Shown one piece after another: positions 1-64,000 of a stretch of DNA of 64,000 nt (positions are counted from its first letter, which is position 1; the number at the start of each line of letters is the position of its first letter). The stretch comes from Lineus longissimus (taxonomy: Eukaryota > Nemertea > Pilidiophora > Heteronemertea > Lineidae). A model generated the notes under the pieces. It was not told where the DNA came from, made no database searches, and worked only from the letters and a program-made list of their open reading frames with translations. The position numbers and the translations under genes are program-made. Location: NCBI RefSeq assembly GCF_910592395.1, contig NC_088314.1:12586001-12650000 (forward strand). The letters run 5' to 3'.

Positions 1-1139
1 ATTAAAACCAACATAATAAGGCCTTACATCGTTGATTGAATAGGAACACCACACAAAACACAATAAAGTGGGGGTACAATCGATTACGAAGCTGAAGTGA
101 ACAGTGATTTATTCCTGGAGCTACTGCTTTTGTTGTGTAGCTGCCATGTTTTGAGAACTGACAAATAGGAGACTTCATCGATGACTGATGTCATCGAGCG
201 GGAATTTGAATCGGCAGAAATAATTAAAAGGCAGGTAGCGCCCTCTCCTGTTAAAATTTTGAACTTTTTCTCAATAAAATAGATTTTAAAGAATTTTATC
301 TTAATATTAGAGCATATTTCGACTAATTCTGCTGCTCCTAGGCCGATATAGGCCAGTTTCCTTCATGCACTCTCGCTCGCAGGAAGTAGGTCGAATGGCG
401 ACAAATTTTGTTTTGAAAGTAGAGTTTGACCAGAAGTATCCAGAAATGCAAAATTGAAGTCTCTAGGTCTTACGGTTACAAAATGTGCACCATGGGTTTA
501 ACGGACGGACGGATGGATGGATGGATGGATGGACAGACGGACACCACTGAACAACTTATTTGACAAGCTCGGCTGACTTAGTCAGCTGAGCTAAAAATAG
601 GTCAAATCAAAAACCTGTATGATAAGTGAGACTCAAGAGTCAAGAGTATGTGCATAGACATTGAGGTGGATCAAACCACCCATTGCTCATAACTAATGCA
701 CAAGGCCTATAGGCCTACTAACAAACAAGAAATCTTCATGGCCTAATGGATATGGTATTGACCTGTGAAACATGTGGCCCAGGTTCAATCCCCACAACGG
801 AACTTTTTAAAAAAGTTCTTTCTATTTTTTTGCGATCATTTTCGTTTTATTCATCATAAAAAAGAGTGTTTCACCTGAAAATAACTCATAATACTATTCA
901 TCTTTCTCATGTCAATCAATGTTATTGGTACGAATTTACTCAAAACTCTCAATTACAAGTTATAGAGTTGGAACTATATTTCCTCTACATGTACTTATTC
1001 GGGATGCTCTGGTCTCGGAGTAACCAATGGCCAATGCAATATATCCTATCCAATAGATTCTTTTCTCTGAGGGTTCTAGGTTGCAGATAGGGGGGGGGGG
1101 GGGGGGGGGTCTGGTCATGAGTCTTAATGCAATACCCAC
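1..1139. other. ATG7 intronic sequence, no gene seen
   Basis: This stretch lies downstream of ATG7 exon 2 on the minus strand, so it should be intron 2. I looked for the next conserved ATG7 exon on the minus strand and did not find it. It holds a GGAT/GGAC-rich microsatellite near 508-541. A hairpin follows at about 571-596 (AGCTCGGCTGAC / GTCAGCTGAGCT), which matches the 3' end of the hairpin-ended repeat family seen elsewhere in the window. A tRNA-like head lies at 736-801 and a long poly-G run at 1091-1110. Confidence 0.5.
736..801 (+). repeat. tRNA-derived SINE head or tRNA pseudogene
   Basis: The sequence TGGCCTAATGGA matches an RNA polymerase III A box, and GGTTCAATCCC about 40 bp later matches a B box, with tRNA-like spacing. 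The acceptor stem does not close convincingly and no clean cloverleaf forms. I read it as the head of a tRNA-derived SINE or a tRNA relic rather than a working tRNA gene. Confidence 0.5.
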
Positions 1140-1257
1140 CAATTTTGCACTGCTCTCCAGGAATGCTTTCTTGTCAAATTCTCTGAATGAATCAAGCGTG
1201 TTTGTGTTGAGAAGCTTGCCATTTGTGCGATAACATCTTGGTGGGGTTTTAACAGCT
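1140..1257 (-). CDS. ATG7: ATG7 coding exon 2 (autophagy E1-like enzyme)
   Basis: The minus-strand exon is bounded by an acceptor ending TATTTCAG and a donor GTGGGT; a second possible donor, GTATTG, lies 4 bp further on. It translates to a segment containing the signature NTNTLDSFREFDKKAFLE, which matches the second part of the ATG7 N-terminal domain (human NTNTLESFKTADKKLLLE). Exon 1 ends in phase 2 with GA, and this exon supplies A, restoring a Glu codon, so the join is in frame. ATG7 activates ATG8 and ATG12 for autophagosome growth; the N-terminal domain recruits the E2s ATG3 and ATG10. Later exons would lie to the left of this window. Confidence 0.88.
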
Positions 1258-3764
1258 CTGAAATAATATAACAACATTGTTAAGACATGATGTATAACAG
1301 AAAGGATCCAACAGCATATTCATTTTGGCATGGTATTATATTTGCCACGTCTATATGTGCTTCTGCAGATTTAGGTAAAATCAATTGGCGCAATTATCCT
1401 TAACCAGTGTTAAAAGAACCAGCCGCAGGCCGACAATGGCAAATAGAAGAAATCATTCACTCGCCAGCGACCAGTTGAATAACATGCGAAACAGCGCAGG
1501 CACGAAGTGCAACGAGGGGTCTGTGGGGGGGGCCTCTCCGGAAAAATTTGGATTTTAGAGGCCCTCAAATGCGATTTCCTGGCATCTTACGGAGGGATTT
1601 CACCTCTCCCGTTGAATGGGTGGCTTTTTACTGCAGTATGTTTATTCTTCTTCTGGTTCATCAGTAAACTATTTTTCTGAATGTGTTTCAAGCTCTTCCA
1701 ATTTGGTTTCAGCTCTTAGATAGTAGAAAAATGTGTTATTCATTATTTTCAGTATGCGCAAGTTCCGACACGAAATACCTTTCCTGCCTCGTGAGTGCAT
1801 GCTGAGATCCGAGTTCACGTCGCTATAACAACGCAACATCATTTCCATTATCGTCGCAGTAGTGGGGTAATCAAGCGCCATGACTGTGATGTCGGAAAAA
1901 CCGATATAAGCACCAAGAAATCACGGGTAAATCCATGGTGCCTTACTACCTCATCGTTCCACACGGAAAGGATCAACACATGGAGAGCTTACTCAGGTCA
2001 AATCGGAGTCAACATCGGAAAAGGATGCTAATTCAGTCAGATTTTTTGTGCTATTTGTTGATGGAAACTACTTGTGTAGAATAGGAGGTGACTGGGCAGC
2101 CGAGAGCTGGGTAATACTGACATTAATAATGCAAATATTTTTTTCCCACGGAAATTAATCACATGTCGGCATTGTAAAGCGGGAGTTGGTTACAGCAGAC
2201 ACTCCAGCTCACATGCAGTCTACTCTAACATGTCTAAGCATAGTACAAATGAGCTAGAGTAAGGTGCTAGTTATAACAGGCAGGAAACTTATTCCTTCAC
2301 CGGTACACATGGTATATAAGCACGTGGCTGCATGGTACCTGCTATGCCGGGATGCCAGCGTGGTATTCAAGTTTACAGTCACATTGTGCTACAAACATGT
2401 CCTGTTGTTCTACCCCTTACTAACAAACATTGCTGCATTATTCGATTCTTGCTCAAATTAAAAATGATCTTCTGCAATTCCATGCTGAGCTCTATTAGTG
2501 ATATACTCAGACGGGCCAGTTGGTAAGTTTTCCTTTTTGCGGGAAGGCCTAAGAGTTTTTGTAGTACCCAGACGACTAGGTTTAGTAGGCCTACTAGTAC
2601 CCAGGGCCAGGGTATTACGGTAATTGAGCAACAAGCACAGGAGCAGCAACAAGGGGGGTACTCAGTAAAAAAGCAATGTCAGCAGTAGACGACACACGCT
2701 ACCTAAATCAGGAATCCGAAATTGATGTTACTAAGAGCCGTGCGCAGCGTGTGTCTCAGCACTCACAGTACATTGCTGTACATGCGCTAGTGCATTGTGC
2801 AGTACTTTGTATGCTATTATAGTAGCCTTAGGCTCAACAGCATGTTTTTCTATGAGCACTCATTGAATTAAAAAAATCATTCAGTGCTGCTTGTAATTGG
2901 AGACTGATTCTCGTTGTCTTTCGCTCTCCAGGCCTATCTACGTTTTGCAATTCAAATATCACATACTTTTTCAATCAAGGCCAAGTTTTTTACAGTTACT
3001 ACCCAGTTGGTGACGCTGGAGTTTCTCCCATCTTTCTGAAAATATGATGAAATGGTCCAGGGACCATGTGCTCACCTCGGGTAATGTAATGCATGTCATT
3101 TGCAGAGGATATGGGGAGAACAGTTTCTGGCAAGTTTCCCCAGTTTTGATTCCATTGAATAATACTATTCTTCTCGGCTCAATGGCACAAAAGAAAATTA
3201 CTGGTACCATCTAAGTATAGCATTTTGGTTATAAAGTTGACTGAATTTCAGGGCTATTGAAGAGTGTACATGTCACATGGAAATTGTTTGACATCTGTTA
3301 AACAGTTTAGGAGTAATAGGACTTCGTTGGATTTTTAAGATGGCCGCCTGTCAGCAATATTTGTCATGGTATTTGACTGAAAATTAGATATATTGATAAG
3401 AGTACATAGATCCATAATCACATGAAGTTTGGTTGCAATCTGATCATTAGTTTTGGAGTAGTAGGACTTTGTTTAATATTCAAGATGGCCGCCTGGTGCC
3501 CATTTTGGTCAATGGATTTGACTGAAAATCAGGCTTGTTGTATTGTAGAGAGTACACATGGATTTCTTTGAATCGAAAATTGCGATCTTCACAGGCAGAA
3601 GAGAGAGACATCAGCCTTTCTATTGAAAAATAGTTAGGTGAGTAAATATCTACTCACCTTACAACCCTTAGCACTGTATTTTTTGTGCAGCGCATGTGGA
3701 ACAAAATATATGAGGGCAGCATAATGCTATAATCATACATTTACAAAATAAACAGTATTTATAA
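1258..3764. other. Intron 1 of ATG7: dispersed repeats, no gene
   Basis: No coding exon was recognised. The segment from about 3050 to 3240 is a copy of a dispersed repeat seen again near 6711-6895. Around 3300-3560 are phrases such as AAGATGGCCGCCTG that recur at 8200-8345, so these belong to an old interspersed repeat family. Confidence 0.5.
3051..3240 (+). repeat. Dispersed repeat copy (pair with 6711-6895)
   Basis: Both copies share a long near-identical stretch running from GTGCTCACCTCGGGTAAT through GATATGGGGAGAACAG to GGCTCAATGGCACAAAAG and the following GGTACCATC. Differences are scattered substitutions. It appears to be an internal part of the interspersed family whose ends carry the GTGCTCACC motif. 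Confidence 0.6.
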
Positions 3765-4658
3765 CCCTTTGCCTAGTAGAGCGTACGTACCCTGTACGCC
3801 CTAATTTGCTATCCCAGGACACGTCATGCGTACCGGGTACGTGTCTAATACGATTGCCTTCTAAAAGTGAATGCATAGTGTCGCCATCTGTTAACAACTT
3901 TCGTAACCATTCTTATGATCAGTGCTGCCAGTACATGCATTCGCAGCCAGTAGAAGTATACAATGGCGAGCAACACGAGGCATTTCTCACACAAAGATTA
4001 ATTATGCCGAGTTGTAAAGCAATCTAGATAAGACAGATGAAGAGCACTCTTTTCTTGAATTGCTCGTAGTCCTTTCTTTTGAAATCCTCCTGAAAAGACT
4101 TTGGCATTCGATGGAGGCATGATGAGGAGTTGGGGGTCAAAACCAGCTAAGATGAAATAAAGTAAGGCTTTGTATTCAGTTTGTGCACCGGTTGTATTAG
4201 TTCAAATAAAAAAAATACAGTTATGAATACACACATTGTTTTTTGTTCTTTTACAGAGTTTGACAAAAAAGTATGATATTCAGCCAAATTCACACAAATG
4301 GCCCACAAAATCTGAAAAATGTAATAATAATGTCCCAAACTACTTTCATGAGAAAATACCATATTTTAGATTATAAAGGAATTGTTTCGAACTTGTGCAA
4401 TTTTTTTTGGAGTCTGCAGGACTCTATACACCTAAATTCTTTTTCGGCGCCATCTTCGATCACATGACCTTGAAATTAGGTCAAAAGGTCATGTAAAAAT
4501 ATTGTTTTTTGAAAGGTCTGATAGTTGCCCTCAATAATCAATAGGTTTTATGGATACAAAACCACCCAAAAAACTGTAATGGAATTATTACTAAAACGTT
4601 TAAAAAATGCCAAAAATGCCTTAGTGTCACAGGTGGTAGTGGCTCAGTAGGCAAAGGG
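3765..4658. mobile_element. piggyBac-like MITE with CCCTTTGCCTA ends
   Basis: The left end reads ACCCTTTGCCTAGTA and the right end, inverted, reads ACCCTTTGCCTACTGAG. The right flank is TTAA; the left flank is ATAA, one change away. TTAA duplication with CCCTTTGCC-type ends is typical of piggyBac-like elements. No transposase ORF is present across the 894 bp, so it is non-autonomous. Confidence 0.65.
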
Positions 4659-6109
4659 TTAATCATGCCATTCCCTACACTACACATTTTCAACTGCAGA
4701 TCAACCTAGACATATAGCCATTTGACTTCAGTTTGACTTAATTAGAATCAAAATAGACCCAATCATATCATCTGATCAGGTGTCAAAGAATCACATCATG
4801 ACATTGTTTGCGAACATGGTCGTAATCTGCTTATTCATGAAACGAAGGAAAGCTCAGTGCTGATTGGATCAGTGGGTCATTGTCGACAGCGGGATCAGGT
4901 ATAATCATAAACACGCCAGACTTCATTCCAAGTGTTCTGCGAACACCTTTTGCATCAATGAAGGGACAATTGAACACAGCTTTGGTATCTGAATGTATAC
5001 AAGGCCTGACAACGAGCCGTGAACACTTGCATCACCCATACAAGTCGCAGAAGAGCACATCAGTGATGTCATCACTTAATGCCACGGCCTTGACGAGTAT
5101 AGTGTTGAAGTATGGCAATGGTAAATGAAATGGCCAAGGGCCATTGTCCTCATCGTATAGATATTTGGTTGACAGGAATTTATCCTGGTTAAGAAACATG
5201 CTACATGTATAGTATACATATATAGTACAGCCAGGTCCACAAGTATGTATCGCATCGTACCGTATTCTTATCGGTTCGTGGTTGGTCGGTAACGCTATTA
5301 TTTAACCCTATAACACCTAGAGCCACTGCCAGTGAAAGTGCTTATTCCCATAGGCCCCCGACGTAATTTTACCTGGAAATCACATTTTTTGCAGTGGGTC
5401 GTTTTTCACAAAATGACATACGTGAATTTCCAAATAATGTATTACAAGTCCTGTTTCTTTGAAAGAAGATGAAATTTCCTATTAGATAGGGTACATCCAA
5501 ATCAAAATCAAACAAACGATCCATTTCAGCTATTCAAATGTCCAACCTGCTTTTACTGGCTTGATGAGAAACAAAAACTTAATCGTCAAGTATCTCAAAA
5601 ACGTCTACAGCAACCACCATTGTTCATCCGGGCATTTGAAGGCTTAAGTTTCATCGAATAACAATAGGCGGCGCTCTAAAGGAGATCGGTAGCTAAGCGC
5701 GCGAAATTTGAATAAGGGTGTTTGGGCGTCATCGGGCACCTCCAGGTGTTTAAGTACGACACGACGACGAACTGACAGATCACAGACTGAACCGCGGTTC
5801 GTGTCCTAATAATCATTTTATCGGTTCGTGTATTGATTTTCTTCTGTCCGTGTATCGCCGGTTCGGTTCCTCATCAATACTCTTGCCGTATTGCTATTGT
5901 GTTGTGTCTGCGGTGACCGGCATCGACCGGGGCCCGGTCCCGTCATGGCGCAACAGAATGACAGATGACATTTGCGGGGAAAATAAATGGTGAAAAGGAC
6001 GGGTGGCTGATTAAAAACAGGCCCTTTATCTTACCGTTTTTTAAAACATATTCCCCTTTCTAATCCCCTGCCGGATTTGACCTATGTGACCTTGAAAATC
6101 ATGTCAAAT

Positions 6110-6530
6110 CCAAATCCCGTATGATATGGGATGTATCGGAGATAGCCCAAACTTTTCCGAAAAATACCAAATTGTTCTCTTTAATTCTGATGCCACTGCC
6201 GGTGATGCCGACCCTGTTATTCCATCCTCCACCGAAACTGAGGAATCAGTGATAGCACCAACAATTCCGACAACTACCGAAGTGAATATTTTCTGATGCC
6301 CGGTGCCGGTGATGCAGACGGTGTTCATGCCGACTGAAGTATGGGACATTGCCCGATCGTTTCTGATTGAATACCGAGTGCAATCATTTCTCAGTGTCGA
6401 TGCCGGTGATGCGGATGGTGATGGTGTTCATGCCGTCATCTCGCCAAGAGGAATCGGAGATTGCCCAAACGTTTTCAATAAATATTGAATGAAATCATTC
6501 CAGTGTTGATGCCGGTGATGTTCCAACACC
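6110..6530. repeat. Diverged tandem repeat, unit roughly 115 bp
   Basis: Phrases such as GATGCCGGTGATGC and GAATCGGAGATTGCCC recur three to four times with substitutions and small indels. The same phrases appear at 22610-22920, so this is a dispersed minisatellite or a repeat-bearing element rather than a local duplication. Short reading frames through it are broken and I do not call a gene. Confidence 0.55.
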
Positions 6531-6710
6531 AGAATGAAACAGCCAGGGCCATTGTGCTCACCCGTCAACATGGAAGGGTGAACCTGAAGAAGAACTTGTT
6601 ATGAAAAATGTCAGAGAGACAATGTAATAGTTCTGCATATGACATTGACAGACGACGGACGCCACAGTATTGCCAGGTGAGCTACAAATGGACAAGTGAG
6701 CTAATGAAAT

Positions 6711-6895
6711 GGTGCTCATCTCGGGTAATATAATGAATGTCACTTGCAGTGGATATGGGGAGAACAGTTTCTGGCTAGTATCACCAGTTTTGATGCCATT
6801 GAATAATATTTATTTTTCTCGGCTCAATGGCACAAAAGAAAATTACTGGTACCATCTTAAGTATAGCATTTGGGTTATTAAGTTGACTAAATTTT
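6711..6895 (+). repeat. Dispersed repeat copy (pair with 3051-3240)
   Basis: Second copy of the repeat described at 3051-3240, in the same orientation. It follows a unit starting GAAACAGCCAGGGCCATTGT at 6535, which is the left-end motif of the hairpin-ended repeat family. Confidence 0.6.
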
Positions 6896-7065
6896 AGGGT
6901 TATAAAAGAGTCACATGGAAATTGGTTGACATCTGTTCAACAGTTTAGGAGTAATAGGACTTCGTTGGATTTTCAAGAGGGTGGCCATATTTGTCATTGG
7001 ATTTGACTGAAAATTAGGGATATTGATACATACACATTATGTATCAATGTACTATTATCCATATA

Positions 7066-8135
7066 CAGTGGAACCCCGGTAACACGACCACTCATGGGAC
7101 CGTGGCCGGAGTGGTCGTGTTACCGGGGTGGTCGTGTTAGCGAGGTTGGGAATCCCCAGACGAAATACATGATTATTTTTCCCGCCAAAATTGCCGACTG
7201 CATGGCGTGTGTACGCTGTACTACCATAGCAACGCTGCCTGATTGAGATGATGCACGCTCCAAAGTTTTGTTATCATGCCTCGCAAGAACAGTTCGTCGA
7301 TAAAATTACATGTTACATTCTCAGAATGAGTTAGAAAAGGTAATTTTGTAACTCATTTTATCCACAAAGTTTCATTATCTGCCCGACGTGACGCATTTGC
7401 GGGCAATTTGGTGAATCATCCTCCATGTACCCGACTGTTTGTGACGATTGAAGTGAACTTGTCGTATGATTCCACGTGAATGATGAGTTGAGTAATGCTA
7501 CAGTTTTAATCAAATCTATTTTCAGTCAAAATATTTAAAGAAATATAAAATGATATTGAAGTAAATCAACCAAGTTCTCCATATCATAAAACATTCAAAC
7601 GTCTCGCAAGCTTGTTATTGTCATAAGTGTGGTCTTCAAACTACCCGCCGTTTATTATAAGTTCATATGCAAATCACGCAAATCACATGATTTTGCTGCT
7701 GCTGAGTGCGCATGTCTGGTACTGAACTGGCTCAGTAATGAAAACAAACCATGAAAACGTTAGAAAAGGAAAGTTTATTTATTCAGTTACACTTATACAA
7801 TTGATCATACCTGCAAAATCACATTGTATTTTTTGTTTTCATATGTATTCCCATGGCCATTGTCCCCGTCTCAACAAAGCTTGGCAGCGAGGTGCTAATT
7901 ACTATGCCGCGGTTGCGACCGATTACGGCAATTAGGCCTGGTGGTCGGGTTAGCGGGGTTGATTTTCAGTTTGGGACTGGCCAAGCCAGTGGTTGCGGTC
8001 GGGGTACCGTGGTGGTCGTCTTAGCGGGGGTCTCTTAATGGTAATTAGAGAGGAAACCATTCGGGACCGGAGAATCGTGGTCGCGTTAGCGGGGTGGTCG
8101 CGTTACCGGGGAGGTCGCCAACCGGGGTTACACTG
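7066..8135. mobile_element. pogo/Tigger-like non-autonomous DNA transposon
   Basis: The left end is CAGTGGAACCCCGGTAAC and the inverted right end is CAGTGTAACCCCGGT. Both sides are flanked by TA (7064-7065 and 8136-8137), the expected target duplication for Tc1/mariner-pogo elements. Repeated GTGGTCGTGTTA / GGGGTGGTCGCGTTA motifs sit just inside both ends. The 1070-bp body encodes no transposase I can recognise. Confidence 0.75.
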
Positions 8136-9152
8136 TACCTAATTTTAAGTTTGGTTGCAATCTGATCATAAGTTTCGGAGTAATAGGACTTTTTAAAATT
8201 TTCATGACAGCCGCCTGGCGGCCATATTGGTTGAAGGATTTGACTAAAAATCAGGGATGATGTAGAGAATACATCGATATACAATCACATGAAATCTGAA
8301 TGTAATCCGACTTTGTTTAATTTTGAAGATGGCCGCCTGGCGGCCATATTTAAGTCTAAATTTTTTGGGTAGAATAGAATAGTAGAACAGTAGAATAGTA
8401 GAATAATTTTTGGGTCCCTAGATACATGTCCTCACATGTTTAGAACCTTCGAGCTCAAATAGAAACTAAACGTGCCACCTATCGGAGATTTAGTGAACTT
8501 TGACCACTGCGACCTTCAAAAGTACGTAAAATCATAAACCCAGGTGGTATGTCATTTAAACTTTATCAGATACACCCACCATAAAAATTTCGTCACCCTG
8601 TGTACAACCGTTAGCTTCAAAAACGAAAACAAACAATTTCAACAAGAGGCCCAAGGGCCTGGCGCTCAGCTGAAATGGCTAGCTGAAGGCAAGGGCCAAG
8701 TGTGTGTTGGTACCCCGTTATTATGAGGCAACGTGAAGCTGTAACGTCTAGCACGCAGAAGTGCTGGTGCGAAAGACCTTCTTGCTAGATCAGTGCGTGC
8801 TAAAGTACTGAGTTGACGTCACCCTGCTATTATGACGTAAAGTCATTTCTATTGCCGTTGCAGTAATGGGGTGTGTGATGACGTCAAGGAGTTGTGTGGT
8901 GACGTCAAAGAGTGGAGTCCTTGTCTTCATGCAGCGTAGGTGGAACTAATAACATGCACATGGACACAAGGTACATAATTATTACAATGTATTTTGTGAG
9001 GTGGGCCCTGGTGCTTTACAATGGTCAAATTAACCGACTGTTGTCTGGGCATTGACGAAGTGGATGCAGCCAAATGTTTGGGATGGTCTTTTTTGTATGT
9101 GAAGAAAAGAAGATAAAGAATTGGTTAACAAAATGAACTTTATTGGTGCGGC

Positions 9153-9232
9153 AGATATTTGATGCCTTTCGGCAGATATTTGAAGCGCCTTGCGGCAGAT
9201 ATTTGATGCCTTGCGGCAGATATTTGATAACG
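9153..9232. repeat. Minisatellite of GCGGCAGATATTTGA units
   Basis: Four copies of GGCAGATATTTGA with short spacers (GCC, AGCGCC, TGCC). All three minus-strand frames stay open through the repeat, which makes spurious ORFs encoding strings such as KYLPQGIKYLPQG. I do not treat those as genes. Confidence 0.75.
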
Positions 9233-10421
9233 CTCTCCGGGAATGGAAAGCAGTAAAACGAGTAAGCACACCTTACTCTGAATGTGGGAACAGCAAGTGC
9301 TTTCCTGGACATGAAATGTGCCAACGACTCCTCTTGCAATAACCAACAACAGTTAATCTGTAAAAAAAAGAGAAGAGAAATTAACACTGACTGAATAAAA
9401 AAGGGTGACATAGACGGGGAAACGTACACCACCGGATACAGTCTGTGCTTGATCAGGCATTTGTCAGATGATATCCTGAACAAGGCATCTATGGAAGCAA
9501 ATCCAGAAAGAGACTTAACCTTCGAAGGGCACACTTATTACTCAGTGAAAAGTCAGTCCTGTGGGCTGTTTTCCAATTCAAAATAAAAGTGTAACCTCTT
9601 TATTGTGACTTTAAATTAGTCTCACAGTCTGAACCATAACACTAAACAGCCAACCGTGCCCACATGATGTGAGCCGAGAGCTGGGCTTAAAGATGAGCGA
9701 GTGGTGTACTACATTTTGAAAATTGTCTATCGTCTACGACATGTGACAGAACAGGATCTAGTTGACTTAATGATGAGGTACTATCAAATAAGGTGTCCAT
9801 CAAATGAATCATGAGGGCCTGTTGAGTTATACTCTAAGCCTGTCCTATAGGGCTGGGCTATCGTTTTTGTCCTTTTTACAGCCTACAGCACAGCCATGCA
9901 CAGCACAGTGTACAGACAGTACAGGATTGCAAACCAAAAACATGAGCATTGCTGCGTAACGAAACTGCAGTGGAATTCATACTACGATATCATAATGTGA
10001 CTTTCAAAATAATTGTTGTCACGGCCAATGACCAGACAGGGAGAAAACAAACGTAAATGGCGAGATTTGTTGCAAAATAGCCAACTACAACAACTCAGGG
10101 ACCGTAGCCAAAATGGCCGACGGCGAATTCTCCGGTCGCTAGCGCATGTTGTGTTGTGGTTATTTAGAGACACGCTGTGTATAAATAGTGGTCGCGTTAA
10201 ATGTTCTCGTGTATAACGCCAATGCCGCGGATCTTCAATGACGCTGAAGCTGATCGATTTAGAGTGAATAAAAACCACTGAATAGAAGTATCAACACTAG
10301 TTATTGTGATACATGACAATGGCGACGAGGAAGTAAAAGAACTCTAGCATAAAGTAAGCTCAAGTTACGCACAGAAATACAGGCGGTAGAGCGACTGGAT
10401 ATTTCTGGAAACGCCGCCACG

Positions 10422-11180
10422 GTGGGACCTCGTTGGGTCAAATGGCGAAAATCGTTCGCATACCATGTTGCTGCAAAGGCCGTTGTAAATGCTGAGCAGA
10501 AAACAGCATTACTGTTGCACTGTGCAGGACCTGATGTACAAGATTTATACGAAACTCTGGCCGATCCAGGGCCAACCCCTCCTGTACTTGATGCAGATGG
10601 CAATCTTGTTGACAATGCTGATGCATACGGTGTTGCACTGCGTACATTGAATGCACATTTCGTTGGAAAGGTGAACGAGCCATATGAGCGACACGTCTTT
10701 CGGTCAATGTCTCAGGAGGAGGGGGAAACGGTTGATAAGTTTATCGCACGTCTGCGGAAACAAGCCGCTTTCTGTAATTTTGCAAATTTGGATGCTGATG
10801 TTTGGGACCAAGTCATAGACAAATGTCGGTCCGTAAAACTGAGGCGTAAACTCCTTGAAAAAGACGATTTGACATTAGATCATGTTGTGAAAACCGCTAG
10901 GGCACTCGAGGCAGTAGACTACCAGCTAGAATCGATGAAGACAGGTGGCGCTGCAGGCAGTGTGAACAAGATTTCGTAGCACAAACCGAAGTCACAATCG
11001 CATGGTAAACCCAAAGCAGAGTGGAAGCAGAAGGATCGCAAGGATCCTAAACCCGGGCGATGCTTTCGTTGTGGCCAAAGTGGGCACTTCGGTAAGGACC
11101 CTGAGTGTCGAGCCAAGGGTCAAACTTGTAATCTTTGCGGTGGAAAGGACCACTTCAAAGTTTGTTGTCGCAGCAAGAAA
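10422..11180 (+). pseudogene. Gypsy gag with zinc knuckles, one in-frame stop
   Basis: The protein is a retroelement Gag: a capsid-like helical region, with MSQEEGETVDKFIARLR at the position of the Gypsy capsid core motif. After a stop codon at 10977 the same frame continues into a CCHC zinc knuckle (CFRCGQSGHFGKDPEC) and a second, CNLCGGKDHFKVCC. The frame therefore contains one nonsense codon (TAG) in the Gag-nucleocapsid linker. The frame is also open upstream of 10422, which itself is a GTG codon, so the true start is earlier. Translation is cut at 11181 by the inserted repeat. Confidence 0.8.
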
Positions 11181-13466
11181 TGAAACGGCCAGGGGCCATT
11201 GTGCTCACCGTATACATCTTTTAGTAGGCAGGATCATGCTTAGTTTAGAGGTGAATATGGTGAACACAATCAGGCATGAAGACTTTTTTTAGATGTGTAT
11301 TGATTTTTAGATGTGTATTGATGTCAAGTAATAAGACAGGGCAGTATATATAAGTTTATGATCCAACCAATAATTGTCTATGACATCAACAAGATCAATA
11401 TCGTGTGATTGCTAAGAGTCCCTGCAATAAAAAATTCATCGAAAAAAAGTCATTAATAAGCAAGATATTGCACGTCCTACTTTTTCAGTTTTGACCCCCT
11501 GGTGGCCAAATCAAGAATCAGATGAGGCCAAAATTCGGTGTCAGAGATTATCTGATGTAGGGGGTTACATGTACCAACTTTCAAGTTCATAGCTTCAGCA
11601 GTTAAGAAACGTGCCATAGTTACACTCTAATGGCCAATTTACGCCATTTGACCTCTGTGACCTAGAAAAGGAGGTCAAATCCAAAAATCGTAGGACATGT
11701 GGTGTATCCTTGCTAGAAGTCCCTGCCATAAAAATTTTATCGAAAACAATTCACTCAAATAAGCAAGATATTGCACTTCTTCCTTTTTCCATTATGGCCC
11801 CCTGGTGGCCGAATAAAGAATCAGATCAGGCCAAAATTCGGCATCAAAGGTTATCTGATGTAGGGGGTTATATGCACCAAGTTTCAAGTTCATAGCTTTA
11901 CTGGTTAAGAAACGTGCCATAGTTTACACTCCAACGGCCAATTTACGCCATATGACCTCTGTGACCTTGAAAAGTAGGTCAAATTGAAAACCCGTAAGAC
12001 ATGTGATGTATTCTTCCTAAGAGTACCTACCATAAAAATTTTATCGAAAACAAGTCACTTAATATAAGCGAGACATCACACTTTTTAGATATCCACTTTT
12101 GGCCCCCTGGTGGCAAAGTTGAGAATCAGATCAAACTGAAATTCAGCACCAGAGGCTATGTGATATAGGGGGTTATATGTACCAAGTTTCAAGTTCATAG
12201 CTTTAGTGGTTAAGAAACGTGCCATAGTTTACACTCTAACGGCCAATTTAAGCCATATGACCTCTGTGAACTTGAAAAGTAGGTCAAATTAAAAACCCGT
12301 ATAATATAAGATGAATATTTGCTATGAGTACCTACAACACAAGTTTCATCGAAAACAAGTCACTAATAAGCGAGATATCACACTTTTTAGATATCGACAT
12401 TTGGCCCCCTGGTGGCCAAGTTGAGAATCAGATCGGACCGAAATTCAGTGTCAGAGGTCACCTGACCTAGGGGGTGCTGTGTACAAAGTTTTAAGTTCAT
12501 AGCCCTAGCGGTTAAGAAACGTGCCACTGTTTTTTAAATAGGATACGACGACGGACGACGGACGACGACGACGGACGACGGACACTGCGGTATTACATAA
12601 GACTCCCCTACGGTGAGCCAAAAATCAAGAAAATGTAAGATACAAGTCAGAAAAGACAAAAGGGAAAAGATAAAAACTAATAAAATAAAAAAATATTTTT
12701 GGCCGTCCCTGACCGGGGTTTGAACTCACGACCTTTGGATTGCCACAACACGAAAAACACAAAAAATGCAATTTCGGCCATATCTGTGTCTGCGTTGTGA
12801 CCTCTGTGACCTCGACAAGTAGGTCAAATTAAAAACCCATATGATATATGATGTATCCTTGCTATGAGTACCTACCACAAAAGTTTTATCGAAAACAAGT
12901 CATCAATAAGCGAATTATCACACTTTTTAGATATCCACATTCGGCCCCCTGGTGGCCAAGTTGAGAATCAGATCAGACCGAAATTCAGCACCAGAGGTTA
13001 TCTGGTATAGGGGGTTATATGTACTAAGTTTCAAGTTCATAGCTGTGGAGGTTGAAAAACGTGCCATAGTTACACTGAAACAGCCAATTTACGCAATTTG
13101 ACCTCTGTGACCTTGAAAAGTATGTCAAATTAAAAACCCGTATGATATATGATGTATCCTTGCTATGAGTACCTACCACAAAAATTTCATTCCAAGCAAG
13201 TCATTAATAAGCGAGATATCACACTTTTTAGATATCTACATTCAGCCCCATGGTGGCCAAATTAAGAATCAGATCGGACTGAAATTTAGTGTCACAGGTC
13301 ATCTGACCCAGGGAGTCCTGTGTACAAAGTTACAAGTTCATAGGCTTAGCGGTTAAGAAACGTGCCACTGTTTTTGAAACAGGATACGACGACGACGACG
13401 GACGACGACGACGACGGACGACGGACACTGCGGTATTGTAACGACTCCCCTACGGTGAGCCAAAAA
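11181..13466 (+). repeat. Hairpin-ended interspersed repeat inserted in the Gypsy gag-pol frame
   Basis: The insert starts TGAAACGGCCAGGGGCCATT and ends TACGGTGAGCCAAAAA. Host coding on the left ends at the second zinc knuckle and resumes in frame on the right at GGGAAGCCATGG. The insert is 2286 bp, a multiple of three. Inside are about six diverged direct subrepeats of some 300 bp, each containing GACCTCTGTGACCTTGAAAA, GGCCCCCTGGTGGCC and AAGAAACGTGCCA. ACGACGGACGACG microsatellites occur at 12545-12590 and 13384-13428. A tRNA-like B box lies reversed near 12717-12735. No protein is encoded. Confidence 0.75.
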
Positions 13467-14768
13467 GGGAAGCCATGGCAGGACAAAAAGGCGACTGTGA
13501 ATCAGGTCGATGACGACAACTCCGGGGATTTTGCCTTTTTGATCACCAATCACCAGAGGGTAAACACGCTGAACTTTAATGTTGGAGGCGTAGGACTTTC
13601 CATACTTGTAGATTCAGGGGCAACGGTAAATATAGTGGATGAGGCAACGTGGAAGGACTTAAAACGGAAGAAAGTTTTGTGTCAATCAGAAGCCTCACCT
13701 GGACGAAAACTTTTCACTTATGCCTCAGAGAAACCACTTTCTGTAAAGGGACGGTTCACGTGTGTGATCGAATACGGGAACAATAGCGTTAAAGCCGAGG
13801 TTCTAGTCATCAAGGGCAAGGGTATCGGTCTTATTGGTAGTAGCACCGCAAAGAATCTAGGTGTCCTGAGGGTTGGTGTAGAGGACGGTAAAGTGAATGC
13901 AATCATGTCAAACTCCAGAGTCGATAAAATCGTCGAGGAATTTCGGGCGAAAAAGTTATTTGAAGGTCTGGGAAAGATTAAAGGTAGAAAGGTGGAAATA
14001 AAATTAAACCCTGATGTCAAGCCGGTAGCCCAACCTGTCAGAAGAACGCCGTTTGGTCTGAGGAAAAAGGTGGAGGACAAAATCGACGAATTGGTCCAAC
14101 AAGACGTAATCGAACCTGTAGAGGAACCGACACCTTGGGTCAGTCCGATAGTCATCGTACCAAAATCAAGTGGAGACGTGAGATTATACGTTGATATGCG
14201 CCGTGTAAATGAAGCCATAGAACGTGAACGACACCCAATTCCTACGGAAGACGAGGTCTTGCAAGGAATGGCCAAGAGCAACAAGTTCACAAAGCTGGAT
14301 TGAAAGTGGGGGTACCACCAATTAGAGCTGCATCCTGAATCGCGGAGAGCCGTGACATTTGTTACTCATTGTGGATTGTACAGAAACAAACGCCTCTTGT
14401 TTGGTGTCAATGCTGCAAGTGAGATATATCAACATGAGATTCACAAGATCATCCAAGGTCTCCCAGGAGTAGAAAACATATCGGATGACATAATCGTACA
14501 TGGACTGGATGATGAGCATGATGAGAGACTTTACAAGTGTTTAGCTGCATTGTCGAAAGCAGGTGCCACACTAAACTGGGATAAGTGCCTGTTTGGTGTA
14601 GACAATCTAGACTTCTTCGGACACCAGCTGTCAGATAAGGGTCTGGATGTCACGAAGGAGAAAGTTGTCGCTATACTAAATGCAAGGATACCTGAAAGCA
14701 GCTCGGAAGTCAGGAGTTTCTTGGGGCTAGTGACATTCTGTTCTCACTTTATTCCGAATCTGGCTACG
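13467..14768 (+). pseudogene. Gypsy pol fragment: protease and 5' reverse transcriptase
   Basis: The aspartic protease active site is seen as LVDSGATVNIVD. After a linker come reverse transcriptase blocks: a region with WVSPIVIVPKSSGDVRLYVD, then FTKLD, an in-frame TGA at 14301, and KWGYHQLELHPESR. The strand with ISDDIIVHG follows in place of the YxDD motif (here SDD). The chain ends at VTFCSHFIPNLATI and then runs into LTR sequence of the Copia element. One nonsense codon and loss of the 3' half make it inactive. Confidence 0.85.
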
Positions 14769-14877
14769 ATTCTCTTTTAGTTACACAGGAAGTAAAACCT
14801 GCTTTATTGCACATGCGCAATAAACATACAATCAACCAAATACCGGAAACTGAATAGCGAGGTTTAGATCCTCAACA
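14769..14877 (-). repeat. Copia 3' LTR
   Basis: 109-bp terminal repeat, 98 percent identical to the copy at 19456-19564. It contains AATAAA-like GCAATAAAGC on the minus strand. The polypurine tract lies at 14878-14886. Confidence 0.9.
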
Positions 14878-15231
14878 CCCCCACTTAAACACAGCTATCC
14901 AAAACTCAAAGATTTACATCAAAAATTCAACTCAAATAATATTCACATTAAAATACAATTAACAATACACGTAGACTCGCATTTAAAATGCACTTCAAAT
15001 AATTTAACTTTTTTTTCTTTTCTTCTATAGAATTCAAACTCTAAAACTGAACAAATTTGAACAACACACTACAAAAACACATCAAGTGATAAAACATCTT
15101 AATTCCTGCACCACAAAATAGGACGTCACAAATTATGCTATTGTCCATATATCACAACTCAGTCCATATCATCAATTGTCACAACTTAATGTATGATCAC
15201 ATAAGATTCACATTTACATGTAGTATTACAT

Positions 15232-18200
15232 CTATAAACCCATAAGAATATCTCTGAACTTAGCTACTTTTCCTCTGGGCACTGGCTTAGTGAACACATC
15301 AGAAATGTTCTCATCCGAGGGCACATATACAACATCTAAAACTCCTCTCTGGATTTCATCTCTGACAAAGTGATATCTTATGTCTATGTGTTTAGACCTT
15401 TGATGCAAAATAGGGTTTCTGGACAGAGATATGGCGCCCCGATTGTCACAGTACAGGATGAATTCATGAGCCTCAGTACTACCTGTCATATCTTGCAGCA
15501 GGGCCTTCAAGAAAATCCCTTCCTGTGTAGCTGCTGATATTGACATGTACTCGGCTTCGCAAGTTGAAAGAGCCACTGTGGCTTGTTTTTTTGACTTCCA
15601 AGAAATCAAGGGACCATCTACTGCAAGCATAAAACCAAAACCTGTCACACTTTTGCGATCTTCTGAATTGGCCCAATCTGTATCGCAATAACCAACCAAG
15701 TTGAGTTCATCATCAGATTTTCTGTACACTAACTTCTGATCTATAGTGGTTTTCACATACCTGAGAACATGTTTCGCAAGAGCCATGTGGATCTTAGAGG
15801 GAGCTGACAGATACTGAGACAGTTTAGAAACAATGAAACACAGATCGGGTCTTGTACCCATCATTACATAAATGAGACTACCTATTATTTCTCTGTAGAG
15901 TTTCTGATCAGTAGGTTTGCCTGACTCACTGCACAATTTGTTTACATTCATGTCACATTGTGTATATTTTGGCTTGCAGTTCTCCATGCCAAATTTAGCT
16001 AACATCTTCTCCAAATATTTTCTTTGTGAAAGAGAAATCACACCTGCCTGTCTGTCATGCACAAACTCAATGCCTAGATACCATGCTATAAAACCAAAAT
16101 CCTTCATCTTAAACTTTCTCTATAAACTGTCCTTTACACTCTCCAAAATAGGATCAGAACTAGCAGCCACTATAATATCATCAACCCAAATGACAACTAC
16201 AGTAGTCTCACTACCAGAAATTCTGGTGTACACACAAGGGTCGTCCTTTGACTGTGAAAAGCCCTGTTCAATGAGATGTGAGTGGAGCAAATTGTTCCAA
16301 TTTCTCCCACTCTGTTTCAAACCATAGAGCGACTTTCTTAGTTTATACACTAGCTTTTTATCAGTTCCACTTTTCACTTCAAAACATTCTGGCTGTTCAA
16401 CATATAAGTCACAATCTATAGGCGCATTCAGATAAGCAGCCTTTACATCTAGTTGGTGTACAATCAAATCTTTCTCTACCGCTAATTGCATCAATGTTCT
16501 TACACAGAGGTGAGCCTAGCTGTTGGTGCGAAGGTCTCATGGTAATCTACATTTGGTACCTGGGAATACCCTTTAGCCACAAATCTGGCCTTATACACTT
16601 CCTCATTGTCTGGTCCTAACTTGACATCATAGACCCATCTTCCCCCCACTACCTTTCTACCAGGAGGCAAAGTGGTCAGTTCAAATGTGTCGTTATCATT
16701 TAAAGCATCAAACTCAGTGTCCATTGCCTTTTTCCAAGCTTCAGAATTACAATCAGACATTGCTTCCTGATATGACTTAGGAACACTACTAATCATACTG
16801 TAACAACTATGTATAGTGACATTTACTTTCTCATCCAACTTGTCGCCCATCACATAATCTCTATACCGCTTGGGAGGTGCCACATTACGCTTTGGGCGAG
16901 TTCTATTCTCATTCCCAGGTTCAACTCTAGCAGCACCTACATCAACATCAACATCTGTGTCTACTACAACTATATCAGGCTCAGCAGCGGGTACAACTTC
17001 ATCAGGCTCAGTGCCCGGTACAACTACTACAGGCATAGCGCCTGGTACAATTACATCAGGATGAACAGCTACATCTTTATGACCTTCAGGTTTCTTTCTC
17101 AAAACTAAATCTTCACTACCTTCATCTGAAGTATCATCTACTGGAAATTCTGGTTTCTGAACTACACTGGGTTCACTTGTGAACTTCACACACCTGACCT
17201 TTCTGTTTCTGAAAAATACACCAGAAGTGCTGGACTGTCTTTGTCATAGCCCACAAATATACCTTTCTCACTCCGATCATCCAACTTCTTTGGGTTTTGT
17301 ACCAAAGCATAGCATGTCGAACCAAACTTTTGCATGTGAGCAATGTTAGGCTTAAAACCAGTGAATGCCACATATGCTGTACCTTTGATCCTAGGATTGT
17401 AACATCTATTTCTGGTGTACGCTGAACACAAGAGTGCATATGACCACAAACACTTTGGCAAACCAGCTTGTAACAACAAACACCGAGCCATTTCAAATAA
17501 TGACCTCCAAGATCGCTCTACTGTACCGTTCTGATGAGGTGAGTACGGAGCTGATCGTTCATGTTTGATCTTGCTACTGATGAGAAGGGATTCAAATGAT
17601 TCTGATGTAAACTCTCCCCCCTGATCACTCCGAATCCGTTTCACTGTACCATAAAACCTAACTTCAGCAAGAAACTTTTGTGTTGCACGCAAAGTATCAC
17701 TCTTGTTCTTCAAAAAATACAACATGATTAAACCAGAGTAGTCATCCACACACCCTAAGACATACCTAAAACCTTCCTTGGCAGGGGGGTCTACAAGTCC
17801 TGCCAAGTCAAAATGCACCAATTCAAGAATAGAAGTTGCCCTTCTGTCTGGTGTCTTATTGATTATCTGAGCCATCTTACCAGTAATGCAAATACCACAA
17901 TCAAATTCTTTTCTATCTTGAATTACCATACCATCTACCACATCTTTCAGTTTCAACATGTCCTTGGTGTTACAATGTCCCATGATCTCATGCCAATCTT
18001 TGAGAGAATGTTTAGCTGACTTCTGTGACACACTAGCAGCACTATTCAAGTAGTACAGTTTGCCCTGCTTTTTGATTGAAAATTGGACACCCTTTTTAGA
18101 AAACACAGCTGAATCTCGATCAAATTCCACATGTGCACCCTTGTCAACCGCCGATTGTACCGATAAAATACTCAAGTCAAAAGATGGTACATACAAAGCA

Positions 18201-19366
18201 TCATACAACATACATTCATGAACATTGCCATCAACATCAAACAGGTCAACACATGCATGACCCTTCTTGAGAGCTAAATTGTTTGATCTACTACCATCTG
18301 CCAATTCAATATAGTGACGAACAGGATCAAAAGTATCATCAAACTTCACAAACTTTGATATGTCATTGACAATATGCGTAGTCGCACCGCAATCGACCAA
18401 TAAACCACCTTGTTTACTACTGACTGAATTTAAAGAATCTACCTGGCCAGCATCAATCTTGATAACAAATGAGTGTTCATTGTTTGTGTCACGAATAGAT
18501 TCGGCCATCTTCACAGTGTCTCTCGTATGTGGAAGTTTGCGACAGTACGATGTATCATGAGTAGAAGATTTACAATGTTCACACCACCGTTTACTTTTCC
18601 TACAGTCTGCTGCCTTGTGTCCTTTGATACCACAGGCATGACAAGTACCTTGAAATTTAGCACCACTACTACCACTATAGCCCGATGGCTTTCTCTGCAC
18701 ACCGTTGTTTCCACTCCATGATGAATAGTTACAGTGTTTACCACCACCAGCAGCACCAGTCACCCTTAATACGGAGTTGTCTGAACTACTATCGTGAACT
18801 TTCTCGGTGTCCTCGAAGTTTCTCAAAGCAACCTTAAACTCAGCAAACGTGACGGCGTTCTCTCTCTGCGTGATAACTGTAGTGAAAGGTTTAAACTCGG
18901 ACGGTAAACCCTTCAGAATCATGGCCACTGTCAGACCATCGCTGATTGTTTCACCAGTGTCTTTGAGGGCAGCAACAATATTCTCTGCACGTATGATATA
19001 ATCAGTCACAGAATCACCAGGGCACAAGCTTAACGAAGTCAGTTCAGTGTACAAAGTTATTACTCTGGGTTTGCCCTTGGGCATATAATGCCCCCTGAGA
19101 ATTCCTAACGCCTTACGCCCATCGTCCCTAGCATCTCTCATAATCAAGGATAAGCTGCGGTCATCTATATATTGTGACATCTCGGCAAAAGCCTCAGCAT
19201 TCTTAGCTGCATCTACCTTAGTAGGATCTGTCTCTGCCAATCTACCATAGAGTTTTTGTATACGCATGTGACCGAGAAACCGCACTTCCCAAAGTTCATA
19301 TTTTCGTTCGTCTCCATCGAAATAAAGCCTTTTTCTGGGCCCATAACCTGTTGTGGTTGTCATCAT
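15232..19366 (-). pseudogene. Copia gag-pol polyprotein, three coding lesions
   Basis: The first ORF (19366-17186) starts at a true ATG and encodes Gag, a CCHC knuckle (CHACGIKGHKAADC), the protease site LLVDCGATTHIV, the GAG pre-integrase HxxxGH segment and an integrase core. Integrase residues seen include HFDLAG, RSDQGGEF and PYSPHQNGTVE. A frameshift near 17195 leads into an acidic linker and the start of reverse transcriptase (ETFAPTARLTSV). A second frameshift at about 16497 leads to the block LDVKAAYLNA and the catalytic VIWVDDIIV. A stop at 16120 separates this from the last part, which ends in RNase H (CEAEYMSIS; KHIDIRYHFVRD). The lesions are few, so decay is recent or partly sequencing error. 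Confidence 0.88.
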
Positions 19367-19455
19367 GGAGCAGCTGGACGGAGGATGATATTATATTATG
19401 AGAGATTGGACGGATAAAAGATAAATAAAGATCGACAGAATAAAATCAACTCTTC

Positions 19456-19564
19456 ATTCTCTTTTAGTAACACAGGAAGTAAAACCTGCTTTATTGCACA
19501 TGCGCAGTAAACATACAATCAACCAAATACCGGAAACTGAATAGCGAGGTTTAGATCCTCAACA
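19456..19564 (-). repeat. Copia 5' LTR
   Basis: 109-bp terminal repeat beginning TGTTGAGGATCT on the minus strand. It has two differences from the 3' copy at 14769-14877. Confidence 0.9.
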
Positions 19565-19939
19565 GTATCAACCGATTGAACATGAGAAATTTCACTCACC
19601 TTCATTGAAGCAGCGACTACCGCCATTTTTAAATGGTGGCATCTCTTCTATTGATCGGCCAATCAGCGGCACTGCTTGCAAAAAAGTTGAGCCCGTGCCA
19701 AATTTGAAATCGCCAAAATTCAGTCAATGTGCCTGCAGCGCCAACTGGCGGTGAAAACTATATTAATTCCATTAAAAGTAAAAATGAAAAAATATTAAAA
19801 AATATTCAGCCACATTTGAAAACAATATTTCCTCTGTGGACCGAGGTAAAAAGGGGAAGAAATCTAAATGCAAAATGACCTCATTCTCTTAATACAGGTC
19901 GGATCGCGCTGATTTTTCGTTTCTGAGTTCACCTTGGGC

Positions 19940-21190
19940 AACTCCTAATTTAGCACCGTCAACGAAGTGGCTAGGCTTCCCGGTCATGAAATGTCAAATT
20001 TTGTCCACAGATGGGTCCCTAGATGGATGGATGGATGGATGAATGGATGGATTGCAGGACGGCCACCATTTGAACAGCTATTCTACTAAGAAAAAGGGCA
20101 TATCACCCAAAGCTACCATCACACCAAGTTTTAGCCATCTAGCCCTAGCGGTGACGAAACGTGCTCAGCTAACGAACGACAACGACAACAGACACCACGG
20201 TATCGTACAAGCTCCCCAGAGGTGAGCTAAAATGGACATTGATTATTGATGAACTTCACCCCCAGGTGGCCACACTTGCAATCAGATCGAAGTGGGTCGA
20301 TAAAGTAGGGGATGCATGTGGCTGCCTTCACACCACATATGATCAACATCCGAGCTCTAGTTTTGATAAAAACTAGACTTCATGGTATTTTTAACTTTGC
20401 CCCCTGGTGGCCACATTTGCGATTGAATCCGGACTGTAGTTAGTTGCTTGGATAGGACTTGCCTAGAGGCATATTTCTACAAGTTTAGAATGATCTAGGT
20501 CATATAGTAAGAAAACCTGCCATGTTTGTTGAAATATTTTAAGTTGACCTCTGTGACCTTCAAAACTACGTCAAATCGAAAACATGGGTATTATGTCATG
20601 TATTCTTACTAGATGTACCTATGATAAATATTTGGAAATGATCCAGCCTTACTTCAGGAGAAATAGCACTTTTTGTGTATCGAGGTTTGGCTCCTGGTGG
20701 CCAATCCATGAATCAAATCACATGGAAATTTAGTCTCTGAGGTCATTCGACCTAGCGGTACTTATGTACAAGATTTCAAGTCAATAACACCAGCGGTTAC
20801 GAAACATGCCGCTATTGTCTAACGCCAACGGCCATGCCAATAGCTTACTTGACCTCTGTGACCTTGAAAAGTACTTAAAATCAAAACCCAGGTTACATTT
20901 CAAGCACCCTTATGAGATGCACCCACAGTAAAGGTTTCATGATTTTAGCTAGCACTAGTAGCTTTCATAAGATAAAGCTTAAAATAGATTTTCAAAGAGC
21001 GCCACCTTTATGGCAGTCAAATTGTTCTTTCTAATTTTCATTTTGAAAGAAGGTCTTGCCTAGGGTTACACACACTCGAAGTATAAACTTTCTAGGTCAA
21101 GTGGTTAAGAAACATGCCACTCTTTTGTCAAAGGTTAACAACGGACGCCACAGTATCGTATAAGCTCACCTGACAGGTGAGCTAAAAACC
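19940..21190 (+). repeat. Hairpin-ended repeat copies in ATG7 intron 1
   Basis: Two successive units end in GGTGAGCTAAAA: one at about 20213-20231, and one at about 21161-21186 where the perfect palindrome GCTCACCTG/CAGGTGAGC precedes TAAAAA. Inside are the same phrases as at 11181-13466 (GACCTCTGTGACCTT, CCCCCTGGTGGCCA, AAACATGCCACT). An ATGG microsatellite lies at 20022-20050. Confidence 0.65.
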
Positions 21191-23005
21191 TGACCAACAC
21201 AATCCGATAGGAGCCGCAACTGTTATCAGTCATGTGATAGCATTGACGAATCAGCTCGTCGCAATCAATTGCTATGGCAACCTCTGGGAGATGCGGAAAC
21301 TATGAATTATGCATTCCGATTTCAAATTGCCAAACTAGAAGTGAGAAAGACGTACCGTACATAAAAACATAGACAACAAATGCGTATTAGGTGAGCCACA
21401 CTACGAATTCCAAAGACGCCGCAGCGGGTTAAATGCGGCTTGGCCAGAGCGACTTCGTTGATGCATATTATATTAAATAACAGTATTTGTTATAGCGGTT
21501 TGAAAACGGTACACGCCAGCTTGGGTGTGGCACCCCAATGCGTATTAAAGTTTTAATGCGCAGTCAATTCTTATTATAAACACCAGCGTGACCACGGCAT
21601 TAGAAATTTCAATATAGGAAATGAATCAGTAATGTATTTCGGATGCTGTGAACTGGACTGGGTCATTATATTGACCCTCAAGTGAAAAATACAACTTTCA
21701 AACAATCACTTAAGGGGTGGTTCAACTCTTTCAACATTCTCACAAGTACTTAATAGAGCGTGCACACTTTTGTTGTTGACATGAAAATGTCGATCGATAC
21801 CAGGAATCCACGGCTAAATTCTTCTATTTCAATCTCGCTTTCATTGGCATACAACTCCTATTCAAATCCCCTTGTTGATGTATACAGAGCTATTCAAATT
21901 TGCCGAGTGCTGCATGTAGGACCTTTGATAAGGACTGCCCTACCTGGTATGAAAGTATGAAATGGATCAACATTTTTCTCTGCACACTTTGGAGGGGGGT
22001 CTTCAAAAAGTGTGCTCTTCGTACACTTGTGAATGCTAAAAATGTTGAACCACCCCTAAATGTAATTTGTAAAGTGAGAAATTGAAATCTATAGTAAGTA
22101 ACAGAATGACGGTGTTTCACGTCAGCATTACATAATGACCGATTTATAAAACTAGTTATATTGCATACACCGAACCCGAAAACTCCCTTGTGACCGACTC
22201 ACATTCACAAGAGATGGATATCTTTCAAAAATCTTCCAAAACACCTGAAGCCCTATTATGAATCTATATGGTACTGCCATTCTGCAGATCTATCGACAAC
22301 TAAAATATTATCACTACAGCTACATATATGCCAGTTTTAGAGCCATAAAAACACCTAAAAGGCCAATTTTCCCCGCTAAAACTTCACCAATACATGCAAA
22401 GCGGCGGTACAAGTGGACACAGGATTTTTTTCATTAAATTCACTGAAACTTCGCATAGTATCGGTTAGACATTATAAGAAACCTATGGTCTATCGGCAAA
22501 ATGCTTAACCCCCATCGCCTGACTATCCATTGAAAACATAGTGCGACTAAGCTAAGCGCAGTACTCGGTTGGTCAGCCGAGAGGGCAATTAATGTGCATG
22601 ACATGTGCGAGTGCCAAGTCGGGGATTTCTGGTATTGTCGAATGGCGTCATCGGTCAAGAGGAATCAGAGATTGCCCGATTGTTTCCGAACATTACCAAA
22701 TTGAATAATCTTCGATGCAATACTGTGGTGGTGCCGACGCTGTTTCAATGCCGTCAGCCCAAAACGGAATCGGAGATTGCCATAACTTTTTCGATTAATA
22801 CTGAACAGAACCATTTCTGATGTCGGTGCCGGTGATGCCAATTACTGTTTCATGCCGTCACTTAACTTGATAATCGGAGGTTGGCCGAACTATCACGAAC
22901 AGTAAACACCACCAAATTGCAGAAAAGAAGTTCAAGGTTCCAACCTAGCTTTGGCCATTTGGTTATCATACAATGATACATCAATAAAGCCAAGCAGTTT
23001 TAAAC
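21191..23005. other. ATG7 intron 1, no gene seen
   Basis: I recognise no exon here. The part 22610-22920 repeats the GATGCCGGTGATGCC and AATCGGAGATTGCC phrases of the tandem repeat at 6110-6530. The copy of TCTTCAAAAAGTGTGCTC near 22001 faces similar words at 21960-22060 but shows no clear element boundary. Confidence 0.4.
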
Positions 23006-23011
23006 GTTATA

Positions 23012-23130
23012 TATGGGCGGTTATTTCCGCATAAATAAAGGTTCTCATAACATTTGTGTCGCTTTTCCGCAAAAATGGAAGTTCCCCATATAGATGTTGT
23101 GTGGCACTGGCGTGCGGCAATTTTGGGGCA
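23012..23130. repeat. Left terminal inverted repeat of the two-gene element
   Basis: Begins TATGGGCGGTTATTTCCGC. The segment 23050-23120 matches the inner part of the right end (GCTTTTCCGCAAAA, then GAAGTTYCCC, then GTTGTGTGGC). It lacks the extra subrepeats found at the right end. Confidence 0.85.
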
Positions 23131-24113
23131 AGTTTGGAATTGACTTATCTGCCACGACGATAGTATTGTGATTGCTCTAAGCAGTGCACATGGCTATTTG
23201 CACGCGTATCTAAGGCTATCTTCTCCGGATTAAGTTACGCAAACCCCGAGTGTTTTAGCGAGATATAAAATCAACAAAGAAATAATCAACAATCTGTCTG
23301 CATTTCCTGACAATACACAGCGCCTCAGGACCAGCTCAAAACGCGGAATACGCGTGGTTTCCGAGTTCACCACTCTGCGACGTCAGCGCCATTTACGACC
23401 ACGCTCCACACAGCGTCAGATCCACTCTTCGCGCCGTCGCGCAGGCGCAGTTAACGATAGCGGCATGACGGCGTCACGTCACCCCCACTCGCAGTGCTTA
23501 TTCTATTACGCATTCACGGACCGCGCCACTGGAGAGTTCCCCGCGAGGCAACGTCACGGGAAAGATACAATGTAATACAATGCATTGCGGGTTCCTTTGT
23601 TTTAGATACGACCCGACTTGATACATTTTTGAGTGGTGCACAATGCAAATGTACAGGGCGGGTCCCGGGCATGGTGGAAGTGTCTTGGTGTTGAAGGCGC
23701 GCATGATGATGATGGCCCTGCTTGAGATAGCTGCTTATGTCTTATAAAGTTTGCGAAAATCTTTATTAGTGTAATAAAAAAGTGTATTAAGAATATATCA
23801 GAAATAAATTAGCCGAATTTCCCAATGTTGAGGTTTTATAACGGCGTCCTTACCGCTTACCGGAGAGTATATTTCAACATATGGGGGGGGGGATGGGTGG
23901 CCGATATGCTTAACAAAACTGCTCGGATAGAGGGAAACGCTTAACTCATATATATATAAGAGTACCTATGTGTATCTTTAGGTGTGTGGACTGGTTCTGA
24001 AGATAGATGACAAACAAACATTGACCGCCATTCGGGTTTAGGCTCCATCACACCCCCACCCCTTTGCTAGACCCCGATAGTGATTTGGCGGGAATTTTGA
24101 ATTGTTCACAAAA

Positions 24114-25857
24114 ATGGAGAACTTAGACAGCCATATTAAGGGGGCTCTCTCCAACTTTCGGAGGGGTTTCCGTGCCGAATTGCTGACAGCCGAGGAAAGG
24201 GAGATTTTCAGGGCATTCTGCCACGAACTTGATGGTGTTGCAGGGTGCCTGGCTCAAAAGTACAGCCCTGACGTGTATGGCCGGGCGGAGGCGAGGAAAC
24301 ACCAACTGGTGCAGGTAATGAACTGACAGTTGTATTTCTAATTTCCAATTTATACAGATACGTCAAAAGCATAGTAGGCCTACGTCAATTAGGTTATTTG
24401 TGTCATTCCCGAGCCTAGAAAGGGAAATATTGATCCCAAGCCGACAATTTCCGAAGCCTTCCGAATGGTAATTTGCAAGAGGTGGCGAACATTGACGTCA
24501 GCTTCTACATTGTGTTTATGAAAGAGCAAAGTCTAATCAATCAAAAATTGAAAATAACATGTTGTCATAAGCCACTTACGCATTGTTTTCTAATCAGCTA
24601 TATAAACAGTTACTAACTTTGATTAGCCGTGTCCTGGCATGGTACCAAATTGCGATAATGACATCACCACCTATACCGCCTGAAATTTGATTGATTGACA
24701 TAATTGACATGGCGGGAAGCGGGAAGCAGCCCGCCAGAGTGCACAAAAATTGGTTTGATATAACTGCGGGTTTAGTACTCACAGGGGGCCTAACGTCCAG
24801 GGGGTCGAGGTGCGAACGAAATAACTGAGACTGTACCCTAGACCTTAAGATGGCGCAGGCCCTCTGCGCGGCCTACTTGGATTAGAAAGAAATGTTACTA
24901 TAGAAAGTTATTGCCCAAATTGTTAACCCCCTCCCTCTGTGAAGAAATTGGCGGCCTATGTTTTTTTCTTTCCATATTTTCCATATGTTTTTGTCATTCC
25001 AGAGTTATCCTATGGTTGTGGATGAGATCAGGCTCATTCACAAGCAGATCCTCCGCATGATGAGGTCCAATGGTCCACGGAAGAGTCTGCGAATTGCTCG
25101 GTAGGTTCATGAGCTTCATGAGTTCTTTATTCTCAACGGAAATAGAGAAAAACGGGTTTTTTGTGGGGGGGGGGGGCAGGCAACAGGAAAAATGGTGTCC
25201 GCCCCGAATCAATATGGTAGCTGTTTCCCTGGACACCACCACTTAGAATGATAGCTGTATGTATTGCAATTCTTGTTTCATTACAGAGATGTACCAAGTT
25301 GCGTCTTCGACCAGATCCGGGGCCTGATGACGACAAACTCATTCCGGACCACAGTTAGAGAGACAAGAACCACCTTGACACTTGCCATCACCAGCGCAGA
25401 GAAGGTGGTGATCCTTTTTAACTTCTGGGGCAGGGAAGAGGGTTTAGAAAGGAATAGCCTGCTGAGGAAGACGGACCGACAGGTAAATTGCATCCCAGGC
25501 TCCTCCTGACTAAAATTTATCCCGATGTGTGAATAAAGGTGACAAAGGTTGGAATGCACGAATAACTCCCTACATTCCCATGATGGCCAATTGGTGTAGT
25601 AAAGATCCTGCTAGCAGGCTTTAATTGATAGAGTATGAACTTAAATGTAATGTGAGACACTCTAATGTCATGATGCAAGTGCATTTGACTTTAATCTCAT
25701 GATACTGATTGATTGTTCCTTTTCATTTCAGGGAAATAAGATGAGCATCCTCGTGAATGAGAGCCACCCCTTCACCCTGATGTACCATAGCAACACCAAG
25801 AGACTCTTCCTCACATCTGGATATGAGGTGTTGAATAAATATGGTATTGCCCAGTAA
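24114..25857 (+). CDS. Unknown 206-aa protein, four exons, in the two-gene transposon
   Basis: I do not recognise this family. Exons are 24114-24314, 25003-25100, 25287-25482 and 25732-25857. Every junction is GT-AG and phase-consistent (0, 2, 0), and the sum is 621 bp with the stop at 25855. The ATG follows CACAAA. The predicted protein starts MENLDSHIKGAL and is mostly helical and basic, with motifs LIHKQILRMMRSNGPRKSL, VVILFNFWGREEG and HPFTLMYHSNTKRLFLTSGY. No signal peptide or membrane segment is apparent. It converges with the bromodomain-transposase gene in the same element, so a role in transposition (DNA binding or regulation) is an inference only. Confidence 0.75.
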
Positions 25858-25984
25858 AAACGTTTTTGTTGCTATTTCCTTTCTTTGAATGAATGGATCT
25901 CCAGCAAGTGTCTTGTTCCTCCAATTTCCTGGATGCTACCAGAAAAGCAAGGATTGACTTAATTAACAAACTGGGTATCAGGAC

Positions 25985-26300
25985 ATCCTCCCCCTCCCCC
26001 CTCCTGGACATTCCCCCTGGACATCTGCCCCCCCCCTCCCGGACATTAGTTGACCCCCTGGGACATCTCCCCCCTTGAAGGACTTCAGATAAACCAATAT
26101 CAGTCAGTTTTCATCAGGGGAGCAAATGTTCGAGAATCAACAAACTGCGGAAGAATCAGATTCAAGATAAGAATCTGCTACTGTATCTGGAGTAGGCGGG
26201 GAAATGCATCTCCCCTAGTTCATTTGCCCCCCCCCCCGCCCTGAAGGATCTATATCAGACACAGTGATATCCTTTGGGGTGTCAGGGGGCAAACATCCAG
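25985..26300. repeat. Pyrimidine-rich simple repeat (GGACATCTCCCCCC units)
   Basis: Between the two convergent genes of the element lie repeats of CTGGACATTCCCCCTGGACATC-like words and C runs. On the right they pass into the complementary GGGGGCAAACATCCAGTGGGC. The local inverted arrangement could fold. No coding is inferred. Confidence 0.5.
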
Positions 26301-27290
26301 TGGGCAGATGTTCAGGGGGCAAATGTCCTAGAAATGCAGATTATAGGAGGCATTTCCAAAGTTCCAGCAATGCTGACATGGATGCAGGGTGATCATATGG
26401 ATTGTGCTGATGTCATCTGGAAAGAAATGTCCCTTGAACATGGCAGTCTTGACATCTGTGAAGTTGAAACCTCTCCTGGTGTTCATTGCCACATCTCACT
26501 AGTGTCAGGCATGTACATGTACAAGAAAGACTATTCAAAACAACACCAAATTTTATGGTTAACACTGATTATAATTGAAAAAGTATAAATTCAATCACTC
26601 AATAACCAGATAAATTATTTATCATTGACATTCATTAATAATTTGTATGAATGACATTAAGAAGTCGTGGACAACAAAATTGAGCATTCAAAACTTGACA
26701 TTTGGACACGTTTTTCAATCAACCAATTTACAACTGAACTCCTTTCCTTTTGATAATCTATGTAAATCTGGCAACTATGAATCCTTGTACAACAATACAA
26801 CAAATATCATTTTCCTGCATTATACACCAGTGGCTATTGACCAAGGCAGTGCCATTAAAACCTGATGCAGGGCTATCAACGCACATTCTATAGAAATTTG
26901 GCCATTACAGGATATTCCAATCCACCTTTAACTGCTCACAGCTTTTTGCCATTACATGTAGTTACACTAATGTAAAACCGTCAAGAGTTACAATGCATCG
27001 TGATGTGACGACAGCCAACACAATGTCAACGTTGTTCCCAATCAAGTTCATGAATCTTTAGGAGGTACAATTGTACCAAGTTTTAAGTCAAAAGCTTCAT
27101 TATTTGCAAAATGTGCCAATTTACACTATTTGACTTCTGCGACCTTGAAAAATAGGTCAAATCAAAAACCTGTATGATATGTTATGTGGCTTTATTAGAT
27201 GTACCTATGATTAAAATTTGGCACTGATCCATGCATTAAGGAGATATAGGACTTTTTGTGTTTACGGTTAACAGGAATGCAAAGGCCTTT
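26301..27290. other. Intergenic stretch inside the two-gene element
   Basis: No gene is seen. The last 200 bp (about 27060-27260) are a fragment of the hairpin-ended repeat family (TTTGACTTCTGCGACCTTG and following words). Confidence 0.45.
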
Positions 27291-30200
27291 CTACCAGACA
27301 ACATCACGCTGTGCCTTCCTCATTTCTGGTGAGATTCGTCTTTTCTCACAGGTTTCTTCAATCAGCTTCATTGTGGGATGATTGCAGAATAGACATGCAC
27401 CCTCAGTGGCTAAACCACACTTACACATGTCAGCTTTCACATTTGGATTGATGTGATATCTATCTCTGGACCTACTCTTCACCAAATCTTTCACAACATC
27501 CATATCATGCTCTTTGAGCCAATACAGATCAAGATATTCATGCCGGAATATCATACCCCACTTGTTCTGGGGGGTACTGAATCTCGCATACTCCTTCAAT
27601 TGTTTGTTCTTGGCCTCCCGTCCTTGCATACTATTGATACCTAGACCAATTCCTAAGCGGAAATAAAGAACCTCCGCATGAAATCGAACAACATATCCAA
27701 GATGCCAAGTTGTCAAGTTTGCTCCAGTCATCAAAAGAACGTGACATGCATGGTACTGTCGAAAAACAGTCTGCAATCGTTGCAGTTCAAACTGACTGAA
27801 TTTGATCTTTGAAGCAAGACCAATAGCTTCGCGCACAACCGTGCAGGCAAAGTGAAATACCAGGAGACTGAATTGTCTATCAGGAGTCCCATTTTGTCCC
27901 ACAGCCTTGATCAAGTAGGGGTAACCCTGGCAAAATTTGAAGGAGTCTTCTCCTGTAAACCTTACACCAAGAAGCCTTGTGCCACAGGAACCTTTTGACA
28001 GAGCGGCACAATTCTCTGTAAACCACCTTCTGACCTGTATGAAAATACGACCAGCGTGAACTTCATCCCGAAGACAAACCAGGTATCTGCCAAAGGGAGA
28101 TTCTATGAAAGCATTATTCTTAAAATCAATGCAACCCCTGATGACCTTATCATCAGTTAGTGTTAGGGCTTCAGTCAAAATAGCCTGGTGAAGCTGAGCA
28201 CAGATGTTATTTTTCAGATGAAGAGAATCGATATAACAGTGCTCCGAGTAAATGCCAAGTGTAGGTACGTGTTCTTGCCTAGAATGCAAGGATGCAATGT
28301 ATTTAGTCACTACATCACGCCTGCTGGCCTCCTGTTTTTTCAAGGCCACTTTTTTTACCACGGCTAGTCGATCAAGATACGACCAAGGTTTCCAGGTGGA
28401 TTCACTGCCACCTAAACTTCCGTCAAGCTTTGACAGGTCATCTTTTCGCACATTGCCATAACTGGATGGATAGGTAGCTGCATTGCTGAGCTCGCCACAA
28501 GCAGTGGCTATCCACTTGCAGTCACCCGGAACAAGTTCAAGAGTAAACCTGACCACAGTGGATCCAATCATGAACTCTTTCTTCTCAATGGACTCCATGT
28601 TTGAAGCTATTTCGGCAACATAGTTGAGAATAGAAGCATGGTCCTCAGGTACATCAGCCCCGAACAACAAAAACTGGTACATGCAGCTATTAACCTTCTC
28701 AGACAAATTCAGAAAAGACAATAGAACAGACGTGTGCGTTTTCAACTTCGAGGCAGGAGCACCATCTGCCCCAACAGATATCGAAAAATAGCCTCTTTCC
28801 TTCTTCAGCCAATTCAAAGATTGCCCATTGACCTGTAACTTCTCATCTATCTCTAAATAGACTGATGCTATCTTCAGGAGGGTGTCTTCGAGATTCCGGT
28901 AGCAGCCGGAAACACCTGCAACTTCATGAACCTGAAGCTCTTTACAAATACTTTTCAACTGATGAACAAGTTCCTGATATGTCATCAGCTCATCACCACT
29001 ACATTCGAAACTGAGATCTGCCTGCCGCAATGAAGTGTATTTTCGACTGGATATTGAACCATTACGATACATGTATTTGACACACCGGACCACATTTGCT
29101 TCCGTTACCCGTTCCTTATGTTTTGTTACTCTGCCTTCCTTGGGTCTCGATAAATTTGAATAGTACTTTTGAATGGCTCCCTTCCCTGCTTTTTTAACCA
29201 ACGTCAGCCACAATCCATCCTGCACACTTTTGGAATCAGCTCCATGAATTGGTTCCAATGCCTTGCATGTTTCGTCAACTCGTTTAGTCATGGTTGTGTT
29301 GCTCAGGTAGCATCTCGCAGAGTCGTTTGGCAGAACACGGGTCGGGTTCGTCACACACCGTAGTGTCGATTTCATCTCTACCTGAACATATTGGTCTAGT
29401 TTAACAGGGGGTACAAATTCAGCTCTCAGTCTTTCCTTCCATTCGATCTGAAAGTGAAACCAAACAAAATTAGCACATACAGATAAATGCATCTTTCAAG
29501 AACTGAGTGCCAAAGAACTGAAGGCCTAATGTATTCGATGCTGATTACCGGTTGTTTCCATTTTTCCGCAACAACCCATTGGGTGTCCCAAGGGATGAAA
29601 AATGTTGCTAAGAGGGCAATATAAACGTTTGTTCAGGATACCAGTTCTTGATTGAGGCTCAAAACTGGTAATGGTTGCCTGTACGCATCAAAAAGATTGT
29701 ATAGGCCTACACTGCTCCTCAAGGCTGGCTTTGCAACAAAATTATATGTGACAAGGTAACAAATTTCAGTGTAACATAATATATCTCAGACTAAGATACC
29801 CGTACAGTGCTGCTGTCTTTTGTTGTAGAATTACTGTTAAGATAACATACCTCAGCAGTCAAATCACGAATACACTCTTCCTTTTCCCTGATGTCATCAT
29901 CCAGCTTCTCAACCTGGCTTTGCACCACTTTCATGGCACTGGCATGGGCCATGTCAAGTTTTGCCTCTTTCTGTGCACGCCTATACATTCTGATATCCCA
30001 GCCAGTTCCGGTAGCTTTTTTCTGGAACCGAAAGTGATGAAAGGTCAGCATACGGTAATAAATTGTGTTCAGCCGGTGGATGAAATGAACAATGTAATGA
30101 AATGGACAACTTTAGACAGCCCAGGTTGCTGTGTCATATGACTTTGACATCTGTGAACACATGTGAACCAAAAATGCAGTGCTCACTTTATCCCTTTAAA

Positions 30201-31600
30201 ATTGAATATATTACAGGTACAATCAAATGTAGCTGAAATGATGACAGGGGAATATTCAGCGTACTGGTACTCTTGCTATAAGAGGCTAAATAAAAGAAAG
30301 AATGGTCAGACTGTGATTTTAAGATGTGACTTCAGAGGGTATTGAAAGCAGTTTGTGCGACATCAGCTACACAGGTCTGGTATAATTAGCCTTGGACAGG
30401 AGAAGAATATTTCTTGGGGGAAACAGTACATGTACATCATTTCTATAATACCTTTGCTGGTTTCCTGCTCTTCAGTTTATCATACTCCACAGTGTAGAAG
30501 CCAAAGACAGTGTCACAGTCAACCCGAATCTGACTTGCTGGATCTCTGTTGTACTTCACACAATTATCTCTGACGAGGAGCATGTCTGTATGAAAGTCCT
30601 CAATGTCTTTATACTGACCACTCTGAAATGGAAGTGATAGGATTTAGTGATCTGCAAGTGAGAAGTTGCGAGTTTCCAATATGATGCAGCCCACCCAGCT
30701 TAAAAACACTACTGTTCGAGGCCAACAGAGAATGCCAGAGGACACAACGTCATTACATCATGGAGCAACCAGATTGAAGCTGTGACGTCATTCAGCAGCA
30801 GAACATCAAAAGAGGCAGATGCCAGTCAACCACAGCCACCCTTATGAGGCCTAGAGGAATCAACCACACCAATTGGGACCAGTGGGCAATGATTTGACTA
30901 GCATTTTCGACCAGTCTACAATTTGGTGTCTCTGAGGGGGTCTTAGCATTCACTTCTTCATGGGTTGAATTTCCCAAACATTGTTTGAGCTACCACAGTA
31001 TTATCCAAATGCTACCCACCTTTATTTTCCCTTGGATGGTTGAAAAATCCATTGGGTGCTGAATCAAATTGAAGTAACCTTGTGCATCATCTTTATTCAC
31101 TGAAACAGGATGATAGCAATAAAGAAATAATGGACATTATAAGCTACACTACAGGAGGTGCCAGGGCATCTCATAAAATTGCAAAGCTGGGTGGTGGTGG
31201 AAGTGCAACATTAACTTGTCGTCTTCAGTGTGTGTATTAGAAGTGAGCTCTGATCATCTAATTCCTTCAAAGCAGTGTGCAGTATCTATCACAGTGTCAG
31301 AAAATACCAGTTGTCTTTTGTGGACATCTGAGTACAGACTGTCAGGTGTTTATCCACAATACATACATGATGTTTCTGGGTAGGCAATCACATAATATCT
31401 TCGAACACCTGTAGGCAACTGAGTCAAAAACCTAAGATTGAATAAGATTCATAATATCATGCCCGATTTCTCCGGCCTGATTTGTGATATTTACCTGGTA
31501 ATCTAAACCAAACTGATGGGTCAATGTTAATTCTATTCATTCTTCCTCCTCTGTAGTGGGCAACCCTCTGGAGCAATCCCAGACACTCGGACTCCATCAT
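27291..31600 (-). CDS. Bromodomain plus transposase-like protein, about 894 aa, five exons
   Basis: Exons on the minus strand are 31600-31495, 31099-31020, 30622-30452, 30021-29851 and 29447-27291. All introns are GT-AG with matching phases, and the total of 2685 bp ends in TAG. Residues 1-119 form a bromodomain: helix Z with ECLGLLQRV, the loop HPMDFSTIQGKIKSGQY, and NCVKYN, where Asn87 is the expected acetyl-lysine contact. Residues 120-176 look like a charged coiled coil. The single 2157-bp last exon holds a region known to me only from dispersed invertebrate uncharacterised genes: SVGADGAP near residue 403, GREAKNKQL near 783 and a cysteine cluster CKCGLATEGACLFC near 850. The Asp and Glu in these motifs are candidate DDE residues (inference). 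The start may be the ATG at 31600 or an ATG split across the upstream intron. Confidence 0.82.
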
Positions 31601-31898
31601 GGAGGCTGTTGCCACTGAAATAAACACCAAAGATTGTTAATAAGGCGTGCACAAATATTGACACAGCATAAACTCTTTTCAATTGCAGACCTCTACTAAA
31701 ATTAAAACCAATTTAGAAAAGTGTTTCTTGAACTGAAAGTGGGTGTTTTGAGAAAACAAAATCGAAAAATGCCATCAAAAATATCTATGTCATGGATGTC
31801 TGATTAATAGAAATAGTATTTCTGAAACAGGACCATTTGATCCCAACTCTTAAGAGAACAAGTATATGCTGCCTATTGTTTCATTTCTTTATACTTAC

Positions 31899-31994
31899 TC
31901 AGACTGAAAGCTGTTGAAATCTACAACAGGGAAAAACCAACTGTGGACAGCAGTTCCAAAGGGAGAATGACTCCCATTTGGATTTGTAAGTACT
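31899..31994 (-). other. Candidate upstream exon of the bromodomain-transposase gene
   Basis: This 96-bp minus-strand block has an acceptor ending TTTCAG and a strong donor GTAAGTAT, and is open in one frame (FGTAVHSWFFPVVDFNSF). Joined to the next exon it does not continue in the bromodomain frame; it would meet a stop. It is either a 5' untranslated exon, with an ATG formed across the junction, or evidence of a frameshift in the following exon. Confidence 0.5.
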
Positions 31995-33279
31995 CTGAAA
32001 TGAAATGAAAATCATGATCCAGTTGTGGTAACGGTACAAGCGTGAATGCCTTTAAAATTCTTGACACAATGGACTTAACTACCGGAGAAATCATACTCCC
32101 TGTTAAACTAGACCAATCTTTTCAGGAGAGAAAAGGCATCATCAAATAGTTATCTTACTCTGGGATCCCCCTAAATTTTGCCCGTGAATACCCTGGGTAA
32201 ATCATGCCGATTGTGCCCTCGATTTCTTTGGAAAATGACCCACTCTTCGGCAATCCTGCCTCCTGGCGGCGTCGCCCATGTGGGTCTACCCCTACCCCTA
32301 ACCCTCATTCCTGCACCCAGAGTGGCCATCCAGCCTAACCTTGCCCCTACCCCCAATCTTAACCCCCTACCACCTCCCTAACCCTCCGATATAGACTGCC
32401 ATAACCCTAGGCTCTAGCCGCAACAGTACAGTAGCCATTGAGATGTACAGCAAATGTACAGGCCCAGTGCACTCAGGCCTCTGTGCATTTCAAGGTCATG
32501 ATAATTTCTGTTGTCTATTAAAATAACATGTGCCCACACTAATGATTTGGCCCTTGGTAGACTAGATATATGATGCAGCCTACGAGGAACACAAACACAG
32601 GGTAGGAAGAGCTGCAATTTTGTACAGACATACATTTTTGTAAATAGCCAAGGTCAACTGGAGCCCAAGGGCCTAAATCCGCCATTATGGGCGTTGGGCC
32701 CATGCGCCATGACCCACCAAAGCTGAAATTATAGGTATCAAATTATCTTCCTATTTCTATTTTGAAGATCTCAATGCACTGCTCAACGAAATTCCGCAGA
32801 GTGTAAATTGAATACACCAAACACAACACCTTTTTTTTACATTTCGGATTGGTGTTAGAATAATCTAACTAGCTGCTCATAAACTTTGACATTTATCACT
32901 TCCGTTGAGCCAAAAATGTTCTCTTACCATGCCTAAAATTTGATGAAATTCGGGATAAAATTCAGAGAAAATCGTTTTTCATTTCTCTATCCGCCATTCT
33001 GATCTTGTTGAAGTCGAAGGCCGCTGGGTGGCAGCAGCTCCCGGTTAGGGCCAGGCAGGAAAATACTAAAATCAATGGATTTTTAACCGGCTTCAAAAAT
33101 TGACCTCCGTCCAGTGGCGCTCCACGCGGGGCGTGACAGAACTGATGCTAAGCGGTTGCTTGATCTCAACGGTTTCGAGGCGCTGTGATACATAAGTACA
33201 TCAAATGTACATGCAATACATGCAATAACGCCGCCGCTTACCCTACCGCAATGACAATGTCCACATCGCTGTTGCCATC

Positions 33280-33551
33280 CTTAAAATTGATTCCAGCGCC
33301 ACACAACGTCTATTTGGGAAACTTCAAATTTTGCGGAAAAGCGCCACCAAACATCTATTCGAGTTATTAACAAAAAGCTGAAAACACGACAATATATGTC
33401 AGTATTTGAGATACGAGCGCCACCAAACGTCATGTTTATTTCAGGTACGTCTCTGTTAAAACGAGCGCCACCAAACGTCTATTCGAGTCATAACACGACA
33501 TAAAATGACTATTTGAGACAACCTCTATTTATGCGGAAATAACCGCCCATA
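33280..33551. repeat. Right terminal inverted repeat with subterminal direct repeats
   Basis: The outer end is the inverse of the left end. Inside are three copies of GCGCCACCAAACRTCTATTCGAGT-like units (about 33343-33365, 33417-33434 and 33464-33490). They lie between the outer part and the part matching the inner left end. The right end is therefore about 150 bp longer than the left through expansion of these units. Confidence 0.8.
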
Positions 33552-33610
33552 GTTATAATTTCAGAGCCGATGCAGTGGAAGTGAATAATCCACTGCAGAA
33601 GTGAACTCAC

Positions 33611-33807
33611 TCTTCAAACGCAGTATAATCGATGTTCATTCGACAAGGGAGCCCTGGTGGATCTCCATTGTAGTAAAATCCATGAATATTGTGTGTTGTC
33701 TCATCAAGTTTGTACACATCAAGCTTATTTCGCGATAGGAGGTGCCAAAAACCAGCATCTAAAGCACTGCTGAAAGGCACAAACTGTAATCGACATGGGG
33801 TGGACAT
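33611..33807 (-). CDS. ATG7: ATG7 coding exon 1 with start codon
   Basis: The ATG at 33807 opens a segment reading RLQFVPFSSALDAGFWHLL and later YYNGDPPGLPCRM, which is the highly conserved start of ATG7 (human KLQFAPFSSALDVGFWHEL, YYNGDSAGLPARL). The exon ends in phase 2 at a donor GTGAGT (33610-33605). Exon 2 at 1257 joins it in frame, giving a 32.4-kb intron. The frame is also open upstream to a TTG, but the ATG has an A at -3 and fits the family length. ATG7 is a cytosolic homodimeric E1-like enzyme of autophagy. Confidence 0.92.
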
Positions 33808-33997
33808 TATGAATGAATCTTCCAAACGGGCGGGCCGGACAGATAAAACTTCAAAGGCGATTTGTTATATGTACAAGGCAAAAAGTTATTTCATGACTCG
33901 GGTGAGTGACCCATTTCCCGGGATTTCTTAGTTGGCCGCAGCCGTCGATTTGCACTTTGTAAATCTAGTATGATTCAACTATTTGATCACATGTATG

Positions 33998-34007
33998 TCA
34001 TGTGACG
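33998..34007. promoter_or_regulatory. TCATGTGACG: M-box/CRE-like site upstream of ATG7
   Basis: About 190 bp upstream of the ATG7 start codon the sequence TCATGTGACGTC contains an E-box of the M-box type (TCATGTGA) overlapping a CRE-like TGACGTC. MITF/TFE factors bind such E-boxes and control autophagy genes in animals. Use of this site here is inferred from position only; no transcription start can be read. Confidence 0.35.
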
Positions 34008-34274
34008 TCCTTCTTCTTGCGGGAATTTTGACGTTTATGCTCTTTCTTTGGACAAATTCGCGAAACTTCTTATTAGTCTGCTGATCAGCTGCAAGTGCTG
34101 TGGCTTACAAGAATAACCATGAGTGGTGATATTATCCTCTTTATCACTGTCGACACTTCCATTGCAGAAGAGGCAAGCATTCATCATAGGCCTACAATGA
34201 AATTGAAAAGATTCTGCAAGGGGGGGGGAGCATGTGACTGGCTCTGTCTTTAGGATATGATTTTAAGACTCCTG

Positions 34275-35319
34275 GGCCCGTATTCATAAAGCTACTTAAG
34301 TCAAAGTGGGGCACCTAAAATGCATCTTAAGTTTAGGTGGGGTACTTACTTAAATAAGTCATATTCATAAATATGCTTAAGTCAGGTTGCCCACTCAAAT
34401 CGAATCTTAGATTTGAGACACCTCCGGGGCAGTCTTAGCTCTAAGTTGACTGGTTCTTTCAGGGTTTTTTAGCACGGCGCTCATCGGAGATGAGTTTGTT
34501 GATGTTGGCTTGGCAACATGAAATTGCACACAGGCGTGCAATTCGCAGGGAAAGGGGTTTTCGTGATCGCCTCCATCCACAGGACTTCTAAAACGACTGA
34601 TAATTATATCAGCGATATCGGTTTGATCGGCAAACATTATTCTTGTGAGGGATAACCACGAATCGGAAACTAGGAGGAATTACGCGCTGCTTCCTGAGTT
34701 AAAACTGCTTGCGACTCTCCGGTTTACAATTTTTACGCTTGCGGATCATTCCAAGAGCTGGTGATACTGTCAACATTTCCAAACCAACCACGAGTCGAGT
34801 AACAACCTCACTGAACCAAATTTCTGAAACAAGATGTCACTCCTCAATTATCTGTTTTTATTATCAGATTCTTCGATTTCACGGTGTTATCAGTGTGGTC
34901 GATGGAATGCCTACAGTACTATATGAGTGGAGATAATATGCGACGTTGGGAAGGGGATGAGGTCATCTTTAGGGGTATCCATTGCGGCCATAGCTTGTGA
35001 CGCCACTTTTGAACACCCCCGGGCAACGATGATATAATTGTGTACAGAAAAATGATTTGTACTTTGCCCTATTGAATACCCACGATCAATGAATAATGAT
35101 ATAATTCATAGGCAGAAATCAACAAGAAATATGACACGGGTACCTGATGTGTCTTTTGAAGAAAGATAAGTGTTACACTCAAACTTAAGCGGTCAACCTG
35201 GCTAGTGGGGCGCTGAGTAGGCCTAGTTTTATGAATCCCAGTTTAGGTGAGGAACTTTGGGAAGTTGACCACTCAGGGTTTTATGGCACTTGAGTTAAGA
35301 ACTTTTATGAATATCGGCC
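34275..35319 (+). mobile_element. PIF/Harbinger relic, internally deleted
   Basis: The ends read GGCCCGTATTCATAAA and, inverted, GGCCGATATTCATAAAA, and are flanked by the 3-bp duplication CTG (34272-34274 and 35320-35322). Around 34530-34640 the plus strand still shows RRAIRRERGFRDRLHPQDF followed by stops, then RYRFDRQTLF. This is the N-terminus of a Harbinger transposase related to that at 44283-45602. A further remnant, LPELKLLATLRF, follows. The rest of the transposase is gone. Confidence 0.75.
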
Positions 35320-35387
35320 CTGAACAAGTAAAAATATATAGGAAAAATCTCATGTAAAGGAATGCAAAAAACTTTCTGCACCCCTGC

Positions 35388-35500
35388 TACAGCCCCCCCC
35401 TTAAAGTGTACCTATTGGCTTAGCCTTTAAATTTGCTTGCCTGCTACAGCCCCCCCCCTTAAAGTGTACCTATTGGCTTAGCCGTAAAATTTCCTTGAGA
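35388..35500. repeat. Tandem duplication, about 60-bp unit
   Basis: Two direct copies of CTACAGCCCCCCCCTTAAAG followed by TGTACCTATTGGCTTAGCC, separated by a short spacer. A simple local duplication. Confidence 0.7.
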
Positions 35501-36003
35501 AAGCAACCATCCAATGCTAAGAACTTTGCACAGAGCCTAATTTCTAAAAAAAACTCATAGTAATAAAGTCATTGTAATAAAGGGATTTTTTTAAAATTCA
35601 TTAGTCCAAAAATAATTGTCTTAGTCTTATAGCAATAAGACAATTAAGTAATTCACTACTAACAGTAGAAAGGACAACCTTGGGACTGGCAAATGCTGTC
35701 CTTAATTGAAAGTCCTAATTAAACAGTTCAAATTCGCTGAAAAGGACCAACTTGGGGCCACATCATGACATGCTGTGTCATTAATAGAGGGTGTGTCCTT
35801 AAGTAGAGTTGTTTCAGCTGAGGGAAGTTCCACTTTATTTGTATCACATCCATGTAGAGGGATAAAGATGTAATTCGAAAAGGTAATATCATCCCAAGCA
35901 GTAGAATCCTTTGTAGTCCATTATGTCATCAAAAACATGTATGGGTGAGGGGTCGAGGAAGGTCCAGTGCTCTGGAGTACCTAAGCAGGGAAAAATATTT
36001 TAA

Positions 36004-36212
36004 AGGGGGACTATAGGCAGGAGCATGGGGGTTAAATTGGCCATCTTCAGGTGACTAACATACAGAGTAAGGGCACTGGGTCAAGTTAGATTCAGCATTA
36101 AATATATTCCTTGTAAAAGCTTGAATAGTTTAGACATACTGTGAGGTGCGAGAGATCCCTATTGGGGACTTTCTGTAACTTTAACTTGTCCGCCCTAGTC
36201 TATAGTGTCCCT
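36004..36212. mobile_element. TTAA-flanked MITE, TIR AGGGRCACTATAG
   Basis: TTAA at 36000-36003 and 36213-36216 flanks ends reading AGGGGGACTATAGGC and, inverted, AGGGACACTATAGAC. TTAA duplication fits piggyBac or Kolobok type elements. Similar words occur at 57885-57910, 58077-58110 and near 61317, suggesting further, more decayed copies. Confidence 0.65.
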
Positions 36213-36246
36213 TTAAATTCTTTTCGAATTTCTGATCTGGGGGTAA

Positions 36247-37298
36247 AAAATGAAATGGCCAGGGCCATTGTGCTCACCTCATGTGGAGGAAAGATGGATA
36301 AAGAGCATGGTATTGTGTCATGTAGTGTTAGGTTTGATGTAGGTCCAAGCAATTACAATTTCCCCAAAATGGCCAATTTACAATACATTCGACCTCTGTG
36401 ACCTTGAAAAGTAGGTCAAATCAAAGAAGACCCGGGTGACACATTGAATGGTTGTTAGAATTAGATGTACCTATGATATAAAATTGGTGCCAATCGGGCA
36501 AGTCATTACTAGGAATAATGGCATTTTGAAGAGATAAGGATTTGGCCCCCTCCCTGGAGGCCAAACGGCAAATCAGATCGCACCAAACTTCGGTACCTAA
36601 GATCACCTGACCAAGGGGTACATGTGTACTTAATTTGTGATCAATAGTCATTGCAGTTAAGAAACGTGCCATAGTTACGGCCTGACGGCGAATTTACGCC
36701 ATTTGACCTCTGTGACCTTGACAAGAAGGTCAAATTAAAAAACTGTGTGACATATACTGTATGGTGGTTAGATGTACCCATGATATCAAATTGGTGGCAA
36801 TCGGGCAAGAAGTTAAGGAATAATCACATTTTTAAGGTTTTTGGATTTTGCCCCCTGGTGGACAAGTGGTGAATCATATTGGACCAAACTTCGGTCCCTA
36901 AGATCACCTGACTAAGGGGTAAATGTGTACCAAATTTGGTATCAATAGCCATTGCAGTTTAGAAACGTGCCATCGTTACATCCTAACGGCCAATTTACAC
37001 CATTTGACCTCTGTGACCTTGAAAAGGAGGTCAAATCAAAAACCCGGAGGATATATGATGCACCTTTGCTAGAAGTACCTACCATATTTTTTTCAAAATT
37101 TCCCGACTACTATTAAGGGAGATATTGCATATTTTCACTTTTAACGTTTGGCCCCCTGGTGGCCAAACCATGAAACGAATCGGACCGAAACTTGGTCTCC
37201 AAGGTGTCATTACATAAGGGTACATGTGTACCAAGTTTCAACTCAATAGCTTTAACAGTTACGAAACGTGCCCTGCTAACGGACGACGGACGACGACG

Positions 37299-37339
<41 letters not shown>

Positions 37340-37395
37340 ACGACGGACGCCACGGTATGGGATAAGCTCACCTCTGCTAAGAGGTGAGCTAAAAA
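36247..37395 (+). repeat. Complete copy of the hairpin-ended repeat
   Basis: Starts AATGAAATGGCCAGGGCCAT with TGTGCTCACC and ends in the stem-loop GCTCACCTCT-GCTA-AGAGGTGAGC followed by TAAAAAC. Three diverged inner subrepeats contain GACCTCTGTGACCTTG and GGCCCCCTGGTGG. An ACGACGACG microsatellite at 37279-37345 precedes the hairpin. The same order of parts is seen at 11181-13466. No coding sequence is recognised. Confidence 0.75.
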
Positions 37396-37396
37396 C

Positions 37397-37810
37397 TAAT
37401 ATGCATAAAAAGGTTTTTTGTGGGCTAAGGGGAGGCAGGCGATCCTTTTCCATGATGATCATGACAACCATAAACTATAATAGTAGTAACTCAATTTTTT
37501 GTCGAAACGCCTTGTATAAATTCATATTATCATCTCCCTCTGAAAGAAAAGCCAGTCGCGGACCGTATCTCCCACTAATGGAAGAGCCCTATCTTTTGTG
37601 TGTTTCGACCAAAGATAGGGCTCTTCCATCAGTGGGAGGTACGGTCCGCGACTGGCTTTTCTTTCAGAGGGAGATGATAATATGAATTTATACAAGGCGT
37701 TTCGACAAAAAATTGAGTTACTACTATTATAGTTTATGGTTGTCATGATCATCATGGAAAATGATCGGCTGCCTCCCCTTAGCCCACAAGAAACCTTTTT
37801 ATGCATATTA
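37397..37810. repeat. Foldback element with two 200-bp inverted arms
   Basis: The arm 37397-37597 is repeated in inverse at 37611-37810 with a 13-nt centre. Differences are few, for example AGGCGATCC against GGATCATTTT-side changes and ACTAATGG against ATCAGTGG. It directly abuts the hairpin-ended repeat. The two strands give nearly the same ORFs because of the symmetry; they are not genes. Confidence 0.9.
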
Positions 37811-38127
37811 GGTTTTTTTTATCGACGGCTGGGCTAACTCCAGCATGTCAAAGGAAAACGCGTCAATCACCCGAGTCATGAAATCTATTTTTTCATGTAC
37901 AAGATATCAGAGCAAATGAGATGTCGGGGCTTTCTCAAGATGGTGATAATAGGTGACGCCAATATTCGTTACTTACGCGGGAAATACGAACACACTCTAG
38001 TGCCTCGACCACCATCTCTTGCATTGCATTACATGACTATGTCACTATAGCATTATCGAAGAGATAAATCAAGCCAACCATACTGTCCTGTGCTGTTATA
38101 TGCTGTTGCTTATACAATGTTATATCA

Positions 38128-38222
38128 ATCACTTTGGAAACGCATTTTAAAATAGATGTTACGTCGTGTTAATGGGGCACGTCATCATCGCGTACATTTT
38201 GGAAAAACTCCCTAACGAGACC
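38128..38222. repeat. 95-bp direct repeat (second copy 38888-38982)
   Basis: Both copies read CACTTTGGAAACGCATTTTA and continue through GGGGCACGTCATCATCGCGT to CTCCCTAACGAGACC with about five differences. They are 760 bp apart in direct orientation. They may be the ends of an old duplicated or LTR-like unit, but no internal features support that. Confidence 0.65.
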
Positions 38223-38344
38223 TAAAATCCAAGAAGGACGTCCTCGTTTCGCCGGTGGGTCGGGTACTTGCGAAATTTACGCACCTGGCGCAATAGAGTA
38301 ACGATGTAAATGATGTAAATGGCGGCCTCCAATCCATGGACCAG

Positions 38345-38495
38345 TGCGGTTTAGAGACAATACCACCAATGAATATTCATAGGTTGGAGGTTCCAGGCCT
38401 ATCAATTAGACAAGTGCATGTTTTTAACTATCGAGTACATATTTGGAGAGGTATTGAAAAAATATTTGCTGTGGCAAGTACAGATATAAACCTAA
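38345..38495. repeat. Dispersed repeat (second copy 63194-63345)
   Basis: About 150 bp is shared with 63194-63345 in the same orientation, including TTGGAGAGGTATTGAAAAAA and TATTTGCTGTGGCAAGT. Identity is high but with indels. Confidence 0.65.
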
Positions 38496-38529
38496 ATCAC
38501 GAAACTAATATGTAAAGTCAAGGACTTAG

Positions 38530-38760
38530 TGAGCCCCCCTTTAGGTCGGGGGAGCTCCCCCGAACCCCCCTACGAGCATATGTTAAGTGCAAGCTCTAAC
38601 AACTACAGCTGTTACTATGGGGGGGGGGGACACCCCCAAACCCCCCTCCGTCGACATAGGTTTTTACCAGTGCGTTGGGGGGGAAGCTCCCCCCAAACCC
38701 CCTCGGTGGACAGTCAACTAGCCCTTCTGTGTCATACTGCTGGAGGGGGGGGGGTGCGAT
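38530..38760. repeat. G/C-run palindrome cluster
   Basis: Three times a G run is followed by a C run and CCCCAAACCCCC or CCCCGAACCCCC, for example GGGGGAGCTCCCCCGAACCC. This is low-complexity sequence able to fold; no gene is seen. Confidence 0.6.
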
Positions 38761-39612
38761 GGGACCATCCATATAGTTCCTTCCGACACATTTTTGTTTT
38801 GGTAATGTAATACATTGTGATTGTCCTTATTCACGGGAATCGGGCGTTTCCAGTGATATACGACACTTAAATGGATTGTCCTCATGCATTCACTTTGGAA
38901 ACGCATTTTAGAATAGATGTCACGTCCTGTTAATGGGGCACGTCATCATCGCGTACATTTGGGAAAAACTCCCTAACGAGACCGGAGCAGACGGCTGAAA
39001 GTAGTTTAATTATTGGCCGCTAGGGTTCAGAATGTCGCTCACCCGAATTTTTCACGCAACTTTTGCTAAATAGAGCTAGTTCTAGTTTGTAATTCATTTT
39101 GATACTTCAGATTTGGGTAGTAGACTAAAATAACTTAGTCGTCAGTGTGGTTTTAAGCAGGAAAAACGTATTTGTTTTTCTTAAAGTGCATTTTTTTGAC
39201 GGGTGTGTGCGATTGTTTTGTTTTTATGTCACGTGACCTCGACCATGTCGACACAAAATTGAAATAAACCACCCTTTTCTGTCATTATTTAGGACGGATA
39301 TTTCTCTAATAAAAATATTAATATAATTGGCCAATTTCTTAGGCATATGATGTAGCGAATTCCCATGAAGATTTAAATTTAATTTAACTTAATTTCAACC
39401 AATGGGATAGCAACCACCACCGGAAGATCGCGGAGAAATCGGTAAACTCAACGGAGTTAATTCAGAAAAATACCAAAAAAAAAATTGTTTGTAGGATATA
39501 CAATAGTTACTCTCTTTATTTCTAATCATTCATTTACATTATGTACTCCCGCACACACGTGTATCTTAAGAGCCCCTCCTAAGAGAGGGGCTTATGATCG
39601 GCGCCAATCAGG

Positions 39613-39810
39613 GGCCCGTTCAGGACAGCGGCAGCGGAATACGTACGAATCACGTGACGAGAACCGGCGTGGCTACAGTGACTCCGAGTTCCGTCCAGGA
39701 CAGCGGCAACGGAATACGTATGAGTCACGGGATGAAAACCGGCGTGACTACAATGACTTCGAGCTCCGTCCAGGACAGTGGCAACGGAATACATACGTGT
39801 CACCATCCTC
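39613..39810 (+). repeat. 75-bp coding-like tandem repeat in the LINE 5' region
   Basis: Three copies with 75-bp period each encode a charged peptide of the form GQRQRNTYESRDENRRDYND on the plus strand. A fourth, diverged copy appears in front of the endonuclease region at about 40430-40480. The period is a multiple of three and changes are mostly conservative in that frame, suggesting it was once coding (perhaps a basic ORF1 region). Confidence 0.6.
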
Positions 39811-42768
39811 GGCACCCAGTGGTTTTCCATATGCTCCAGCTCTCGCTATTACAAACCCCTGGGGAAATCCATGCCCTTCAGACGGACTGTAGCGGTAGAA
39901 AAAAAGCGCCCAATCAGAGCGTCGGTTGTATTTGAGTCTCGGAAATTCGTAAACCACGGACCCAGGAATTAATGCTCTCAGATGCACTATCAATTGTATA
40001 GTCTTTTGCGCCATAGGGCTCGGGTCCGAGGTAGGTTAGTTAAATTTCAATCAGCGCCATGAAACGCGTATTTTCATTAGCTGCTATTTTTAGAACATCC
40101 GGGTATTTATGAAAATTCTGAATTTTTCAGTGCTGTTCCTTCGTATTGCGCGCACCCCGCTGCAAATTTATTTCATTACTTAATTAAAACACAATTACAC
40201 GTCTACACAATGTTTAACAGCATAGAATCGATGAAGTATAAAACGATTTAACGATAGGATTATCTTAAACTTTATTCATATACATTTTATTGTCATATAA
40301 AACACTATATATACATACATTACGCACAGTGTATCAGGTTATCAGAACAGCCACCCTTCGCTGTCGATTCTAATGGATTTTCTCAGGGTTTTGTATGGGA
40401 CGTAGGAGTATCAAAAACCTGAAGCTCAGGATGACGTGTCACACGACGAAAACCGGTGCGACTACAATGACTGGTCCGAATACCGAAGTGAAAGATACTG
40501 GAACTAGCCGCAGTGTAGACATAATATATGAATCTTTTAACTGTAAAGGTTTCAAACAGTCGGCAGACTATATTCTGGAACGACTAAAGAAAGTCAGTAT
40601 TTTATGCCTTAATGAGACATGGTTGAGGCCTGGCGAGATCTATTTAGTGGATGAAGTTAGCAATCGTAATAATGATTCACAGGCAACTTATAAGTCCTTT
40701 TCAAAGTCAAGTATGAACGATTTAGACGCGAGTTATACAGGGAGGCCGTTCGGCGGCGTCTCAATCATTATCAGGAGTCTCCAGATTATAACTGTTATGA
40801 AATTGACGTCGACAATCCTCGGGTTGTTCCTATAGGTATTCGTGATAATACTGGTAAACTAAAGACTGTTGTTGTGAACGCTTATATGCCTTTCTTTGAT
40901 GCGTCAAACGGGAAACAAACAGAACAGTATATAGAATGTCTTGATGCTATTCAATCGCTTTTGGAATACGCCCATCTCTGTCCAATAAAGATAATGGGAG
41001 ATCTCAACGTTCAATTACCAACTTCGCCTGATCTTAACAAATATTGGTATAGGGCCAAAGGTTTTAATCAACATAGTGCAATTATATACGATTTTATTTC
41101 TGCCAATGATTTACATGTTTTGGATTTTAACTTTAAGCAACCGGTGCAATATACATATTTTTGTGTGAAGCGGAATGTCTATACCTGGATTGACCATGTT
41201 CTGGCCTCAGGCCAGGAACATAATAAAGTTAAATCATGTAGCATTGTTCCCCTACAAGAGGGCAACGTGAGTGACCATTTGCCAATCGACGTCGTTTTCA
41301 CTCTGGAGTGCAGTGACCCCGAAGTTGGTGGCTCAAAGTGTAAAACATCTGTGAGAGATAGTAGGCCGGTCTTTCCTAAAGCGTGTTGGCAAAATAACGC
41401 AAAAACCGAAAAGTATCGGTCACTTCTAAACGAAAAATTGTCGGCATTAAATCCGTTGCGCATAGATAAGCCTTGTGAAATGGAAGCCTCTGTGAATGAG
41501 TATATCGATGATGTTAATTCCGCCATTCACCAGGCCTGTAGTGAAGCTGGATGTACTAGGTCAAATGGTTTTAAACCCAGAAGGTTTTGGTGCCCGCAAT
41601 TGGGAGAGTTGAGGCAGAAAAAACGTTTCTGGTGGAAACTCTGGGTACAGAACAACAGGCCACGACACGGTGCAGTTTTTGACTGTTGGAAAGCGGTGAA
41701 AAAACAATTTCGTAAGGCCTGCCGAAATGGATTGAATAATGCTGGTCAAATGAGAAACGAACGCTACAATAGGCTATTTAGAGACAGGAAAATGGATGTT
41801 TTTTGGAAAATTATGAAAAGAAAGAGGGGGGAAACCAGGGTATGAGACCTTATTGGCACAGGAGAGGGATGAGTGTGTCATATCCCCTGAGATGGTTAAG
41901 GAAATGATAAAAGCTCTTCCACGGAATACTGCTCCCGGTTGTGACGGAGTGACAACAGAACATTTACTGTATGGACTGTCAGAGGAATTATGCGACCATC
42001 TATCGGCCATTTACTCTTCCATTCTGACCTGGGGGGTCGTACCGCAGGTGTTCGCTATGGGAATTATTGTTCCAAATCTAAAGAAAACAACTCTGGATCC
42101 GAACTCGCCCAATAATTATCGCCCCGTGACCCTCAGCTCAATACACACCAAGTTGGTGGAGGGATTTATGATACCGGATGATGTGTCTAATGATAATCAG
42201 TTTGGGTTCAAATCTGGAATTGGAATAGAATTCGGCTGTTCATTAATGCATGATTTAGCAGCCCTTGCAAGTAGCGATGGGTCGCCTTTGTTTGTTTGTT
42301 CGCTAGATGCACAGAAATGCTTTGACAGCATTTGGCATGATGGCCTTTTTTACAAACTGTGGGATAAAATCCCTAATCATCACTGGTTCTTCTTGTATAG
42401 GTGGAATGGTAAAATGAAGGCGATGGTAAGATGGAATGGTGCTTGTAGTAGGGAGATAAGTGTGCTCCAGGCCCGGTATTCATATAACTTCCTAACATAG
42501 GTGCACCTAAGTTCTAGGTACCCTACCTATGGAGGTGGTCTGCCTAAAATTATATTCATAAAAGGTCCTAAGTACCCCACGTAACTTGGCAGTCCACCTA
42601 TGCTGGTAGGTACACCACCTTATGCGTTGCTATGGCCTAATTCCTTTTATGTAATCAAAATTACATGGTTTTCATTCATTTTGAGCTTGCATCATACTGA
42701 AGTGTACAGTGTAAACTGTCTTGCTCCATGTGCTTAGGCGTATTGGTAGTCGATACCTTCTGAGAAAT

Positions 42769-43962
42769 ATGGCTGAAGGAAAGGATAACGGGAAGAAGAG
42801 AAAACCAAATTTCAGCGAGACGGAAAAATTAAGACTTATTGAGGCTTACGAACATGAGAAGGTGGTACTTAGTGCTAAATTCTCAACTAATGTGACATCA
42901 CGAAAAAAGCATGAGGCATGGCAAAGGATTGCTGGCGCACTCAACAGCCGAAACACGTTGGTGCATCGAACAGTTGCAGAGATCCAAAAGAAATGGCAAC
43001 ATCTCACCAGCGCCGCTATGAAGGATGAGTACAGAAAACATAGAAAGGAAAGCCAAAAGACAGGTTTGTACCATTCTTCTATATTTGATTCATTTTTAGG
43101 TCATCTACCTTTAAGAAGTACATATATATAATTTGTTTACATATTGTCTAATGTACGCATTTCGCACATTTTTTGCTTTATCACGTGTTCAATTTACAGT
43201 TAACCCTTTCTTGACTGATGCAAAAAATAAGAAACAACTAATAATACTTGAAGATATTTGTTTCATCACTTCTTGTAGGAGGAGGACCACCGCCAAACGA
43301 ACCGTCAATTATCTCAAAGAAGATTTACAGCCTGCTCGGGGAAGACGATCCTTCTTTATATGGAATCGAGGGTGGCATAGACAGTATGAATCCTTCTACA
43401 GAAATGGGGAAAGTACCAATCCCAGAAAAAGGAAGTTGCAGGTAATATATAAAAAAGTGAAAAGAATTTAAAATAAAACAAAATAAAAAATCTGAAATAA
43501 TCAAATTAACTAAAAAATTTCTTAGAAAATGCATTTATGGACAGTTCATGGTGTCATATTTGTTTATCATTCAGTCGCTCCACAACTCCCACGAGCCCGG
43601 CTCCAGACACAGCAGACCTTGGCACCGCAATAGAATCACCCGACGACGAAATACCTGGCCCAAGCTACAAATCTGCCCAGTGTAGCCACGTATCTGAAAA
43701 TAACAGAAAGAGAAAGAGAGTTGCAGATGGTGATGCTGACCTACTTGTTTTGCAGAAGGAGCTATTAGTTCTAGAGAAGGAAAGAGCTACACTTGAAATA
43801 GAGAAATTAAAGCTTGAGAAACAAAAACTAGTTCTGGAAATTGAAATCTTAAACAGGAAAAAGAATGGTCATGGTTCTGAACATGAAACAGACCAGAGTG
43901 AAAATGTTGGCCGCATGGCAACATGGCCAACATATCCACCACCGAGATACATGAACATGTAA
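42769..43962 (+). CDS. Harbinger Myb/SANT-like accessory protein, 281 aa
   Basis: Exons 42769-43063, 43279-43441 and 43575-43962 join by GT-AG introns in consistent phase (1, 2). Residues about 12-95 form a Myb/SANT-like domain (NFSETEKLRLIEAYEHEK; HEAWQRIAGALN; AEIQKKWQHL). The C-terminal part is a leucine/lysine-rich coiled coil (KERATLEIEKLKLEKQKL). In Harbinger elements this protein binds the transposon ends and brings the transposase to the nucleus. The gene converges with the transposase gene at 44283. Confidence 0.88.
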
Positions 43963-44282
43963 GATAAATAGGTTACTGTACAACAAACTGAGTAACAGCA
44001 AGTATCATTATGTTCATGAAAATCCTGATGGGTTCATTTTCTACCCTGCATTATGATATCATAATTTACCGTGAGGTTGAATTAACGATTTACTTCCTAC
44101 TGAATTGATCTATTACAATATTGTAATGAAAATTATTTTTGAATAAATATCCTAACTATTCCTGAAAATATTTAGTCTCGTCATTTATTTGTTGCTTTTA
44201 AGCCCCATTTGCCCGAGTAGTACCTTCTTGTCATACCATCATACATGTTTGATGTTGTTGATAGGGCTACATCTACTTACAT

Positions 44283-45602
44283 TTACTGGAAATGCATCTC
44301 ATCGACAATATAATCTCGGACGGCACGACCACCATCTGCATCATTAACAATGTCATCATCTGGTTGGGGCTGAATTACATCAGGTTCATCCTCAAAATCT
44401 GGCAGGCCATTATTTTTGGCAATGTTATGCAGAACAGCACAGGCTGCAATAACTTTGCATGCCTTTTGAGGCTTCATCCGTATCTCAAGGTGCAAGCAGT
44501 GAAATCGCCGTTTCCATTGCCCTATGCCCCTTTCAACTACATTACGGCTTCTCTTATGCGCCACGTTGTAATGGCGTTGTCCATCACCTTGTGGATGCAG
44601 GAAAGGTGTCATTAGCCAAGGTTTTTGTGGGTAGCCACTGTCGCCCAGTAGAACTTCATCTTGTATTCTTTGTTGCATATGTGGTGGAACTCCGCTTTCG
44701 CGCAGGATGACAGCATGAGTTCGTATGACCTCGTTTTCATTTCCCGCGTATCGGGTGATCAGAACGAGGCTAGAATGAAACATGGCGCCTAGCTGTCAAT
44801 CATTGAGTGACGTCACTACTATGGAATTCACTACAAAAACTCATGAATGAAAGATCGCATGACTCACGTGATCCTCACATGATTCTCAATAATAACAAAT
44901 TGAACTGCGCATGCTCGGGCACTGGGGGCGGAGCTACAAATCTGAACTCGAATAGGAAGTTGGAAGTTTGACTTTCTCGGGCGGTGAAAGTCGAAAAGTT
45001 GAATAAATCGCTCGGCGGTTCCAGTTCCCTTTAATGAGCTTACACCGTGCATCCATGATAACTTGAGTATTAATCGAGTGGTAATTTTTTCGATTAACGA
45101 ATCGTACCTCGTGGTCTGAAGGCGTAGCAATCCAAATGTGTGTTCCATCGACCGCGCCAATCACGCCTGGGAAATCAGCAATTTCATGGAAATCTGCAAT
45201 GGCATTGGGAGTATTTTCTCGAGAAGGGAATCGGATTATCCTTGGCATCAAATGTACTAATGCCGAAGACACTTGAGACACAATGCGAGAAACAGATGGC
45301 TGTGAAATGTTCACAATGTCCCCACATACTTTCTGAAATGTTCCACACGAATAAAAACGAAGCACTACTAAGAGTTTCAAAACTGGAGGAATTGCATGAT
45401 TCCGTAAGGTTGCACTTTCAATATCTTCTTGAATGAGATCCGTAACTTCTAAAATCGTTGGACGATCAAGCCTATATCGCTCGTACAGCTCATTATCATT
45501 GTACACATCTAGAGGGTGAAGTCGGTCACGAAATATTCTCTCGCGTCGAAAAGCTCTCCTTCTCTGTATTTCAATCTGCGCTCCTATCATTAGCACTGCC
45601 AT
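44283..45602 (-). CDS. Harbinger DDE transposase (HARBI1-like), 347 aa
   Basis: Two exons, 45602-45046 and 44769-44283, are split by a 276-bp intron (donor GTGTAAG, acceptor TTCTAG) in phase 2. The join gives ARLVLITRYAGNENEV. The N-terminal RRAFRRERIFRDRLHPLD is typical; a helix-turn-helix region follows (ISQPSVSRIVSQVSSAL). Catalytic residues lie in GAVDGTHI (D), LLGDSGYP (D) and VVERGIGQWKRRF (E). No stop or frameshift is visible, so it may be functional. The start at the ATG 45602 is preferred over an in-frame TTG upstream. Confidence 0.9.
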
Positions 45603-47044
45603 TTTACACTGTATGGCACACAACTAACATTGATTTCCTCCTTTACCATAGTTTATACCACCTCGAGAGGTGTCCTATATCTAGGGGGATATATAGGCAC
45701 CCTGCCAACGCTAAGATGTTTTATGAATATTATGACCTTATGATAGGTACCCCACTTAGGCGTCGAAATAGGTACCCCACCTACATTTATATCACTTAGG
45801 GAGTTATATGAATACGGGCCCAGGGAACTAGACAAGGGAGTAAACTCTCTCCTACTTTGTTTAAGATATTTCTGAATGATATGTTGTCTATGGTTACCGA
45901 TGCCAAACGGGGTTTCTGTATTGGTGAGGACCATTACAATTCGACGGCTTATGCGGATGATGTAACGTTATCGAGCTTGACAGTCAGTGGTCTCCAAGAA
46001 TTGATTGATGTATGTGGTCAATACTCCATAAGATGGCGTTTTAAATTCAATAAGATGAAATTCCGATGCCTCATTATGGGTAAGCATAACTTTAAGAAAG
46101 ACCCTGTATGGAATATTTATGGTAGCTGTCTCGGTTCGGTGGAGCAGCTTGATATACTAGGTGTCAGTTACAACAAACTTGGTAGTAGTACGGACCATGT
46201 GAACAATAGAACTAAAAAATGCCGTGGAGCTTTCTATGGCCAGAATGACAAAGGTTTGTGTTACCCCGGTCTGTGTACCGCAGCGAAGGTTTACCTATGG
46301 AAGTCTTTATGTATGCCCTGCCTTATGTTTGGCTGTGAAACCATGTATATTTCAAAAACAGACCTACGCAGATTAGAAACACCTTCTTGTTACGGGCCCT
46401 TGGAGTGCCAAAAGTTAAAGAGGTGTTGGTTAAGAGGACTAACGGTTTGTTTACGAGAATAATGAGTGGTGAGTCACCCTGCTCCAGGCTGTATTGTACA
46501 CTTTTGTCCAGATATATAATTACTGGCCAGTTCAACCCTCACACATTGCTTGGCAGAATTATTGGAAGTGGTCAGTCTCCCTCGGATCTTATTTTCGGCA
46601 TAAATAATAATCAAGTGGAAGCCTCACCTCCTAATGGAATTGAAGATTCCATACGGTCTCTTATTTTCTCTGATAGTTACAACCGTAAAGCATCACTGTA
46701 CCAAGGCCTCATAGGCCTACGATGGTCATGTTTTGTGCCGGTGTAATGTTTTTGAGTGTTTCCCCTCATTGTTTGGGAACGCTCAAAAATAGATTGACAA
46801 GTTTTTCTGTGTATCCCCCCTATTGAAAAGTCGTGGTCTCTCTAGCTGCCTATTGTTTGGAAACACTGACACATGGGGAACAACCACAGATGTTACACCG
46901 GGTTGGCCCTAGGGTGTTGGGTACAATGTATTTAACTGGTTTTTAAAATATTGTATATTTGTATGTCCTGCTATGTAATGTCCTCAGTTATGGGGGTTTT
47001 GAATAAATAAATAAATAAATTACCGTGTATCATCAGCAATAACA

Positions 47045-50000
47045 ATGGCGGACAATATCAGCAGTTCTTCAATTTCGAGTGATAGTGACGACGATTTAGC
47101 AAGTAGCGAGTGAATCAATATGGTTGCCATCCAAGTTGGGGAATTGGTTGAAATGCGGGAGGCAGGGAATCATATTCTCACAAAAGAGGAAATAGACATG
47201 ATAATTAACTTTTTGTGTACAGGTTGAGTTGATGGAGTATTGTTTTTGGTGTTAGTTTTATTGTGATAGTTCAAGATACTAATGTAACTTATTCATAATA
47301 TCATCGAGATGAACTCGAGGATCGCGTTATGGTGGCAGGAGAGGTTCAGGGGTACCAATTCGAGCCGAGTTTCAACTCGGAAGGCAGTGGCAATGGGTCT
47401 GGCTCGGAAACTTGGGCTTCTGAATCAGATTCTCATTCTGACGATCCGGACGGGGTGAAGGCCAAATGGGCATCAAGAATGAACACAACGGATTGGTACG
47501 TGTGTCAAACATTACTCGGAAGGCAGTGGCAATGGGTCTGGCTCGGAAACTTGGGCTTCTGAATCAGATTCTCATTCTGACGATCCGGACGGGGTGAAGG
47601 CCAAATGGGCATCAAGAATGAACACAACGGATTGGTACGTGTGTCAAACATTGTCTTAAAATGTCAGTTAGCCTAATGTTAACCTTCGAACTTTGGTCCG
47701 TGCTATGTATTTCCGAGAAAAGCCAAAGCGATGCAGAGAATCGGCCTACCCGGCCTTATTGTATTGTACAGTGGAACAGTCCATCCATGCATGTGTACAT
47801 CCCAAGTCCAAGATGCAGGCTTGGCTTGACTTACACTGTGAAGTGAATGCACCTGTAAAATAGCTGTAGCGCTTCCAAATACAACTTGACTTCCATACAT
47901 TTACAAGTATTTTTCTTCTAATTACTAGGTGCGACTGTGGAAAGGTGTGTGTGAATTCACCTTTACCTGAAGAAAATGCGTGCTGCTGTGAAAAGGTCCC
48001 CATTTTGAACAAGATGGAAGAATTCAATGCCGACCACGGTGGCGACATCGTATGCATTACTAAGCATCCAGGGTTCAGCTCCAACTGCCTGGATGTATGG
48101 GTTCTACAAGCGGCCTACAGGTTGTACCAGCAGGGTCGTATTTAACTTTTTTGTCTGCATGCGCCGCAGAAGAATCGAACCCATGACCAAGCACTACACT
48201 ACCGCTCAGGACTGAGAGTGAATGAAGGAAAGATGAAGAATCGAACCCATGACCAAGCACTACACCACCGCTCAGGACTGAGAGTGAATGAAAGAAAGAT
48301 GAAGAATCAAACCCATGACCAAGCACTACACCACCGCTCAGGACTGAGAGTGAATGAAAGAAAGATGAAGAATCGAACCCATGACCAATCACTACACCAC
48401 CGCTCTAGACTGAGAGGGAATCAAGGAAAGATGAAGAATCGAACCCATGACCAAGCACTACACCACCGCTCAAGACTGAGACGGAATGAAGGAAAGATGA
48501 AGAATCGAACCCATGACCAAACACTACACCACCGCTCAAGACTGAGAGTGAATGAAGGAAAGATGAAGAATCGAACCCATGACCAAGCACTACACCACCG
48601 CTCAGGACTGAGAGTGAATGAAGGAAAGATGAAGAATCGAACCCATGACCAAGCACTACACCACCGCTCAGAACTGAGAGTGAATGAAAGAAAGATGAAG
48701 AATCGAACCCATGACCAATCACTACACCACCGCTCTAGACTGAGAGGGAATCAAGGAAAGATGAAGAATCGAACCCATGACCAAGCACTACACCACCACT
48801 CAAGACTGAGAGGGAATGAAGGAAAGATGAAGAATCGAACCCATGACCAAGCACTACACCACCGCTCTAGACTGAGAGGGAATGAAGGAAAGATGAAGAA
48901 TCGAACCCATGACCAAGCACTACACCACCGCTCTAGACTGAGAGGGAATGAAGGAAAGATGAAGAATCGAACCCATGACCAAGCACTACACCACCGCTCA
49001 GGACTGAAAGTGATTAACAAAAAGAAGTTACTATAGTGAACAATGCTCATTGCCTGTTTACCGAGTCCACCAAATGCCCTTTTCGCATGACCATCGCTTC
49101 CCCTGCTAACACAAAGTCGAACGACCCCTATAATTGATTGTGTCAGATTTGTAAACACACATTACAAGACATACAAGCATTGACCATTGAGATTCGTCTG
49201 TCCGCCCAGTATGATAATGAGGACAGTTAGGTGTAAAACATGGAATATGTGCTGGAACGAAAGGTGCATAAATCGGCCCGGTATGTTAGTGGTATGTGGT
49301 ATGTTAGTGGTATGTGGTATGTTAAATTAGAACGTGCCGATAGTGATAATAATAATGAAGAGAGTGTAATTGTATCAATATATTACCGTACTTAATCGGT
49401 AATAATGAGGATACTAGGAATAAATAAAATCACAATATGCCTATCGATAAAACTCAAGGTTTGACGGAGTAAATGAAACCATATATAGCTAAATATTACG
49501 ACTAAGCGAAAGTATAATAGGAGTTTATAATACGTAACCATATATACGTATAAAGGAAAAGTTAACAAGTGATAGTGACGATAATAATGATAATAATAAT
49601 GATGAGAGTGTAATTGTATCAATATATTACTGTACTAATCGGTAATAATGTGGATACTAGGAATAAATAAAATCACAATATGGCTATCGATAAAACTCTA
49701 GTGAATGAAACCATATAGCTAAATATTACGACTAAGCGAAAGTATAATAGGCGTTTATAATACGTAACCATATATACGAATAAGGAAAAGATAACAAAAT
49801 ATGATGAGAGTGTAATTGTATCAATATATTACCGTACTTAATCGGTAATAATGAGGATACTAGGAATAAATAAAATCACAATATGCCTATCGATAAAACT
49901 CAAGGTTTGACGGAGTGAATGAATAATGAAAGTATAATAGGCGTTTACAATACGTAACCATATATACGCATAAAGGAAAAGAAAACATGTAATAGTGACG

Positions 50001-51792
50001 ACAATATATATTACTGTACTTAATCGGTAATAATGAGGATACTAGGAATAAATAACATCACAATATGCCTATCGATAAGGAAAAGATAACAAGTGATAGT
50101 GACAGTGTAATTGTATCAATATATTACTGTACTTAATCGGTAATAATGAGGATACTTGGAATAAATAACATCACAATATGCCTATCGATAAAACTCTAGT
50201 GAATGAAACCATATAGCTAAATATTACGACTAAGCGAAAGTATAATAGGCGTTTATAATACGTAACCATATATACGAATAAGGAAAAGATAACAAGTGAT
50301 AGTGACGATAATAATGATAATACGATAATACGATTCTGTAATTCCCTTTTCCTTGGTTGTCCCAATTCAACAATTATACCCCTACAGAAGGTACAAAATT
50401 CTGCCGCTCGCCTAATTACCAAGACCAAGAAACGATCTTCCATTTCCCCAGTACTCAGGTCTCTACATTGGCTTCCTGTGCAACAGCGCATCAAGTACAA
50501 GGTTCTCCTTCTTACTTACAAGTGTCTTCACCAACTTGCTCCCCAATACCTTTCAGAACTTCTCTCCGTTCATACCGTTTCTCGAACTCTGCGCTCTTCA
50601 TCGGCCGTTCTTCTGTCTATCCCAAAGACCAATGTCATGTCAGTCGGTGGTAGAGCATTTTCAATTGGAGCCCCTCAGCTGTGGAACAAACTTCCTTCAA
50701 CTGTTAGGAACTGCAGCTCTCTGTTATCTTTCAAGGGACAACTTAAACATTTGCTTTTTAAAGAGGCCTATCAAGCGCTTTGAGCGGCCAGTTAATGGTT
50801 GGATACTGCGCTATATAAGACTCGTATTATATTATATTATTAATAATAATGATGAGAGTGTAATTGTATCAATATATATATAAAGGAAAAGATAACAAGT
50901 GATAGTGACGATAATAATGATAATAATACTAATGAGAGTGTAATTGTATCAATATATTACCGTACTAATCGGGATACTAGGAATAAATAACATCACAATA
51001 TGCCTATCGATAAAACTCTAGTGAATGAAACCATATAGCTAAATATTACGACTAAGCGAAAGTATAATAGGCGTTTATAATACGTAACCATATTTTACTA
51101 TCAGATCCATAGAATAGCAAAGATCAGACGATACCTGGACAATACCACCTGTGCCAGAGTAATAAATGCGCTAATAACATCTCGCCTGGATTTCCAAAAC
51201 GGTCTTTTGCTCGGATTACCGGGCTGTGAAATCCAGCGCCTTCAAAAAGCACAAAATGCTAGTGCTCGCCTCTTAACCAGGTCCAAAAAGAGAGAGCACA
51301 TAACCCCTATTTTAAAATCTCTTCATTGGTTGCCGGTGACATCACGTATCGACTACAAAGTTCTTCTCACAACCCACAAGGTCATCCATCATGAGGAGAG
51401 CCCACAGTATATGAAGGAACTTCTCAGTCTCCGTGCGCCCGGCCGCAGACTTCGGTCCTCGGATGACCCTTGGCTCCTTGCCATCCCACGTTCAAATGGG
51501 GTCTTCGGGGATCGATCTCTGTGTGTCCGGGCCGCGGGGCTGTGGAACGCCCTTCCAAGCTGGTTACGTGATGTCACTGTGCTAAACACTTTTAAGAGTA
51601 AACTCAAAACTCATCTTTTTATCCTAACATATTCAGAGTAGGCCATACATGTTTTAAATATTGATATTTTCCGGATGTTTTTAAACTGTTTTTTATCCTC
51701 ATGAAATCACCACTTTTAATGTACTCATTTAATATTATGTACAGTGCTTAGAAAATGTATGCACCATTATTTTAGCACTTTAAATCAAATAA

Positions 51793-51823
<31 letters not shown>

Positions 51824-52923
51824 CGAATAAGGAAAAGTTAACAAGTGATAGTGACGATAATAATGATAATAATAATGATGAGAGTGTAATTCTATCAATA
51901 TATTACTGTACTAATCGGTAATAATGTGGATACTAGGAATAAATAAAATCACAATATGGCTATCGATAAAACTCTAGTGAATGAAACCATATAGCTAAAT
52001 ATTATGACTAAGCAAAAGTATAATAGGCGTTTATAATACGTAACCATTATACACATCAAGGAAAAGAAGACGAAAACAAACGTACAGTAGAACCTCTCTA
52101 TTCAGGACACCCTTGGGACTGACAAGTGCTGTCTTTAATAGAGAGGTGTCCTGATTAGAGAGGTCAAATTGAATGGAAACAACCAATTTGGGACCAAAGC
52201 TAATGTCCTTACCAGAGAGGTTGTCCTTACTAGAGAGGTCTCCGCTAAGAGAGGTTCTACTGTATATAATTCACTACATAAACAAATAAATGTAATAGTG
52301 ACGATAATAGTGATAATAATAATGATGAGAGTGTAATTGTATCAATATATTACTGTACTAATCGGTAATAATGAGGATACTAGGAATAAATAACATCACG
52401 ATATGCCTATCGATAAAACTCTAGTGAATGACCAGAAGAAACACCGAGTGGGCATAGACAGGGAGATCAATATGAATATGTAAGTTCAACATAGAAATAA
52501 TTATACTTTTGTAATTAGGTTTAGCCAACCAGAGTCATATATCATTACAAGTCAATAGTCAGCCCTAAATACAAAACAATAATCTAGGGTAAAGTTGGTT
52601 TAGTTATGTTATGCAAATCAATATATTTATTTACAAGAAGAAGAAGATGGTTCAACAATTCAAAATGATGTTATCGTTAAGCATTTAAATTTTTCCGGAA
52701 TTTGCACATACTGGTACATCACCAGAAGCTAAAATGAATGCCATTATCTTTCAGGAAATACAGATACATCGCATATCGTCAGCTAGTTGCCTGGTGCTGG
52801 GGCTTCCTCGGGAAAGAAAATCGAGTGCCGCTGCCAGCCTGTGCTTTGGATGTGATTCGAAAGACATTTCCAGCTGAAGGAGAACTTGTAGGTTTTAAAT
52901 ACCCCACTCTCAAGAAAAAGTAA
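47045..52923 (+). CDS. P2X7 ballast-domain-like protein, four exons (exon 1 carries a stop)
   Basis: Exons 47309-47495, 47929-48120 and 52755-52923 join in phase across GT-AG introns. They encode a small cysteine-rich protein: GYQFEPSF, then TDWCDCGKVC, ENACCCEKVP, CITKHPGFSSNCL and WVLQAAYRKYRYIAYRQL, ending WCWGFLGKENRVPLPAC. This is the cysteine pattern of the cytoplasmic ballast domain of P2X7 (zinc-binding), without any channel part. Such stand-alone proteins are common in invertebrates. A first exon 47045-47222 fits in phase but has an in-frame TGA at 47111, so translation may start at the ATG 47329 instead. From there the protein is 175 aa. It ends 27 bp from the stop of the convergent THAP gene. 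Confidence 0.82.
47375..47652 (+). repeat. 139-bp tandem duplication over an exon and its splice donor
   Basis: The copies 47375-47513 and 47514-47652 are nearly identical. The first includes the 3' half of the P2X7-like exon 2 and its donor (GTACGTG after 47495). The second repeats that coding tail and donor at 47635. The period is not a multiple of three, so only use of the first donor keeps the protein in frame. Confidence 0.9.
48165..49012. repeat. 66-bp minisatellite with a tRNA-like B box
   Basis: About 13 copies of a 66-bp unit (GATGAAGAATCGAACCCATG, then ACCAAGCACTACACCACCGC, then TCAGGACTGAGAGTGAATGAA). The minus strand of each unit contains GGTGGTGTAGTG and GGGTTCGATTC, close to a tRNA A box and B box. 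The unit length is divisible by three, so long ORFs run on both strands; this explains them without a gene. It lies in the last intron of the P2X7-like gene. Confidence 0.9.
50330..50850 (+). pseudogene. LINE 3' fragment (reverse transcriptase C-terminal part)
   Basis: The plus strand encodes SPVLRSLHWLPVQQRIKYKV and GAPQLWNKLPSTVRN, the conserved region after the reverse transcriptase in L2/CR1-like LINEs. It ends at a stop near 50783. The 3' end GCGCTATATAAGACTC and a TATTA tail follow. It is strongly 5' truncated. Confidence 0.8.
51089..51825 (+). pseudogene. Second LINE 3' fragment, different family member
   Basis: Encodes NALITSRLDFQNGLLLGLPG, then LHWLPVTSRIDYKV and RAAGLWNALPSWLRD. 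It ends at a stop at 51639 and an ATT-repeat tail at about 51793-51817. Homologous to but clearly diverged from the fragment at 50330, so the two are separate insertions. Confidence 0.8.
52085..52262. mobile_element. pogo/Tigger-like MITE, 178 bp
   Basis: The ends CAGTAGAACCTCTCT and, inverted, CAGTAGAACCTCTCT are identical over 15 bp and flanked by TA on both sides. Inner words of the type GAGAGGTTGTCC repeat. No coding capacity. Confidence 0.8.
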
Positions 52924-52950
52924 GACACAAGTTAGTGAAAGACTGAAAGT

Positions 52951-55900
52951 TCATTTGTTGTTAAAACGACGGAACGTTGTCTGGTACTTTTCAACAGCAG
53001 TGGCTTTGTCTGGATGATCGTAGCTTGCGCACAGTGCCTCGTACGTGTTCTTCTTCTCAGGTTGGATATTGTTGATGCATCTTCGTTGGACTTCAGGAAG
53101 TAATCTCTGGATGTAATCTGTGAATAGAATATTCTGAGTAAGATTTGTACTGGTGTTAACTGTGATAGATTATTATTAATTTTAATATTTGAAAGCATTT
53201 AAATAAATTTATTAATAAATGGTCATAATTTTGTAATTACTAATTTCTTTTGGCCTTACCGTGTGTGCTAGCTTTCTTGATGGGACGAACAGAGTAAGCC
53301 CCCTTCTTGACTTTTGGAAATATGATTGACCATCTTTCATCACCTGTGCGTGTTACTGCCTGGTCTTTGTTTCCATTCTCATTGTAGTGTAGTCCTGCTA
53401 GGTACAACCTGAAAGTAATTGTTAGAGAAGTAAGTACAGGATGCACCATTAAAAAAAGGGACATGTTGTGTGTGTCTTCATATTACAGTATTCATTGGTG
53501 TATTATGTAATGAAATATTTCATCACCTAAATGTTAGAGAATGTATGTTTTACCTGCTTTTCATTCCTTCATGATGGAAATGCAGCTGCTTTGGGGCGAA
53601 GTGGTTTATGACACTATGGAAAGCCTCAAGTCCGGGCGTCTGCTTCCCACATGAGAGCTTTCCAATATCATTCACGAATCGGGTTGCTGTTATCACCTTG
53701 GTCACTTTGGTGGACACTTTGGTTCCTGGAATTTAAAGGGGAAATGGTCAATCATGTCCACATTACTATGATGCAATTCTGCCATGGAGATAACTTAGGC
53801 AGCTAATTAATTTAGATGTACTGTTTGGTATAAAATCATTTTTGCATCCATCTGTATACTAACATTAGAACATCGACAATTTCTCAGAGTTGCTGACAGA
53901 ACCAACTTGGGGTGTCTCTATCTCTTGGGGCAAAGGGAGATTAGAAAGTGACACAAGGTCTTACCTGCTTCAAACCACATCTTGTTTCTCCTTGCATTTT
54001 TCTTTATTCTTTTGTGAGCACATTTGGGGAATAATTCTCCATGGCCTGTATGGACATTGTGCATGTGGTCAACCAGAGACAACCACTTTGCCTTGAGTAG
54101 CGCGCTGTCCCCTTCCGGTGTTTTTGATGCAATGAAATACACATGATTCATCATGGACTAGCACCAGTCTGCTGCTAGTTGGCAGTCCTTTTCCTTTGAA
54201 ATCTTGAGGATTTTCTTCTTCAGATCTGGAAATATAAAAAAAGGAAAAAACACACCTTATGATAAAAAATATTTTTGCATCAATGAATGGGTTATTGGAT
54301 TAGTAGGCCCGGTGGCCATAGAAAACATGCCATGATGAAAAGCATGCAGTCATGCAGGGGTTCGTTGGGGGCATGCCTGTATGCCTATAATCGACTCACT
54401 CTTGGCAAGGTGCCACACATCAAAGAAGTGTTTCGTATCAGGAAGGTTCTCGCGCAGCCATTTCGCAATCATAACGTGGCGATCTGTAATGATGCTGTAC
54501 ATAACAATCCCTTCCTCTTGCAGAACTTTGGTGCATCGAATTAGACCCTCTTTTTCCATGTGAACTGATGATTTCACCTCAGTAGACTAGAATGAGATAT
54601 ACATGTAATGAGGTGTATTAATGATACATGTAGATGATAGCCAGCATTTGCCAGGTGCTCAAATACAAAACAATTGAATATTCATGTATTGCAATACTGA
54701 CCTGAACAAGTTCGATGTCCAGGATTTTCTTCGTCTCCAGATCCATGAGTGTATAGCAGCCATACTTTGCAGAATGCCACGGTGTATCAGAACGCCCATC
54801 GACTCCAACCACCAAGGGATAATCTGCTTCCTTCACAGCATCCAAGATTTCTCTCTGCTCTTGTCTCCATGCATCCTGAACAGCTGGCCAGAGGAACCGT
54901 GACTGATGTACGAAAAAAGTGTTCCTATGGATGGACTGGCAACCAAGGATTCTCATCACCTGCAGGATTTTGGATGGAATTGCCCCAGAAAATAAAATGG
55001 CGCTTGATAGGAGAACATTCCCTGCTGGGATCCTATTGTTGTACATTGGTTGACTGTTCCAAGTTCTGTAATGATAGAAATATGTTTTTGTTTAATAAGA
55101 CATGTAATAACTCTAAGTCCAATTAGTTTGGGTAGGCCTACATAACAAACTTCAAAGTTCAATGTGGTTGTATTAGACTTGCCTTTCAAATATACAATGT
55201 TTGTTGACACATCTCTGGGAGACAGATATGAAGGTGCCAATCTTCTTGATGGTTCGAGTCGACTCGGTACTGCAAACAGGGCATGTGGCGAACAGGTTCA
55301 TGAAGCAGGAATGGACGACGATGTAATTCTTCTCTGCTATAGGATCTTTTCTGAAATTGTAATAATTGAAAACATAAAAACAAGAAAATGTTGGCCCCAT
55401 TACTTACAAGCTAGAATACAAGTACAGGCATGAAGAAAATATGCTAGTAATATACTAACTCTGTCTCATTAGCGTCATCAGAAAAAGTTGTTTCATCATC
55501 CCTGTCGCAGCTATCTGGTTCATAGTCTGAATCAGTGTCGATCAGATAGATATTGATAGATATGGTGGTGAAGTCTTTGATTGTATATTCTGTGACCTGA
55601 ATGAAAGAGATGATGATTTCCATTTTTTAAATATATGTACTTTTCACGCTGAATTGAGAAAGAGGGGCAGAGCATGAGCATGCTGGCAGTGGGTCAGTTC
55701 GAGTGCCTGTAAATAGGAACAGAACTTGCGTCTTAGTTTTATAGACACCCAAAACAAACATGACAAATTATAGGGATAATTTACTGTGCAAAATCATGAC
55801 AATGGCATTATATTCATTGTGTTATTGAACTCACCAATTGTGACTGAGGTGGTTCCCACCTGGACCCTTATGGACCGATGATACTTCCGAAAATTGGTCT

Positions 55901-56835
55901 GCACCTCCACAGTCCGGCTTGTTGGAAGTTCTGTCACCTCGGGCATTTCTGTCATATCTGGTGGGGTGTCTGCTGCTACAGCTGCCAGTGCATCATCAAG
56001 GTCCTGAAATGTCAAGTGTTGTATGTATGAATATTTCTTTTGCTTGCAGCCCTGGTATGATTATGATATTAGTCTTTTTATTGAGTAGTGGACCAAAAAT
56101 CTCAAGCAGGCCTACCATACCACTATACCAATACCAGTGCACTTCAGGGATGTCAATCAGTAGCAATAGCACCGACACAGGCAGGGGCTACAATTAAACT
56201 GGGGTTACATTAATATGCTACCCTAGTCCCTATTTAAAACCCTGCTATCAGTTACCATCACTATACTCGGAGTACTAATAGCCTAACGTTTTGTTACCAT
56301 GGTTACATAAAGCTTAATTTTTTTCCCTCAATTCATCATTTCATTTACACAACGTATAGTACATGTAGTATGGAACATACCCTTATTTGCTCCCTTTTTG
56401 CTACAGCTGACCTTATCTTCGGTGTTTGAGAGGCCGGTATGTTTGTTGGTGTCGCAGTGGAGCATGCGGCTGTCAGTGTCACTGTCACTGCAGGCGATAC
56501 ATGAGAGGAACCATGCAATGGTCTGCGTGGCATCAGGTCAGGATTAGGCCGGGCATGATCAACCAAACACCATCTCGTCTTCTTTGCCCTCTCTGGATCG
56601 TTTGCTTCCAAAAACCGTATTTGACCGAGGTTTGAAGAGTGATCGGCACAAAGACGTGAAGTCCCGGCAGCAAAAACAAAATCCGCTCGCGTCCTAGCAA
56701 CCAGTGAACACCAAAATCTGAAGCGATCCGGTGACTTATCCCGTTGGGGAACTCAAAGACACCGATGCTATCCCTGAGTTTGGATTTATTACAGTTCCAA
56801 GCTGCACAGCGATTACCTCCATCCTTTCTAGGCAT
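52951..56835 (-). pseudogene. THAP plus DDE transposase-like gene, ten exons, one frameshift and one stop
   Basis: Exons on the minus strand: 56835-56381, 56003-55835, 55589-55460, 55350-55183, 55065-54702, 54586-54400, 54225-53965, 53725-53554, 53408-53260, 53117-52951. All phases agree, giving about 740 aa. Exon 1 starts MPRKDGGNRCAAWNC and holds a THAP zinc-finger domain (later FWCSLVA and LCADHS), but a one-base shift interrupts it after VFEFPN. Then come a CPVC motif, GNVLLSSAILFSGA, VVGVDGRSDTPWHSAKYG, YSIITDRHVMIAKWLREN, FFDVWHLAK, HTGHGELFPKC and GLEAFHSVINHFAPK. Exon 7 has a TAG at about 54155. The architecture is like Kolobok-type transposases (moderate confidence). Intron 4 is a GC-AG intron (AG|GCAAGT at 55182). 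Confidence 0.82.
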
Positions 56836-57529
56836 TTTGCCTCCATCGTGCGGTCAAATTATTTGTCAAACATAGGAAGTATTATAGTCAAAATCAGCGA
56901 GAAGAAACACGGGCGAAATGTACACAACATGCACTGTCAATGGATATGATGGAGCTATAAAGCGGTCTACCTGAGCGCGAAGAGGATATGTTCCGCGCTA
57001 ATCTTTAGGACCGTTTAATTGCGCGGCAATCTCGAGATCGCGCAAGGGTGAGCGTGCGCTTTTTGCCGATTGCGCATTTTAGAGATGATGATACTTTTAC
57101 ATGTTCAGCTTTGCATTGCCATTGGTAGCTTTATTTTTCACCTAATTGTTTGCTACACCAACAGTCACATTACTGTCATGTGACTGTCTATGGGATGCTG
57201 AAAGTAAATTAATTTAATACCGGCCAAAGTTGACTGTCGAGTGGTTGATTTGTATTTTGTACACGGTAATACGTCATCAACATGGCGGCGCATTTATGTA
57301 GCAGACGATGATTTCAGGCCTGTATAGCCAGTTGCAAATGTGGCTCTAATATAACAGTGAATGAGTGTAAAAGATAAAATACGCTTTTGAATGTTTTTAT
57401 TAATCACATGTTTACATATGAGTATGGAAAAATCGGGTTTTTTTACATTGTGCTTTGCCTTTAATGTTTTCTGTAAAAGACACAGGGAGTACAGTACACA
57501 AAAGGACCATGAAAACATTGGATACTTAC
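56836..57529. other. Upstream of the THAP gene, no gene seen
   Basis: GC-richer sequence at 56960-57070 (GCGCGGCAATCTCGAGATCGC) could be part of a promoter for the THAP gene. A short ATG-led reading frame after CATCAACATGGCGGC at 57279 is too short to call. Confidence 0.4.
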
Positions 57530-58813
57530 GGATTTTACACTCTTCAATCAAAACACTGAGTGTGGGCACGAGTGGCATTAAAAACCCCAGGGGTGGCACG
57601 GCAGGCGGTATTTGCACCACGCCACCACGGGCACCACGCGACCACCACGCCACCACGCGAACAGGCGGAGCGATCAATATGACGATATCAAAATAGCGGT
57701 CGATTCATTGGATCATGGTTTCTTGGAACAATTATAGATGGCGTTGGCTGCTATCCCAGCTTCTCTGATGCCCGTTCTTGGGATTATTGGAATAAAGGCG
57801 TACGCCAACTACGGAAGTACGTACTGAATTACCGTTGAGTAACTAGACGTGACGACTGACCTGCAAAAACCATACGAGTACGAGTGGGTTATATAGTCTC
57901 CCTTTAAAGGGGTGGCCGTTCGTTTGGGTGGGGTGGGTTGGGGGGGGGGGGGGGGGGGAATTAGATTTATCACTCACTCGAACACGTGTGCATAGTTTCA
58001 ACATACAATAGAACAGGACTTTTAAATAGTGGACTATATTTACTTTCACACCAGTGTCACAGTCTTCATCATAGTGTTTAAAGGGACGCTATAGGCAGCA
58101 GCTATGTAGGCAAAATAAAGTTACACGAAGTAGCCAATAGGGGTCTCTCACCTCTCACAGGACGTCGAAACTATTCACACATGAGACAATACACCTATAG
58201 GCAAGATGAGCCCGTCAGGTATTTGAAATCACTGAATCATTGTCGAACAATAGGGCGGGACCTTTAAAACAGGTCACAATATTTACTTTCACATCAGTGT
58301 ACCAAATAGGCCTTCAATGCATAAGCGTACATGCCGTACAGGACCTTTACCGGGGACAAGTCTCTGTACAACACGAATTCGCAATAATAGGTCTCCGGCG
58401 ATCTATACTTTCTCCGCAGTGACAGTATTGTGACAACAATAATGGTGTGATAAGATCTCTCATGACAAACGGTTGGACACGGATGTATAGCGGCTTAATA
58501 ATAGCCCTGCTTTTTGCGATTGCCATTAACAAGTAATAAATACTCGTAAATCCCGTCAGGCAACAACGCAGTATACCAACATGCCATCTATAATTGGTAG
58601 GTGTAACCACAACTCTCAAGTGTCTGTGGTCTGATGGTCTGTTTTGATATCGTCATTATGATCGCTCCGCCTGTTCGCGTGGTGGCGTGGTGGTCGCGTG
58701 GTGCCCGTGGTGGCGTGGTGCAAATACCGCCTGCCGGGTGGCACGGAGGGCCTGCAATGCGACATTTAAAAAACATGAGTTACCAAGATTTGGTAACCCA
58801 ATGCAATCATAAT
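57530..58813 (-). pseudogene. Ubiquitin-specific protease exon (Cys box) split by a transposon
   Basis: On the minus strand, after an acceptor TTTTGTAG at 58814, the frame reads IGLPNLGNSCFLNVALQALR. This is the Cys box of USP-family deubiquitinases (GLxNLGNTCFxNxxLQ) with the catalytic Cys present. At 58736 the sequence enters an inserted element and resumes at 57599 with one copy of GTGCCACCC. It then continues to a donor GTAAGTATCC at 57529. Across the join the frame appears shifted by one base before FLMPLVPTLSVLIEECK. Other USP exons were not found, so it is either a fragment or one exon of a gene with very long introns. Confidence 0.65.
57600..58735. mobile_element. Mutator-like (MULE-type) non-autonomous element, 9-bp TSD
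   Basis: The ends GGCAGGCGGTATTTGC are inverted copies of each other over about 97 bp, with near identity (only a CAAT/CATA difference near the inner end). The 9-bp word GGGTGGCAC flanks it at 57591-57599 and 58736-58744. Long inverted ends with a 9-bp duplication are the hallmark of Mutator-like elements. The 1136-bp body has G runs at 57936-57958 and no transposase. Confidence 0.8.
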
Positions 58814-59137
58814 CTACAAAACAAAAAGAAATACATGTAAGTGGTAGAAATTTTTTTTGCAACTGATTTGAAACATATCTTAAACGATATGTGCTGAAGG
58901 TGCCGAGCCTCTTTCATGCCGTCATTGCCATGGTGATGCTGGCCGATGCTATTGCGTCCCGTCAATCAATTATCCTTTAAAAAATTGTATTTGGTAAAAC
59001 ATCTTGACAGTGCATCATGCTGTGCACACATATGCTACCGGCTGACCGACTTTCGAATGTGGTCTCGAGCCAAGGTGCATCCTTTTCTGTGAAGATCTAT
59101 TGTAAACATGATTTGTTTTGGCGACCCTAAGTGGTGC

Positions 59138-59325
59138 CGGTGTAACATCTGTGGTTGTTTCCCATGTGTCAGTGTTTCCAAACAATAGGCAGCTAGAGAG
59201 ACCACGACTTTTCAATAGGGGGGATACACAGAAAAACTCGTCAATCTATTTTTGAGCGTTCCCAAACAATGAGGGGAAACACTCAAAAACAGAAACACTC
59301 AAAAACATTACACCGGTGTTACACC
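59138..59325 (-). pseudogene. LINE 3' untranslated fragment
   Basis: Reverse complement of the stretch following the LINE ORF2 at 46733-46905 (GTTTGGGAACGCTCAAAAA, GAAAAGTCGTGGTCTCTC), almost identical. It begins with a small duplication of GTGTTTYTGTTTTTGAGT-like sequence. Only the 3' part is present. Confidence 0.8.
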
Positions 59326-59551
59326 GGCATATCTGGCAATGATGCAAAGGTCCTATAAATAGACGAATTCGAAGAAGTTTGTTTTGGTGCTGACCAGATC
59401 GTGGTGTCTCCAGGCATTGTCCAAAGTCAGCTAAGGCCTTCTGACGAGTGACGTGTTCTGAGTGTGCGCACTCATTGTTTAAACTGTTTTGAGCCGATTC
59501 CTCTTCTTCAAACAGGCCTATCTGGATGAACACACTCCCTCAAGTGCATGC

Positions 59552-59934
59552 ACAGTCTCTGTACAACACGAATTCGCAATAATAGGTCTCCGATCTATAC
59601 TTTCTCCGCAGTGACAGTATTGCGATAACAATAATGGTGTGATAAGAACTCTCATGACAAACGGTTGGACACGGATGTATAGCGGCTTAATAATAGCCCT
59701 GCTTTTTGCGAATGCCATTAACAAGTAATAAATACTCGTAAATCCCGCGAGGCAACAACGCAGTATACCAACATGCCATCTATAATTGGTAGGTGTAACC
59801 ACAACTCTCAAGTGTCTGTGGTCTGATGGTCTGTTTTGATATCGTCATTATGATCGCTCCGCCTGTTCGCGTGGTGGCGTGGTGGTCGCGTGGTGCCCGT
59901 GGTGGCGTGGTGCAAATACCGCCTGCCACGACGT
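59552..59934. mobile_element. Truncated second copy of the Mutator-like element
   Basis: Matches 58361-58735 closely from CTCTGTACAACACGAATTCG to AAATACCGCCTGCC, including the right inverted end. The left half and left end are missing. An indel distinguishes the copies (CCGGCGATC against CCGATC). Confidence 0.85.
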
Positions 59935-60084
59935 CGGCGTCGAGAATTTGATCGTGCGTCGGTCGCCGGCGGTCGTGCGTCGGAGTATGAACTAGGCTTA
60001 ACACAGACATGATGTAGCCTGTAGCCTGAACGCCTATACTGTATAGTCTCAAATCTGCATCACAAACTTGACAGTGTCAATGTA

Positions 60085-60134
60085 TGGCGCTCCAAAGCGA
60101 TCATATCTATGGCGCTCCAAAGCGATCATATCTC
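60085..60134. repeat. Tandem pair TATGGCGCTCCAAAGCGATCA
   Basis: Two adjacent copies of a 26-bp unit (ATGGCGCTCCAAAGCGATCA plus TATCT). Confidence 0.8.
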
Positions 60135-60139
60135 TATAA

Positions 60140-60318
60140 TAACGACATGACGATATTATTTACGACATGTCGATATTATCAATTACGACATGTCGTTATT
60201 AATTTCGTCATGTCGTTATTTTATTATTATTTCCGACATGACAATATTAATAACGACATGTCGTTATTAATTGTCATGTCGGGTATTTTGAGCGTTATTT
60301 TCGACATGACGATATTAC
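60140..60318. repeat. Array of CGACATGTCG palindromes
   Basis: Eight or more spaced occurrences of CGACATGTCG or its one-base variants (CGACATGACG, CGTCATGTCG), each followed by TTATTA or ATATTA. The spacing is about 22 bp on average. Each core is a self-complementary 10-mer. No ORF or element ends are evident. Confidence 0.75.
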
Positions 60319-60520
60319 AAGCGCAATTATATTGGCTAGTCCCGCCCACCAATTACTCTGGCCAATTGAAATCCTCCTTACAAATTGATTGGCTGCTGCT
60401 CGTCAATCCACGCCATTGTTTGAAGATTCTGTATCTATAGTCACGTGTAGGGGATTGGGATCACTTCTCATTTTTCTTTGAGGAAGAACCTTGGAGGAAG
60501 AAAGGAGGAAAGCGTTTGAA

Positions 60521-60662
60521 ATGGATATGCCTCTGGATTTAACTGTTGATAATGGGCGCATGCCTTTGGCTTTGCCGACCGCTGCACCTCCCCAAGAACC
60601 AGCACTTGTGTCGCTCTCACAGCCACGACCAGCAGTGTCACAGCCGCACCCGGTTCCAATTG
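60521..60662 (+). CDS. Candidate first coding exon with a PLDL motif
   Basis: After a purine-rich leader an ATG at 60521 opens 47 codons ending at a strong donor GTGAGC (60663). The peptide has MPLDLTVDNG near its start and a proline/glutamine-rich tail. P-x-D-L-x motifs bind the corepressor CtBP; the role here is inference. No second exon could be found in the following 3.3 kb, so the gene, if real, extends beyond the window. Confidence 0.4.
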
Positions 60663-63600
60663 GTGAGCACGATTCTATAACTATAGTAGTTTGCGTAAAT
60701 ATTTACTGTTAAATATCCATGTAAATCACAGTCCAGCAAACAATGTCAGAAATAATAATATCCTTGAAAATGTCAATGTACAATCATGCTTTTCAGTGCA
60801 TTTTTTCAATTCAAATATCAACATGAATGATTAATGGCAAGGGTGAGGGTGAGGGCCCGGGTGAGGGAGAGCCCTTGCCCAACCAAATTCCATTCTCCAT
60901 TATGCCTCGCGTGCGTCGTCAGTCCCGATGATAACCAGAGTGAAGTCAGTGAAGATGCCAAATTCCGACTGAAGCTGACGCCAAAAGGCGTCACAGTCGA
61001 AGTATAATAAAGCTCTAGTTAGATGCAATCCAGGGATGCAACGGGAGGGTCGCGCTGCATGGCCTAGGGTGGGTTAAAGTGGCGGAAAAGACGCTACTGG
61101 ACGCCAATTCTGATTAGTGTGCTATGAGCGCGATCCACTGCAGCCAACTCTGGCGTTCAGTCGCGTTCAGTCTGACGCGTCTTGCCGCCGAAGTTGGCGT
61201 CCAGTGTAAGCATGGAGTCTGTCAAAGGGGATATAATGGGGAAAACTACGCACTCAAATTAAGTCGGTAGATGTACCTGCGTATGATTCTTGATGAATAT
61301 ACATTTAAGGCAGGCCCATTATAGGGTGATTAATTGGCCATTTTCAGGTGAAACGAACCCGGGCACGAACCTAGACTAAGCAAACCACTCGCGACAACCT
61401 ATCAACAGTTCAAAGTTAGACTTAGAGCAAAGACCATAGAAAAGAGAGACTCTGCTTAGAGTAACTAGGCTATTGCCATATCACTGTACTGCGGAATGTA
61501 TGGCAGACTGCAGGCCTTGCTTGTACATCATTCGTTTTTTTCATCCAGACAGTGATAACACTTTTGGTGGTTTCATTTCACACCTTCCTTTCTGCGGAGA
61601 TTAGTTAATTGCTAGTCATGCGCCTGGGCCTGGGTGCGCTTGCGATAAAGACTTTTCTTTTTGTTATCCCCGTTGTTCTCCACCTGTCATTATGTAATCC
61701 TTTGTTACTCATATCAGCCTGGTATGACTGGTAAACCCACTGTCTAGGCTATAGCTATGCTGGACCTCAATTATAGAGGCCCTCTCGTTTTACGAAGTCT
61801 AATATTAAAAACCTAGATGTTGTAGATGCAACACTTTTAATCAAAGAATATTATTCTTGGTGTATAACCCATCCGCATATTTCCCTACCTTCAATTGACG
61901 AAGGAGTAATAGAACTAACTGCATGCTTAAAAAATGTTGACGACATCCGCAAAAGGCAAGGCGATAGAAGCTTTGTAAACACAGGTCTGTCCTTAGAGTA
62001 ACTAAACTCTAAGGTCTGTTGAATGTTCTTTTCATATCTGAAGAAGACACAGTACGTATCGTTGCCCCTGCAAGTAGGGGCAATGCCGAAAACATATCAA
62101 TTACTCTTGACAGCTAATTCGCATATTCCTTTGCACCCAATAGCATGTTTATAAATTAAGGAATATAAGCCATTGTAGTCACATAATTCACACAAGCCAA
62201 AATAATGATTTTTCAAATATTCAGAGATGACTAAGAATAGAACAGTTACTGTTGGAACTAGGGTGTCTACAAAACCAAGAACCGAGACCTACAAAACCAA
62301 GACTCCCCACCTACAAAACCAAGATCTACAAAACCAAGACCCCCACCTACAAAACCAAGGCTATTGGGCAAATTGCAATGCCAAATGCACTGCACTGTGA
62401 GGAATTTCGAGCCTATCGTTCATTAATTATCTCAGGGGTATCATCTAAAACTGGATTTCATAGGACCTGCCCAAGAAGTTATAAGATTGTTCTTTTTTCA
62501 TTCACCCTACCCTTTTGAAAGCTAGGCTATATTATCACCAAATACCCCAGAGAGGAATAATTAAGGTATTTTAGCTTTTGTATTACATCCTTACCCCCCC
62601 CCCCCCCCGAGATCCTTATTTTCTTGGAATAGCTTAACCAGTGTTAATTGTTCTGAACAGAATCTGAGTACAAAGCATCAAAGAGCTTGTTTATATAGGA
62701 GCTTAAATCTGTTTTATTGATAAATTGCAACTTCCTGCTGTACAGAGGAGGTTAACGGGTGTCTAAGCACCATGCGGGGGTGGGGGGTTCTCAGTTTTGC
62801 CAAGTTGTTAAAATTATGCCAACTCTCTAGTTTTGTAGATTTTTGAACTGGGGATCGGAGGTAATCTTTCCGGCTGGCACCCACGAAATGTTACGCAATT
62901 AAAGTACAATGAGATACTTCACTTTCTGTTAGGCCCTATCAAAAAAAATGTTAGTTTATCATCCCCCGTATCACTTTTTCGGCCGGCATCAACATTTTTT
63001 ATTTTTTAACTTCTAATTTCAATCACTTAATTCGTGCCTTTAGCAGGTTGGAATTGTTTCAAGACCAATTTAGTTGCGTTTCTGATGAAATTCCCTTTCC
63101 ATTGATACCAGGCATGCTCACTTTGATTCATTTTATCAGTCTGTTATTCACATTTGAATGCCGGGGAAACTTTTCCCAGCGTAGATGCCCGCCGGCGGTA
63201 TGAGACAAGACCACTAATGAATATTGATAGGTTGGAGGGTCCAGGCCTATCTATTAGACGAGTGCATGTTTTTTACTCTCAAGTACATATTTGGAGAGGT
63301 ATTGAAAAAATATTTGCTGTGGCAAGTCTACAGATATAAATAAATTGTTTGGTAAAAAAAATAATTTTGAATTTTGGCAACCTGGCCATAGGGGGGTGGT
63401 TCAAATTTGGAGTGAAAATGGCCGAAATGGGTAAAAATGTCCACTTGTGTCAAACTTGTCAATTTAAAAAAAAATTTCCGTGGTCAATCACCAATTTAAA
63501 TCGCACCAGTTACTCGCAAGAATAAGCCGTATATCATATCCGAATTTCAGTTTCACAGCTCCACGCATTCTTTGATGGCGGGCATTTGAAATAGCTGGAA

Positions 63601-64000
63601 ATGGCTTGGAAAATCAATTGTGGTCTTGTCTCTATTTAGAGGGTTTTGGGTTACAGGTCAAAAATAGTAAATGAGCTCTGAAATCCACAAAAACCGTTTG
63701 AATTGGCTGAAATGTGTTGAGAATGTGTGGACATATCATGGAAATTGGAAAATGTGGAAAAAAAGAAAATTCTCAAATTTAACCCCCCCCCTGTCCTACA
63801 GGGCTTTTAAGTGAAAATGCCAAAAATTGAAATTTTCAAAAAATTTCAAATAATTTCAAATTTTTCTACTTTTTTGGGCTAGATATGTTTCATAACAATC
63901 ATCAATTGTGAATAGTAATGAGAGTGTTGATTGTTTTGCATGTTATTTTCATTTTGGGAGGTGTCGGGCACAGAGCACGCTGGGTGGAGGGTACCAAGCT
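60663..64000. other. No gene recognised; scattered repeats
   Basis: Contents seen: a G-rich GGTGAGGGTGAGGGCCCGGG block at about 60842-60865; a TAGGGTGATTAATTGGCCAT segment near 61322 related to the TTAA MITE at 36004; a minisatellite at 62265-62362; a poly-C run at 62594-62609; a dispersed repeat at 63194-63345; then AT-rich sequence with A runs. Confidence 0.45.
62265..62362. repeat. Minisatellite of CTACAAAACCAAGA units
   Basis: Five copies of CTACAAAACCAAG with variable spacers (ACC, ACTCCCCAC, AT, ACCCCCAC). A short ORF through it is a by-product. Confidence 0.8.

Follow-up and report, generated by a model that had tools for sequence, protein, structure and literature searches.

A two-gene DNA transposon with IS3EU-like ends and a bromodomain protein in intron 1 of Lineus longissimus ATG7

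An element with paired ends in ATG7 intron 1

The sequence examined is a 64,000-nt window of the Lineus longissimus genome (GCF_910592395.1, NC_088314.1, positions 12,586,001-12,650,000 of the forward strand), in which a 10,540-bp element (23012-33551) lies inside the first intron of ATG7, with ~53 bp between it and the donor of exon 1 (Table 1). The Pfam profile ATG7_N matches an ORF at 33607-33864 (-) with its positions 1-58 and an ORF at 960-1319 (-) with its positions 63-99; together with the splice sites, these matches indicate that intron 1 runs from ~33610 down to ~1258, and their placement on both sides of the intron bears out the location given in a preliminary description of this DNA.

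The termini of the element read TATGGG..CCCATA and form terminal inverted repeats (TIRs) of 35 nt at 94% pairing, which a blastn alignment gives as 32 nt at 97%. With up to three mismatches allowed, the window has exactly two matches to TATGGGCGGTTATTTCCGC, at 23012-23030 (+) and 33533-33551 (-), against a mean of 0.01 in shuffled sequences and two occurrences in none of 100 shuffles; no further copy of the ends is found within the 64 kb at this threshold. These results confirm the inverted ends and GTTATA flanks described previously. The window was scanned for 15-mers that recur in inverted orientation at a distance of >500 bp; among the 296 pairs obtained, 13 rows have identical outer flanks of 4-10 bp: the ATG7-intron element with 6 bp, ten rows with 4 bp, and two rows (7 and 9 bp) that belong to another element at 57.6 kb.

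Internal to the TIRs is a second pair of inverted arms, whose alignment score is 76, whereas the best of 200 single-base shuffles reached 29; the right arm sits ~160 bp further inward than its left counterpart. The subterminal repeats noted earlier are likewise present, with four copies at the right end versus 0 expected. A weaker copy at 23090-23108, within the left inner arm, carries four mismatches (by-eye count) and pairs with 33340-33358 at 84%. The repeats are concentrated at the right end. By its anatomy the element is a DNA transposon, apparently intact and autonomous-looking.

Table 1. Features of the element, in window coordinates except for the last two rows, which are numbered in the 719-aa frame
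Feature	Position	Strand	Basis or remark
Left target-site duplication, GTTATA	23006..23011	.	same as 33552-33557
Left TIR, begins TATGGGCGGTTATTTCCGC	23012..23046	+	35 nt, 94% complementary to 33517-33551
Inner inverted arm, left end	23053..23110	+	58 nt, 86% complementary to 33293-33350
Small gene exon 1, ATG to donor	24114..24314	+	GT-AG introns, open frame, codon score
Small gene exon 2	25003..25100	+	GT-AG, open frame
Small gene exon 3	25287..25482	+	GT-AG, open frame
Small gene exon 4, with stop	25732..25857	+	GT-AG, open frame
Large gene last exon, 718 codons + stop	27291..29447	-	open frame; candidate transposase core
Large gene exon, charged stretch after bromodomain	29851..30021	-	gene model
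Large gene exon, bromodomain part with YN asparagine kept	30452..30622	-	Pfam
Large gene exon, bromodomain part	31020..31099	-	gene model, Pfam
Large gene, first clearly coding exon	31495..31614	-	GT-AG, open in frame
Inner inverted arm, right end	33293..33350	-	pairs with 23053-23110
Subterminal repeat copy	33295..33313	-	ATAGACGTTTGGTGGCGCT with 2 mismatches
Subterminal repeat copy	33340..33358	-	1 mismatch to ATAGACGTTTGGTGGCGCT
Subterminal repeat copy	33416..33434	-	3 mismatches to ATAGACGTTTGGTGGCGCT
Subterminal repeat copy	33464..33482	-	0 mismatches to ATAGACGTTTGGTGGCGCT
Right TIR	33517..33551	-	pairs with 23012-23046
Right target-site duplication, GTTATA	33552..33557	.	same as 23006-23011
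Candidate core residues	D229 (VGADGAP), D310 (PGDCKW), DxxH 408-411, E612 (QGREAKN)	-	putative
CxC..CxxC cluster	residue 676, after E612	-	

Two convergent genes

As had been proposed, the element holds two convergent genes, each spliced and stop-free and both lying wholly within it. The large gene starts either at an ATG split across a junction or within exon 31614-31495, and its introns are GT-AG; the ~899-aa product consists of a bromodomain followed by ~720 aa. The last exon stays open for ~718 codons, with base composition giving a chance of ~2e-19 for 719 open codons. The bromodomain claimed for this protein is upheld by Pfam, the match improving from 1.1e-6 with one exon to 4e-18 once three exons are joined, and the YN asparagine is the acetyl-lysine asparagine of such domains. 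The ~720 aa that follow match nothing in Pfam, NCBIfam, PHROGs or PDB sequences, and none of the profile or sequence libraries searched recognises a transposase family in the large protein. No relatives of this protein were found in IMG/VR, GTDB genome contigs or phage records, collections that are viral, bacterial and archaeal and therefore say little about animals. Structures predicted without an alignment were unusable (pLDDT 33.6 for the 719-aa frame and 36.0 for a 236-aa core). Among the papers listed by searches of the open-licence PMC literature, none was recognised, from its title and the opening lines of its abstract, as describing a bromodomain in a DNA transposon, and the papers on IS481EU, TET/JBP, Dada and Ginger do not use the word "bromodomain" in their main text.

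The small gene comprises four exons with GT-AG introns, which join to give exactly the 206 aa previously reported. Its product is basic (calculated pI 9.8), has no Pfam match or recognised domain, and has a single PDB match at chance level (0.33); an IMG/VR search returned no relatives, which, for a viral collection, has little bearing on animals. The codon score of the gene tops all 5000 overlapping windows from stretches assumed non-coding, and the five alternative frames all fall below the coding frame, although in exons 3 and 4 (two of the four) a reverse-strand frame outscores it.

A candidate catalytic core and its comparison with known transposons

Residue numbers for the large protein refer to the 719-aa frame at 27291-29450; residue 1 of this frame falls in an intron. 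The candidate residues D229, D310, DxxH 408-411 and E612 appear to follow a RAG1-like order, a resemblance that is suggestive only and that was noticed before RAG1 was picked for comparison. When D/D/D/E was required together with RAG1-like spacing, the best placement was exactly 229/310/408/612 with a score of 29, which 12 of 1000 shuffles reached; the reversed protein scored -7, and 7 was obtained for a copia polyprotein of comparable length. Without the D/D/D/E requirement other positions were chosen, at a score of 39 that was reached in 148 of 1000 shuffles and exceeded by both controls (reversed 43, copia 40). The best unconstrained local alignments to RAG1 place D310 opposite the D of GYDEK (BLOSUM45) and E612 opposite the E of NESGN (BLOSUM62), which we take to be the catalytic D708 and E962 of RAG1; these alignments, each covering part of the protein, are not significant (151/500 and 94/500 shuffles match them), and the BLOSUM45 alignment places DxxH out of register. 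Of the earlier description of this protein as transposase-like, what stands is the motif order; profile and sequence searches recognise no transposase.

Any likeness to RAG1 and Transib would lie in the candidate order D, D, IDxLH, E..NK, but the spacing is 81/98/204 as opposed to 108/84/170 in RAG1, and the CTLC of RAG1 faces SSYG in the alignment. The CACTA-Mirage-Chapaev-Transib clade has C(2)C and H(3-4)H motifs in common, mostly CA..TG ends and duplications of 2-5 bp (PMC12730594), whereas the element has TA..TA ends, a 6-bp duplication and an H pair ahead of E spaced 7 (by eye).

The ends of the element match those printed for IS3EU (GingerRoot). Complete IS3EU families always end TA..TA and usually have 6-bp target-site duplications (PMC10045372), and TET-carrying IS3EU elements of rust fungi combine 6-bp duplications with TIRs of >30 bp and ends TAYGG..CCRTA (PMC12730594); the element, a single insertion, has GTTATA on both sides, a TIR of 32-35 bp and ends TATGG..CCATA. 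The TET-carrying fungal elements further bear extra genes beside the transposase, namely TET/JBP and alpha-kinase genes (PMC12730594), and the element has its bromodomain and 206-aa proteins. The earlier view that no superfamily could be named must be qualified, as the ends, TIR length and duplication match IS3EU as printed. As to the IS3/IS481-like integrase-type DDE transposase of IS3EU, the large protein has no rve, rva_4 or other integrase match up to an E-value of 10, nor do 10 additional ORFs up to an E-value of 1. A copia ORF in the same window, used as positive control, gave rve at 2.9e-15 and rva_4 at 4.9e-6 in Pfam; being copia and not a true IS3EU transposase, this control leaves room for a very divergent core to escape. 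Because no integrase-type core was detected, the difference in gene content stands as far as tested, and we do not file the element under IS3EU.

Polintons carry a polymerase and an integrase; the element is modelled with two genes, and neither domain was found in 15 of the 60 listed ORFs or in the two spliced proteins. They are also self-synthesizing, with up to eight conserved proteins (PMC3520738). Dada resembles the element in its duplications (6-7 bp), DxxH motif, introns (in most) and size (4.7-11 kb), but no TIRs were found in it and its targets are small RNA genes (PMC3706591), whereas the element has TIRs and sits in an ATG7 intron. The preliminary description had judged both systems to differ from the element in gene content. 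The usual duplication lengths of P and MuDR differ from 6 bp. Those of hAT (8 bp, with rare 5-7 bp variants) and Kolobok (TTAA) differ as well (PMC12730594, PMC9587614), although all four share with the element a C/DxxH, which they have between the second D and E (PMC9587614). None of the four has a Pfam match in the element. The transposase of PIF/Harbinger is DDE_Tnp_4, which likewise has no match there. PIF/Harbinger is similar in that movement requires two element proteins (PMC2836001), but its canonical duplications are of 3 bp (PMC12730594) and not 6 bp. Elsewhere in the window, at ~42.5-45.8 kb, lies a Harbinger-like DDE_Tnp_4 match.

A proposed mode of action and its alternatives

The element is probably an autonomous-looking cut-and-paste transposon, with the large protein as candidate transposase and the small one as candidate accessory. 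It would have entered ATG7 intron 1 via a 6-bp staggered cut. The large protein, acting as transposase, would bind the terminal and subterminal repeats and cut and join the element ends, and its N-terminal bromodomain may tether the complex to acetylated, open chromatin. By analogy with other two-gene transposons, the small basic protein could be an accessory DNA-binding or regulatory factor. Because transcription of each gene runs inward from its end of the element, a promoter would be expected in both end regions as well. Should the large protein indeed be the transposase, its built-in reader of histone marks would make it possible to test directly whether a DNA transposon directs itself towards open chromatin, and an IS3EU-like end structure would be uncoupled from transposase type. 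Such uncoupling is relevant to Repbase, where two non-autonomous DNA elements are placed in one superfamily on the basis of equal duplication lengths and alignable first 11 bases (PMC4455052).

There is a real possibility that the element belongs, as an autonomous member, to IS3EU or another Repbase superfamily, its transposase having diverged beyond the reach of the profiles applied and the bromodomain being a local addition. Its ends and duplication fit IS3EU as printed, and similar uncharacterised proteins may exist in fish and cnidarians. In Repbase 2022, 17 of 45 IS3EU families were autonomous (PMC10045372). Against this, Pfam detects the integrase core of copia in the same window and none in the large protein at E <=10. 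In addition, the candidate spacings of 81 (D229-D310) and 302 (D310-E612) are far from the DD35E type, which has 35 between the second D and E. We would put forward with greater reserve, as a rather doubtful proposal, a new cut-and-paste superfamily that combines IS3EU-like ends, 6-bp duplications, a bromodomain-DDE transposase of RAG1-like layout, a basic partner and a target choice of acetylated chromatin. It is improbable that the element is a non-autonomous or chimeric IS3EU member whose integrase-type transposase is encoded elsewhere, the two genes being cargo: the ends, TIR and duplication equal those printed for IS3EU, the TET-carrying fungal elements offer a precedent for extra genes, and no integrase core was found within the element, but two open genes fill most of the interior, which would be unusual for non-autonomous cargo, and the large protein shows a plausible D-D-DxxH-E order. 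Finally, a host or processed gene lying by chance between inverted repeats is most improbable, as the bromodomain is a host-type domain but an exact 6-bp duplication abuts the outer edge of the paired ends, and both genes lie wholly inside those ends, within an intron of ATG7.

Insertion site and architecture of the ends

The element lies within the reverse-strand gene ATG7. Two ORFs match Pfam ATG7_N, one at profile positions 1-58 and the other at positions 63-99, and solved ATG7 chains match the first exon (best 2.1e-6); splice sites read from the sequence give intron 1 a length of ~32 kb, with the insertion ~53 bp inside its 5' end. The element is flanked on each side by the 6-bp sequence GTTATA. 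Inspection of its ends reveals an outer pairing of 32-35 bp at 97-94% and an inner pairing of 58-59 nt at 86%, the inner block lying 42-99 bp from the left tip versus 201-259 bp from the right. A 19-nt repeat occurs in four minus-strand copies at the right end (three or fewer mismatches; none expected by chance) and in a single weaker copy at the left (4 mismatches, counted by eye), and a second short motif, TTTCCGCANAAAT, has two sites per element end (at most one mismatch) and one elsewhere in the window (expected count, 0.57 sites). Given the two pairing blocks, of which the inner lies at unequal depth, the uneven 19-nt repeats and TTTCCGCANAAAT, the ends are composite and asymmetric.

Between the two transposon genes, a short segment resembles ten other places in the window at 78-86%, with one 32-nt piece at 100%, and reads on sequence comparison as a dispersed repeat, nested or captured.

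Positions of features in the 64,000-nt window
Feature	Position	Strand	Detail
Element	23012-33551		10,540 bp
Left 19-nt repeat	23090-23108		
Small gene	24114-24314, 25003-25100, 25287-25482, 25732-25857		GT-AG introns; 206 aa
Large gene	31614 -> 27291	-	five coding exons; 899 aa
Dispersed repeat	27064-27261		
Places resembling it	near 0.6, 6.1, 11.9, 13.1, 20.5, 20.8, 36.4, 36.7, 37.0, 37.2 kb		
ATG7_N 1-58	33607-33864	-	
ATG7_N 63-99	960-1319	-	
ATG7 intron 1	~33610 -> ~1258	-	
Copia-type retroelement	15232-19390	-	two ORFs scanned
Copia-type ORF	17186-19390	-	gag and integrase domains
Copia-type ORF	15232-16119	-	reverse transcriptase end
Split LINE	41817-46462		RVT_1 5-118 in 41817-42500, 116-203 in 45812-46462
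Exact tandem duplication	47375-47652		139 bp
Tandem array	48169-49013		66-bp period
ORF with VVGVDGRSDTPWHSAKYG stretch	54618-55091	-	
Inverted-repeat element	57591-58744		~1.1 kb; ends at 57600 and 58735
Its right part	58359-58735		again at 59554-59927, 98%

The large protein as a candidate transposase

The start of the large gene is uncertain because its first ATG would straddle the junction to a putative upstream exon. A Pfam bromodomain covers residues 32-103 of the spliced product; the match strengthens from 1.1e-6 with one exon alone to 4e-18, which supports the splicing. Polybromo, TFIID subunit 1 and BRD9 are among the PDB bromodomains that match the protein, which number 293 distinct sequences at 0.001, and the YN asparagine is retained.

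The protein encoded by the last exon found no match in Pfam (E up to 1, and up to 10), in NCBIfam or PHROGs (E up to 1), or among PDB sequences (E up to 10); the Pfam scans covered, one by one, 15 ORFs out of 60 listed in and around the element (each at least 60 aa), together with the ATG7 exon and both spliced proteins. As a positive control, the integrase-bearing copia-type ORF from the same window, scanned against the same library, returned rve (2.9e-15) and rva_4 (4.9e-6), indicating that an ordinary integrase core in the last exon would probably have been detected.

Candidate catalytic positions were proposed by eye at D229, D310, D408xxH411 and E612 (719-aa frame of the last exon). A motif test using 21-residue RAG1 windows around the RAG1 D, D, IDALH and E, with D/D/D/E required, placed its best match at exactly these four positions (score 29, equalled or exceeded by 12 of 1000 shuffles); the reversed protein and the copia polyprotein scored -7 and 7. 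Without that requirement the best path lay elsewhere, with a score of 39 that 148 of 1000 shuffles reached and both controls exceeded (43 and 40). Ordinary pairwise alignments with RAG1 fell short of significance (151 of 500 and 94 of 500 shuffles reached their scores): in the BLOSUM45 alignment D310 stands opposite the D of GYDEK but the DxxH is misaligned, and the BLOSUM62 alignment spans the E612 region only. Because the motif test depends on the requirement and the alignments are not significant, the large protein is graded as a likely transposase and no higher. Two AlphaFold models built without relatives were worthless.

Scored with a codon table trained on the large gene, the small gene has a mean of 0.053, above all 5000 overlapping windows from assumed non-coding stretches (maximum 0.040), and over the whole gene its coding frame outscores the other five. 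For exons 3 and 4 taken alone, one reverse-strand frame scores 0.050 versus 0.039 and 0.065 versus 0.037, respectively, for the coding frame. Third-position GC is 0.64, versus 0.38-0.45 GC in the introns. The predicted protein is basic (calculated pI 9.8); Pfam, searched at E up to 10, gave no match to it, and its sole PDB match is at chance level (0.33).

Relation to known transposons and proposed mechanism

The literature ascribes 6-bp duplications, TIRs longer than 30 bp and TAYGG..CCRTA ends to the TET-carrying IS3EU elements of rust fungi (PMC12730594), and TA..TA ends always and 6-bp duplications usually to complete IS3EU families (PMC10045372); in the Zymoseptoria element Styx, grouped with IS3EU through its DDD/E transposase, the TIR measures 36 bp and the duplications 6 bp, and there are four coding sequences (PMC10853768). 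The ends and duplication of our element agree with IS3EU, and it too is multi-gene; its ends likely work as IS3EU ends do. However, no integrase core is detectable in it, and since it misses this one tested defining feature, we do not assign it to IS3EU.

It is possible that the large protein is of the C/DxxH catalytic type. In that group the DxxH usually lies close behind the second D, whereas the candidate DxxH here is 98 residues away, near the 84 of RAG1. Fish and cnidarians presumably have uncharacterised predicted proteins with similar motifs; if they do, the transposon family may already be catalogued. The C/DxxH group comprises hAT, P, MuDR, Kolobok and Dada (PMC9587614). Dada is ruled out, being described as without TIRs and targeting RNA genes (PMC3706591), unlike the element.

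Beyond the established ends, duplication, open genes and bromodomain, we infer a mechanism in which the large protein most likely binds the terminal and subterminal repeats, and most likely cuts the element out and joins it to its target with a 6-bp stagger. Acetylated chromatin would be favoured through the bromodomain, and the small protein would probably be an accessory factor.

Other repeats in the window

A Harbinger-like element, which includes a Myb-like gene, interrupts the LINE reverse transcriptase. The DDE_Tnp_4 match of this Harbinger-like element falls slightly under the Pfam cut-off (22.9 versus 24.8 bits), and GTATTCATATAAC can be read by eye in its inverted ends, with a 3-bp CAG on each side. 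One reverse-strand ORF, with no Pfam match at 0.001, contains a VVGVDGRSDTPWHSAKYG stretch that we take, as an impression, to resemble a transposase first-D region. The ~1.1 kb inverted-repeat element has GGCAGGCGGTATTTG ends and identical 9-bp flanks, GGGTGGCAC, and the 66-bp tandem array is open as a repetitive 296-aa frame.
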